Below are positions 1 through 43,998 of a stretch of DNA of 43,998 bases, in pieces; positions within the stretch are counted from its first letter, which is position 1, and each line of letters opens with the position of its first letter. The notes beneath the pieces were generated by a model that saw only the letters and a list, made by a program, of their open reading frames with translations, did no database searches and had not been told where the DNA came from. Source of the stretch: Bacteroidales bacterium (lineage in GTDB: Bacteria; Bacteroidota; Bacteroidia; Bacteroidales; UBA3824); assembly GCA_024401025.1 (NCBI GenBank), contig JAKSLV010000010.1:1-43998 (forward strand). Direction: 5' to 3'. The position numbers were made by a program, and so were the translations under genes.

Positions 1-133
1 CCTAGTTCCTTGTATTAATTTTACGCCTTGTGCTTGCTGTCATTATGTTCAAATAGCGTCGTCGGCATTTTTGATTTTCGATTTTTGATTTCGAACTGCC
101 AACTTAGTGAATCCTGCGATTCGGTTGCGGATG

Positions 134-165
134 CAAAGGTAAGGAGGATTTGTGTATCCGCCAAA
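134..165 (-). promoter_or_regulatory. Predicted Bacteroidetes promoter reading left out of the window
   Basis: On the minus strand, TTTG (162-165) is followed after 20 nt by TACCTTTG (134-141). This fits the TTTG / TAnnTTTG signature of the Bacteroidetes primary sigma factor. Transcription would start near 127 and leave a leader of at least 126 nt before the window edge. Confidence 0.55.
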
Positions 166-224
166 CTTTTTTGCGTTAATTAATTGTTAATTTGATTTTC
201 GTTCGTTTTATTGATTATTTTGAC

Positions 225-246
225 ACGCACGTCCGTGCGTCTCTAC
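225..246. repeat. Short intergenic palindrome
   Basis: Arms ACGCAC (225-230) and GTGCGT (235-240) flank a 4-nt loop, followed by CTCTAC. GC-rich palindromes of this kind in AT-rich spacers can be members of dispersed intergenic repeat families. Only one copy is seen here, so the family assignment is inference. Confidence 0.4.
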
Positions 247-317
247 GAGCGAGATTAATGAATTTTCTAATTAATTATTACCGCTTTGTCAATGTGCTTG
301 TTTCTGTTTTGCGAGTG

Positions 318-350
318 CAAAGGTAGATACTTTTGGGGTGGTTTTCCAAA
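318..350 (-). promoter_or_regulatory. Second predicted leftward promoter
   Basis: On the minus strand, TTTG (347-350), 21 nt, then TACCTTTG (318-325). The -7 box is identical to that of the promoter at 134-141, including the following GCA. It lies just downstream of the LRR gene's terminator. The two promoters could give nested transcripts of one gene to the left, or this one could drive a short non-coding RNA that ends before the second. Confidence 0.45.
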
Positions 351-421
351 TCTTTTTGAATGTTTTTTTCAAATATTTTTCTTGGGGCTGATAATAAGTG
401 TTTTATATATGCTGATAATAG

Positions 422-471
422 TAATAAAAACAGCCACGGCAATGCTACTGGAACAGGATATTGCCATGGCT
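422..471 (-). terminator. Intrinsic terminator of the LRR lipoprotein gene
   Basis: Arms at 460-471 and 432-443 form a 12-bp stem with one mismatch and a 16-nt loop. On the minus strand the stem is followed by GTTTTTATTAC. It sits about 25 bp past the stop codon of the LRR gene. Confidence 0.6.
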
Positions 472-495
472 ATTGATAATGTGTGTAGAATTATA

Positions 496-1455
496 TTATT
501 CTGTTTTCTTTACCACCATCTGTGGGTAATCCTCATGGTATGTATCATAAATGGCCTGAGATACGTAGATAGTAGTAAGGTTGCTGCAATTTTTGAAAGC
601 ATCATTTCCAATGCTGGTAACGCTATTAGGAATATCAATAGTAGTAAGGCTGCTGCAATTACCGAAAGCTCTAATTCCAATGCTGGTAACGCTGTTTGGA
701 ATCTCAATATTAGTAAGGCTGCTGCAATCTTCGAAAGCAGCTTCTCCAATGCTGGTAACGCTATTGGGAATCTCTACATCAGTGAGGCTGAAACAACATT
801 CGAAAGTACTTGATTCAATGCTGGTAACGCTGTTTGGAATCTGGATACGGCTGAGGCTGCGGCAATAGTTAAAAGCACCCCCTCCAATGTTGGTTACGCT
901 GTTTGGAATCTGGATACTGGTAAGTTTATTGCAATTGCTAAAAGCACTGCTTCCAATGCCGGTAATGCTGTTGGGAATCTGGATATTGGTGAGGCTGTCG
1001 CAACAATAGAAAGCCATGATTCCGATTCTGGTTACGCTGTTGGGAATCTTAACCTTAACCAGAGAGCCATTTTCGGGAAATTCGGGAAGGCCGCACTCTC
1101 CGCCCCACTCCACTTTGTCCTCATCCATTTCCAATTCAGTAACGCCATCAGGAATCACAAGAACGACCTTCTTGTTGGTTGTGGCAAGGGCTACCAATAC
1201 CGGTGTATGGTCGTAATCTTCCAGATTTACCGTCACCGAGTCGGGACAGGTCTTGAAAAACTCCTCAAGGTCAGCTACCTTAACTTTAAATTCTGGATAC
1301 TGAAATCCGGGAGCCTCTTTTACGGCTGGAGTCTCATTGCTGACAGGAGCCTCGCTGTTGCCGGAGTTGACTTTGCTGCCACAGCTGGTGAATACTGTGG
1401 ACGCACCAATCAAGGCTGCGGCAAAAACTGCTGTCAATAAATAGTTTTTCTTCAT
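496..1455 (-). CDS. BspA-like leucine-rich-repeat lipoprotein
   Basis: This is a 319-aa predicted lipoprotein. The signal peptide ends in a lipobox with Cys25 (FTSC). A Ser/Pro/Glu-rich spacer and a small unassigned region (about 50-130) follow. Residues 135-295 are seven 23-residue repeats of the type IPNSVTSIG..AF..CSSLT, which is the LRR_5 pattern of BspA from Tannerella and of Treponema surface proteins. Known members bind host or bacterial proteins; no ligand can be read from this sequence. The residues after Cys25 (GSKVN) lack the acidic surface-export signal of the glycanases further right, so it may face the periplasm. The gene stands alone, with its own promoter and terminator. Family call is secure, function open. 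Confidence 0.85.
   Translation of the reverse strand: MKKNYLLTAVFAAALIGASTVFTSCGSKVNSGNSEAPVSNETPAVKEAPGFQYPEFKVKVADLEEFFKTCPDSVTVNLEDYDHTPVLVALATTNKKVVLVIPDGVTELEMDEDKVEWGGECGLPEFPENGSLVKVKIPNSVTRIGIMAFYCCDSLTNIQIPNSITGIGSSAFSNCNKLTSIQIPNSVTNIGGGAFNYCRSLSRIQIPNSVTSIESSTFECCFSLTDVEIPNSVTSIGEAAFEDCSSLTNIEIPNSVTSIGIRAFGNCSSLTTIDIPNSVTSIGNDAFKNCSNLTTIYVSQAIYDTYHEDYPQMVVKKTE
571..1053 (-). repeat. Seven tandem 69-bp LRR_5 coding repeats
   Basis: Seven consecutive 69-bp units encode the 23-aa LRR_5 repeats. The last three units are almost identical at the protein level (EIPNSVTSIG then AF), while the first ones diverge more. This suggests recent expansion at the 3' end of the gene. Such an array can change length by recombination or slippage. 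Confidence 0.85.
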
Positions 1456-1491
1456 AAGTTAATGCATTAAACTGTTATAAAATTTCAGCGA

Positions 1492-1519
1492 CAAAAATAG
1501 AGAAAAATGATATTACAAA
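1492..1519 (-). promoter_or_regulatory. Predicted promoter of the LRR lipoprotein gene
   Basis: TTTG (1516-1519), 16 nt, then TATTTTTG (1492-1499) on the minus strand, about 37 bp before the start codon. Confidence 0.5.
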
Positions 1520-1599
1520 CAAAAAAAATATCGTAATACGCTATCGCAGGGTATAGTATATTAAATGTATGTTGCTGTTTATTAACTTTATTTATATTG

Positions 1600-1627
1600 T
1601 TTGTAATATGATTTATATGTAACTTTG
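1600..1627 (+). promoter_or_regulatory. Predicted promoter of the NigD-like gene
   Basis: TTTG (1600-1603), 16 nt, then TAACTTTG (1620-1627), an exact TAnnTTTG -7 box. The leader is about 55 nt, very A/T-rich near the start codon, and has no Shine-Dalgarno, as is usual in this phylum. Confidence 0.6.
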
Positions 1628-1690
1628 CAGCGGTTTTTGTTGGAGGAGAAAGCTTCAGACCAATAATATAAATAATATATAATACAAAAG

Positions 1691-2449
1691 ATGAAACGAA
1701 TTCTATTTATGATGGCCGCGGTGGCAATGCTGGCTATGGGCTCTTGCAAACCGAAGGACCACGATGATGATGACAAAAGACTGATGGGCTATTTCACCAT
1801 CGATGGCAATGTTAATGATGGCTACAAGCTGTATCAGGATGGTGGCGGCATTGTGATTCCTTTCACCAGCAGCATAAAGCAACTTGCCGGAACTAATGGT
1901 TTTGGCAGCAACGAACGCGCCTATCTCTCTATCAACTACTTTAAATCTAAACTGATGGAGAAGGACGGCGGCGTTATTATTACACAGGCCGAAGTTGTGG
2001 AGGGCAGATATCTGCCTACCAGCGACCCACTTACGCTGGCTGAGGCCAACGGGCTTAAGGTGACCGACAAGGACAGCGTCAAGGCCGTATATTTCATAAA
2101 CGGCGCGTGGGCTTACCGCGGATTCCTGAACACAAACATTAATTTGAATCTGTACAGGGACGTTAATGGCCTGGTGGCTCCTGCAACCAACATCGTGTAC
2201 TCGCCAGAGAAAATCGAGGAGAACAAGATTGAGTTCACTTTTGTTTTCAACCCCAGAAAGCCAAAGGGCCTCAACGAAGAGGTTAATGTGGACTACGACT
2301 GCTCGTTCCCGCTCTACAAGATAAAGGATCAGATTCCGGGAAAGGATTCTGTACAGATAACCGTGAATGCGGAAGGCGCAAAACCTTTTTCACTGAAAAT
2401 CAGCAGACAGAATCTTGACAAGGGCAACTACGTTCCTTACAGCCTGTAA
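1691..2449 (+). CDS. NigD-like lipoprotein
   Basis: This is a 252-aa lipoprotein with a signal peptide ending in Cys19 (AMGSC), followed by Lys/Asp-rich residues including DDDD. The body fits the NigD-like family of Bacteroidales in length, acidic N-terminus and two-part layout: an OB-fold-like segment around residues 30-115, then a beta-rich segment to the end. No catalytic motif is visible. NigD was named from a Prevotella nigrescin bacteriocin locus, but most relatives sit elsewhere and their role is unknown. It is a single-gene unit, read opposite to its neighbours. The family assignment is from overall pattern, not from a diagnostic motif. Confidence 0.6.
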   Translation: MKRILFMMAAVAMLAMGSCKPKDHDDDDKRLMGYFTIDGNVNDGYKLYQDGGGIVIPFTSSIKQLAGTNGFGSNERAYLSINYFKSKLMEKDGGVIITQAEVVEGRYLPTSDPLTLAEANGLKVTDKDSVKAVYFINGAWAYRGFLNTNINLNLYRDVNGLVAPATNIVYSPEKIEENKIEFTFVFNPRKPKGLNEEVNVDYDCSFPLYKIKDQIPGKDSVQITVNAEGAKPFSLKISRQNLDKGNYVPYSL

Positions 2450-2486
2450 TCTTTTTTCTTTCTAGGGCTGAGGCTTCTGAAAAAAA

Positions 2487-2530
2487 CAAAAGCAGAATTT
2501 GCACACATCAATGCAAATTCTGCTTTTTTA
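2487..2530 (+). terminator. Strong intrinsic terminator after the NigD-like gene
   Basis: A perfect 13-bp stem (2491-2503 with 2512-2524) has an 8-nt loop, is extended by flanking A/T pairs, and is followed by a T run. It lies about 40 bp past the stop codon. Confidence 0.85.
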
Positions 2531-2554
2531 TTTTATTTTGATTGATTGTTCGGA

Positions 2555-2749
2555 TTAGTTGTTGCGTTCTACAACAGTCTCGCCTTCCTGAGACTCCTCG
2601 CCGCGAACCTCTGTGCTCTCGCCGCCCTCGGTGTTTTCCTTTTCGATAACGATTACGTTCTCGTTCTTTTCGTCGCGGATTGTAATGTTGTTGTTTATCT
2701 TCTCATCCTTTAGCACCTCCTGGATGATGGTGCTTACGCTCTGGTTTCA
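2555..2749 (-). pseudogene. Start-less 64-codon reading frame, probable gene remnant
   Basis: On the minus strand a frame of 64 codons ends in TAA (2555-2557) and is opened by an in-frame TAA at 2750-2752. It has no ATG. It encodes an acidic, Glu/Asn-rich peptide containing VSTIIQEVLKDEK and a C-terminal ESQEGETVVERNN, with codon choice like the neighbouring genes. An ATG followed by AAA CCA GAG starts at 2750 in another frame and would join this frame after a single-base shift. I do not recognise the product. It could be the 3' end of a decayed gene, a frameshifted small gene, or a small protein using the in-frame GTG within the sequence. It lies between two terminators. Confidence 0.4.
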
Positions 2750-2779
2750 TTATTATTATGAGTTTATATTGGTTGAACG

Positions 2780-2830
2780 AAACAAAAAAATCCAGAAAAA
2801 TAGGATGCCTATATTTCTGGATTTTTCTTT
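2780..2830 (-). terminator. Intrinsic terminator after guaB
   Basis: Arms 2786-2798 and 2814-2826 pair over 13 bp, with a small inner palindrome (ATAGG/CCTAT). Both flanks are A- or T-rich, so it could work in both directions. It starts about 25 bp past the guaB stop codon. Confidence 0.75.
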
Positions 2831-2852
2831 CATATAATTGAGTGCGATAAGA

Positions 2853-4349
2853 TTACTGCTTCTGCTCCTTGAGCACAACATCGTGGGCACCGCCCTCTAC
2901 GATAGATGTAGATGATACGAGTGTGATCTTGGCATTCTGCTTGAGGTCGCTGAGGGTTGTTACACCGCAAGAGCACATTGTAGACTTGATCTTGGCGATT
3001 GTTACGCCGAGGTTGTCCTTGAGCTTGCCTGCGTATGGAACGTAAGAATCTACGCCCTCCTCGAACTTCATGCCGGTCTCGCCGCCCATATCGTAACGCT
3101 GCCAGTTGCGGGCACGGTTGCTGCCCTCGCCCCAGTATTCCTTCATGTATGAGCCGTTGATCATAACCTTCTTTGTAGGCGACTCGTCGAAACGGGCAAA
3201 GTATCTACCCATCATGAGGAAGTCGGCACCCATTGCAAGGGCCAATACCATGTGGTAGTCCTGAACGAGACCACCGTCGCTGCAGATTGGAATATAAACG
3301 CCGGTCTTGGCGAAATACTCGTCGCGGGCACGGGCCACATCGATGATGGCAGTAGCCTGACCACGGCCGATACCCTTCTGCTCGCGTGTGATGCAGATGG
3401 AACCGCCACCGATACCTACCTTGATGAAGTCGGCGCCAGCCTCGGCCAGATAGTTGAAGCCCTCGGCATCCACAACGTTGCCGGCTCCAATCTTCACCTT
3501 CTCGCCGTAGTTTTCGCGAACCCACTTGATGGTCTCCTTCTGCCACTCAGAAAAACCGTCGCTGGAATCCATGCAGATAACGTCCACACCGGCATCCACC
3601 AGCTTGGGAACACGCTCGGCGTAGTCGCGGGTGTTGATACCTGCGCCCACCAGGAGCGACTTCTGGCTGTCGAGAAGCTCCAGAGGATTGGTCTTGTGCG
3701 AATCGTAATCCTTGCGGAAAACGAAGAACTTAAGGTGCTGCTCGTCGTCGATGATAGGCAGGGCGTTCACCTTGTTTTCCCAGATAATGTCGTTGGCCTC
3801 GTTGAGGTCGATAGGATATTTTGCGTATACAAGCTTGTCGAATGGAGTCATGAAATCCTTCACCTTCTTGTCCATAGCATCGCGAGAAGGACGGTAGTCG
3901 CGGCTGGTAACAAGACCGAGGAGCTTGCCGTGTGGAGTTCCATCCTCTGTGATACCTATGGTAGAGTATCCCGACTTTGCCTTAAGGGCAATAACGTCGG
4001 CCAGAGTATTCTCTGGAGTAAGGTTGGCATCGCTAACCACGAAACCAGCCTTGTATTTCTTCACCTTGCGTACCATCTCGGCCTGATCGTCGATAGACTG
4101 CGAACCGTAGATGAACGAGATACCGCCGTTCTTGGCAAGGGCGATTGCCATCTCTGAGTCTGATACCGACTGCATTATAGCGGAAGTGAAAGGAACATTG
4201 AGGTTTATGGCAGACTTTTCGCCCTTCTTGAATTTCACAAGGGGAGTCTGAAGGTTTACATTGCCGGGAGTACAATCCTTGGTTGTAAGTCCGGGAATCA
4301 GCAGGTACTCGTTGAAAGTCCTGGAAATTTCGTTGATGATATGTGCCAT
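2853..4349 (-). CDS. guaB: IMP dehydrogenase
   Basis: This 498-aa enzyme oxidises IMP to XMP with NAD+, the committed step of GTP synthesis. The catalytic loop reads [13 protein letters not shown] with nucleophile Cys319. A CBS-pair region lies at about 105-215 (GLVTSRDYR and later ALPIIDD). DGGL in the phosphate-binding region and the flap motif [11 protein letters not shown] are present. The N-terminus ([13 protein letters not shown]) and the GGGSICIT loop mark a divergent IMPDH branch that differs from the usual 'LTYDDVLL' type. Whether the genome also has the other type cannot be seen here. The gene is monocistronic, with its own promoter and terminator, and is unrelated to its neighbours. 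Confidence 0.93.
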
Positions 4350-4396
4350 AATTTTATGATTTTACCTTTTGGGTTTGGGGGTGTTTAAAAATTTTG

Positions 4397-4424
4397 CAAT
4401 GTTAATAAAAAAAGCCGATACAAA
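4397..4424 (-). promoter_or_regulatory. Predicted guaB promoter
   Basis: TTTG (4421-4424), 16 nt, then TAACATTG (4397-4404), one mismatch to TAnnTTTG. It lies about 48 bp before the guaB start. No hairpin terminator is visible between the upstream lipoprotein gene and this promoter, so some read-through into guaB is possible. Confidence 0.45.
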
Positions 4425-4455
4425 AAAATCTTTTTCATTAAAAAATTGCTAACGA

Positions 4456-5928
4456 TTATTTCTTGAGCCCTACCTGAATAAGCTTGTTGTCGTTGATCTC
4501 GCTGGCCACCGCCCTGATGTCGAGATCCACTTTCTGCAACGTAAAATCAGGCACGTTGTATGAGTGCATCATCTTGTGGTAATAATCGCGTGGATTTCGC
4601 TGAGGCAGCATGAAAGGCTTTCCGGCGTGTCCGTTGCCGTCCCAGTGGGCAAAGTAGAGTAGATTGTTGTTGTTGTTGTATCTCCTGCTGGAAAACACTA
4701 TCCATCTGGATGTTGTGTTCCAGTTGTGGAAAGATTCGGCGCTTGGCGAGTTCACCTCGTCAAGAATCCTCTGCTCGCCGGTCTGGAGGTCCATGATGGC
4801 CAGCTCGGCCTCCCTGTGGTGGATTGGGAACACCGAATAGTCGGCTATGGAATACAGCAGATACTTGCCGTCGTAGCTTGGGCGCGGATGCGTGATGGAT
4901 TTGCCCATTTTGGATGCGGCGATGATGGTGTCCACATGATCGCCGATGCGTCCGGCCACGGGATCGAAAGCCACGCCGCAGAGATCGTAGCGCATGCTGT
5001 CCAGAAGATTCTGCTCCACGTATGGCTTTGATGTGCAGAAATATATGTAGTTGCCATCGGCCGAGAAAACCGGATAGCTCTCAAAATCCTTGGTCTTTAG
5101 CAATGGCGAAAGTATCAGCTCATGATTCTCCACGTCCAAAACCAAAGCATCAGAGGCCAGATCGTATACCTCGATGTTTTTTGTGGGATTTTCCCAGAAG
5201 CTCTGATGCACCAGATTTAGCGAATATGCCACGTACTTGCCTGTGGGGTGCCAGTAGGCGTACATGCAGTTGGCAATGGTGGAATCGTGCTTGGTGTTCA
5301 TGAGCTCGCGCCTGCCGTCCTTCTGGAAGATGGTGCCGAAGTGGTTGCCCCTTACGTGAATCTGGAAACAGTTGGCATCGCACCTGTTGGCCACGTGGCA
5401 GTTCATGCAGTCGGTCTGGATGGATCTGTAGGTGATTATCGGCAGCTCCTCGAACGAGTGGAGGTCGCGCTGATAGATTCCGATATCGGAGAAAGTCTCG
5501 TATCCGGGGCGGATACGGCGGTAGGTAACGCCAAACTCGGGCATGGGATCGTCCGACACGAAGATATGTATGGGCTGATACTTGCTCCACTGGCCCGCTG
5601 AATCCAAGGCCGTAACATCCACCGAGATGCATCCGCCAGCGTTGTCGCGGGTAAGCTGTCGCCATTGGTCGATGTCGAAATCGGCCCACTCGCCGTCACA
5701 TTCTATCTGGCCTGAAACCGAGCCACGGGCAGTGGCGTATACGTATGTGGCGCCATCCACGTTGAAGTTGATGGGGGCAATGTCGGCAGGGATTGTGATG
5801 CTGTCGATATCGGGGAACACGGGCGGCAGCATGTTGCGCTCGGCCACATTTCCGGGCTTGGGACCTCCGCACGACATAAGCAACGCCAATGGAAGCGCCG
5901 ATAATATTAAGTTCTTGATGTTTTTCAT
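4456..5928 (-). CDS. TolB/PD40-like lipoprotein with a CxxCH haem-c motif (copy B)
   Basis: 490-aa lipoprotein with lipobox Cys20 (LLMSC). An N-terminal beta-rich region (about 35-125) precedes a single CMNCH motif (174-178), the classic covalent haem-c site; C183 and H191 follow. From about 225 to 450 there are PD40/WD40-type blades (FSADGNYIYFCTS, PSYDGKYLLYS, TTSRWIVFSSRR), giving a probable beta-propeller. The residues after Cys20 (GGPKP) lack an acidic surface signal, so a periplasmic position is likely. It is the last gene of a four-gene operon, 11 bp after its membrane partner. It is clearly a paralogue of the 7734-9203 gene. Function unknown; a haem-bearing periplasmic sensor or redox partner is inference. 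Haem ligation is not proven, since CxxCH can also bind metal. Confidence 0.75.
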   Translation of the reverse strand: MKNIKNLILSALPLALLMSCGGPKPGNVAERNMLPPVFPDIDSITIPADIAPINFNVDGATYVYATARGSVSGQIECDGEWADFDIDQWRQLTRDNAGGCISVDVTALDSAGQWSKYQPIHIFVSDDPMPEFGVTYRRIRPGYETFSDIGIYQRDLHSFEELPIITYRSIQTDCMNCHVANRCDANCFQIHVRGNHFGTIFQKDGRRELMNTKHDSTIANCMYAYWHPTGKYVAYSLNLVHQSFWENPTKNIEVYDLASDALVLDVENHELILSPLLKTKDFESYPVFSADGNYIYFCTSKPYVEQNLLDSMRYDLCGVAFDPVAGRIGDHVDTIIAASKMGKSITHPRPSYDGKYLLYSIADYSVFPIHHREAELAIMDLQTGEQRILDEVNSPSAESFHNWNTTSRWIVFSSRRYNNNNNLLYFAHWDGNGHAGKPFMLPQRNPRDYYHKMMHSYNVPDFTLQKVDLDIRAVASEINDNKLIQVGLKK

Positions 5929-5939
5929 AATGCAGTTTT

Positions 5940-7691
5940 TTAGTTAGAAGAAACAACGTATCTCCAATAAGTCTTGGCCAGATATCCGGTCCTGAGCTCC
6001 TCGCAGTTTGGATTCTGCGACATGAGGGTTACAAACCTGTTGAAATCCTGCTGAACCACCGGCGATATGTATGGCGGCAAATCCCAGACGCTGCCTCCGC
6101 GCTTGTATATCACGTATGTGATGGCCTCCTGATACGCCCTTGGAATATCTACGAAGCCCGTAGTGCGGCCGCCCTGGGTAAGCGGAAACCTCTTCAGGAA
6201 ATGGTCGAGGTCGCCGTTGAGGAGGTCGAGGCAGAGAGCGTATTCTAGAGCCATCCTGTTATCGTTGTTCATCTGATATAGACCCGTAAAGAGGTTGTTG
6301 AGGTGCAGGGTGTTGTGCATAACGTTGTCGTTGATGCGGAAACGCTTTATCTGCGCCCACTTGGGATCCTGCATGATCTTGGAAGGATCGGCGTAGCAGG
6401 CCTCCAGCTTATGGGCAAAATCCGAATAGAAGAGAGTCCTTGCCAGAGGGTCGGAATACTTGGCGGCCACCTCATAGTTGCCGTTTATCATGAAGAGCTC
6501 GGCCATGCGCCTGTAGCATCGCGCGGTTTTGCTGTAATCCTTCACGCACTCCTGGCTGTCGAAAAACAGCCTTAGCGACGAGTTCACAAGTCCCAGATGG
6601 TAATAAGCCTCGGCAGTGGCCAGGGCGGAATAAACCTCGTTCTGGAAATTGCCTATGAGGCTGGTCTGATCCTGCTGAGGAAACTGAAACATGCGCTCGG
6701 CCAGCTGACCCTTCATAGCCAGCGCCAGGTTTACGGCGTTCACGGTATAATAAGTGGTCTTGTCGGGATTCTTGTCGCAGTATTCTATCACCTTGTCCCA
6801 ATTTTCCTTGCCCACCTGATAATCAACGTATATAGTGGCATACCAGACATCAGAGGCAAAGGCCCTTACGCAGCCCAGATACCACGCAGCCACCATGGCC
6901 ACGGCAAGCACGGGCTTGGCCAGTTTTTTGGAGAGCGGCATCAGGCCAGAAAGCAAAACCAGCAGCACGGCAGCCAGAGCCACCACATGCTGCATTACTG
7001 GAACCACCATGCGCAGACGGTAATAATCGTAGCCGAAGAAGATATCCCTGTAGATGTAGTGGAGCATCACGGTGCGCGACACCACCAGCGCCGACACCAC
7101 ATACAGCATCACGCCCACCACGCCGCGCACCACCGAGGCCCTGATGCTTACCTTGTGGTCCACATGATCGAGCGCGGCGGCCACGGGTATGTACACCAGC
7201 ACGGTGTAGCCCAAGAGCCAATACAGCAGCGGAATTATGACAATATTGGCATACACGCGCCAGGCCGGCCTTACGGACGAATAGCCCCAGGCGGCCAGCA
7301 GAGCCAGTATTATGGATACAGGATAGGCGGCCATGGCGTGCTCGTCCACCTGATATATCATTATGAGCAGCGGCATCAGCAAGGCCGGAAGAACGGGCAG
7401 GTCCCGACGCTCCGATATCCGGCACGACAGCCTGTGTATCAGCAGCCCCAGAGCCACAAGCACGGCGGCCCAGACGGCGGCGCCAAGCAGCGGCAGGTAG
7501 AAAAACTGAACCACAAACTCGCCAATATAGATGGCCAGACCCGACGCATAGCCCAGATGCTCCAAGAGGTATTCACTACCAAACTGGAACAGCTGAAACT
7601 GCTCATGGAAATTAAGCCACTCGGGATGCATGAGCCCGTATGTGACAAAAGCCACTGCAAAAAACACAATGGTTGGTATATGTTTTCTCAT
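5940..7691 (-). CDS. DUF6057-like polytopic membrane protein (copy B)
   Basis: 583 aa. Roughly the first 280 residues hold about eight or more hydrophobic segments (for example 5-20, 60-90, 100-140, 150-175, 190-210, 235-280). The remaining 300 residues are soluble and helical with repeated YHLG / AxxY patterns, resembling degenerate TPR-type repeats. The N-terminal block with NFHEQFQLFQFGSEYL and EFVVQFF matches my memory of family DUF6057, which has no known function. The soluble half ends in TYWRYVVSSN, close to the paralogue's TYWRYIVSYR. It is followed 11 bp later by the haem-motif lipoprotein, which suggests the two act as a pair at the inner membrane and periplasm. Confidence 0.65.
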   Translation of the reverse strand: MRKHIPTIVFFAVAFVTYGLMHPEWLNFHEQFQLFQFGSEYLLEHLGYASGLAIYIGEFVVQFFYLPLLGAAVWAAVLVALGLLIHRLSCRISERRDLPVLPALLMPLLIMIYQVDEHAMAAYPVSIILALLAAWGYSSVRPAWRVYANIVIIPLLYWLLGYTVLVYIPVAAALDHVDHKVSIRASVVRGVVGVMLYVVSALVVSRTVMLHYIYRDIFFGYDYYRLRMVVPVMQHVVALAAVLLVLLSGLMPLSKKLAKPVLAVAMVAAWYLGCVRAFASDVWYATIYVDYQVGKENWDKVIEYCDKNPDKTTYYTVNAVNLALAMKGQLAERMFQFPQQDQTSLIGNFQNEVYSALATAEAYYHLGLVNSSLRLFFDSQECVKDYSKTARCYRRMAELFMINGNYEVAAKYSDPLARTLFYSDFAHKLEACYADPSKIMQDPKWAQIKRFRINDNVMHNTLHLNNLFTGLYQMNNDNRMALEYALCLDLLNGDLDHFLKRFPLTQGGRTTGFVDIPRAYQEAITYVIYKRGGSVWDLPPYISPVVQQDFNRFVTLMSQNPNCEELRTGYLAKTYWRYVVSSN

Positions 7692-7733
7692 ATCGCAAAA
7701 TATAATAACTTACTTCTGTAAAAAAACTTATGG

Positions 7734-9203
7734 TCAGCGCCTTACGCCCACCTGAATCCTCTCGTCGCCGAACACCTCGCCGGCAAAGGCCCTCACATCC
7801 AGATCCACTTTCTGCATGGTGAAATCAGGCACGTTGTATGAGTGCATCAGGTTGTCGTAATACTGCCGTGGATTTTGCTGAGGCAGCAGGAAAGCCTTTG
7901 ACGCATGACCCAGCGAATCCACGTGCGAGAAATACAGCAGATTGTTGAGCCCGTTGTGGCGCTTGCTGGCAAAAACTATCCAGCGGCTGTTGGTGCTCCA
8001 GTTGTGGAACGATTCGGGGCCGTTGCTGTTGGCCTCGGTGAGCGGATGGCTCTCCATGGTGGCAAGGTCCAGCAGCCAGAGGTCGCTCTCGGGATGGTGG
8101 ATTGGGAACACCGAACAGCTGGAAGTGCTGTACAGCAGAAACTTGCCATCGTAGCTAGGGCGCGGATGCGTGATGCTGTAGCCCTGCTTGGAGGCCGCAA
8201 TTATGGTGTCGACATGGTTGCCGAGTTTTCCGTTTTTGGCGTCGAAGGCAATGGAGCAGAGGTCGTAGCGGATGCTGTCGAAAAGGCCCTCGTCCATCCA
8301 CGGGCGCGATGTGCAGAAATATATGGTGTTGCCATCGGCCGAGAAAGCCGGATAGCTCTCAAAATCCTTGGTCATCAGCAGGTCGGAAAGTATCAGCTCG
8401 TTGGTCTGGAGGTCCAGCACAAGGGCATCTGATGCCAGGTCGAACACCTCGATTGTCTTGGTGGTGTCCTCGAAAAAGCACTGGTTGATGAGGTTGAGCG
8501 AATAGGCTATGTACCTTCCCGAAGGATGCCAGTATGGATACATGCAGTTGGCTATTGTGCTGTCGGTGGAGGTGTTTAGCAGGGTGCGCTGTCCATCCAC
8601 CTGCACCAGCGTGGCCGGATGTTGCCCCCTTATATGGAGCTGAAACTGCGACGCATCGCACCTGTTGGCCACGTGGCAGTTCATGCACTGACCCTGCAAT
8701 GCGGTGTGGGCCACAATGGCGTACTCGTCGAAGGTGTGGATGCACCTTTGGAAAATTCCTATCTGGCTGAAAGTCTCGTATCCGGGCTCTATCTTGCGGT
8801 AGGTAACTCCGTATTCGGGCAGCGGATCGGGGCTCACGAAAATTCCGAAAGTCCTGTACTGGGTCCACTGTCCGTCCCTCAACGCGCAGACGCTCAGATA
8901 GATGCTGTCACCGCAGTTTTGCCTTGTAAGCTGGTGCCAGCCCTCGATGTCGAAATCGGCGTATGTCTTTCCTGATGCTGCTGTCAAGCTGCCCTGCCTT
9001 CCGCCGCGGGCCTCCACATACACGCACTCGGCATCAGACACCTCGAAATTGAGGGGCGCAATGTCGGCCGGGATTGTTACTCCGGCATAATCGGGAAACA
9101 TACCCGGAAGCGAATCTTTCTGCACGGCGTTTTTGGGAGCCGGCGCGCACGATGCCGCCATCAGCAATACGGCCAGCATCAGGCAATATATGGTGGTTCT
9201 CAT
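7734..9203 (-). CDS. TolB/PD40-like lipoprotein with a CxxCH haem-c motif (copy A)
   Basis: 489-aa paralogue of the 4456-5928 gene. Lipobox Cys19 (MAASC) is followed by APAPK, again without an acidic surface signal. The haem-type motif CMNCHVANRCD sits at 173-183 and H190 follows, so the CxxCH, the third Cys and the nearby His are all conserved between copies. The propeller motifs FSADGNTIYFCTS, PSYDGKFLLYS and NSRWIVFASKR are also kept. The strongest conservation between the copies is in the CxxCH block and in the C-terminal HSYNVPDF..QKVDLD..A block. It lies 24 bp after its membrane partner and 42 bp before the second module. Function unknown. Confidence 0.75.
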   Translation of the reverse strand: MRTTIYCLMLAVLLMAASCAPAPKNAVQKDSLPGMFPDYAGVTIPADIAPLNFEVSDAECVYVEARGGRQGSLTAASGKTYADFDIEGWHQLTRQNCGDSIYLSVCALRDGQWTQYRTFGIFVSPDPLPEYGVTYRKIEPGYETFSQIGIFQRCIHTFDEYAIVAHTALQGQCMNCHVANRCDASQFQLHIRGQHPATLVQVDGQRTLLNTSTDSTIANCMYPYWHPSGRYIAYSLNLINQCFFEDTTKTIEVFDLASDALVLDLQTNELILSDLLMTKDFESYPAFSADGNTIYFCTSRPWMDEGLFDSIRYDLCSIAFDAKNGKLGNHVDTIIAASKQGYSITHPRPSYDGKFLLYSTSSCSVFPIHHPESDLWLLDLATMESHPLTEANSNGPESFHNWSTNSRWIVFASKRHNGLNNLLYFSHVDSLGHASKAFLLPQQNPRQYYDNLMHSYNVPDFTMQKVDLDVRAFAGEVFGDERIQVGVRR

Positions 9204-9227
9204 AATAATATGCTCAAAATGAATTGT

Positions 9228-10979
9228 TTATCTGTAGGATACAATGTATCTCCAGTAGGTGGAGAACAGCCTTTTGTCGGGCTGCTGGCGCATCGTCATC
9301 ATATTGTCGAAATCGCGGAAACTGTTTCTTACCTCCTGCGATACAAACGGAGGCAGGTCAACATTGCCGCCGCTCTGAGTCACCATGGCGTACATGACAG
9401 CCTCCTGATACGACTTGGGGACGTTGGAATATTGCGACACCTGATTTTTGCCGGGCTGAGTGAGCGGAAACGCCCTCATGAAATGGGGCAGGTTTCCGTT
9501 GAGGAGGTCGCAGGCCATGGCGTACTGCAAGGCTAGCTGATTGTCGGGCGATTGATGATGCAGCCTCAGGAACATATCGCTCATATCAGTAACCGTGTAC
9601 AGCATATTGTCCTGAACCCTGTGGCGGGCTATCTGCGACCAACGGCTGCTGGATGCCACCTTGTCGGGATGATAGAGGTATCCGGCGGCCTCCCGGGCCC
9701 ACGCCGAATAGAACAAGGTTTTCTCCAGCATGCGTATGTGCTTGGCTGCCATATCGTAACGGCCCGTAACGAGGTAACTCTCAGCTATGCGGTGGGTAAA
9801 CCTGGCGCTGCGGTTGCAGTTTACGATGGATGCCTGCGAATCGAAAAACACCCTAAGCACCTGATTGATGAGTCCAAGGTGGTAGAAAGCCTCGCCGGTG
9901 ATTACGCACGACACGGCGTTTCGCTGAAAATCTCCCACAAGGCCCTCCTGCCCCATCTGCGGAAACTCGAACATGCGGTCGGGCAGCTGTCCCGTTTTGG
10001 CAAGCGCCAGGTTGAGGCCGTTGTAGGCCATGGAATCGTCGGGGAGGTATACCTGGCAGAAGCTTATGACATCCTTCCAGCGCTGATTGCGCACCAGATA
10101 ATCTATCTTCATGAGCGAGTAGGAGAATTTGTCATGGGAGAAAGGCATCAGCACTGGAATGGCCGACACCACCAAAGCTCCACATACCACCTGTACAGCC
10201 TTGCCGCCGCGGCCCAGCAGAGCTATGAGGGCAGGCATCAGGACTACGGAAAATGCCGAAAGATGCTGCATGAAAGGCACCACCATGCGGTCGCGGTAGA
10301 AATTTACACCGCAAAAAAGATCGATGAAAGGATACTGGCGCATAACAGTGTAGCCCGCCATCACCACGCAAAGCACCGAGAAGGCGGCGTAGGCAGAAAG
10401 CAGGGCCAGGCCGGGCAGCCATCCGCGCCAGAAACGGCGAGCATCAGCCATGGCGCAAAGGGCGGCGTACACAAAGACCCCGTAGCCCGACAGCCAGTAG
10501 AAAAGCGGTATCAGGAATATCTGGAAATAAACCCTGCGCCTGGAGGCCAGCCTCTGATAGAGCAGAAACATCAGCAGGGCCATCACAAGACACATCGGGA
10601 AGGCCAGCATCATATTGTAATCGCCGCAATAGAAGCCCACCAATACTGACGGCACAAGCGCGAGGGCAAGGTGAAGGCCGGAGCTATCTACATTGCCGGA
10701 AAGCGCCAGCGAGGCACGCCACACCAGCAGACCCAGCCCGGTAAGCATGGCAGCCCACAGAGCGGCGCCCAATGCCGGGAAAAAGAAAAACTGTACCACA
10801 AACTCGGCCAGATAATCCGCCATGCCCGATGCTATGGACAGATGCCCGGCCAGATAATCCCAGCCAAAGAGAAACATCTGATACTGCTCGTGGAAATTGC
10901 ACCACTCGGGGCGCACAAAAGCGTAAATCCAATATACCACGGCAAAAAATGCCGCAGGGGTTATATATTTCATATCCAT
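9228..10979 (-). CDS. DUF6057-like polytopic membrane protein (copy A)
   Basis: 583 aa, exactly the length of its paralogue. The same layout is seen: about eight or more transmembrane segments up to about residue 285, then a soluble helical half. Shared landmarks include NFHEQYQMFLFG, EFVVQFFFFPALGAALWAA, YRDRMVVPFMQH, FYHLGL, FFDSQ and FPLTQ. It is the first gene of the four-gene operon, and a -7 box lies just upstream. I chose the start MDMKYI; an ATG two codons later is also possible. The function is not known. Co-duplication with the haem lipoprotein points to a dedicated partner. Confidence 0.65.
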   Translation of the reverse strand: MDMKYITPAAFFAVVYWIYAFVRPEWCNFHEQYQMFLFGWDYLAGHLSIASGMADYLAEFVVQFFFFPALGAALWAAMLTGLGLLVWRASLALSGNVDSSGLHLALALVPSVLVGFYCGDYNMMLAFPMCLVMALLMFLLYQRLASRRRVYFQIFLIPLFYWLSGYGVFVYAALCAMADARRFWRGWLPGLALLSAYAAFSVLCVVMAGYTVMRQYPFIDLFCGVNFYRDRMVVPFMQHLSAFSVVLMPALIALLGRGGKAVQVVCGALVVSAIPVLMPFSHDKFSYSLMKIDYLVRNQRWKDVISFCQVYLPDDSMAYNGLNLALAKTGQLPDRMFEFPQMGQEGLVGDFQRNAVSCVITGEAFYHLGLINQVLRVFFDSQASIVNCNRSARFTHRIAESYLVTGRYDMAAKHIRMLEKTLFYSAWAREAAGYLYHPDKVASSSRWSQIARHRVQDNMLYTVTDMSDMFLRLHHQSPDNQLALQYAMACDLLNGNLPHFMRAFPLTQPGKNQVSQYSNVPKSYQEAVMYAMVTQSGGNVDLPPFVSQEVRNSFRDFDNMMTMRQQPDKRLFSTYWRYIVSYR

Positions 10980-11004
10980 AGAACCGACGTTATTATTACA
11001 GCCA

Positions 11005-11012
11005 CAAAGTTA
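11005..11012 (-). promoter_or_regulatory. -7 box before the duplicated membrane/lipoprotein operon
   Basis: TAACTTTG (11005-11012) on the minus strand, 25 bp before the start codon. The only TTTG upstream (11025-11028) is 12 nt away, shorter than usual, so the -33 element is unclear. The box lies immediately after the T run of the GH43 terminator. Confidence 0.4.
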
Positions 11013-11029
11013 GTAAATGTACTACAAAT

Positions 11030-11079
11030 AAAAAAATAAAAAGCGTGTGCTCCGCCAAAAGGAATCACGGAACACACGC
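11030..11079 (-). terminator. Intrinsic terminator after the GH43 gene
   Basis: Arms 11068-11079 and 11043-11054 form a 12-bp GC-rich stem with one mismatch, followed on the minus strand by TTTTTATTTTTTTA. It closes the xylan locus. Confidence 0.85.
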
Positions 11080-11109
11080 CTAATCTCTATTAAAAGGGTT
11101 GCAAGCCTT

Positions 11110-12483
11110 CTAGTTTCTGGTTATTTGCCAGCAGTCGAAATCCATGAGCTCGCCATCGTCGCCACGGAACAGGATGTATACATTGTGGATGCCTGATACT
11201 GCCTTGGCAATGTTGGCCGACGACTCCAAGCCTGATACTGGGACGCGGGACAAAAGGTCGCCATCAAGACGGTCGAGATGGAACTCCACAGTGGCGCTCT
11301 TGCCGTTCTTCAGGTTCAGGAATCCGGCCTTCATTTTATCCGCCGTGCTGATGCCTGCGCCAAAATCCACTGCCCTCACGCACAGCCAGTCGCCGTTGTG
11401 GATGTTGGTGACATAGTGCTGATAGCCGGCCAGGCGGTCGCACTTGAGTCCGTAGGAGTCGGCCATGGTCTCACCCTCTACCCTATTGAAGGGGTTGATG
11501 GTTCCCACAGGCTTTACGCCCTCCTGAGTGAATGGGATGAAAGGAATCTTGCCGTCGGCAGTCCACTGAAACTCCTCCACGCAGGTGCTTCTGCGGAAAC
11601 CTCCGCCGTTGGGCGCCATGCCGTTGTGATAGAACATGTAGCTGTGGCCCTTGTATTCCACATTGCCGCCGTGGATGGTGAAGGAGTTTTTGGCCTCGTC
11701 CATTATGCGGCCCTGATATGTCCATGGGCCGTTGATGTTGGTGGCGGTGGAATACGCCATGTGCTCAGGCACACCGCCCGATGGATACGAGAGGTAATAT
11801 GTGCCGCCGCGCTTCATAAGCCATGGGCCTTCCTCGTAGCCGGTCATGAGCTCGTCCACGCCGCCCTTGCACCAGTTTTTCTTGGTGACCTCAGGACCAA
11901 AACACTTGGGATCGTGGAATCCGGGAATCTCCTGATAGCCATTCTTGAACGACACCATGTCGGGATTGAGCTCGCCATACCAGCAGCCCTTGTTTCCCCA
12001 GATGAGATATGGGCGGCCGTCGTCGTCGATGAAAACGGAAGGATCTATGAAGGCGCATCCGGTGGCCAGAGGCGCGCCTATGGCGTCCTTGTATGGACCG
12101 TCGGGACGATCGGCCACAGCCACTGCCAGGGCGTCCTTGCCATCGGCGGTGTTGCAGCATACATACCAGTACCACTTGCCGCCCTTCTCAACGGCCTGAC
12201 AAGCCCAGGCCCTGTCGCCCTGTCTGGCCCATTTGAAGGTCTCGAGCGTAACCGGCACTCCGCGGAATGTCCAGTTCACCATGTCGGTGGTGGAGAAAAG
12301 GAGCCAGTCCTTCATCTTGAAATAAAGCGCGTCGTCCTCGTCGTGGTCCACAAAGAGGTAACACGTGTCGCCGTGGACGTATGGAGCAGGGTCGGGAGTG
12401 TACATGGTCTTTATGACCGGATTCTGAGCCTGAGCGGCTGCCGACATTGCCATCAGCGCCAATGCGGGAATAAGTTTTCTCAT
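11110..12483 (-). CDS. Glycoside hydrolase family 43 enzyme with C-terminal CBM6-like domain
   Basis: 457 aa. A type I signal peptide (cleavage after about residue 19, AQA) and the lack of a lipobox suggest a periplasmic enzyme. The five-blade GH43 domain spans about 25-325: catalytic base Asp31 (YTPDPAPY), pKa-modulating Asp148 (IDPSVF) and acid Glu218 (YEEGPW). A CBM6-type module follows from about 335 (NRVEGETMADSYG) to the end. GH43 enzymes of this design are mostly beta-xylosidases or alpha-L-arabinofuranosidases that trim xylan fragments. The exact activity cannot be read from the motifs. It is the last gene of the xylan locus and has hairpin terminators on both sides. Confidence 0.88.
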   Translation of the reverse strand: MRKLIPALALMAMSAAAQAQNPVIKTMYTPDPAPYVHGDTCYLFVDHDEDDALYFKMKDWLLFSTTDMVNWTFRGVPVTLETFKWARQGDRAWACQAVEKGGKWYWYVCCNTADGKDALAVAVADRPDGPYKDAIGAPLATGCAFIDPSVFIDDDGRPYLIWGNKGCWYGELNPDMVSFKNGYQEIPGFHDPKCFGPEVTKKNWCKGGVDELMTGYEEGPWLMKRGGTYYLSYPSGGVPEHMAYSTATNINGPWTYQGRIMDEAKNSFTIHGGNVEYKGHSYMFYHNGMAPNGGGFRRSTCVEEFQWTADGKIPFIPFTQEGVKPVGTINPFNRVEGETMADSYGLKCDRLAGYQHYVTNIHNGDWLCVRAVDFGAGISTADKMKAGFLNLKNGKSATVEFHLDRLDGDLLSRVPVSGLESSANIAKAVSGIHNVYILFRGDDGELMDFDCWQITRN

Positions 12484-12510
12484 AATTTTTCAGTGATGTG
12501 TTTGGTTGTA

Positions 12511-12552
12511 TTAAAAAAAGCGGCGTCAGGAAAAAAAATTTCCGGACGCCGC
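12511..12552 (-). terminator. Intrinsic terminator between GH10 and GH43 genes
   Basis: Arms 12545-12552 and 12520-12527 (GCGGCGTC/GACGCCGC), extended by GGAAA/TTTCC, followed on the minus strand by CTTTTTTTAAT. It ends about 28 bp before the GH43 start codon. Confidence 0.8.
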
Positions 12553-12580
12553 CATAAATATGATAGCTTCAATCAATTTA

Positions 12581-13996
12581 TTAGTTGTCCCAGCCGTCAA
12601 GCCACTCGAGTTCCTTCATCTTCTCCTCGTCCTCGCAGAGACCGCGGAGAACGCCGAGGTAAGCAGGTTTCTGCTTCCAAGTGTTTGACCAGAGGCCGAG
12701 AGGCTCGCCGCCACGCCATCCGCCAGGAGAATCAGCAATACACCACTGACAGATACCGTACTGCTGCTCTGGAGGGATAATGCGGAAGTACTCCTTGTAG
12801 ATAAACTCGTACTTATCGGCCATGAGCTTCTTCTGCTTGTAGTTGAGCTTGTCGTACTTCATGCCGGCGCCCCAGATGTTGGAGCCTGCCACAAAGCCCA
12901 TGTCGAGCTCAGAGATTCGGACGAGCTTGCCTGATGCTGCAAGAATCTTGAACATCTCGGTGATGTGCTGACGTGAGGTTTTCTCGTTCTGAGCGTTCTC
13001 GTAGCAAGAGATGTGCATCTGAGTACCGATACCATCCACTACGCAGCCCTTGCTCTCCCAGGTCTCGATCCACTTGACCATAGACTTGGCCTTGCCGTTG
13101 CCATCCCAGAACGACTCCAGGTTGTAATCGTTTACGAAGAGCTTCAGGTCCTCAGGATTGCCCTTGAAGTGCTTTCTGGCCAGATTGATAACGATAGGAA
13201 TATAGTCCTCGTGGCCCAGCCAGTGCTGCCAGTAGAAGTTGTTGCCCTCGATGTTGAAGTTGTGGTCGGCGCTCTGAGTGTAACCCTGGAGGTCGAACTT
13301 GCCGTCGCCATCAGAATCGGCTCCCGAGAGAGGCTCGTTTACAGCGTCCCAAGCGTATACGTAACCATCAGTAACCTCCATCATAGCTGCAATCCAGCGG
13401 TCGAGCTCGTCGATGAGAGCCTGCTTCTTCTCCTCTGGAGTCTCCTTGGCATTTACAAGGCTCAGAAGATATTGTACCTGCTGCTGAGAGTGCCATGCAA
13501 GAGTGTGGCCGTATACATGGATACCCTTGCTCTTGGCTGTCTCCACAAAATTCTTTACTGTGTTTACGTTGATTGTACCATCCCTGCCTACCACCTGGTC
13601 ATATTTCATAGAGTTGCCGGCCGAAATCTCGTCGTAATTCTTAGGGATAAGCTTAGCGTACTTTGAGTTTGGGTTCATGAAGTCCCAAGCCTCTACTCCA
13701 CAAGCAAGCAGGAAGTTAGGATGCGCCTCGCGGTTGATCATATCCTTCAGGTTGATTGCAGGGATAGGAGTCTCCACGGTGGCTGGCTTTGCAGGAGTCT
13801 CTTCCTTCTTCTCGTCATCGGGTTTCTGCTGATCGTCAGGCTTCTGCTGATCGTCTGGCTTCTGCTGATCATCAGGGTTCTGGATGTCAGGAATCTCCTG
13901 CTGATTGTCAGGAGTAGGATCGTCATCTCCACAAGATACGAATCCTGTTGAAAGCAATGCCATCAAAAGCACGCCTGTCAAAAATTTTCTTTTCAT
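12581..13996 (-). CDS. GH10 endo-xylanase lipoprotein with Pro/Asp/Gln linker
   Basis: 471 aa from the ATG at 13996. The frame is open to 14089, but only the shorter start gives a proper signal peptide (MKRKFLTGVLL). Lipobox Cys22 is followed by GDDDP, an acidic signal for surface export in Bacteroides-type lipoproteins. A linker of KPDDQQ repeats (about 40-62) spaces the catalytic domain from the membrane. GH10 motifs: HTLAWHSQ (164-171), acid/base Glu221 in WDAVNEP and nucleophile Glu363 in RISELD. It would cut the beta-1,4-xylan backbone at the cell surface. It is a close paralogue of the next upstream gene, 98 bp away, and may also have its own promoter. Confidence 0.9.
   Translation of the reverse strand: MKRKFLTGVLLMALLSTGFVSCGDDDPTPDNQQEIPDIQNPDDQQKPDDQQKPDDQQKPDDEKKEETPAKPATVETPIPAINLKDMINREAHPNFLLACGVEAWDFMNPNSKYAKLIPKNYDEISAGNSMKYDQVVGRDGTINVNTVKNFVETAKSKGIHVYGHTLAWHSQQQVQYLLSLVNAKETPEEKKQALIDELDRWIAAMMEVTDGYVYAWDAVNEPLSGADSDGDGKFDLQGYTQSADHNFNIEGNNFYWQHWLGHEDYIPIVINLARKHFKGNPEDLKLFVNDYNLESFWDGNGKAKSMVKWIETWESKGCVVDGIGTQMHISCYENAQNEKTSRQHITEMFKILAASGKLVRISELDMGFVAGSNIWGAGMKYDKLNYKQKKLMADKYEFIYKEYFRIIPPEQQYGICQWCIADSPGGWRGGEPLGLWSNTWKQKPAYLGVLRGLCEDEEKMKELEWLDGWDN
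13811..13879 (-). repeat. 18-bp tandem repeats encoding a KPDDQQ linker
   Basis: Three to four near-identical 18-bp units encode (K/N)PDDQQ in the linker between the lipid anchor and the GH10 domain. The repeats can shrink or expand and would set the reach of the enzyme from the surface. Confidence 0.8.
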
Positions 13997-14033
13997 ATTT
14001 ATCAGTTTTTCAAAAATTAAGAATTTTACCCCA

Positions 14034-14062
14034 CAAAGGTAAAAAATTATTTTTAGAAACAA
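14034..14062 (-). promoter_or_regulatory. Possible internal promoter before the second GH10 gene
   Basis: TTG (14060-14062), 18 nt, then TACCTTTG (14034-14041) on the minus strand, about 38 bp before the start at 13996. A weak hairpin (14056-14061 with 14080-14085) precedes it. This is the only intergenic gap inside the enzyme part of the locus without a clear terminator. Confidence 0.35.
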
Positions 14063-14094
14063 GCAATATCTAAAGCAAATGTTTCCCAAAAACG

Positions 14095-15414
14095 CTAATC
14101 ATACTTCTTTGAGTTCTCCAGACCCTTCAGGAAGCCATCGAACATAGGCCACTTGTCTGCGAAGTCAAGCTTCCAGAAACCAGCGGGGTCACCGGCCCTC
14201 CAGCCGCTGTTCTTAGGCGAATCGGTGAGACACCACTGGCAGATGGCGTACTGCTGGGCAGGCGGAATAATCTCGAAATACTTGGTAACCACCCACTCGT
14301 AATAATCAGCCATTTTCTGAGCCTCAGCCTCGGTAAGGTTGTCGTAATGGGCGCTGGTTCCATTCTTGCGCTGATATCCCATATCCAGCTCGGAGATCTT
14401 GCAGAGCTTGCCGGTCTGAGCCATCAGCTTGAACATATTCTCGATGGCGCGCTTCTTGTTGGCCATAATACCGTTGTCCTCGTAGCAGGAGATGTGCATC
14501 TGAGTGCCAATGCCGTCCACCCTGCAGCCCTTGCTCTCCCAGATCTTTATCCACTCTATCAGCGACTTCAGCTTCTTGTTGCCGTCCCAGTCGGATTCCA
14601 GATTGTAGTCGTTGATAAAGAGCTTCAGGTGATCGGGATTTCCGCCATAGAGCTTAAACTTGGCGCGCGCTGTGTTCACCACGATGGGAATGTAGTCTTC
14701 GGCACCCAGGAAATCCTGCCAGTAGAACACTCCCGATTCCTTGTTGAGATTGTTGGGGTCGGTGTTGCCGTGGCCCTGAAGCACGTATATGCCCTTGCCC
14801 TTGTAGTCGCCTCCTCCTGATATCGCCTCATTAACGGCGTCCCAGCATGTAACGTATCCGTCGGTGGCCTTCATGCAGCCATCGATCCATTTCTCCATCG
14901 CCTTGGTGATGGCGTCTTTCTTGTCCAGGTCGTTGTCGTATCTGTTGGCGATGTTGGCCAGATACCTGTCTCTCTGCTGAGAGTGCCAAGCCAGAGTATG
15001 GCCATAAAGTGTGATCTGATTCTGACGGCAGAAAGCCACGAGCTTCTTCACGGTCTCGAAATTCATATTTCCGTTGTCGTCAACAATAGATGCGTATTTC
15101 TGCTCGTTGCCCATTGTAACCTCGTCGAAATGCTCCAACACGGCCTTGCATGCAGGATTGCTCATATCAAGGAGTTCCCCAGCGCTGATGCCGCAGGCCA
15201 CGCGGAAGTGCGGATGCGCGTTGTAGTTTACAGCACCACGGAAAGTGCCGTCCACATACTTGCGGTGCTTTAGCACGGGCCAGCCGCTGCCGTCGTCCAC
15301 CACCTCCTCCACTTTGCCTGAATAATCGATAACACCATCGTCGTCTCCGCACGATGCCATGGAGAGCGACAACATTGATACAGCCAGAAGGCCGGTAAAA
15401 ATTCTTCTGTTCAT
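14095..15414 (-). CDS. GH10 endo-xylanase lipoprotein
   Basis: 439 aa. Lipobox Cys22 (MASC) followed by GDDDG predicts a surface lipoprotein. The GH10 catalytic domain covers about 60-435: HTLAWHSQ (139-146), acid/base Glu196 in WDAVNEA, and nucleophile Glu342 in KISELD. The usual Pro after the acid/base Glu is Ala (NEA instead of NEP), a tolerated change. It lacks the long linker of its paralogue at 12581-13996. Its product would be an endo-xylanase or a xylo-oligosaccharide-cutting enzyme at the surface. It sits about 27 bp downstream of the GH5 terminator's T run. Confidence 0.9.
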   Translation of the reverse strand: MNRRIFTGLLAVSMLSLSMASCGDDDGVIDYSGKVEEVVDDGSGWPVLKHRKYVDGTFRGAVNYNAHPHFRVACGISAGELLDMSNPACKAVLEHFDEVTMGNEQKYASIVDDNGNMNFETVKKLVAFCRQNQITLYGHTLAWHSQQRDRYLANIANRYDNDLDKKDAITKAMEKWIDGCMKATDGYVTCWDAVNEAISGGGDYKGKGIYVLQGHGNTDPNNLNKESGVFYWQDFLGAEDYIPIVVNTARAKFKLYGGNPDHLKLFINDYNLESDWDGNKKLKSLIEWIKIWESKGCRVDGIGTQMHISCYEDNGIMANKKRAIENMFKLMAQTGKLCKISELDMGYQRKNGTSAHYDNLTEAEAQKMADYYEWVVTKYFEIIPPAQQYAICQWCLTDSPKNSGWRAGDPAGFWKLDFADKWPMFDGFLKGLENSKKYD

Positions 15415-15440
15415 ATTTTCAACATTTGCATTAAGTGAAT

Positions 15441-15480
15441 AAAAAAACGGGAACCATGACTATGCGACCTGTGGTTCCCG
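15441..15480 (-). terminator. Intrinsic terminator between GH5 and GH10 genes
   Basis: Arms 15472-15480 and 15448-15456 (CGGGAACCA/TGGTTCCCG) with a 15-nt loop, followed on the minus strand by TTTTTTTATT. It lies 30 bp after the GH5 stop. Confidence 0.8.
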
Positions 15481-15510
15481 CAGAAAAAAAATCAAATAAT
15501 TTATTATAAC

Positions 15511-16830
15511 CTACTTTTCGCTGGCAGCTGTGGCTGCGTCCCAGTATTCCTTGAACCACTTGTAGATAGGCACAATGCAAGACTCGGGATCATAGATGAA
15601 GTCGCTGTCGTCGGCCTTGTGGTTGGGGTCGTAGCTGGCCATGTCGTGGTCCCAGGCAAATGTAAGGTAGCTTACATTGCCGCACTCATCCATGATCTTC
15701 TTGAAATTGGCACCGAAACCCTTGCCTCCGGCCACTCCGGTGATGGAAGATCCCCAAGTGCGGCCCTGATACTTCTGTGATGCCCAGTCCATCTCGGTAA
15801 CGATGATAGGAGCCTTGTTGCCCACGGTGTTCATGATGGCTGCGGTAAACTGTTTCTTGAAACCGGTGTATCCGCCCTCGCTGCCTCGCCACATGTCGGG
15901 AGCTATCTCGCCGGTTTTCTGATAGCAGTCGCTGCCATACCAGCCCGGATAGCAGTGGATTGCGTATCCGATGTTCTTGCCCTGGATAGGATACTCCTTG
16001 AAGGCCTCGTAGTTCTGCTGCCAAGAAGTGCCCGGCACCCAGAGGATGTTGTTGCAACCCTCCTGACGTATCACATCCACAATCTCCTGGAAAAACTGGC
16101 TAAGCTCCTTGTTGATGAGACCGCCCGATGCGCCTTCCTTGCCGTCTGATGCACGGAACTTAACAGGCTCGTTGGCCAGCTCGAACATAATGTTGGGATT
16201 GTTTACGAGGTCGGGATGTGTGGCCACAATCTTCCAAACTGTCTTCAGGTAGTTGTGGTACTTGTCGTCGAGCTCGATAACCTCGGGACATACTCCCGGA
16301 GGACGCATCACCACCCTGAGGCCTTGGTTCTGCATATACTTGGCCATAGGCACAAACACCTCGTCGAGGTATTTCTTGAAATTGGCCTGACTGAAATAGA
16401 GATGCGCCGTAGCCTCGCCGCCTTGGTCGTGCTTGTTTACCACAGTCCAGTGGGGATCCATGTGGAGACGCACGAAATCCATCGCCCATCCGTTTTTCAT
16501 AATCTTGTGGATCTTTTCCTGGTTTACCCTCAGGCAGCCAGCCACATCATAATTGCTCCATGTCTCCTTGCCATCCACACGATTGAACCATGGACTGTAT
16601 GTCTGTGCAAAACCGTGCAGATTCACTATCTGACCATCGGGTCCTTTCAGGTATTTGCCATCCACATGGAGTGGCTCTCCCAATGGCACCAGCCCCGCCT
16701 CCAAGGCATTGCTTTCGGCCGAATGTCCGGAGTAATCTATAGGATCGTCGTCGGAGCACGACTGCATGAAGAGCGATGCCGCCATCAACGATGTTCCCAA
16801 GATCAAATTTCTTAAATTAATGATTTTCAT
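15511..16830 (-). CDS. GH5 family glycanase lipoprotein, probably xylan-active
   Basis: 439 aa. Lipobox Cys25 (MQSC) followed by SDDDP predicts surface exposure. The (beta/alpha)8 GH5 domain spans about 45-430: NLHGFAQTYSPW near the N-terminus, RLHMDPHW at 121-128, acid/base Glu221 in FELANEP, IHCYPGWY (291-298) and nucleophile Glu346 in VTEMDW. GH5 covers cellulases, mannanases and xylanases. The place right after the GH10/CBM gene matches the order of the Prevotella xus cluster, where a GH5 xylanase is found, so xylan activity is the likely role, inferred from context. It is bounded by terminators on both sides. Confidence 0.85.
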   Translation of the reverse strand: MKIINLRNLILGTSLMAASLFMQSCSDDDPIDYSGHSAESNALEAGLVPLGEPLHVDGKYLKGPDGQIVNLHGFAQTYSPWFNRVDGKETWSNYDVAGCLRVNQEKIHKIMKNGWAMDFVRLHMDPHWTVVNKHDQGGEATAHLYFSQANFKKYLDEVFVPMAKYMQNQGLRVVMRPPGVCPEVIELDDKYHNYLKTVWKIVATHPDLVNNPNIMFELANEPVKFRASDGKEGASGGLINKELSQFFQEIVDVIRQEGCNNILWVPGTSWQQNYEAFKEYPIQGKNIGYAIHCYPGWYGSDCYQKTGEIAPDMWRGSEGGYTGFKKQFTAAIMNTVGNKAPIIVTEMDWASQKYQGRTWGSSITGVAGGKGFGANFKKIMDECGNVSYLTFAWDHDMASYDPNHKADDSDFIYDPESCIVPIYKWFKEYWDAATAASEK

Positions 16831-16865
16831 AGCAGTATATAATTTTTATACAATCAGAATTTTTG

Positions 16866-16919
16866 CAAAAAAATAAAAAAGCGGAGGCAAAAGTTTCTAT
16901 ATTAAACAAATGCCTCCGC
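16866..16919 (-). terminator. Intrinsic terminator after the GH10-like/CBM gene
   Basis: Arms 16911-16919 and 16881-16889 (GCGGAGGCA/TGCCTCCGC) with a 21-nt loop, followed on the minus strand by TTTTTTATTTTTTTG. It separates the transport/binding part of the locus from the enzyme part. Confidence 0.8.
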
Positions 16920-16972
16920 TTGATAGGATTATCCCAATCCGCGAGGATTAGAATAGAGTGAAAATTTCAGTA

Positions 16973-19222
16973 CTAGAGCGACTGACCCTTGAGACCGAGA
17001 ACAAAGCCCTTGTAAGCCTGGTTTCTAGAGTAGCTGGCGTCGAAGAGAACAGCGCTGTTGTTGTTGTTCTTGATAGCGCCGAGTGCGAGACCCTGGAGAT
17101 TGCTGCCGAGAACGCTTACGCACTTAGAAGCAACGTAGTTGTAGATTTCGGCAACATCAGCAGTCTCAGCATCAGACAAAGCATCAGAAGAACCTGTGCA
17201 CTCGATAGAGTTGATGGTAACACGGATGGTCTTGCCAGTCTTGGCGAGCTTGTCGAGCATAGCATCGATAGAAGCCTTGGCAGCGGCTACATCGTCGGAA
17301 GCGAGAGTAACCTTGGCGTGGATACCAGAGATATCAGCCCAATCCTTGAGACCAGCGATAACTGGATCGAGGTTCTCAGCAATCTGAGCGTCGTTTACAG
17401 CTACAAAGAGCTTGAGATCGTTAGATGCATTACCTGCAAACTGCTTGATGATTGTGGTCATCTCTGATACGAAGTTCTTGCCGTAGTATGCCTTGAGGTC
17501 GAACTCGCCATCAGCAAATGGATCTACAACAGCATCCCAGTTCTTTACGTAGCCGTAGGTGTTCTGCATCATGCTGGCGATGAAGTGGTTGACAGCGTAG
17601 TGGATGGTATCCATCTTCTCCTGCTCGGTAAGAGGCTTGCCGCCTACGTTAACCTCCTCGGCTGTGAATACCTTGTCGGTGATAGCGACAGCGTATCTTT
17701 CCTGAGCATCGTGGAGAGTGTTGCCGGCAGCGTCCTTCTCTTCGCTGTACCACTTGATTCTTCTGAACTGCTCGTGCTGAGTACCTGTCTCGAAGTCGCC
17801 GTTCTCGATCTGCTCCACACCGTTGATAGTGAGTGAAACATTGTCCCAGTAGTAAACGTTGCCATTAGGATCGTCGTTGAGGCTGAGAGCGATAGACTGT
17901 GTACCGTCGCCCTCGGCAGGAACCTCGGCCTCGAGAGTGATTGTGTTCCACGAAGTGGTGAACTTAACAGCACCGAGAGCCTGGTAGTGCTTGTAGTAGC
18001 AGTCCTTTGAGTGGTACTGAGTACCGAACTCTGTGGCAGTCTCCTTCTTAGACTTAACATCAGCCTTCAGGACAACCTTGTCGCCCTTCTTGAAAGCGTT
18101 CTTGGAAACAATCCAGAACTGAGTATCCCAGCTCTGAGAAACCTTGTCGAGAGTCTCAACAGCGATACAGTTGCGTGGAGCCTCTGGCTTGTCGGCCCAG
18201 TAAGAACCGCTTGTAACCTCCTCCATCTTGAGAACCTTGTCGGTGATGGCCACGGCGTATCTCTCCTGAGCATCGTGGAGAGTGTTGCCTGAACCATCCT
18301 TCTCGTCGCTGTACCACTTGATTCTTCTGAACTGCTCGTGCTCGGTGCCCTTCTCGAAGTCACCGTTCTCGATCTGCTCCTCGCCGTTGATGGTGAGCGA
18401 AACATTGTCCCAGTAGTAAATGTTGCCAGCAGGATCGTCGTTGAGGCTGAGAGCGATAGACTGAGTGCCATCACCCTCGGCAGGAACCTCGGCCTCGAGT
18501 GTGATTGAGTTCCACTCGGTGGTGAACTTAACAGCACCGAGAGCCTGATAGTGCTTGTAGTAGCAGTCCTTTGAGTGATACTGAGTACCGAACTCAGTGG
18601 CTGTCTCCTTCAAAGAGCGAACATCAGCCTTAAGAACAACCTTGTCGCCCTTGGCGAAAGGCTTCTTGGAAACAATCCAGAACTGAGTATCCCAGCTCTG
18701 AGAAACCTTGTCGAGAGTCTCCACGGCAATACACTTGCGTGGATCCATCTCCTTCTCTACCCATACAGGCTGAGAGTTAGGATTTCTCTTGTCCTGAAGG
18801 ATGTAGTTGAGGTAATCAACAGGGAGATTGGCCAAATCGATAAGATTCTGACCATAAACGCCAAACTCGTCGGCCTGAGCCTTCTCTACGAGAGCTCTTA
18901 CCTTAGAGAATGTCCAGTTGCCCTTCTTATCAACGCAAGAAGAGAAATACATCTCCTTGTTGGCTGTAACCTCGTTGAAGTTCTTGGCAGCAATGATGCT
19001 GGAAGTACCGTTTGAGCTGTAATCAGCCACATCCACTGCAACTGAAAGATTAACAGAAGGATTGGCTTCTGAAAGGAAACCAAGATAAGAATAGTCTACC
19101 TTATTCTTGATAGAATTAGGCATATCTACCGTAATATCCTTCACAGGATCCTCGGCACATGAGCTGAGCAGAAGCGCAGCACCAGCCATTGCAGGAAGAA
19201 CATATTTAGTAAGTTTTACCAT
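16973..19222 (-). CDS. Xyn10C-like surface lipoprotein with two CBM4-type inserts; GH10 domain lacks catalytic Glu residues
   Basis: 749 aa. Lipobox Cys22 (LSSC) followed by AEDP. Residues 47-145 match the N-terminal part of GH10 (FNEVTANKEMYFSS, then GNWTFSKVRALVEKA). About 150-540 is an insertion with two CBM_4_9-type modules (164-330 and 352-518). About 545-749 is the rest of GH10. This is the design of Prevotella/Bacteroides Xyn10C. Here the active site is lost: WDAVNEP reads WDAVVDP (Val566, Asp567), the nucleophile Glu of ISELD aligns with Ile670 (RVTINSIE), and HTLAWHSQ reads QNLIDLAN. It is probably a xylan-binding surface protein rather than an enzyme. It lies 11 bp after the XusE-like gene, where a glycan-binding protein is expected. 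Confidence 0.8.
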   Translation of the reverse strand: MVKLTKYVLPAMAGAALLLSSCAEDPVKDITVDMPNSIKNKVDYSYLGFLSEANPSVNLSVAVDVADYSSNGTSSIIAAKNFNEVTANKEMYFSSCVDKKGNWTFSKVRALVEKAQADEFGVYGQNLIDLANLPVDYLNYILQDKRNPNSQPVWVEKEMDPRKCIAVETLDKVSQSWDTQFWIVSKKPFAKGDKVVLKADVRSLKETATEFGTQYHSKDCYYKHYQALGAVKFTTEWNSITLEAEVPAEGDGTQSIALSLNDDPAGNIYYWDNVSLTINGEEQIENGDFEKGTEHEQFRRIKWYSDEKDGSGNTLHDAQERYAVAITDKVLKMEEVTSGSYWADKPEAPRNCIAVETLDKVSQSWDTQFWIVSKNAFKKGDKVVLKADVKSKKETATEFGTQYHSKDCYYKHYQALGAVKFTTSWNTITLEAEVPAEGDGTQSIALSLNDDPNGNVYYWDNVSLTINGVEQIENGDFETGTQHEQFRRIKWYSEEKDAAGNTLHDAQERYAVAITDKVFTAEEVNVGGKPLTEQEKMDTIHYAVNHFIASMMQNTYGYVKNWDAVVDPFADGEFDLKAYYGKNFVSEMTTIIKQFAGNASNDLKLFVAVNDAQIAENLDPVIAGLKDWADISGIHAKVTLASDDVAAAKASIDAMLDKLAKTGKTIRVTINSIECTGSSDALSDAETADVAEIYNYVASKCVSVLGSNLQGLALGAIKNNNNSAVLFDASYSRNQAYKGFVLGLKGQSL
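17669..18733 (-). repeat. Tandem 501-bp direct repeat (CBM duplication, 564-bp period)
   Basis: Units 18233-18733 and 17669-18169 encode the two CBM modules. The segment CIAVETLDKVSQSWDTQFW is identical at residues 164 and 352, a 188-residue period, and long runs of DNA are identical or differ at single positions. This indicates recent duplication or ongoing gene conversion. Confidence 0.9.
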
Positions 19223-19233
19223 TTTTCAAATAA

Positions 19234-20337
19234 TTAGAAGTCAAGTTTGTAATAAGTTCTAAGTGGTGAATTGTAGTGGAGACCACTGCGCATGTAAACG
19301 AGCTGATCGCTTGTCTTGTATACATGCGAGCCCGACTTGATAGTGTACTCGAGTGTGATGAGATCGCGGTCGCGGTCACCCCAGTACTTGCCGGCGCCAC
19401 CAGAAGTGTATGAACCAGTACCCTCAACAGTGTAGGCAGCGCCCTCTGGAGCTGATACTGTAACCTTGGCTGTAGAAGCCTTGTCGTTGTCGAATGTGAG
19501 AACGATCTCCAACTCCTCAGGAGCGAGGTTGGAATCGTAAACATACGAAACAGGCATAGAAACCTTCAAGAGGCCAAGAGTAGAGAGGTAAACCTTCTCA
19601 TCATCGATGGTGAACTTGTTCTCGAAAAGACGGTCGCTGTTCTTGCCGTCAATAACGTCCTTACCGCTGCGGAGCCATACCGAAGAGTACTTGCTGGTGT
19701 AGTTTACGCAGTAGAGCACGAAGTCCTTAGGAGCAACAATCCACTTAGAAGAGTTGCGGTTTGGAGCTGTAGTGTAAATCTCCTTGTTGTACTCGCCAGC
19801 CAGAATCTGGTCAACACCAGTCTGATTGGTCATTACGATAGGAATAGCGTATACGCCGTAAGGGAGCTGGAGGTCCATCTTCTCGTCGTAGACAGCAGGA
19901 GTAAGTTTGTCCTCGAAGAAAGCTTCCTTGAACTCAACCACAACCTCGCCCTTGTACTCACCATTCACGTCTACGTGAGTAGAAGGAATGCTGTAGTAGC
20001 TCTCAGGCATAGGCTTGATAGGAATAGTGAAGGCATCGTCGAGATAGAGGTCGTCGCAGAGCGAGTTGTCTACCTTTACATCAACAGAAGCCTTTGCGCC
20101 CTTGTATGAGCCAGCGAAAGCAAAACCGATGGCACACTTGTGAGCCTGATCGAGACTGTTGTCAACCTCGTAGTCATCAGCAAGCTCCAGTGTTCTTACA
20201 GGATACTGGTGGCTGAAATATACCGCTGTGGTATTGTTATCAGGGAAAGATACATCACCATTCGTACAAGAGCTGGCTGCCATTAAGGCAGCAGCTGCAA
20301 GTGAAAGTGACATTAATTTATTTGTTGTAATCTTCAT
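19234..20337 (-). CDS. XusE-like surface glycan-binding lipoprotein (DUF1735 type)
   Basis: 367 aa from the ATG at 20337. The frame extends six codons further, but only this start gives a standard signal peptide (MKITTNKLMSLSL) with lipobox Cys24 (ASSC). The N-terminal part (about 30-190) has the beta-sandwich character of DUF1735-type domains found in surface glycan-binding proteins. The C-terminal half is beta-rich, with an aromatic-rich end. No catalytic motif is seen. Its place between the second susD and the GH10/CBM gene is that of xusE in the Prevotella xylan cluster. It probably helps capture xylan at the surface. The exact ligand is inference from position. Confidence 0.7.
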   Translation of the reverse strand: MKITTNKLMSLSLAAAALMAASSCTNGDVSFPDNNTTAVYFSHQYPVRTLELADDYEVDNSLDQAHKCAIGFAFAGSYKGAKASVDVKVDNSLCDDLYLDDAFTIPIKPMPESYYSIPSTHVDVNGEYKGEVVVEFKEAFFEDKLTPAVYDEKMDLQLPYGVYAIPIVMTNQTGVDQILAGEYNKEIYTTAPNRNSSKWIVAPKDFVLYCVNYTSKYSSVWLRSGKDVIDGKNSDRLFENKFTIDDEKVYLSTLGLLKVSMPVSYVYDSNLAPEELEIVLTFDNDKASTAKVTVSAPEGAAYTVEGTGSYTSGGAGKYWGDRDRDLITLEYTIKSGSHVYKTSDQLVYMRSGLHYNSPLRTYYKLDF

Positions 20338-20374
20338 GATTAATCTAAAATTCAATTAATGTTAAAATCGTGGA

Positions 20375-22135
20375 TTAGTTCCAGCCGTCGTTCTGCTTAA
20401 GGTTAGAATAAGCAGTAACATCACTGTAAGGAACAGGACCATAGATCTGATAGGCCTGGAAATCGCGTGACTCAACCTCGAAAGGCTCGTAGGTCTTGCT
20501 GCCGGCGGCACCATTGATTCTCATACCCATTACTGGAGCCTTGAGAGCCTCAATGTCGTTCCAGCGGCGGAGATCCCAGAAACGCTTGTTCTCGAAGCAG
20601 AAGCAGATACGACGCTCGTTGCGGATCATATCACGCATCTTGTCCTTGTCGTTCTTGATAGACTCAAGATACTGGTCACCATCGGTGATGCCAGAGAACT
20701 GACGGATCTGCTTGATAACCTCGTAAGGAGAAGGCGAACCTGCCATAGGACCATCAGCCTCGTTCTTGGCCTCGGCGTAAATGAGGAATGGCTCAAGTAC
20801 ACGGATCTTGCTCTGAATGTGGTTCTCCTTCTTGGCACCTGTAGCAGCAGGGCTGGCGTTAGGATGGAGAAGCTTCTTCATGTAGTAACCGGTACGTGTA
20901 GATGTAGACTTATCCACATTGAGACCGTCCTTGGTTTCAGAATCCTCAGCAGTGCAGATCTCTGTACCGTTGATGATACCGCCATCGCGAAGGATGTAGA
21001 GGTCGAGACGTGGGTCGCGGCCAGCGTATGGATTCTTAGGATCGTAGCCCGACTTAGAATCGGTGATAGGATAACCATTGGCCATTGGGAATGCGTCAAC
21101 AAGGTTCTGAGAAGGGTTTGTACGACCCTGTCCGCTCAAAGAGTTAGGGTAGTTGGTCTTCTCCCAACCATTATCATTGCTGATACCGGTGTACCAGATG
21201 GTAATGCTTGGAACCTCAGTAGTCTTGGCGTCCTTTACATAAACAGTATCAGCAAACCAGTCGATGCTTCTTTTGTCGATTCTGTTGCGACCACCGAGAG
21301 ATTTTACACGCTCCTCAGCGTACTGAGCGGCGTTTTTCCAAGAATCCTGCTCGAAAGCAGGGCTGGCAGCCATAAGAGAAGCCATAGCCTTGTAGGTCTT
21401 GCAGATACGGCCATCGATAGAACCGATAGAGAATGGACCATTGATACGGTACATGTTGCTTGTGTTGGCACCCATATCCTTGAGTCTCTGAGGAATCTGA
21501 TCCTCTGTCCACTCGTTGAGGAACTGGTCTGGGAGACGCTCGATAGCAGCATCGAGGTCAGTCATGATAGCATCGTAGGTTTCCTTCCAGCTGGCACGTG
21601 ACTGGTTGAAGTCGGTAGCACCATTCTCGGAAGCAGTGTGTACAAGCACTCCGGTAAGATTGCCGTTAACAGGACCACCATGAGCCTGAAGCAGGTAGTA
21701 GTGGAAGATAGCTCTAAGAGCGTATGCCTGACCAAGATAGTGGTCTACCTGAAGGTTCTGGCGAACATCATCATGATACCACTCCACCTTGTCGAGGTTC
21801 TCGATAAAGGTGTTGATGATCTGGAGAGAGTAGTAGCTCTGATCCCACTTTGATACAGGGTTGTTGCTTGATGTCCAAGAACCAGTAGCCATCTTGAGCC
21901 AGCCGCTGTTGAGGTCGTTGGTAACAGCATCATCTGTAGCCAAGTCGGTATCAGGAAGGTCGGCAAATGGAAGTCTGTAATATGAAATCATCAAAGAACC
22001 GTAGTAGTGGGTAGGGTCCTTGTAGTAAGACTCCAAAGAGTTTGTGTTCTCGATAGCTGGCTCCAAGAGGTCGTCGCAAGAATTAAGCGTGAGACCCAAA
22101 GCCATCAGAGAAGCTAAACAAATATGTTTCTTCAT
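20375..22135 (-). CDS. SusD/RagB-family glycan-binding lipoprotein (XusD-like)
   Basis: 586 aa. Lipobox Cys20 (TLNSC) followed by DDLLEP, a classic SusD start. Typical features include NTNSLESYY in the N-terminal mimic region, helical TPR-like segments (QAYALRAIFHYYLLQAHGG at about 145) and the C-terminal RNERRICFCFENKRFWDLRRW motif shared by almost all SusD proteins. It forms the lid of the SusC transporter encoded just upstream (26 bp) and binds oligosaccharides at the surface. As the second pair of the locus, it corresponds to XusD of the Prevotella xus cluster. Confidence 0.92.
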   Translation of the reverse strand: MKKHICLASLMALGLTLNSCDDLLEPAIENTNSLESYYKDPTHYYGSLMISYYRLPFADLPDTDLATDDAVTNDLNSGWLKMATGSWTSSNNPVSKWDQSYYSLQIINTFIENLDKVEWYHDDVRQNLQVDHYLGQAYALRAIFHYYLLQAHGGPVNGNLTGVLVHTASENGATDFNQSRASWKETYDAIMTDLDAAIERLPDQFLNEWTEDQIPQRLKDMGANTSNMYRINGPFSIGSIDGRICKTYKAMASLMAASPAFEQDSWKNAAQYAEERVKSLGGRNRIDKRSIDWFADTVYVKDAKTTEVPSITIWYTGISNDNGWEKTNYPNSLSGQGRTNPSQNLVDAFPMANGYPITDSKSGYDPKNPYAGRDPRLDLYILRDGGIINGTEICTAEDSETKDGLNVDKSTSTRTGYYMKKLLHPNASPAATGAKKENHIQSKIRVLEPFLIYAEAKNEADGPMAGSPSPYEVIKQIRQFSGITDGDQYLESIKNDKDKMRDMIRNERRICFCFENKRFWDLRRWNDIEALKAPVMGMRINGAAGSKTYEPFEVESRDFQAYQIYGPVPYSDVTAYSNLKQNDGWN

Positions 22136-22161
22136 TTTAAATTAACTCAAATTTTTGATTG

Positions 22162-25035
22162 TTAGAAAGTAACCTTGAGACCCAAGTTGTAGAAACGACT
22201 CTGAGGAACGTTTCCTACGCTAAGCTCGTAGTGCTTGCGCTCCTTAGCAATTGTAAGAAGGTTGGCTCCCGAAACATATACCTGGCAACCAGATATGAAC
22301 TTGAGTGCGCCAGACTCGAACATTGAAGAAGGGAAGTTGTAAGTAACCTGAACCTTTGCAATATCGAATCTGTTCTGCTTGAATGTCCAGAAAGTAGATC
22401 TCTGGAAATTGTTGGCGCCGTTGCCTGTTGTAAGACGTGGGTACTTGGCGTTAGGCTTCTCCTCTGTCCAGGTGTCACGAACAACAGCTGTGTACTTGTC
22501 CTCCTGCTTTACCCAGTAGTAAGAGCCTTCCTTAACACCAGTGCCGAGGAAACCACCTGTACCGAGTACAAAGAGAGACCAGTTCTTCCAGTTGAGGGTG
22601 TAGTTGACACCGATAGTGAGAGGTGAGCCGTAAGGCCATGTGCCACGGCCGAGCTCGTACTGGTCGTGAGAATCAATCTTGCCATCACCGTTCAAGTCCT
22701 CGTACTTGAGGTCGCCTACGCGTGGCTTGGCACCAAGCTTGCTCTGATCGGCATGTTCTGCGATCTCATCCTCGCTCTGGAAGTATCCGAGACACTTGTA
22801 ACCGTAGATGCTGCTGAGGTAGCGGCCAGAGTTGAGCTGCCAAGGCTCGTTCTCCTCGTCAACAGCTGTATCGTCACGCTTGCTCTGGTAGTTTACATAG
22901 TAAGTACCGGTAACACCAAGCTGGTGTGTGAACTCGCCGAAGGCCTTGCGGTAGTTGATAGCGAAATCAAAACCCTTGTACTCGTTCTCACCGTAGTTGA
23001 TGTAAGAAGCAAATGTGTTGCCGCCGCTAGTCATGTAGGCAGGGAACATCTCCTTGGTGGCAAGCTGAACAAGACCAGTCTTCTGAGACTTGAAGATAGA
23101 AGCATCGAGAAGGAGGCTGTTGTTGAGCATAGCCATTTTCAAGTTAGCTGATATCTCCTTTCTGTGGATAAAGTCGAGGTCAACGTTGGCACCCTGCTTA
23201 CACTCCATACCGGTGAAAGAACCTGAAGGGAAGTTGAAGTAACCGCCTTCCTTCCAGATACCCTGGTAGAGCATGTAACCTCTAAAGTCGCCAGCAGTGA
23301 TGTCTCTATCCTGGTTGATATCAGAGATAGAGCCGCTAACTGTGAGCTTGTTGATGAAGCTGCAGTTGAAGAAGCTCTCGTTGCTGATGTTCCAGCCAAT
23401 AGAAGCCGACTTTGTAAGGTGGTTTCTGTTGCCCTCAGCGAGCTTGGCCGAGTGGGCGATGCCAGCAACAACGTCTAAGTAGTAACGCTGAGCGTAGTTG
23501 TAGGCAGCCTGGAAACCTGCGTTTGTGTTAGAGAGTCTGTGGTATGTGGCAGCCTCAGTAATCTGAGTACCATTAACAGAAGCAATAGCGTAAACATTGT
23601 GGTCGCCAAAAGAGCGCTTGTAATCGAAGTAAGCGTTGCCGGCAAAAGTTCTCTGGTTGCTAGAACCTGAGATCGACTGGTTACCGGTAATCTTATCCTC
23701 AGTAGTAGAAGGAGTTACGCCAGTGATTACAGGACCATTGCCGAGGTCACTCCATGTAGGAATGTATGTACGGTAAGAGTTGTCGAGGCGTGTGCCGTAG
23801 TTGGTGGCAAACTGCATACCAAACTGAACGTGGAAAGCAAGACCCTGAAGCATGTGGCCGAGGTCGAAGTTCAACTTGGTGTTGAACTGGAAGTCGCGGC
23901 TCTTGCTGTTGGTTTTGCCGAGAGCGTAAGCGTTGGCAATAACGTTAGTCTTGTAGGCATCTCCAGAAATAGCGTTGAGGAAGTACTCGTCATCAACCAA
24001 GAAACGAGAGAGGCCGATTGTGTTGAGAGCAGCTGCTGCAGCTGGATCGATACAATCTATTGGAACCAATGGCTCGTAGAGATGTGGACGGTAGTTGCTG
24101 GAAGCTACATCCTCCCAGAACTTGTGGTTGTTGGCATCGCCAAAATCACGAACACCTGTTACATTGTACATGTTGGTGTAGGCATCCACCTGAGCTGTGA
24201 TGCGCTCGTTGAACTTCATATCAACGTTACCGCGGATAGCCAATGTGTTGTTGTGGATATCCTTGGCATCACCGAAGTTGTAGTAATCGGTGTTGTTGTT
24301 GAAGAAGATGTTTGTGTAGAAAGTGGCGAAATTGTTACCACCCTCGATCTCTGCATCCACGTTGGTAGTGTTCTTCCAGTTCTTGATGTAGTCCTTAGAG
24401 TAGTAGTTTACATCAGGATACTGGTAAGGATACTTGCCAGAGGCAGTGTAGTAAATCTGCTCGTCAGAGAAAGCAGGAGTCTTGCCGTCAGCCTCAGCAG
24501 CCTTGTTGTACCAGATCATGTACTCGGCAGCACCGAGATACTCTGTGTAAGACTTGGCAACATCGAAACCAGTATTGGCGCGAACCGAAATCTTGATGTC
24601 GTGTGCCTCACCACGCTTTGTGGTAATGAGGATGGCGCCGTTGGCAGCCTGGCTACCGTAGATGGCCACAGCCTGAGCACCCTTGAGGATGGTTATCTGG
24701 TCGATCTCCTCGGGACGGAGGTTGTATGACTGACGTGGGTAACCATCAACGAGAACGAGATAATTGTCGTAGCCCCAGATAGAGCTGCCGTTGAAACCGC
24801 TAACGAAAGCCTGAATGTTGTCCAGGGCTCCGGTAGAGTAGTTCTTGTCGACTATCTCCTTCATATTAACTGTTGAAACACCTCCGAGAATGTCAGCCGA
24901 GTTCCTAGAACCGAACATAAGCTTAACATCCTGGTCTAATGACAAAGAGGCAGAATCAGCAACATCCTGAGCATTTGCACCGGAAGCGATGCAAAGTGCA
25001 GCAGCGATAAGTGAAAATATTTTGTTACTTTTCAT
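22162..25035 (-). CDS. SusC-family TonB-dependent transporter lacking the N-terminal extension (XusC-like)
   Basis: 957 aa. Signal peptide ends near residue 22 (GANA). The plug domain follows almost at once (about 40-160), with LVLVDGYPRQ and ITILKGAQAVAIYGSQAANGAILITTKRG, the SusC signature. The 22-strand barrel follows and ends in GLKVTF with the C-terminal Phe. The carboxypeptidase-regulatory-like domain that precedes the plug in most SusC proteins, and in the paralogue at 27048-30194, is absent, which explains the shorter length. It imports xylo-oligosaccharides using TonB energy together with its SusD partner 26 bp downstream. Confidence 0.92.
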   Translation of the reverse strand: MKSNKIFSLIAAALCIASGANAQDVADSASLSLDQDVKLMFGSRNSADILGGVSTVNMKEIVDKNYSTGALDNIQAFVSGFNGSSIWGYDNYLVLVDGYPRQSYNLRPEEIDQITILKGAQAVAIYGSQAANGAILITTKRGEAHDIKISVRANTGFDVAKSYTEYLGAAEYMIWYNKAAEADGKTPAFSDEQIYYTASGKYPYQYPDVNYYSKDYIKNWKNTTNVDAEIEGGNNFATFYTNIFFNNNTDYYNFGDAKDIHNNTLAIRGNVDMKFNERITAQVDAYTNMYNVTGVRDFGDANNHKFWEDVASSNYRPHLYEPLVPIDCIDPAAAAALNTIGLSRFLVDDEYFLNAISGDAYKTNVIANAYALGKTNSKSRDFQFNTKLNFDLGHMLQGLAFHVQFGMQFATNYGTRLDNSYRTYIPTWSDLGNGPVITGVTPSTTEDKITGNQSISGSSNQRTFAGNAYFDYKRSFGDHNVYAIASVNGTQITEAATYHRLSNTNAGFQAAYNYAQRYYLDVVAGIAHSAKLAEGNRNHLTKSASIGWNISNESFFNCSFINKLTVSGSISDINQDRDITAGDFRGYMLYQGIWKEGGYFNFPSGSFTGMECKQGANVDLDFIHRKEISANLKMAMLNNSLLLDASIFKSQKTGLVQLATKEMFPAYMTSGGNTFASYINYGENEYKGFDFAINYRKAFGEFTHQLGVTGTYYVNYQSKRDDTAVDEENEPWQLNSGRYLSSIYGYKCLGYFQSEDEIAEHADQSKLGAKPRVGDLKYEDLNGDGKIDSHDQYELGRGTWPYGSPLTIGVNYTLNWKNWSLFVLGTGGFLGTGVKEGSYYWVKQEDKYTAVVRDTWTEEKPNAKYPRLTTGNGANNFQRSTFWTFKQNRFDIAKVQVTYNFPSSMFESGALKFISGCQVYVSGANLLTIAKERKHYELSVGNVPQSRFYNLGLKVTF

Positions 25036-25070
25036 GTTAATGTTCTAATTGTAAAAAAAGAAATTATAGA

Positions 25071-27014
25071 CTACCAACCAGGATTCTGCTTGAACTCAGG
25101 ATAGTTGTAGATATGCTTATCCATCCAAGGCCAGAAGTAATGCTTTACAGAGTACTCGCGCTCGAGAATAGTCTCCTCGTGGAAACCAACGAGCTCGGCA
25201 TCCTCAGGCTTGTTAGCGCTATAGTCGTAATTTGGATCCTTGCGGGTAAACTCGATAGAAGTCTTGAGAGTGTAAGGTCTCTCGGTGAGGAGCAACCAGC
25301 GCATGAGGTCTTTCATACGGTGACCCTCGAAAGCAAGCTCGCAGGCACGCTCGCGACGAACCTCATCCATAAAGTTGTTCTTGGTATCCATATATCTTGC
25401 AAGAACGTGAGCATTGCCTGAACGGTCGCGGATCTTGTTAACAGCGCCTACAGCAGTGTAGCTGCAAGACTTGGCCTGATACTGAGGACCCTCGGCAGCG
25501 GCACCAGCCTCAGCATACATAAGGTAAACCTCGCCGAGACGGAGCCAAGGCATAACGCTCTGACCTGCCTGACCATAACCAAAAGCGTCATCAACCTTGT
25601 TGCAGGTGTGTGGGAAGAACTTCTGGCAGAGGTAACCTGTGCGGCTTGATGTTGTAACGGCTCTCATGAGACCGCCGGTGTAGAGTGAGCAGTATACAAG
25701 GTCCTTGTAGTCCTCGGTAGCTTTGTTGATGTACTTGCAACCATCGAAAATGATATCGTGGTAGAAACGTACGTCACGATCCTTGAATGGGAACTTCAAG
25801 ATATCAGGATTCTCCTTTACGGCATCCTCGAATCTTGTACCATCAGCCATACCGTAAGCGTAGTTTACGTAGTTGGCAGTAGGATGGATACAGAACGAAC
25901 CCTCGCAGAGACCGTTGTTGTTAGGACCCCAGCAAGTAGCCTCACCCCAGCGGGCAGAGTTGATACCGTGGCGTGTACCGCGGAGCATCGCCTCGAGTCC
26001 ACCTGGCTGCTTCCAGTTCTGACCCTGTGTCCAGAAAATCTCTGAGAAGTTGTTTGTAGAACCAGACTTTGCCTTGTGGTTGTAGATATCATCGTAAAGG
26101 TAGGTGGCGAGCTGATATGGAGTCTTGCCCTCCTCTACCTCGGTGATACACTGACCAAGAACCTCGGCAGCCTTCTTGGCGTACTCAACATCGTAATCGT
26201 ATGTGAGCTCGCCGGCACCGGTCATAGGACCATGCTTAGAGAGTGGGCTGGCTACGTAGAGCAGCATCTTGCCCTGGTAAGCGAGAGCGGTGGCTCTTGT
26301 AAGACGGAGCTCGTTGTGGCCCTGAGTGGTCTCACCAGCCTCGTTGCGGTCCCAGTCGTTTGGAAGATACTCGGCAGCCTTTGCGAAGTCCTCTGCACAC
26401 TTGAGAGCAGTCTCAGGAGCAGAAAGACGAGGCTCGGTGAGAGCATCGGTGATCTCATAAGACTTGGTGATGTAAGGAAGACCACCCATGTAGTCGAGCA
26501 TCTCCTTGTGCCACCATGCACGCATGAAGTAGAGCTGTCCAAGGATAGCGTTTTTCTCGTCTGGAGTAGCCTTAAGCTGATCGATGTTCTCGAGACCTAC
26601 ATTACACTTGCGGATGAAGTACCATGCATCATCGAGAATAGCGTGACCAAAACGGTTGTTTCCACCGTGATCGTTGCTGTTCTTGAACATGTGGGTGAAA
26701 CCGCCACCCCAGTTTGTGTAGTAAGCGCGGAAGTCACCAAGGTCGAAGTTGTAGGTTACGTATGGAGAGTTACCGTTGGTAGAAAGTATCTCGTCCTCGC
26801 CGTAATTCCATGTTACGTTCCAGTTACCAACTGTCATATCAGGAATAGCGATGTAGTTCTCCTCAACAAAACCCTGGAAGTTTCTGAAGTTGGAGAAAGC
26901 ACCCTCGGCACTTACATCAGAATCAGGCGATTTGTCGAGATAACTTTTACATGAGCCTAAGCCAAGTACCATGAGGGCAGGCAAGGCGTATGCACATTTT
27001 TTAACAATATTCAT
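25071..27014 (-). CDS. SusD/RagB-family glycan-binding lipoprotein (XusB-like)
   Basis: 647 aa. Lipobox Cys22 (LGSC) followed by KSYLDKSPDSD, the usual SusD beginning. The N-terminal helical part includes GQLYFMRAWWHKEMLDYMGG (about 155-174) and the C-terminal part has the RRERACELAFEGHRMKDLMRW motif, both diagnostic for SusD. It would cap the SusC encoded 33 bp upstream and bind xylan fragments. It belongs to the first pair of the locus and corresponds to XusB. Confidence 0.92.
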   Translation of the reverse strand: MNIVKKCAYALPALMVLGLGSCKSYLDKSPDSDVSAEGAFSNFRNFQGFVEENYIAIPDMTVGNWNVTWNYGEDEILSTNGNSPYVTYNFDLGDFRAYYTNWGGGFTHMFKNSNDHGGNNRFGHAILDDAWYFIRKCNVGLENIDQLKATPDEKNAILGQLYFMRAWWHKEMLDYMGGLPYITKSYEITDALTEPRLSAPETALKCAEDFAKAAEYLPNDWDRNEAGETTQGHNELRLTRATALAYQGKMLLYVASPLSKHGPMTGAGELTYDYDVEYAKKAAEVLGQCITEVEEGKTPYQLATYLYDDIYNHKAKSGSTNNFSEIFWTQGQNWKQPGGLEAMLRGTRHGINSARWGEATCWGPNNNGLCEGSFCIHPTANYVNYAYGMADGTRFEDAVKENPDILKFPFKDRDVRFYHDIIFDGCKYINKATEDYKDLVYCSLYTGGLMRAVTTSSRTGYLCQKFFPHTCNKVDDAFGYGQAGQSVMPWLRLGEVYLMYAEAGAAAEGPQYQAKSCSYTAVGAVNKIRDRSGNAHVLARYMDTKNNFMDEVRRERACELAFEGHRMKDLMRWLLLTERPYTLKTSIEFTRKDPNYDYSANKPEDAELVGFHEETILEREYSVKHYFWPWMDKHIYNYPEFKQNPGW

Positions 27015-27047
27015 TTCTTGATAAAGTAATGTTTAACGAAATAAAAA

Positions 27048-30000
27048 TTAGAGGCTGAATCTTATACCAAATGTGAAACGCTTGGCTGATGGGTAAGCAC
27101 CACCACCAGAAGACCAGTTGCCGTTAGACTCACGGTCGTCAGGAAGCTTTGTCCACATGTAAAGGTTGTTGCCGTTGAAGTAAAGCTTAACATTAGAGAA
27201 TGTGAACTTGCCAACATTAAGCTTGTTGAATGTGTAAGAGAGCTCGAGAGTCTTCAAACGGAGGTAAGAAGCATCGCTCCAGAACTGAGTACCGGTAGAG
27301 AACATATTAGATGTGTAGCGAGGAGTAACAACCTCGAAATCATCAACGTTCTTAGAGAACCAAACACCCTGGTCGAATACGGTATTGAACTTACCGGCAA
27401 AAGAAGTCATCGAGATATCACGCATGATGTTGCTAACACCGTAGAACTGAGCGAAGAAGCTCCAGCCCTTCCAGTCAACACCCAAAGTAGCGTTGTAAGA
27501 GTTCTGAGGAGCGTTGGCAGCGTAGCCGTAAGGAATCTGGTCGTCCTGAGTGATCTCGCCATCGCAGTTGAAGTCGATGAATGTGTAGTCACCCATGAGA
27601 CGCTGCTCCTGATACTGGTATGTTGCAGGAGTTGTGATAAGATCATCCCAAGTTCTGATAGAACCATTGTCTACGTAAGTTCTAACCTGACCGAACATGT
27701 AGCCGGCATCCTTACGATAGTCTGGCAAGAGTGCTGGGTCGGCTCTCTCAATAATCTTGTTCTCAGAGTGAGAGTAGTTGAGGTTAGCCCATGTGTGGAA
27801 CTTACCGAAGTTCTTGTTGAGACGAACCTCGATCTCGTAACCGTGGCTCTCAACCTTACCGAGGTTGGCAGGAACTGCGTTGGCACCGAAGTAAGCAGGA
27901 ACTGAGTTTCTTGAACCAACCACACAATCCTTACGCTTATCCTGGAAGAGCTCGAACGTACCAGCTACAAAACCATCGAGGAAAGAGTAGTCGAGACCAA
28001 GGTTGTACTTGGTAACAGTCTCCCAGTGGATGTCAGGGTTACCAATCTTTGTCTCTCTGTAGCTAGAGTAAGGAGAAGCAGCCTCGAGGTTATCCATAGG
28101 AACGCCACCGCCAGTAGCCCACTCTGTAGTGTAGAGCCAACGACCACCTACGTTGTCGTCACCTACCTGACCAATAGAACCACGGAGCTTGAGGTTGTCG
28201 ATGATTCTGTTCTCAACAAGCGAGCTCATGAAAGCCTCCTTGTGGATGTTCCAACCAATAGCACCAGAGTTGAAGAATGCGAAACGGTAGTCATCAGAGA
28301 ACTTCTCTGAACCGTTGTATGAACCGTTGTACTCAGCAAAGAATCTCTCGTTCCAATCGTATGTCAAACGGAATACCCAGTCCTCACGGTAGTAAGGATA
28401 CTGGCTAGAGTATGTATTCTCGCTGCGCTGGAACATACCCATTGCAGATACATTGTTCTTGCCGAAAGAGTTTCTGTAATCGAGCTGCATACGGTAGTTG
28501 AGGGCGCGGTTGAGAGCACCGTTGTCCTGGTAACCACCACTTGTAGACCAGATAACAGCATTAGAAGTAGGCTCAAGACCGGTAGTGGTGTTGTACTCCT
28601 TTGAAGGGAACTCCTTACCAGTCATAGGATCGATCCAGTAGAGAACTGTCTCACCGTAGTTATCTGTCAAACCACGGCCGGCCTCCTTAAACTGGTTGTC
28701 CCAAGAAACAGAACCTCTGAAAGAGAGACCCTTGAGAAGCATATCGAGCTTCTGCTCAAGGATGAAGTCTGTAGTAATCTTAGAAGTAGTGTTGCCGAGG
28801 TAACCTGCTGTAGCAAGACCCTGGAGAGAGTTGGTAGCGTTGGAGTACATGTGTGAACCATCATTACCCCAAAGACCGTTAGAATAGAGAGGCATGTACA
28901 TATCAGGAGCCATGTTGTAGGCACCTGACCACTTCTGCTGCTGCTGCCATACACCACCGTCACCACCGGCCTGTGGAGCGTGCTGAGAAGCGATAGAACC
29001 TGAAAGGTTAACCTTGAAAACTGTAGACTTTGTAAGAGAGAAGTCAAGGTTTGAACGTACATTGAAACGGTTGTAGTCGTACTGAGACTGATAACCACGA
29101 CCTGAAGGAGGAATGTCGAACAAGTCACCCTCGTTTGCCCAGTCGATAGCCGAGAAGTAACGAACGAACTTGTTACCACCAGAGATGTTTACGCTGGCAT
29201 TGTGAGAAACAGCAGCCTTCTTGAAGAGGATGTCCTGCCAGTCAACGTTAGGGAAACGCTCAGAGATGAGGTTGCCAAACTCGTCCTTGGCATTAGGATC
29301 AGAAGGACGGAAGTTTTGGATGAACTGCTGTGTACGGATGTAGTTGAAGTTGTCAGGAGCAACATTCAACTCATGCTCGATGGCGATGTTACGATAAAGG
29401 AAAGCATCGTAAGAATCGTACTTGCCAGGAAGCTTAGACACAGTCTTGAGAGTAGTGCTGTAAGAAGCATTGATCTGTGCGCGGCCTTCCTGACCACGCT
29501 TTGTTGTGATAAGGATAACACCGTTGGCACCCTTAACACCGAATACCGCAGTAGCGGAAGCATCCTTGAGGACGGCCACGTTCTGTACAGAAGCAGGGTC
29601 TACCGACTTCATATCACGCTCAATACCATCCACAAGTACGAGAGCCTTAGCCTCAGAGTTGAAGGAGTTGAATCCACGGATACGGATATCAGCTGCTTCC
29701 TCACCAGGCTGACCAGTACCAGCCACAGCAGTAACGCCGGGGAGGTTACCTGTAAGCGCTGTACCGAGGTCGGAGATACCGGCGGCACGCTCGATAGTCT
29801 TGGCAGAGGCCTGTGTAATAGCGCCAACTACGGAAGCTTTCTTCTGCTGACCGTAGCCCACGATTACAACCTCCTCGATTTGCTGGGCAGTCTCCTTGAG
29901 AACTACCTTGAGATTCTTTGTGCTTGCGGTTGACATCTCCTGAGTGTCGTAACCTACAAAGCTGAAAACAACAACAGCATTGTTGGAATTGACACCGAGA

Positions 30001-30194
30001 CGGAATTTACCGTCCAAGTCGGTTATGGTACCGTTGGTGGTACCCTTCTCAAGCACTGTTACGCCTGGAAGTCCCTCGCCCGACTCGTCTGTTACCTGAC
30101 CCGTTACCGAGATTTGCGCAAGCAAATCAAACGAGACAAGCAACATAGCGAGGAGCAATAGCACCTTCCTAAATTGAATTGTTTCTCTTTTCAT
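27048..30194 (-). CDS. SusC-family TonB-dependent transporter (XusA-like)
   Basis: 1048 aa. Signal peptide to about residue 26 (LLAQ). A carboxypeptidase-regulatory-like domain (about 29-103) contains GLPGVTVLEKGTTNGTITD. A TonB-box-like EEVVIVGYG follows, then the plug with LVDGIERDM and VLKDASATAVFGVKGANGV, then the beta-barrel ending in FTFGIRFSL. It imports xylan oligosaccharides across the outer membrane. It is the first gene of the transport operon, behind a 405-bp promoter region with repeat elements that probably bind the hybrid regulator encoded upstream. Confidence 0.94.
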   Translation of the reverse strand: MKRETIQFRKVLLLLAMLLVSFDLLAQISVTGQVTDESGEGLPGVTVLEKGTTNGTITDLDGKFRLGVNSNNAVVVFSFVGYDTQEMSTASTKNLKVVLKETAQQIEEVVIVGYGQQKKASVVGAITQASAKTIERAAGISDLGTALTGNLPGVTAVAGTGQPGEEAADIRIRGFNSFNSEAKALVLVDGIERDMKSVDPASVQNVAVLKDASATAVFGVKGANGVILITTKRGQEGRAQINASYSTTLKTVSKLPGKYDSYDAFLYRNIAIEHELNVAPDNFNYIRTQQFIQNFRPSDPNAKDEFGNLISERFPNVDWQDILFKKAAVSHNASVNISGGNKFVRYFSAIDWANEGDLFDIPPSGRGYQSQYDYNRFNVRSNLDFSLTKSTVFKVNLSGSIASQHAPQAGGDGGVWQQQQKWSGAYNMAPDMYMPLYSNGLWGNDGSHMYSNATNSLQGLATAGYLGNTTSKITTDFILEQKLDMLLKGLSFRGSVSWDNQFKEAGRGLTDNYGETVLYWIDPMTGKEFPSKEYNTTTGLEPTSNAVIWSTSGGYQDNGALNRALNYRMQLDYRNSFGKNNVSAMGMFQRSENTYSSQYPYYREDWVFRLTYDWNERFFAEYNGSYNGSEKFSDDYRFAFFNSGAIGWNIHKEAFMSSLVENRIIDNLKLRGSIGQVGDDNVGGRWLYTTEWATGGGVPMDNLEAASPYSSYRETKIGNPDIHWETVTKYNLGLDYSFLDGFVAGTFELFQDKRKDCVVGSRNSVPAYFGANAVPANLGKVESHGYEIEVRLNKNFGKFHTWANLNYSHSENKIIERADPALLPDYRKDAGYMFGQVRTYVDNGSIRTWDDLITTPATYQYQEQRLMGDYTFIDFNCDGEITQDDQIPYGYAANAPQNSYNATLGVDWKGWSFFAQFYGVSNIMRDISMTSFAGKFNTVFDQGVWFSKNVDDFEVVTPRYTSNMFSTGTQFWSDASYLRLKTLELSYTFNKLNVGKFTFSNVKLYFNGNNLYMWTKLPDDRESNGNWSSGGGAYPSAKRFTFGIRFSL

Positions 30195-30251
30195 TTAAGT
30201 AAATGATTTGTTAGAGGTAAAAATTAATAATTAAGTTAATAAAAATTAGTT

Positions 30252-30299
30252 GCCGCAATACCGGATGTAGTGAGCAACCAGCTTAGAAGCACTCGCGGC
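30252..30299 (-). promoter_or_regulatory. GC-rich structured leader element before the first susC
   Basis: A 48-bp GC-rich block sits in an otherwise very AT-rich leader, between the predicted start of transcription and the susC start codon. Outer arms GCCGC (30252-30256) and GCGGC (30295-30299) and inner arms AGTG (30269-30272) and CACT (30290-30293) can pair. Its function is unknown. It could affect message stability or translation. Confidence 0.35.
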
Positions 30300-30378
30300 T
30301 ATGCTTTAAATTATTCTACATTGCAAATTAAATAAACGTTAAGCAAATTAACAATTTTTTACGTTACATAATATATCA

Positions 30379-30403
30379 CAAATGTAACAAAATTACAAAT
30401 TTA
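30379..30403 (-). promoter_or_regulatory. Three consecutive -7 boxes of the xylan-locus promoter
   Basis: On the minus strand, three TAnnTTTG boxes follow one another: TAAATTTG (30396-30403), TAATTTTG (30388-30395) and TACATTTG (30379-30386). Any of them gives a leader of about 180 nt. No good -33 TTTG lies at the normal distance, which fits a promoter that needs an activator. Confidence 0.5.
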
Positions 30404-30522
30404 ACATTATACAATGTTACATACAACATAGATATTTGTTACATAACATAAACGTACAATCTGATTATCAGCGTATTGAAAAAAGAACAAAAACCGGGTA
30501 AAATAAAGGTACACTCCACCAA

Positions 30523-30545
30523 AAAAGGCCGTTACTACACCTTTT
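30523..30545 (-). terminator. Weak terminator-like hairpin after the hybrid regulator gene
   Basis: Arms AAAAGG (30523-30528) and CCTTTT (30540-30545) with an 11-nt loop, followed on the minus strand by TT only. It starts about 55 bp past the regulator's stop codon. Confidence 0.3.
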
Positions 30546-30599
30546 GATGTAACATTTTACTAGGGCTTTTTAACATTTTTTTTATAGAGATTACAATAT

Positions 30600-33500
30600 T
30601 TAAACTGCATTGCCGCTTTCGGCGTTGCCCGCCGCGCGGGCCGAATGTTGATTCATATAGGCGCTTGGAGTAAGTCCGAAACGGTCTTTGAAAACCGTGC
30701 TGAAATAGGCCGTGCTTACAAAACCCACCTGCTGGGCTATCTCTACGATGGAATACTTGTGCTGCTCAAGGAGTTTGACGGCCAGATTAAGCCTTACATT
30801 GCGCAGGAAGTCAAGGGTGCTCTGATTTGTGAGCTCCTTAAGCTTGCGGTGCAGGTGTACACGGCTGATGCCCACCTGTGCGGCAATGGTCTCCACGGTG
30901 AGGTTGGGGTTGCAGATGTTTTCGTTGATTACTTTCATAACTCGCTGAAGCAGACGCTCATCCGGCGATTTGATGTCGCCATCCTGTTTCTTGGTCTGCT
31001 CCTGACGGCCAAGGAAACGGTTCTTAAGCGAGATGTTCTTCTTGAGCAGGTTGGTGATGGTGTGTATCAGAACCGAGATGTTGAACGGCTTGGCAATGAA
31101 AGCATCAGCACCCACGTCGAGACCCTTGATGCGGTTTTCGTCCTGAGCCATGGCGGTAAGCAGTATCACGGGAACGTGGTTTACCTCCAGATTCTGCTTT
31201 ATCTTCTTGCAGAGGGCAATGCCGTTCATCTGTCCCATCATAATATCGCTCACAATAAGATCTGGCTTGGTTTTTACAACTGAGGCCCAGGCCTCCTCGG
31301 CATTTGAGAAATCCGAGACATGGAAGAATTCCGAAATCTCGGAGACGATATATTTGCGCATGTGCTCGTCGTCGTCCACCACCATGATGCGGAATTTGGT
31401 TTTGGCGTACTGTTTCAGGAACTCGTCGTCGAGCGGAGCAGCGGCAATGTTCTGAGAAACATTGTCCTGATTTTCCAGCACATACGAAGGCACCACCTCG
31501 GGAGCTATAATCTCGGAATCCTGGAGGTGCTGACGTCCCAATGGCAATACAATCCTGAACGAGCAACCACTGGATCCATCTGTATTATTATAAGGTGTAA
31601 TGGTGCCGTGATGCAGCACCACAAGCTGCTTGGCAAGATACATGCCCACGCCCGTGCCCACCATTGTAATGCGGTGGCTGTTGTCGCCCTGATAGAATAG
31701 ATCGAAGATGTGAAGAAGGTCCTCGTCGGACATACCGGTGCCGTTGTCCTTGATAACTATCTCTACATCAGTATCATGCTTGATGAGTGTGATGGTTACC
31801 GACCTGCCGCGCGGAGTAAACTTGAAAGCATTGCTCAGGATGTTTACAATCACCTTGTCGAAGTTCTGTGGATCGATGTAGACATCCAGCGAATCGATGG
31901 CGCAGTCGAAACCGAAATCAACTCCAAGCTGCGAGGCGTGAATCTCGAAACTCTCGTAGATGTTGCGCAGGAAAGCCACAAAATCAACCTTCTGGAATTT
32001 CATCGAAAGCTGCGAGCTGTCAATCTTGCGGAGGTCCATAAGCTGGTTGATGAGGTTGAGCACGCGCTGGGCGTTCACATTTATTATCTTGTAGCTGCGC
32101 TGGCGCTCCACGTCGTGATCGGAATTCATCAGCTTCGATAATGGACTTACAATCAGCGACATAGGAGTGCGTATCTCGTGGGATATGTTGGTGAAATATT
32201 CCAGACGGCTGTCGTTTACCTCCTTGATGTGCGATATGTGCTCCAGCTGCTTGTTGAGCAGGAAGCGCCTGTAGGTTACCATACCTATAATAGTAAGTAT
32301 CAGCAAAATAACAAAAGCCACCAACAGATAGAACCAAGTGGACCTGTACCAAGGATAATCGATGTTTACGGTAAAGGAGAGCACGTCAGACTTCTGAACG
32401 CTGTCGGAAACGTAGGCCTCTATCAGGTGGGATCCATATTCGAGATTGGAGAACGAAACCTTGTGACGCACAACGGGAATCCACGGACCGCCGTCGATGC
32501 GGTAAGAGAAATTCAGGCTCTCGGGGTTGCCGTAGGGCATTGCAGCAAATTCCACATCAAAGCTGTTGTCGAAATAATCGAGATTGAAAACCCTTGCATT
32601 GTAGAGCGATGTGTCGATAATCTGATGCGAACCCGACATCATTCCCATATACACGCGCTCGTTGTTGAGCGAGAAGTTGGTGAGCATGATGTTGAGCGCG
32701 CTCTTCTTGGGGCGGCCCTTGAAAGGCTTGAAGTTGACAATGCCATTAAGCGAGCCGAAATATATAAGGCCGCTCTGCGACTTGGTGACGGCGCCTGCGG
32801 AAAACTCCTGACTATAAAGTCCATCGGTCTCGTGGAAGTTAACGAAATTGCCCGACTGGCGGTCGTAGCAGCTGAGGCCGCCCTTGCTGCTTATCCATAG
32901 GTTCTGGTCGTTGTCGCCGGTGATGGCTGATACATAGAGACTTGGCAAACCCTCGTCGAGACCGTAATGCTTGAAGGAGCGGTCGGCGGGACAGAAATCG
33001 TAAATTCCGTTGTTGGTGCCAAGCCAGATGTGCTTGTTTACGTCCTCGTAGATGGAATGTACAATGATGCCCTCAAGATATGTGTTGCGTCCGTAAGTGC
33101 TTACAAAACTGCCAGTTGCAAGGTCCATGCAGTTGAACCCCGAATACGAGCCAATGTATAGCTTGCGGTTGCTGGATATAATCTGGCAATTCACCCATGT
33201 ATTGTTAATCTGGTCCTGAGAGAAATCATTCAGCAACGACGGGTCTTTCACATAAAAAATGTCGATATCAGAAAAATTATCAAGATTGATTTTGTAAACG
33301 CCTATTCCTGAAGCTGATACATAGAGATTATGCTCCTCAGGATCTTCCACCATACTGTATACGCTGGGCAGAAGAGTGGTGTTCTCGGTCTGGGGAAGAA
33401 CAAATCTGCTGATCTTTCTGGTGGCTGGATCGATGTAAATGAGTCCCGAGCTGTATCCGCCCACCCAGATGCGATGGCGCGAATCCTCGTAGATGCACAG

Positions 33501-34712
33501 CACGGCGTTTGGCACAAGGCTGTTGCTGGTGGTGCGCTGATAATGCTCCAACACGCGGTAATCGCTGTCTATCACATAAATACCGTCGTTGTCGGTACCC
33601 ACGTAGAGATTGTTTTTGCTATCCATGAACAGCGAGCTTACGCAGCAATCGCCTATTACATTCCTGTTGTAGCTGGATGGACCTATGTACTGGAAAACCT
33701 GATTGTCGGTAGGCCTCAGCAAAATGCCCCGCTGAAAACAGCCAAACCAGAAATTGCCCGAATTATCCCGCATGATGGAATGGACCTTAAGTTTGCGGCT
33801 GTTAACGCTCACGAAATCAAGGTCTTTGATCTCCCAGCCACCGTCAGGGGAAGGCTTCAGGTATTTTACACCTGCGCCGTCGGTTGCGAAAAAAACATTG
33901 TTGCGGTCGTCCACGTAGAAATCATAGACAGCGTGGAAATTCTGCTGGATGGAAACCACCTCCTTGTAGCTGCCATTGTCGGAGGAATTCAAAAGGAGAA
34001 CACGTCCCGCACTGGTTCCCACAAACACGTGGCCCGACGAATCGGGAGTAATGGAAAGCACGGTCTCGGAAGTTCCAAGGTCCACATAATCAACGATATT
34101 GAGAGTGGGATCCACCTTGGCGACGCCTCCGTTAAGATACGATATGTACACATATCCATCGGCGCCCTTGGCAATGGCCTCCACAAAACCCTTGTTGATA
34201 ATCTGTATGCGGTGCATCTCGAAATTATCATCTCCAAGGCGCTTCAGCAAAAACAAACCGTATCCCGACGAAGCCACAAAGGTGAGCGTGTCGTTAACCT
34301 CGCACATAGCTGATATAGAGACTCTTGAGATATATTGGCCGCTCTGCATGAAAGCGTGTATGTTGTGGAATTTCTGAGTGCAGCGGTTGAAACACTGAAG
34401 ACCTGTGGTGGTGCCCACGAAAATCTCCTCACGACGGTTCTGATATACAAAGCGCACATAATTGTTAAGCAGCGACGACGTATCGGCATCAGAATGACGG
34501 ACGCTGAAAAAAGAAACGCCATTGTATATATCAAGGCCATCCTCGGTGCTTATCCACACCAAGCCGTCCTTGTCCTGAAAAACATCGTTTACCAAACTCG
34601 ACGACAAATCGCTTCCTGCCTTAAACAAAATCTCTCCCTGGGCAAAAAGCTTATTGTTCAGCGAATTAAGCAATAAAATAAAAAATATGCAAAAACTAAA
34701 ATTAATTCTCAT
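30600..34712 (-). CDS. Hybrid two-component system regulator of the xylan locus (XusR-like)
   Basis: 1370 aa from the ATG at 34712; the open frame starts two codons earlier with a TTG, which is less likely. Signal peptide (to about 26), then a periplasmic sensor of two beta-propellers of Reg_prop repeats (such as DKDGLVWISTEDGLDIYNG) and a Y_Y_Y domain. One transmembrane helix lies at about 790-813. Inside the cell: HisKA with phospho-acceptor His near 845 (FTNISHEIRTP), HATPase (KDNGTGMS, VGTGVGMYLAKQ), a receiver from about 1104 (MVVDDDEH, IVSDIMMGQ) and an AraC-type HTH from about 1250. All key residues are present. It should bind xylan oligosaccharides in the periplasm and activate the susC operon downstream, as shown for relatives in Prevotella and Bacteroides. 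Confidence 0.93.
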   Translation of the reverse strand: MRINFSFCIFFILLLNSLNNKLFAQGEILFKAGSDLSSSLVNDVFQDKDGLVWISTEDGLDIYNGVSFFSVRHSDADTSSLLNNYVRFVYQNRREEIFVGTTTGLQCFNRCTQKFHNIHAFMQSGQYISRVSISAMCEVNDTLTFVASSGYGLFLLKRLGDDNFEMHRIQIINKGFVEAIAKGADGYVYISYLNGGVAKVDPTLNIVDYVDLGTSETVLSITPDSSGHVFVGTSAGRVLLLNSSDNGSYKEVVSIQQNFHAVYDFYVDDRNNVFFATDGAGVKYLKPSPDGGWEIKDLDFVSVNSRKLKVHSIMRDNSGNFWFGCFQRGILLRPTDNQVFQYIGPSSYNRNVIGDCCVSSLFMDSKNNLYVGTDNDGIYVIDSDYRVLEHYQRTTSNSLVPNAVLCIYEDSRHRIWVGGYSSGLIYIDPATRKISRFVLPQTENTTLLPSVYSMVEDPEEHNLYVSASGIGVYKINLDNFSDIDIFYVKDPSLLNDFSQDQINNTWVNCQIISSNRKLYIGSYSGFNCMDLATGSFVSTYGRNTYLEGIIVHSIYEDVNKHIWLGTNNGIYDFCPADRSFKHYGLDEGLPSLYVSAITGDNDQNLWISSKGGLSCYDRQSGNFVNFHETDGLYSQEFSAGAVTKSQSGLIYFGSLNGIVNFKPFKGRPKKSALNIMLTNFSLNNERVYMGMMSGSHQIIDTSLYNARVFNLDYFDNSFDVEFAAMPYGNPESLNFSYRIDGGPWIPVVRHKVSFSNLEYGSHLIEAYVSDSVQKSDVLSFTVNIDYPWYRSTWFYLLVAFVILLILTIIGMVTYRRFLLNKQLEHISHIKEVNDSRLEYFTNISHEIRTPMSLIVSPLSKLMNSDHDVERQRSYKIINVNAQRVLNLINQLMDLRKIDSSQLSMKFQKVDFVAFLRNIYESFEIHASQLGVDFGFDCAIDSLDVYIDPQNFDKVIVNILSNAFKFTPRGRSVTITLIKHDTDVEIVIKDNGTGMSDEDLLHIFDLFYQGDNSHRITMVGTGVGMYLAKQLVVLHHGTITPYNNTDGSSGCSFRIVLPLGRQHLQDSEIIAPEVVPSYVLENQDNVSQNIAAAPLDDEFLKQYAKTKFRIMVVDDDEHMRKYIVSEISEFFHVSDFSNAEEAWASVVKTKPDLIVSDIMMGQMNGIALCKKIKQNLEVNHVPVILLTAMAQDENRIKGLDVGADAFIAKPFNISVLIHTITNLLKKNISLKNRFLGRQEQTKKQDGDIKSPDERLLQRVMKVINENICNPNLTVETIAAQVGISRVHLHRKLKELTNQSTLDFLRNVRLNLAVKLLEQHKYSIVEIAQQVGFVSTAYFSTVFKDRFGLTPSAYMNQHSARAAGNAESGNAV

Positions 34713-34808
34713 AACCAAAGATATAAATCTTGAAGTAAAAATCGAGTTAAAATTAATAAAAATAAATGTATTATGGCAAAAAAATTAAGATTTTTTTGCT
34801 AAAACATG

Positions 34809-34816
34809 TATATTTG
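34809..34816 (+). promoter_or_regulatory. -7 box of the cstA promoter
   Basis: TATATTTG (34809-34816) matches TAnnTTTG and lies 30 bp before the cstA start. A TTTG at 34795-34798 is only 10 nt upstream, so the -33 element is not clear. The 134-bp spacer is shared with the divergent regulator gene. Confidence 0.45.
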
Positions 34817-34846
34817 CATCCATAAAAACTATAAAACTAACAAATA

Positions 34847-36307
34847 ATGTACACCTTTATAATAGCAATACTATTGCTTGTGGCGGGCTACCTGGTATAC
34901 GGCAAGATAGCCGAGAGGATAATAGGCCCCGACCCCAACCGCAAAACCCCGGCATACACAATGCAGGACGGCGTAGACTACATGCCAATGCCGACATGGA
35001 AAATCTTCATGATCCAGTTTCTCAACATCGCGGGACTGGGCCCCATTTTTGGAGCAGTATCAGGGGCACTGTTCGGAACGGCGGCATACATCTGGATAGT
35101 GGTGGGCTGCATATTTATAGGCGCGGTGCACGACTATATGGCTGGCATGCTGTCGCTTAGGGACGGAGGCAGCAACCTCCCCGAGATTATCGGCAAATAC
35201 CTTGGCAGCAAGGCTCAGCTGGTGATGCGCATTTTCACCATAATACTCATGGTGATGGTGGGCGCGGTGTTTGTATCAGGCCCGGCCGGAATCCTCGACA
35301 AGATAACACCCGACTGGATGAGCTCCACATTCTGGATAGTGGTGATTTTCGTCTACTACATCATAGCCACCCTCCTGCCCATCGACAAGATTATCGGCAA
35401 GGTATATCCGATATTCGCCATCGCGCTCATATTCATGGCCTTGGGCGTATTGGCAATGCTGATATTCGGAGGCTACGGAGCCACACTCCCCGAGATTACC
35501 GACGGCATCAGCAACCAGCATCCCAACGCCGAAACCACACCGATATTCCCAATCTTGTGCATCACAATTGCGTGTGGAGCTATCTCAGGATTCCACGCCA
35601 CACAGAGCCCACTCATGGCGAGATGTCTAAAGAACGAGAATCTGGGCCGCAAGGTGTTCTACGGATCAATGATAGCCGAGGGTATAATAGCGATAATATG
35701 GGCCGCAGCCGCCATCTGGTATTTCCAGGAAGTAGGCACACAGGAAACCAAGGCCGCCAACATCGTGGATTTCATCACCAAAACCTACCTCGGACAGTTT
35801 GGCGCCATCCTGGCATTGCTGGGTGTTGTGTTTGCGCCCATCACATCGGGAGATACAGCCCTCAGGTCGTGCAGGCTGATACTTGCCGACTTCCTTAAGA
35901 TAGAGCAGAAAACAATCTCGAAAAGGCTTCTGATATGCGTGCCTCTGTTTGTGGTTACAGCCGGCATCATAGTATACTCGCTGGCCGACCCCAACGGATT
36001 CAACATCATCTGGAGATACTTCGGCTGGAGCAACCAGGCGCTCTCGGTATTCACACTATGGGCCATCACGGTATATCTGGCCCGCGAGCGCAAGCCGTGG
36101 ATAATCACCATGATACCAGCGGTATACATGACGATAGTATGCGTAACATACCTCTTTATAGCTCCGGAATGTTTCAGGGCAATAGACGCCCTCAAGGGAT
36201 TGCTGACCGACGGCGTGGGCTACACAATAGGCGGCCTCAGCGGAGTGTTCGCCATAGCCATGTTCCTCAAATGGAAGGCATCTCTGCCACAGCAAAACGG
36301 TCTTTAG
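34847..36307 (+). CDS. cstA: CstA-family carbon starvation protein (peptide/pyruvate-type transporter)
   Basis: 486 aa, a very hydrophobic polytopic membrane protein with about 12 segments. Family landmarks: PGPDPNRKTPAY-like start region (IGPDPNRKTPAYTMQDGVDYMP, residues 26 on), LNIAGLGPIFGAVSGALFG, GAVHDYMAGMLSLRDGG and SGFHATQSPLMARCLKNE. CstA proteins take up peptides, and some relatives pyruvate, when carbon is scarce. The protein is shorter than E. coli CstA (about 700 aa), as is common for Bacteroidetes members. It is divergent from the xylan regulator, and its 3' end overlaps prmC by 41 bp. Confidence 0.9.
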   Translation: MYTFIIAILLLVAGYLVYGKIAERIIGPDPNRKTPAYTMQDGVDYMPMPTWKIFMIQFLNIAGLGPIFGAVSGALFGTAAYIWIVVGCIFIGAVHDYMAGMLSLRDGGSNLPEIIGKYLGSKAQLVMRIFTIILMVMVGAVFVSGPAGILDKITPDWMSSTFWIVVIFVYYIIATLLPIDKIIGKVYPIFAIALIFMALGVLAMLIFGGYGATLPEITDGISNQHPNAETTPIFPILCITIACGAISGFHATQSPLMARCLKNENLGRKVFYGSMIAEGIIAIIWAAAAIWYFQEVGTQETKAANIVDFITKTYLGQFGAILALLGVVFAPITSGDTALRSCRLILADFLKIEQKTISKRLLICVPLFVVTAGIIVYSLADPNGFNIIWRYFGWSNQALSVFTLWAITVYLARERKPWIITMIPAVYMTIVCVTYLFIAPECFRAIDALKGLLTDGVGYTIGGLSGVFAIAMFLKWKASLPQQNGL

Positions 36308-37154
36308 AAAATAGATCCTTAATAATCAATACATTACACATACCGCAATCCTCCATGAGGGTTGCGGTTTCTTTTCCCAGTTTCTCATTAATCTCGAAAT
36401 ACAGCCGTCCGCCGGGCCTTAGAAAACGGGCTGCAAACCTGCTGATGCTTCTGTAGAAAACCAGAGGGTCGGCGTCAGGCACAAAAAGGGCGTTATGCGG
36501 CTCATAATCAAGCACATTGCTCTGCATATCCTTTTTCTCGGAATCCATCACGTATGGCGGATTGGAGATTATCACATCATACAGTCCGTCATTATTTTTC
36601 GGGCTGAGGCTTCCGGGTATGGCACTCTCCCACCCCAAAATATCCACCTTGCGGAAATCCACCTCGCAATTGTATTTTTCGGCGTTCTGATGCGCGGTTT
36701 CAAGCGCCGAATCCGAAATGTCGAACGCATAATAGCGGTAGCCCGGCACATAACTGGCCAGCGATACGGGAATGCAGCCGCTGCCAGTGCCGATATCAAG
36801 CACATGGGCGGCACGTTCAAGCTTATCAAGATGATTCCTCACCATCATTACCAGCTCTTCGGTCTCAGGTCTGGGTATCAGCACCTTGCCGTTGGTAACG
36901 AAGTCGAAATCAAGGAACTGTGCCGAATTGAAAATGTATTCCAGAGGCTCGTTGCGTCTGGCCCTTTCAATTACGGAATCCACAAACTGGCCTGAAGCTG
37001 CCACCTCGCGTCCGGGATTAAGCACCATATCCTGATTGCCACGGCCCGTGATGGCGGAAAACAGCCTGCGCGCAAAAACCAGCCTCTCGGAACTGTCGCT
37101 GAACATATCCGAAAGGCTGGTTTTCAAATAATTATATAATTCAATATTTGTCAT
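36267..37154 (-). CDS. prmC: Peptide chain release factor N5-glutamine methyltransferase
   Basis: 295 aa. PrmC methylates the Gln of the GGQ motif in release factors 1 and 2. Seen: a helical N-terminal domain (to about 75), RPETE (95-99), SAM-binding motif DIGTGSGC (120-127), and the NPPY active site (198-201) that holds the substrate Gln. The C-terminus KDRFAVAE is typical. The start codon follows directly on the stop codon of the HAMP/GAF/PAS gene (TAAATG), so translation is probably coupled. Its 3' end overlaps the convergent cstA gene. Why it is at the end of a chemotaxis-type cluster is unclear. Confidence 0.92.
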   Translation of the reverse strand: MTNIELYNYLKTSLSDMFSDSSERLVFARRLFSAITGRGNQDMVLNPGREVAASGQFVDSVIERARRNEPLEYIFNSAQFLDFDFVTNGKVLIPRPETEELVMMVRNHLDKLERAAHVLDIGTGSGCIPVSLASYVPGYRYYAFDISDSALETAHQNAEKYNCEVDFRKVDILGWESAIPGSLSPKNNDGLYDVIISNPPYVMDSEKKDMQSNVLDYEPHNALFVPDADPLVFYRSISRFAARFLRPGGRLYFEINEKLGKETATLMEDCGMCNVLIIKDLFSKDRFAVAEMPSI

Positions 37155-39437
37155 TTAGAAAAGCTCCACCTCAATCTTCTGGATGAATGCTGTAAGTGTG
37201 TTTCTATCGCCTCTGTTGGCCTCGGCAATGGTGACGAGGATGTTGATGCGCTCGCCGGCCTTATCCACGAAGAATACCTCGGTGCGTCGTCCAACGAGAG
37301 TCTTGTCGCCATTCTTGAAGAAGTTTCCGAGATAGTTCTCGTCGGCAGAGATGTTGTCGCAAGGCAGCAACACCGAAATGTCTCTCTGGAGAACATCGGC
37401 ACGCTGAATATCCCAAAGCTCCTCGGCGGCACGGTTGAAGAGTGTGATCCTGTTGTCCTGATTGATGGTGACCACGGCATCGAGCATACCCTCCAGAGTC
37501 TTGTCGGAGAGGTTTTTCACAATCTCTACCTCCATATACTGGAGTTTCATCTCCTCGCGGGCCTCCTTGAGTTTCTTCGAAAGCTCCACCTGGTTTTGCT
37601 GAAGCTTCTGCTCCTGCTCGCGCAGTGTGGTCATATACTCGCGGTTCTTCTCCTCGATGCGTATCTGCTCGGTAACGTCGTTGCCGATGAATACGATTTT
37701 GGCAGGCTCGCCATACATGTCATGCACCACGGTGTAGGTGCCCTGGAACCAGCGCTCCTCGCCGGTCTTGGTAAACCACTTGTGACGGCCCTCGAAAGGA
37801 ACGCCATTTATGATGTTCTTCCATATCAGCTTAAACTCCTCGAGATCGGCCGCTGTAAGGAAGTTGAAAATGGTACGCTTGGTAAGCTCGTCGGGTGTAA
37901 ACTGGAGCACCTCGGTAAGTTTCGGGTTCATCTCCATCACGCGGCCGTCAGGACCATACTCCGCCTTCATGGTAGAGCGGTTGAGCGCGTCGATCTGACC
38001 CTTGTAGTCGAGGCTCTCCTTCTTGCTCTCGGTGATATCGATACCGAGGAAAAGAATCTTTACAGGCTTGCGGTTGTGGTCGCGCACCGAAACGTATGTT
38101 GCCATTGTCCAGACATCAGTACCCGACTTGGTAACGTGTTTCATATCGCCCTCGAAGTGCTTTCCGCCCGATGCGAGGTTCTGCCATAGGTCGTTGAACC
38201 AGGCGCGGTCCTTGTCGGATATAAAGATGGAAATATGCTTGCCCTCAATCTCTGAGGTGTTGGTGTATCCAAGCTTTGTAAGGAACTTGCTGTTGGCGTA
38301 GGTAAGGAAACCATCCACTGTGTACTCGGCACGTATCATGGTGTGGTTTACGGAGTTGGTGAAGCTTACGAACTGCTCGCTCTGCTTGGCGGCCTCTATC
38401 TGGGTGCGCTTAAGCTGCTCCATGTTCTTACGCATCTCCTCGTCGGTACGGGTCATTGCCTCGGCCTGTTCCTGCGATTCCTTAAGGAGCGCTGCTGTAC
38501 GCAAGTTGATGTTTACTGTAGAAATTGTGGAGGCGATGGTGCCTGCCACCTGCTCGATAAATTCTATCTGATAAGGCTCGTACTGGATAAAAGAGGCAAG
38601 CTCCAATACGCCGTAGATGTCGTCGTTGTATTTAAGGGGCACAATCACAAGGCTTCGCGGATTGGCCTTTCCGAGGCCTGATGTAATCTTCACGTAGTCT
38701 TCCTTGGTCTCCTTGATGAAAATAGTCTTCTGCTCCAGGGCACAGGCGCCTACAAGGCCCTCGCCCCACTCTATCTGAGTATCAGGATATTTCTTACGGC
38801 CGTATGCGTACGACGCCGTCATGTTGAAGTATTTCTTTCCGTCCTTGTTGGCCAGGATAAAGAATCCGGCCTGCTGTGCATTCACGTACTGCACAAGGTT
38901 CATCACCACCTCGTTGGAGAGTTTGTCGAGGTCGCCGATGTTCTCACGAAGAATCTGACCGAACTTTGCAAGACCCTCGGCCAGCCAGTGACGCTGCTCG
39001 TCCTCGTTTTTACGGATGCTCTCCTCCTCCTGCGATCTCTTGAGCTCGTCGCGCAGGTTGATGAGCGATTTACCAATCTCGTCGCCCTCCTTTACATCGT
39101 ACTGGAAGTCGGTCTGTCCCTGACGGATCTTCTCCACAAAATCGAAAATCATGCGCGACTTGTTCTGCTCCTCGCTGATATCGTGGCTGAGGTCGCTGAT
39201 ATGCTGCTGAAGCTCGTTACCGGTGTAATATCCAAAAGCAGCGAAAAGGAAAGGCAGAGCCACATTCACCCACATCATAGGACTCTCGCGGAAAGTCTCC
39301 AGCACGAGCTCCAATGAGATAGACTGGTCCTGAAACGCCATGTCCAAGAATACAATAATAGCCAGCAAACCCGTACCGATAATGAATCCCATCACGGCAT
39401 ACGAATAAGCGGCGTTGATTTGTGTTTTCTTTTTCAT
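37155..39437 (-). CDS. Membrane HAMP-GAF-PAS-PAS-PAS signalling protein without a kinase or MCP output domain
   Basis: 760 aa. Two transmembrane helices (about 12-34 and 54-72) with only about 20 residues between them, so there is no real periplasmic sensor. Then a HAMP-like segment (73-135, KEGDEIGKSLINLRDEL), a GAF domain (about 155-310, with GEGLVGACALEQKTIFI), a coiled coil, and three PAS domains (about 355-475, 480-605, 645-760). Coiled coil separates PAS2 and PAS3. No HisKA/HATPase, GGDEF or MCP signalling tip is present. It probably senses an internal cue and passes it to partner proteins of the che cluster, perhaps the cytoplasmic kinase-like protein. It has its own predicted promoter and is coupled to prmC. 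Confidence 0.8.
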   Translation of the reverse strand: MKKKTQINAAYSYAVMGFIIGTGLLAIIVFLDMAFQDQSISLELVLETFRESPMMWVNVALPFLFAAFGYYTGNELQQHISDLSHDISEEQNKSRMIFDFVEKIRQGQTDFQYDVKEGDEIGKSLINLRDELKRSQEEESIRKNEDEQRHWLAEGLAKFGQILRENIGDLDKLSNEVVMNLVQYVNAQQAGFFILANKDGKKYFNMTASYAYGRKKYPDTQIEWGEGLVGACALEQKTIFIKETKEDYVKITSGLGKANPRSLVIVPLKYNDDIYGVLELASFIQYEPYQIEFIEQVAGTIASTISTVNINLRTAALLKESQEQAEAMTRTDEEMRKNMEQLKRTQIEAAKQSEQFVSFTNSVNHTMIRAEYTVDGFLTYANSKFLTKLGYTNTSEIEGKHISIFISDKDRAWFNDLWQNLASGGKHFEGDMKHVTKSGTDVWTMATYVSVRDHNRKPVKILFLGIDITESKKESLDYKGQIDALNRSTMKAEYGPDGRVMEMNPKLTEVLQFTPDELTKRTIFNFLTAADLEEFKLIWKNIINGVPFEGRHKWFTKTGEERWFQGTYTVVHDMYGEPAKIVFIGNDVTEQIRIEEKNREYMTTLREQEQKLQQNQVELSKKLKEAREEMKLQYMEVEIVKNLSDKTLEGMLDAVVTINQDNRITLFNRAAEELWDIQRADVLQRDISVLLPCDNISADENYLGNFFKNGDKTLVGRRTEVFFVDKAGERINILVTIAEANRGDRNTLTAFIQKIEVELF

Positions 39438-39507
39438 AATCTCTCTTGAATATTATTTGGTAATTTTGTCAGATACGGCAAGCATCAGCGCATCTTAGAA
39501 AACTCTA

Positions 39508-39538
39508 CAAATGTAGAACAAAATTTTGACAAAACCAA
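39508..39538 (-). promoter_or_regulatory. Predicted promoter of the HAMP/GAF/PAS gene
   Basis: TTG (39536-39538), 20 nt, then TACATTTG (39508-39515) on the minus strand. The leader is about 65 nt. The box overlaps a near-palindrome (TCTACA/TGTAGA arms, 39505-39518) that could bind a regulator. It makes the receptor-like gene and prmC a sub-operon that can be expressed apart from the other che genes. Confidence 0.5.
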
Positions 39539-39569
39539 TCAATACTGCAAATAAATTGTCATATTTTTT

Positions 39570-39941
39570 TTACAAGCCCAATTTTGCAATCACATCAGCG
39601 ATGCCCTCGCTGGTGTAAGGCTTCTCGAGCACTGTATTAAAGCCCGCATTGTCGAACTCGCTCTGGAAATCCTCCAGGTTGTGGGCGGTGAGGGCCACTA
39701 CGGGGATGTTCCTGTATTTGGGATCAGACTTCAGCTTGCGGGTGGCCTCTATGCCATTCATAACAGGCATCTCGATATCCATGAAAATGATATCGAAAAT
39801 ACCCTCGCTCTCTAGACTCTCGAACACCTCGCGGCCATTGGAGGCTGTGCGGATGTTGCAGTCCATCTCCTCCAGCATCGAGGCCAACAAGAACTGGTTG
39901 GCGAATATATCGTCCACCACCAATGCTTTCAATTTTGCCAT
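39570..39941 (-). CDS. Single-domain response regulator (CheY-like receiver)
   Basis: 123 aa, only a receiver domain. Acidic pocket Asp10/Asp11 (VVDD), phospho-acceptor Asp55 (FMDIEMP), switch Thr85 (ALTAHN) and Lys107 (EKPYT) are all present. It has no output domain, so phosphorylation must act through protein contact, as in CheY. The sequence looks closer to the receivers of hybrid kinases (MDIEMPVMNG) than to flagellar CheY. It lies 65 bp after cheB, at the end of the che operon. Its partner in a cell without visible flagellar genes is unknown. Confidence 0.88.
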   Translation of the reverse strand: MAKLKALVVDDIFANQFLLASMLEEMDCNIRTASNGREVFESLESEGIFDIIFMDIEMPVMNGIEATRKLKSDPKYRNIPVVALTAHNLEDFQSEFDNAGFNTVLEKPYTSEGIADVIAKLGL

Positions 39942-40006
39942 AATCTTACAAGTTGATTAGTTATCTTTTTTTAGTTTATATTATATGCAATTAAGATACC
40001 AAAATA

Positions 40007-41080
40007 TCAAAAAGGCTTAACGGCAAACTGCGCAAGCTTTTCCAGGGGAAGTATCTTATCGGCAGCTCCAAGCTTTACGGCCTCCTTGGGCATACCGTAC
40101 ACCACGCATGTGGCCTCGTCCTGAGCCGCAGTCTTGGCACCGGCCTCCTTCATCTCCAGCAGGCCCTTGGCGCCGTCGTCGCCCATTCCGGTCATTATTA
40201 TGCCGATGGCATTGCTGCCGGCGTATCTGGCCGTAGACCTGAAGAGCACGTCAACGGAAGGTCTGTGACGGTTTACGAGAGGGCCGTCCTTCACCTCCAC
40301 ATAATAGTTTACGCCATTGCGCTTAAGCAATGTATGCTTGTTGCCGGGGGCGATGAGAGCGTGTCCGGGACGCACCTGGTCGCCGTTCTCGGCCTCCTTC
40401 ACCGATATGCGGCAGATATCGTTGAGCCTGTCGGCAAACGACTTGGTGAAATTCTCCGGCATGTGCTGTACTATCACTATGCCCGGACAATCGGTAGGCA
40501 TGGCCTCCAAGAAAACCCTGAGGGCCTCGGTTCCGCCGGTAGACGCACCCACGGCCACCACAACCTCTGTGGCAGGCGCTCCCCCTGATACTGACGATTT
40601 GGCTATCACAGCATCAGCAGAGAGCTTGGGCTCCACCCTCATCATCTGAGGCGTACGCGACACCACCTTGGCATGGGCGGCGGCTTTTACGGCCTCTATC
40701 AGGCGGTGCTTGCTGTCCTCGATAAACTGCTTGGTATCCAGGCGGGGCTTGGCTATCACATCCACGGCGCCATATTCCAGCGCCTTTAGTGCGGTGCGGC
40801 TGCCCTCGTCGGTAAGCGACGAAAGTATCAGCACCGGTATTGGATGCTGTGTCATAATCTTCTTAAGGAATGTGATGCCGTCCATGCGGGGCATCTCCAC
40901 ATCCAGGGTTATAACATCCGGAACCTCAGACTGTATTCTCTTGGCCGCAATATAGGGATCGCAGGCCGTGGCCATGATCTCTATATCAGGGTCGCTCTGC
41001 AGAATCTGCGACATGGTTTGCCTCACCACTGCCGAATCATCTACAATCAGAACACGTATTTTCTTGTTTCCCAACGACAT
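40007..41080 (-). CDS. cheB: Chemotaxis receptor methylesterase/deamidase
   Basis: 357 aa with both standard parts. Receiver domain 1-125: DD 14-15, phospho-acceptor Asp60 (TLDVEMP), Lys111. Methylesterase domain about 170-355 with the catalytic triad Ser180 (GASTGG), His206 (QHMP) and Asp302 (GMGDDGA). CheB removes methyl groups from chemoreceptor glutamates when phosphorylated. It implies that a methyl-accepting receptor exists, but none lies in this window. It is 36 bp after cheD. Confidence 0.95.
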
Positions 41081-41116
41081 AAGTCTATATATATTTAGTA
41101 ACTTTTTCTATAAATC

Positions 41117-41581
41117 TTACTTGGCAATCTGGCTCTTTATGTAACACTGCAACACCTCGCCGGTATGAGTGTTGAATATGATCTTTCGGCCATTGTTGCC
41201 ACCTGTAGAGCGGCCTACAATGGGAATGCCCAACTTATCCAGCATATCGTCCGCCACCATGATGTTTCGCTCGCCGATATGCAGGGTGGATGTGGAAACC
41301 GAAATCACCTCGCCGCCTCCAAACACCTTGGCCACAAGGTTCTTTTTCTGACACCCAAGCTGCTGCATGCGCTCCACAAGCCTCTCGATGGCTATGTTGC
41401 CATACTTGGGCGATGCCAGCTCCATGCCGTTCCAGGTGGGTAGCATGTAGTGATTGATGCCGCCTATGCCAAGATACCTGTCCCACAGACACACAGCCAC
41501 ACACGAGCCAAGTATCGTGGTAACCTCGGCAGGCTGCGCTGATGCAAACATCGTGGAAGGATATAGGAAATGTCTCGTCAT
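41117..41581 (-). CDS. cheD: Chemoreceptor glutamine deamidase
   Basis: 154 aa. The catalytic residues Thr21, Cys27 (ILGSCVAVCLWD) and His44 (GGINHYMLP) fall at the positions known from Thermotoga CheD. CheD deamidates glutamines in chemoreceptors and can be held in check by CheC or by receptor binding. No cheC is present here. It lies between cheB and the kinase-like gene in the same operon. Confidence 0.93.
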   Translation of the reverse strand: MTRHFLYPSTMFASAQPAEVTTILGSCVAVCLWDRYLGIGGINHYMLPTWNGMELASPKYGNIAIERLVERMQQLGCQKKNLVAKVFGGGEVISVSTSTLHIGERNIMVADDMLDKLGIPIVGRSTGGNNGRKIIFNTHTGEVLQCYIKSQIAK

Positions 41582-41627
41582 ATTCGATTACATTTTTTTT
41601 CGTTCAGAAAAACCCGACACGCTTGGA

Positions 41628-42530
41628 TTAGAAAATCTCCTCGCCGCCAAAGAACACCTCGTTGGCCTCGTCGGAATAATCGTTGCTGCCCATCTGCGAT
41701 TCTGGGATGGTGATGGTGAACTTGGCGCCCACGTTCTCCTCGGTCTCCAGCTCCAGAGTGCCGCCAAGGAAATCGATGTATGCCTTGTTGATTGATAGGC
41801 CGAGTCCGTGGCCGCGGTTGATGGAATTGATGCCATTATCCAGACGGCGGAAACGGTCGTATATGATTTTCTGATTCTCGGGAGATATGCCCATGCCCTC
41901 GTCGCGCACCGACACCCAGAGATTGCCCTCGTCGTTGATGCCGTAGGCTATCTCCACCACCTTGTTGGGGCGGTTGAAGTTGATGGCGTTGCAGAGCAGG
42001 TTGCTCACCACGATGGTAAGCTTGTCGCCATCGGTCTTGAACAGCAGCGGCGACTGCTCCGACTTGTTTACAAGCACTTTCTGAAGCTTCTTGAGCTCTA
42101 TCTCGCGCGAGTAGTTGTCCATAAGGCTGCCAAGCAGCTCGTCGATGTTTACCACCGAAATGTTTGGCTCCACAGATCCGGCCTCTATCTCGGCTGCCGC
42201 AAAGATATTCTTGAACTGGAAGTCGAGATTGAACGCCTCCCTGTTTATCATCATGGCCATGCGCTTCATACGCTCCACGTCAGCATCAGGGCAATCCACA
42301 ATACTCTTGCTGAGGCCCAGGATGGATGCAAACGGGTTTATCATCTCGTTGGTGATGTTGGAGATGAAATGGCTCTTCATAGCCTCGCTCTCGGCCAGTT
42401 TCTGATTGAGGTCGAGCAGCTGCTTGTTCATCATGTTAAGGTTGTCTACTGCATTCTTGTATTTCTCCACGCGCTTGCTGATCTCGGAGAGCAATACCTC
42501 GTCGCTTATGTTGTTTGTCTGGTTTTCCAT
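41628..42530 (-). CDS. Cytoplasmic histidine-kinase-like protein with Asn in place of the H-box His
   Basis: 300 aa, no transmembrane helix. N-terminal coiled coil (about 25-55), a HisKA-like helix, and an HATPase domain (about 150-275) with an N-box (VVSNLLCNAINFN), G1 (VRDEGMGIS) and G2 (GHGLGLS) motifs intact. The H-box reads FISNITNEMINP instead of FISNISHEIRTP: the phospho-acceptor His is Asn61 (codon AAC), and the usual Arg-Thr is Ile-Asn. ATP binding should work, but autophosphorylation at this site cannot. It may be a pseudokinase that modulates another kinase, or may phosphorylate in trans. It lies between cheR and cheD and is the only kinase-like gene of the cluster in view. Confidence 0.8.
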   Translation of the reverse strand: MENQTNNISDEVLLSEISKRVEKYKNAVDNLNMMNKQLLDLNQKLAESEAMKSHFISNITNEMINPFASILGLSKSIVDCPDADVERMKRMAMMINREAFNLDFQFKNIFAAAEIEAGSVEPNISVVNIDELLGSLMDNYSREIELKKLQKVLVNKSEQSPLLFKTDGDKLTIVVSNLLCNAINFNRPNKVVEIAYGINDEGNLWVSVRDEGMGISPENQKIIYDRFRRLDNGINSINRGHGLGLSINKAYIDFLGGTLELETEENVGAKFTITIPESQMGSNDYSDEANEVFFGGEEIF

Positions 42531-42565
42531 AATATAGTCAAGTATAAAAATAGTTCATAATAAAA

Positions 42566-43414
42566 TCAAATCCTCCTGAAAACAGTAGGCTTTATCTGCT
42601 GAAGCGGCACGTCGATGCCGGTAACAGATTCCGAATGACCAAGAAAGAAGAAACCGCCCGGCCTCAGGTGACGGCAAAGCTTGTTGATTACGCTTTCCTG
42701 GGTTTTCCTGTCGAAATATATCAGCATATTTCGGCAGAAGATTATGTCGAAATTGGTAGGCGCGTCAAACACATCATCCATGAAGTTCTGACGTGTGAAA
42801 CTCACCTTCCTCCTTATCTCTGGAGCCATCCTTACGGTAGGCTTCAATCGGTCCTTGCTGCGCAGCAGGTATTTCTTCTTGAGGTCGTAGGGTATCACCT
42901 CGGCGTGCTCCTCGGGATATATTGCCTGCACGGCCTTCTCTAGTACTATGGTGCTGAGGTCGCTGCCCATGATCTGGAAATCGAACCCCCTCGACTTAAG
43001 GCCAAACTCGCTCATCACCATGGCGATGGTGTATGGCTCCTCGCCCGACGAGCATCCCGCGCTCCACACCCTCACGAAATTCTGATGATGCACATCAAAA
43101 AGCTCGGGAAGAACGGTGTCGAGCAGAAACTCGAAGTGCTGGTTCTCGCGGAAAAAGTCGGTCTTGTTGGTGGAAACCACATCCATCATGTGGATAACCT
43201 CGTCGCTGCCACGTGGCGAGAAAACGAAATCCACATATTCGGAGAAAGTGGGAATCTGCAAGGCCCTCAGCCTTTTCTGCAAGCGGCTCTGCAACATGAT
43301 GTGCTTGGCCTCAGGCATCTTGATGCCATACTGCTTGTAGATGAAATTGCTGAGTTTCACAAAATCCGCCGCCGATAGTTTGGCGTCGTAATATGAAACA
43401 GGGTTAATCTCCAT
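42566..43414 (-). CDS. cheR: Chemotaxis receptor methyltransferase
   Basis: 282 aa. A helical N-terminal domain (about 10-80) is followed by a SAM-dependent methyltransferase domain with SAGCSSGEEPYTIA (the SAM site), FQIMGSDLS, and IIFCRNMLIYFD. The end has GGFFFLGHSESV. CheR methylates receptor glutamates, opposing CheB. There is no C-terminal pentapeptide-binding insertion that I can recognise. It is 30 bp after cheW and 35 bp before the kinase-like gene. Confidence 0.95.
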   Translation of the reverse strand: MEINPVSYYDAKLSAADFVKLSNFIYKQYGIKMPEAKHIMLQSRLQKRLRALQIPTFSEYVDFVFSPRGSDEVIHMMDVVSTNKTDFFRENQHFEFLLDTVLPELFDVHHQNFVRVWSAGCSSGEEPYTIAMVMSEFGLKSRGFDFQIMGSDLSTIVLEKAVQAIYPEEHAEVIPYDLKKKYLLRSKDRLKPTVRMAPEIRRKVSFTRQNFMDDVFDAPTNFDIIFCRNMLIYFDRKTQESVINKLCRHLRPGGFFFLGHSESVTGIDVPLQQIKPTVFRRI

Positions 43415-43444
43415 ACCTTATCTATATATTACAGCCCCGGTTAA

Positions 43445-43960
43445 TTATTCAATAACAGCCGCCATCTGAGACTCCTGACTGTCGGACGTTTCCTTAAGCA
43501 TCACAAGCTCGTCGGTAGAGAATATCTTGTCGATATCCAGCAGCATCACGAAAGTAGTGTCGTTCATCTTGTGGATGCCGTCGATAAACTTGCTCTTGTA
43601 CTTGGAACCAATGCCCGGAGGAGGCAGAATCTCGTCTTGCTGGATCTCGAAAACCTCCTTAACGGCGTCCACGAGGATGCCGGCGTTCACAATCTCGCCG
43701 TCGATCTCCACGTTAAGCACCAGAATCACAGTATCGCGCTTAAACTCGATAGGTTCCATGCCGAACTTCATACGGATATCGATAATCGGCAGCACGGTGC
43801 CGCGCAGGTTTATAACACCCTTCATGTAGTCGGGAGCTGTAGGCACCTTCGTAATCTGCACCAACTGCTGTATGTTAAGCACTTTGGCCACATTGATGGC
43901 AAAATACTCGTCGCCAAGTGTAAACGACAAGAATGAGCCTATTTCCTGATCCATATTCAT
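43445..43960 (-). CDS. cheW: Chemotaxis coupling protein
   Basis: 171 aa. A CheW domain covers about 8-150: EYFAINVAKV, ITKVPTAPDYMKGVINLRGTVLPIIDI (the conserved core) and GILVDAVKEVFEI. CheW couples receptors to CheA, so its presence implies both. Neither is in the window. The start could be the first ATG or the ATG two codons later. An AT-rich TATATAG lies directly upstream. This is the first gene of the visible cluster; whatever precedes it is cut off 38 bp further on. Confidence 0.93.
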   Translation of the reverse strand: MNMDQEIGSFLSFTLGDEYFAINVAKVLNIQQLVQITKVPTAPDYMKGVINLRGTVLPIIDIRMKFGMEPIEFKRDTVILVLNVEIDGEIVNAGILVDAVKEVFEIQQDEILPPPGIGSKYKSKFIDGIHKMNDTTFVMLLDIDKIFSTDELVMLKETSDSQESQMAAVIE

Positions 43961-43998
43961 AGCTATATATTTTTTATGATAGTTTAAAGTTGAGAGTT

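Follow-up and report, generated by a model that had tools for sequence, protein, structure and literature searches.

The window analyzed here is a single contig of 43,998 bases (C2) from the draft genome of a Bacteroidales bacterium, an assembly of 223 contigs that is 75% complete and has a contamination estimate of 1.28%. Eight open reading frames at 36267..43960, all on the minus strand, make up a chemosensory (Che) gene cluster (Table 1). An initial annotation had placed a chemotaxis-type cluster at these positions, and this is borne out by Pfam for the domains and by TIGR03534 for PrmC. The outermost gene, cheW, lies 38 bases from the contig end. The adaptation enzymes that a Che system requires, CheR, CheB, and CheD, are all present according to Pfam, and their translations, read by eye, show the usual catalytic motifs.

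Table 1. Genes of the Che cluster on contig C2, in order from the contig end
Gene	Product	Position	Strand	Evidence
cheW	Coupling protein; opens the putative operon on C2	43445..43960	-	Pfam CheW 5e-36
cheR	Receptor methyltransferase	42566..43414	-	Pfam CheR 5e-58, CheR_N 1e-15
pHK	Histidine-kinase-like protein without phospho-His	41628..42530	-	Pfam HATPase_c 1e-20 only
cheD	Receptor glutamine deamidase	41117..41581	-	Pfam CheD 7e-29
cheB	Receiver and methylesterase	40007..41080	-	Pfam; NF001965 above cut-off
rec	Lone receiver	39570..39941	-	Pfam Response_reg
GAF/PAS	GAF/PAS protein, 760 aa	37155..39437	-	Pfam GAF_2 and PAS
prmC	Release-factor methyltransferase	36267..37154	-	TIGR03534 above cut-off

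The unusual part of the cluster is pHK, the His-less kinase-like protein encoded between cheR and cheD. The lone receiver, rec, has its top NCBIfam scores with receivers of hybrid kinases and is distinct from the CheY of the operon. The large GAF/PAS protein had been described as a HAMP/GAF/PAS membrane protein. Its GAF and PAS domains are confirmed, while Pfam reports no HAMP domain at E 0.001; one strongly hydrophobic segment near the N terminus, starting at residue 13, suggests a membrane anchor. The prmC gene is labeled in only 2 of 140 loci (L112 and L113), was rejected on that ground as a part of the system, and is probably a mere neighbor.

The initial annotation saw no MCP, CheA, flagellar, or gliding gene in the window, which is correct because genome searches for MCP, CheA, FlhA, SprA, and T2SSE gave no match on C2. 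It also proposed looking to the right of position 43998 for cheA and MCP genes, and these are indeed encoded on other contigs. The edge of contig C147 carries CheA, CheY, and a STAS-like protein, with the cheA end 25 bases from that edge and facing the C2 edge. The CheA protein has Hpt, dimerization, ATPase, and CheW domains, all four above the Pfam cut-off. The cheY gene adjoining cheA (C147:2163-2528) encodes a stand-alone receiver whose Asp53, Thr83, and Lys105 are conserved in relatives; it scores 79.9 bits against the NCBIfam CheY model, under the cut-off of 189. Ten MCP genes are spread over seven contigs other than C2, and the signaling domain was found in all nine that were scanned.

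The ends of C2 and C147 share no exact overlap of 6-200 bases, and relatives carry cheY/cheA and the downstream che genes as an unbroken cluster. The C2 cluster would be the downstream part of a single chemosensory operon, split by an assembly gap, with the predicted order STAS-like, cheY, cheA, cheW, cheR, pHK, cheD, cheB, rec, GAF/PAS. Because the partners missing from the window (CheA, CheY, and the MCPs) are present elsewhere in the genome, this bacterium almost certainly has a real and complete Che system. Mis-binning had been named as a case that would undo the observation, and a fragmented, incomplete draft is where a contaminant or a mis-binned contig might be expected. It is nevertheless a very improbable explanation given the low contamination estimate, the presence of the same cluster in all four sampled congeners, the location of CheA and the MCPs on other contigs, and the closest named loci, which are Bacteroidales records with pHK proteins 66-78% identical.

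The Che operon is not rare in the Bacteroidales. CheD matches occur in 107 of 393 Bacteroidales genomes, and a strict count of Che-positive genomes gives 89 of 393, in 40 families, so the earlier statement that gut-type Bacteroidales lack chemotaxis genes was too broad. The strict count leaves out 18 genomes with a weak or lone CheD: 16 with weak CheD (11 inspected; G050, G067, G270, G297, and G332 not) and two in which CheD stands alone, G077 and G181 (loci L070 and L058). CheD alone proved too loose a marker in 20 inspected places, comprising 19 weaker or secondary CheD matches and the one in genome G035. In 18 of these, the fetched stretch has no CheA, CheB, or pHK of the C2 kind beside cheD. 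The other two are L226, a different Che cluster without pHK whose genome (G247) is among the 18 removed, and L242 (G035), a normal cluster.

The survey of gene order that the initial annotation called for shows the operon recurring across these 40 families. The usual order is cheY-cheA-cheW-cheR-pHK-cheD-cheB-(rec)-GAF/PAS. The main loci examined number 81, fewer than the 89 strict genomes; 2 have a lone CheD, 3 stop at cheD, 2 lack pHK, and 74 have it. Thus, 74 of the 76 assessable clusters located via CheD have pHK between cheR and cheD, and it is absent from two clusters of the C2 type (L066 and L081). Across a total of 140 loci, labels were given to pHK in 133 and GAF/PAS in 101, but 80 of these loci are named loci found through pHK and are therefore uninformative on its frequency. 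Cultured genera with the operon include Anaerophaga, Thermophagus, Marinilabilia, Breznakibacter, Labilibacter, Carboxylicivirga, Perlabentimonas, and Plebeiobacterium.

The pHK protein is soluble, 300 aa long, and ends in an acidic/aromatic C-terminal tail. At E 0.001, Pfam matches HATPase_c alone and not HisKA, and the pHK profile aligns in register with HisKA kinases of the PDB, e.g., 5uht and 3dge (HK853). The H-box reads N-E-M-I-N-P, with Asn61 at the His position, Glu62 at +1, and Asn65 at +4, which upholds the earlier description of a kinase-like protein without the acceptor His. Asn is found at the phospho-His position and at +4 in 120/120 and 21/21 rows. Glu(+1) is found in 120/120 and 20/21 rows, the exception being Gln in G035. 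The nearest other kinases have His in 29/29 cases and Thr or Ser at +4. His54 was rejected as an alternative phospho-acceptor, as Asn stands there in 5/120 rows. The ATP-binding boxes are mostly kept: Asn177, Asn181, Gly212, Gly240, and Gly242 are conserved in 121/121 rows, Gly244 in 120/121, and Asp210 and Gly214 in 118/121. Beyond the Bacteroidales, a search of 395 phylum-sample genomes that scored 6 candidates per genome gave, among the matches listed, nothing near 435 bits (next best 176), which makes absence outside the order a weak negative.

What pHK does can be approached through the HisKA kinases that have phosphatase activity. In one study (PMC3510030), the Asn/Thr at +4 is required for phosphatase activity in these kinases, while the His is dispensable. 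The half-life of CrdA-P was 53.5 min alone, 0.7 min with the wild-type kinase, 2.6 min with the H371A mutant, and 47.6 min with N375A (PMC3510030). At this +4 position, the pHK rows carry Asn. In the proposed mechanism, pHK would have lost the phospho-His, kept the adjacent residues, and would strip phosphate from CheY-P, standing in for CheX, CheC, or CheZ. There is about an even chance that pHK, with a histidine kinase as its ancestor, acts as a CheY-P phosphatase, and as such, it may be the off-switch of the Che system.

The search for another phosphatase used the CheX family and covered 80 CheD-positive genomes: the 107 minus 19 that are less than 90% complete (the source genome was kept) and minus 8 in which CheD was weak or contamination was higher. 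This set includes 9 of the 18 genomes later removed and 71 strict ones. CheX was found in 1 of the 80 (G035), and the Bacillus subtilis and Thermotoga maritima controls gave CheX-family matches. The CheX gene of G035 lies near a cheB and a HEAT-like open reading frame on a contig that gives the impression of being foreign. This sole genome with CheX is also the sole one with Gln instead of Glu(+1) in pHK.

Several observations stand against a phosphatase. The ATP site is mostly kept, for which a minimal phosphatase has no evident use. The two C2-type clusters mentioned above lack pHK, and the genome with the different, pHK-less cluster (L226) also has no CheX match. In the same study, Glu(+1) is a kinase residue dispensable for phosphatase activity (PMC3510030); a phosphatase role alone therefore fails to account for the conservation of this residue in pHK. 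The Che system could be as described with pHK a non-catalytic pseudokinase that works as a sink, scaffold, or allosteric inhibitor by binding CheY-P, CheA, or another kinase. DivL and RetS act as non-catalytic pseudokinases of this type, and the pHK profile matches both in the PDB. The largely kept ATP-binding boxes and the nearly universal Glu(+1) would also fit. However, a pure scaffold is not expected to fix Asn(+4) in all examined rows when the 29 nearest other kinases differ at this position, and a pseudokinase role is rather unlikely. It is less likely again that a pHK phosphatase serves rec or the CheB receiver and not CheY. While rec and cheB share the operon with pHK, rec is labeled in 58 of the 140 loci compared with 133 for pHK, in a set where 80 loci were found through pHK.

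Like CrdS, HK853, and EnvZ, pHK has the four-helix region and the ATPase domain of HisKA kinases with phosphatase activity, but it differs in having Asn for the phospho-His, Ile/Val for Arg/Lys(+3), and Asn for Thr(+4) and in being a small soluble protein inside a che operon. It has the E-x-x-N motif in common with the CheX/CheC phosphatases (the CheX motif as given in PMC3510030) but belongs to another family than CheX, CheC, and FliY, as its single Pfam match indicates. The system as a whole shares MCP, CheA, CheW, CheY, CheR, CheB, and CheD with the classical CheD-type Che systems of B. subtilis and T. maritima. The classical systems act on flagella and rely on CheC, CheX, or FliY to dephosphorylate CheY-P, whereas here FlhA was not found and pHK sits beside cheD.

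In the whole-genome motility search proposed in the initial annotation, SprA is present in the source draft genome, FlhA and T2SSE (the PilT/PilB-type ATPase) were not found, and GldJ falls below the threshold (best 1.7e-19), although it was found in the four sampled congeners. In the 80-genome set, no FlhA or PilT match is above the cut-off (2 weak FlhA fragments and 19 PilT matches fall below), and retracting type IV pili were rejected as the output for the genus (0/5 genomes). SprA is useless as a discriminating marker, being found in 369/393 Bacteroidales genomes. GldJ, at a threshold chosen after the scores were seen, is present in 85/89 strict Che-positive genomes and 209/304 others (Fisher 2.4e-8, treating genomes as independent). 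None of the 22 families without GldJ has a strict Che-positive genome. Shared ancestry or joint loss may lie behind this link, and because GldJ occurs in 209 genomes outside the strict set, the gliding genes do not need the Che system.

Since gldJ co-occurs with the Che operon and neither FlhA nor PilT reached its cut-off, T9SS gliding is the likeliest output, and we consider it fairly probable. MCPs would drive CheA, CheA would phosphorylate CheY, and CheY-P would make the T9SS gliding motor change its direction or activity, with the cytoplasmic part of GldL as a possible site of action; CheR, CheB, and CheD would adapt the receptors. A precedent comes from the PorX–GldL/PorL system: in Flavobacterium johnsoniae, PorX contacts GldL, a motor protein of the T9SS, through its CheY-like receiver domain, and only when the phospho-Asp of this domain is intact or mimicked (PMC10951265). 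PorX differs in joining its receiver to a PglZ domain and in belonging to a two-component system with no MCP, CheA, or adaptation. The earlier idea of an alternative-function system holds insofar as no swimming machinery (FlhA) was found, but CheA, CheY, and MCPs do exist and the operon is widespread. An output other than gliding direction, such as T9SS secretion, exopolysaccharide, cyclic-di-GMP, or gene expression, is unlikely. The T9SS also secretes, SprA is nearly ubiquitous, and the GAF/PAS protein and rec are additional signaling parts, all of which would suit such an output, but Che-positive genomes track gldJ beyond chance if taken as independent, as expected for gliding. Control of enzyme release may still apply because the T9SS motor also drives secretion.

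The best overall explanation, held tentatively, is a complete Che operon with T9SS gliding as its output and pHK as the CheY-P phosphatase. The broader proposition that the Bacteroidales steer T9SS gliding by a full Che pathway, with CheY-P reset by a kinase fixed in phosphatase mode, is more doubtful. In the open-licence literature, nothing was found on the Che operon, pHK, or Che control of T9SS gliding, and the accessible part of a 2026 gliding review (PMC13104615) has no match for chemosensory, CheA, or Frz. The introduction of a 2025 study describes the mechanisms that regulate rotational direction as wholly unknown, and the study then reports that the GldJ C terminus affects this direction (PMC12239597).

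A conserved Che operon that tracks gldJ makes the question of how T9SS gliding direction is set testable in cultured genera. If the broader proposition is true, the T9SS gliding motor, whose choice of direction is little understood, would be controlled from the cytoplasm. In that case, pHK would also be a novel type of phosphatase that arose from a histidine kinase by exchange of its phospho-His for Asn. Fixed in many families, such a dedicated phosphatase would parallel in nature the His-to-Ala mutants made in the laboratory, such as CrdS H371A.

The right edge of contig C2, which makes up the entire window (43,998 bases of a 2.84-Mb draft genome in 223 contigs, 75% complete with 1.28% contamination), carries on the minus strand cheW, cheR, a gene for a histidine-kinase-like protein without the phospho-accepting His (pHK), cheD, cheB, a lone receiver (rec), a GAF/PAS protein gene, and prmC, with successive gaps of 30, 35, 46, 36, 65, 132, and 0 bases. 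The single CheA gene found in this genome is located on another contig, C147, where it ends 25 bases from the contig start; ahead of it on the same strand come CheY and a STAS-like protein (labeled from a match below cut-off). The order is unbroken in relatives: STAS-like gene, cheY, cheA, cheW, cheR, pHK, cheD, cheB, (rec), and GAF/PAS. Because the ends of C147 and C2 sum to 25 + 38 = 63 bases, matching the cheA–cheW gap of 56–64 bases in the related loci L111–L113, the two contigs very probably adjoin in the genome; no exact overlap of 6–200 bases was found between them, and the join is therefore one that we infer. The initial annotation had seen no CheA, MCP, or flagellar gene in the window. 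Beyond it, FlhA was likewise not found in this genome, while CheA is present along with ten MCP genes (12 domain matches), spread over seven other contigs. All nine MCPs scanned have the signaling domain, with Cache in two and HAMP in three, one of these below cut-off. The Che system is almost certainly complete, adaptation enzymes included, and its Che parts are themselves ordinary.

Coordinates of features in the window and in fetched loci of other genomes (L-numbers)
Feature	Location	Position	Strand	Remark
pHK	window	41628..42530	-	
rec	window	39570..39941	-	
Hybrid two-component regulator-like ORF	window	30600-34718	-	1372 aa; by eye, periplasmic repeats, kinase, receiver, AraC-type domain
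CstA-family protein	window	34847-36307	+	carbon starvation or peptide uptake; convergent with che operon
Second, divergent CheR-like protein or lone CheB catalytic domain	L161	15347-16249		
Second, divergent CheR-like protein or lone CheB catalytic domain	L165	16420-17040		
CheX/CheC-like ORF	L191 (G035:C151)	1300-1917		adjoins a cheB; contig maybe foreign to G035
Che cluster without pHK	L226 (G247:C26)	3000-21500		two CheY genes

An ORF similar to the CstA-family one is also found close to a few related loci, and 17 loci have a small secreted protein, presumably of the YfiR family, ~8.2 kb upstream of cheD on the strand of the operon. Downstream of the GAF/PAS gene, 19 loci encode a second, divergent CheR-like protein and 18 a lone CheB catalytic domain without a receiver (L161, L165, and the like).

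The pHK protein is 300 residues long and lacks a hydrophobic segment of the membrane type. Its gene sits between cheR and cheD in 74 of the 76 assessable clusters found via CheD, a few with an extra labeled gene between. Among 140 loci, 80 of them located through pHK itself, the gene is present in 133; its next downstream neighbor is cheD in 132, and its next upstream neighbor is cheR in 122. A PDB profile search places pHK in register with HisKA kinases, and it reaches no NCBIfam cut-off among the best 25 of 71 matched models. The H-box reads N-E-[IM]-[IV]-N-P versus the usual H-E-x-R-T-P. In an alignment of the window with 120 distinct sequences, one row being incomplete, Asn takes the place of the His in 120/120 pHK rows, and Glu(+1), Asn(+4), and Pro(+5) are likewise found in 120/120; the sole motif change in 21 further pHKs, partly of the same species, is Gln for Glu in genome G035. 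The 29 nearest non-pHK kinases in a sample of the phylum all have His, and at +4 they carry Thr (28) or Ser (1). The ATP-binding boxes are retained with few exceptions, and an acidic/aromatic tail follows the ATPase domain, ending in Phe in 115/121 rows. Loci L066 and L081 share the general Che order with cheR directly followed by cheD and no pHK found; L081 also has a divergent kinase-like ORF near an oppositely directed cheA. The different Bacteroidales cluster at L226 runs MCP, cheY, cheA, cheW, cheD, second cheY, cheR, cheB, cheW.

CheD matches occur in 107 of 393 genomes sampled from Bacteroidales. Fetched loci revealed many weak matches as standalone genes, and removing 18 genomes leaves a strict Che-positive count of 89/393, part of which was checked at the locus level. 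CheD homologues without adjacent CheA, CheB, or pHK in the fetched stretch are found at L224, L225, L227–L241, L243, L058, and L070. The nearest named relatives are Bacteroidales MAGs (pHK identity 66–78%), most of them, judged by titles, from guts of sheep, yak, goat, red deer, and horse; among the cultured relatives are Anaerophaga, Thermophagus, Marinilabilia, Breznakibacter, Labilibacter, Carboxylicivirga, Perlabentimonas, and Plebeiobacterium.

As far as FlhA shows, flagella are not what this system controls, with FlhA over cut-off in 0/80 CheD-positive genomes (71 of them strict). Retracting type IV pili are not indicated as the output either, with no T2SSE-family ATPase found in this genome and PilT over cut-off in 0/80 (19 sub-cut-off matches, 16 probably secretion ATPases). 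The genome does have a T9SS, marked by SprA, which is nearly universal in the order (369/393 genomes, and 105/107 CheD-positive ones, the exceptions being G226 and, by absence from the list, G329). GldJ is more informative, since PMC12239597 describes it as a gliding-track component that non-motile P. gingivalis lacks in its T9SS. Across the 393 genomes, the best GldJ scores are distributed bimodally; 99 fall short of a threshold of 1e-40, chosen after the distribution was known, and 187 pass the model's own cut-off. GldJ is present in 85/89 strict Che-positive versus 209/304 remaining genomes (Fisher 2.4e-8, treating genomes as independent), and in 103/107 versus 191/286 when all CheD-positive genomes are used. 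The four strict exceptions are G000 (75% complete), G226 (82%), G392 (85%), and G163 (91%, with an intermediate score of 3.9e-29). None of the 40 families with strict Che-positive genomes is among the 22 that are GldJ-less in every sampled member (hypergeometric 4e-5, supposing families independent). A GldJ match is absent from the 75% complete draft itself and present in 4/4 congeners sampled (2.1e-125 to 6.8e-134). The pattern is as expected if CheY acts on gliding, and a gliding/T9SS output is somewhat favored; the same pattern would also arise by shared loss in host-adapted lineages. CheY-like control of the T9SS gliding motor is plausible by analogy because, in PMC10951265, binding of GldL by the receiver domain of PorX occurs with a phospho-mimic Asp and fails with Ala.

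Beyond the Che parts and their conservation, both observed directly, we infer a signaling path in which MCPs would act through CheA and CheY-P on the T9SS gliding motor, CheR, CheB, and CheD would adapt the receptors, the GAF/PAS protein and rec would provide side input, and pHK would remove phosphate from CheY-P. Judged from its sequence, pHK is a candidate CheY-P phosphatase, with the chances about evenly balanced. PMC3510030 reports that HisKA phosphatase activity requires Asn/Thr at +4 and not the His, and that CheX acts on CheY via an E-x-x-N pair. Among known CheY-P phosphatases the search covered CheX, found in 1/80 genomes and there on a possibly foreign contig. In Bacillus subtilis it is cheC that adjoins cheD, as pHK does here, and the pHK tail may resemble the C-terminus by which CheZ binds CheY. 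The target is more likely CheY, as rec is labeled in 58 of 140 loci versus 93 for CheY, many loci ending at contig edges. Counting against a phosphatase are the retained ATP site, the Che clusters L066, L081, and L226 that do without pHK, and the dispensability of Glu(+1) for phosphatase activity in PMC3510030. Searches of open-licence literature turned up no Bacteroidales Che operon that co-occurs with gliding genes and carries a fixed component derived from a kinase. Should pHK turn out to be a phosphatase, it would represent a new class of CheY phosphatase.
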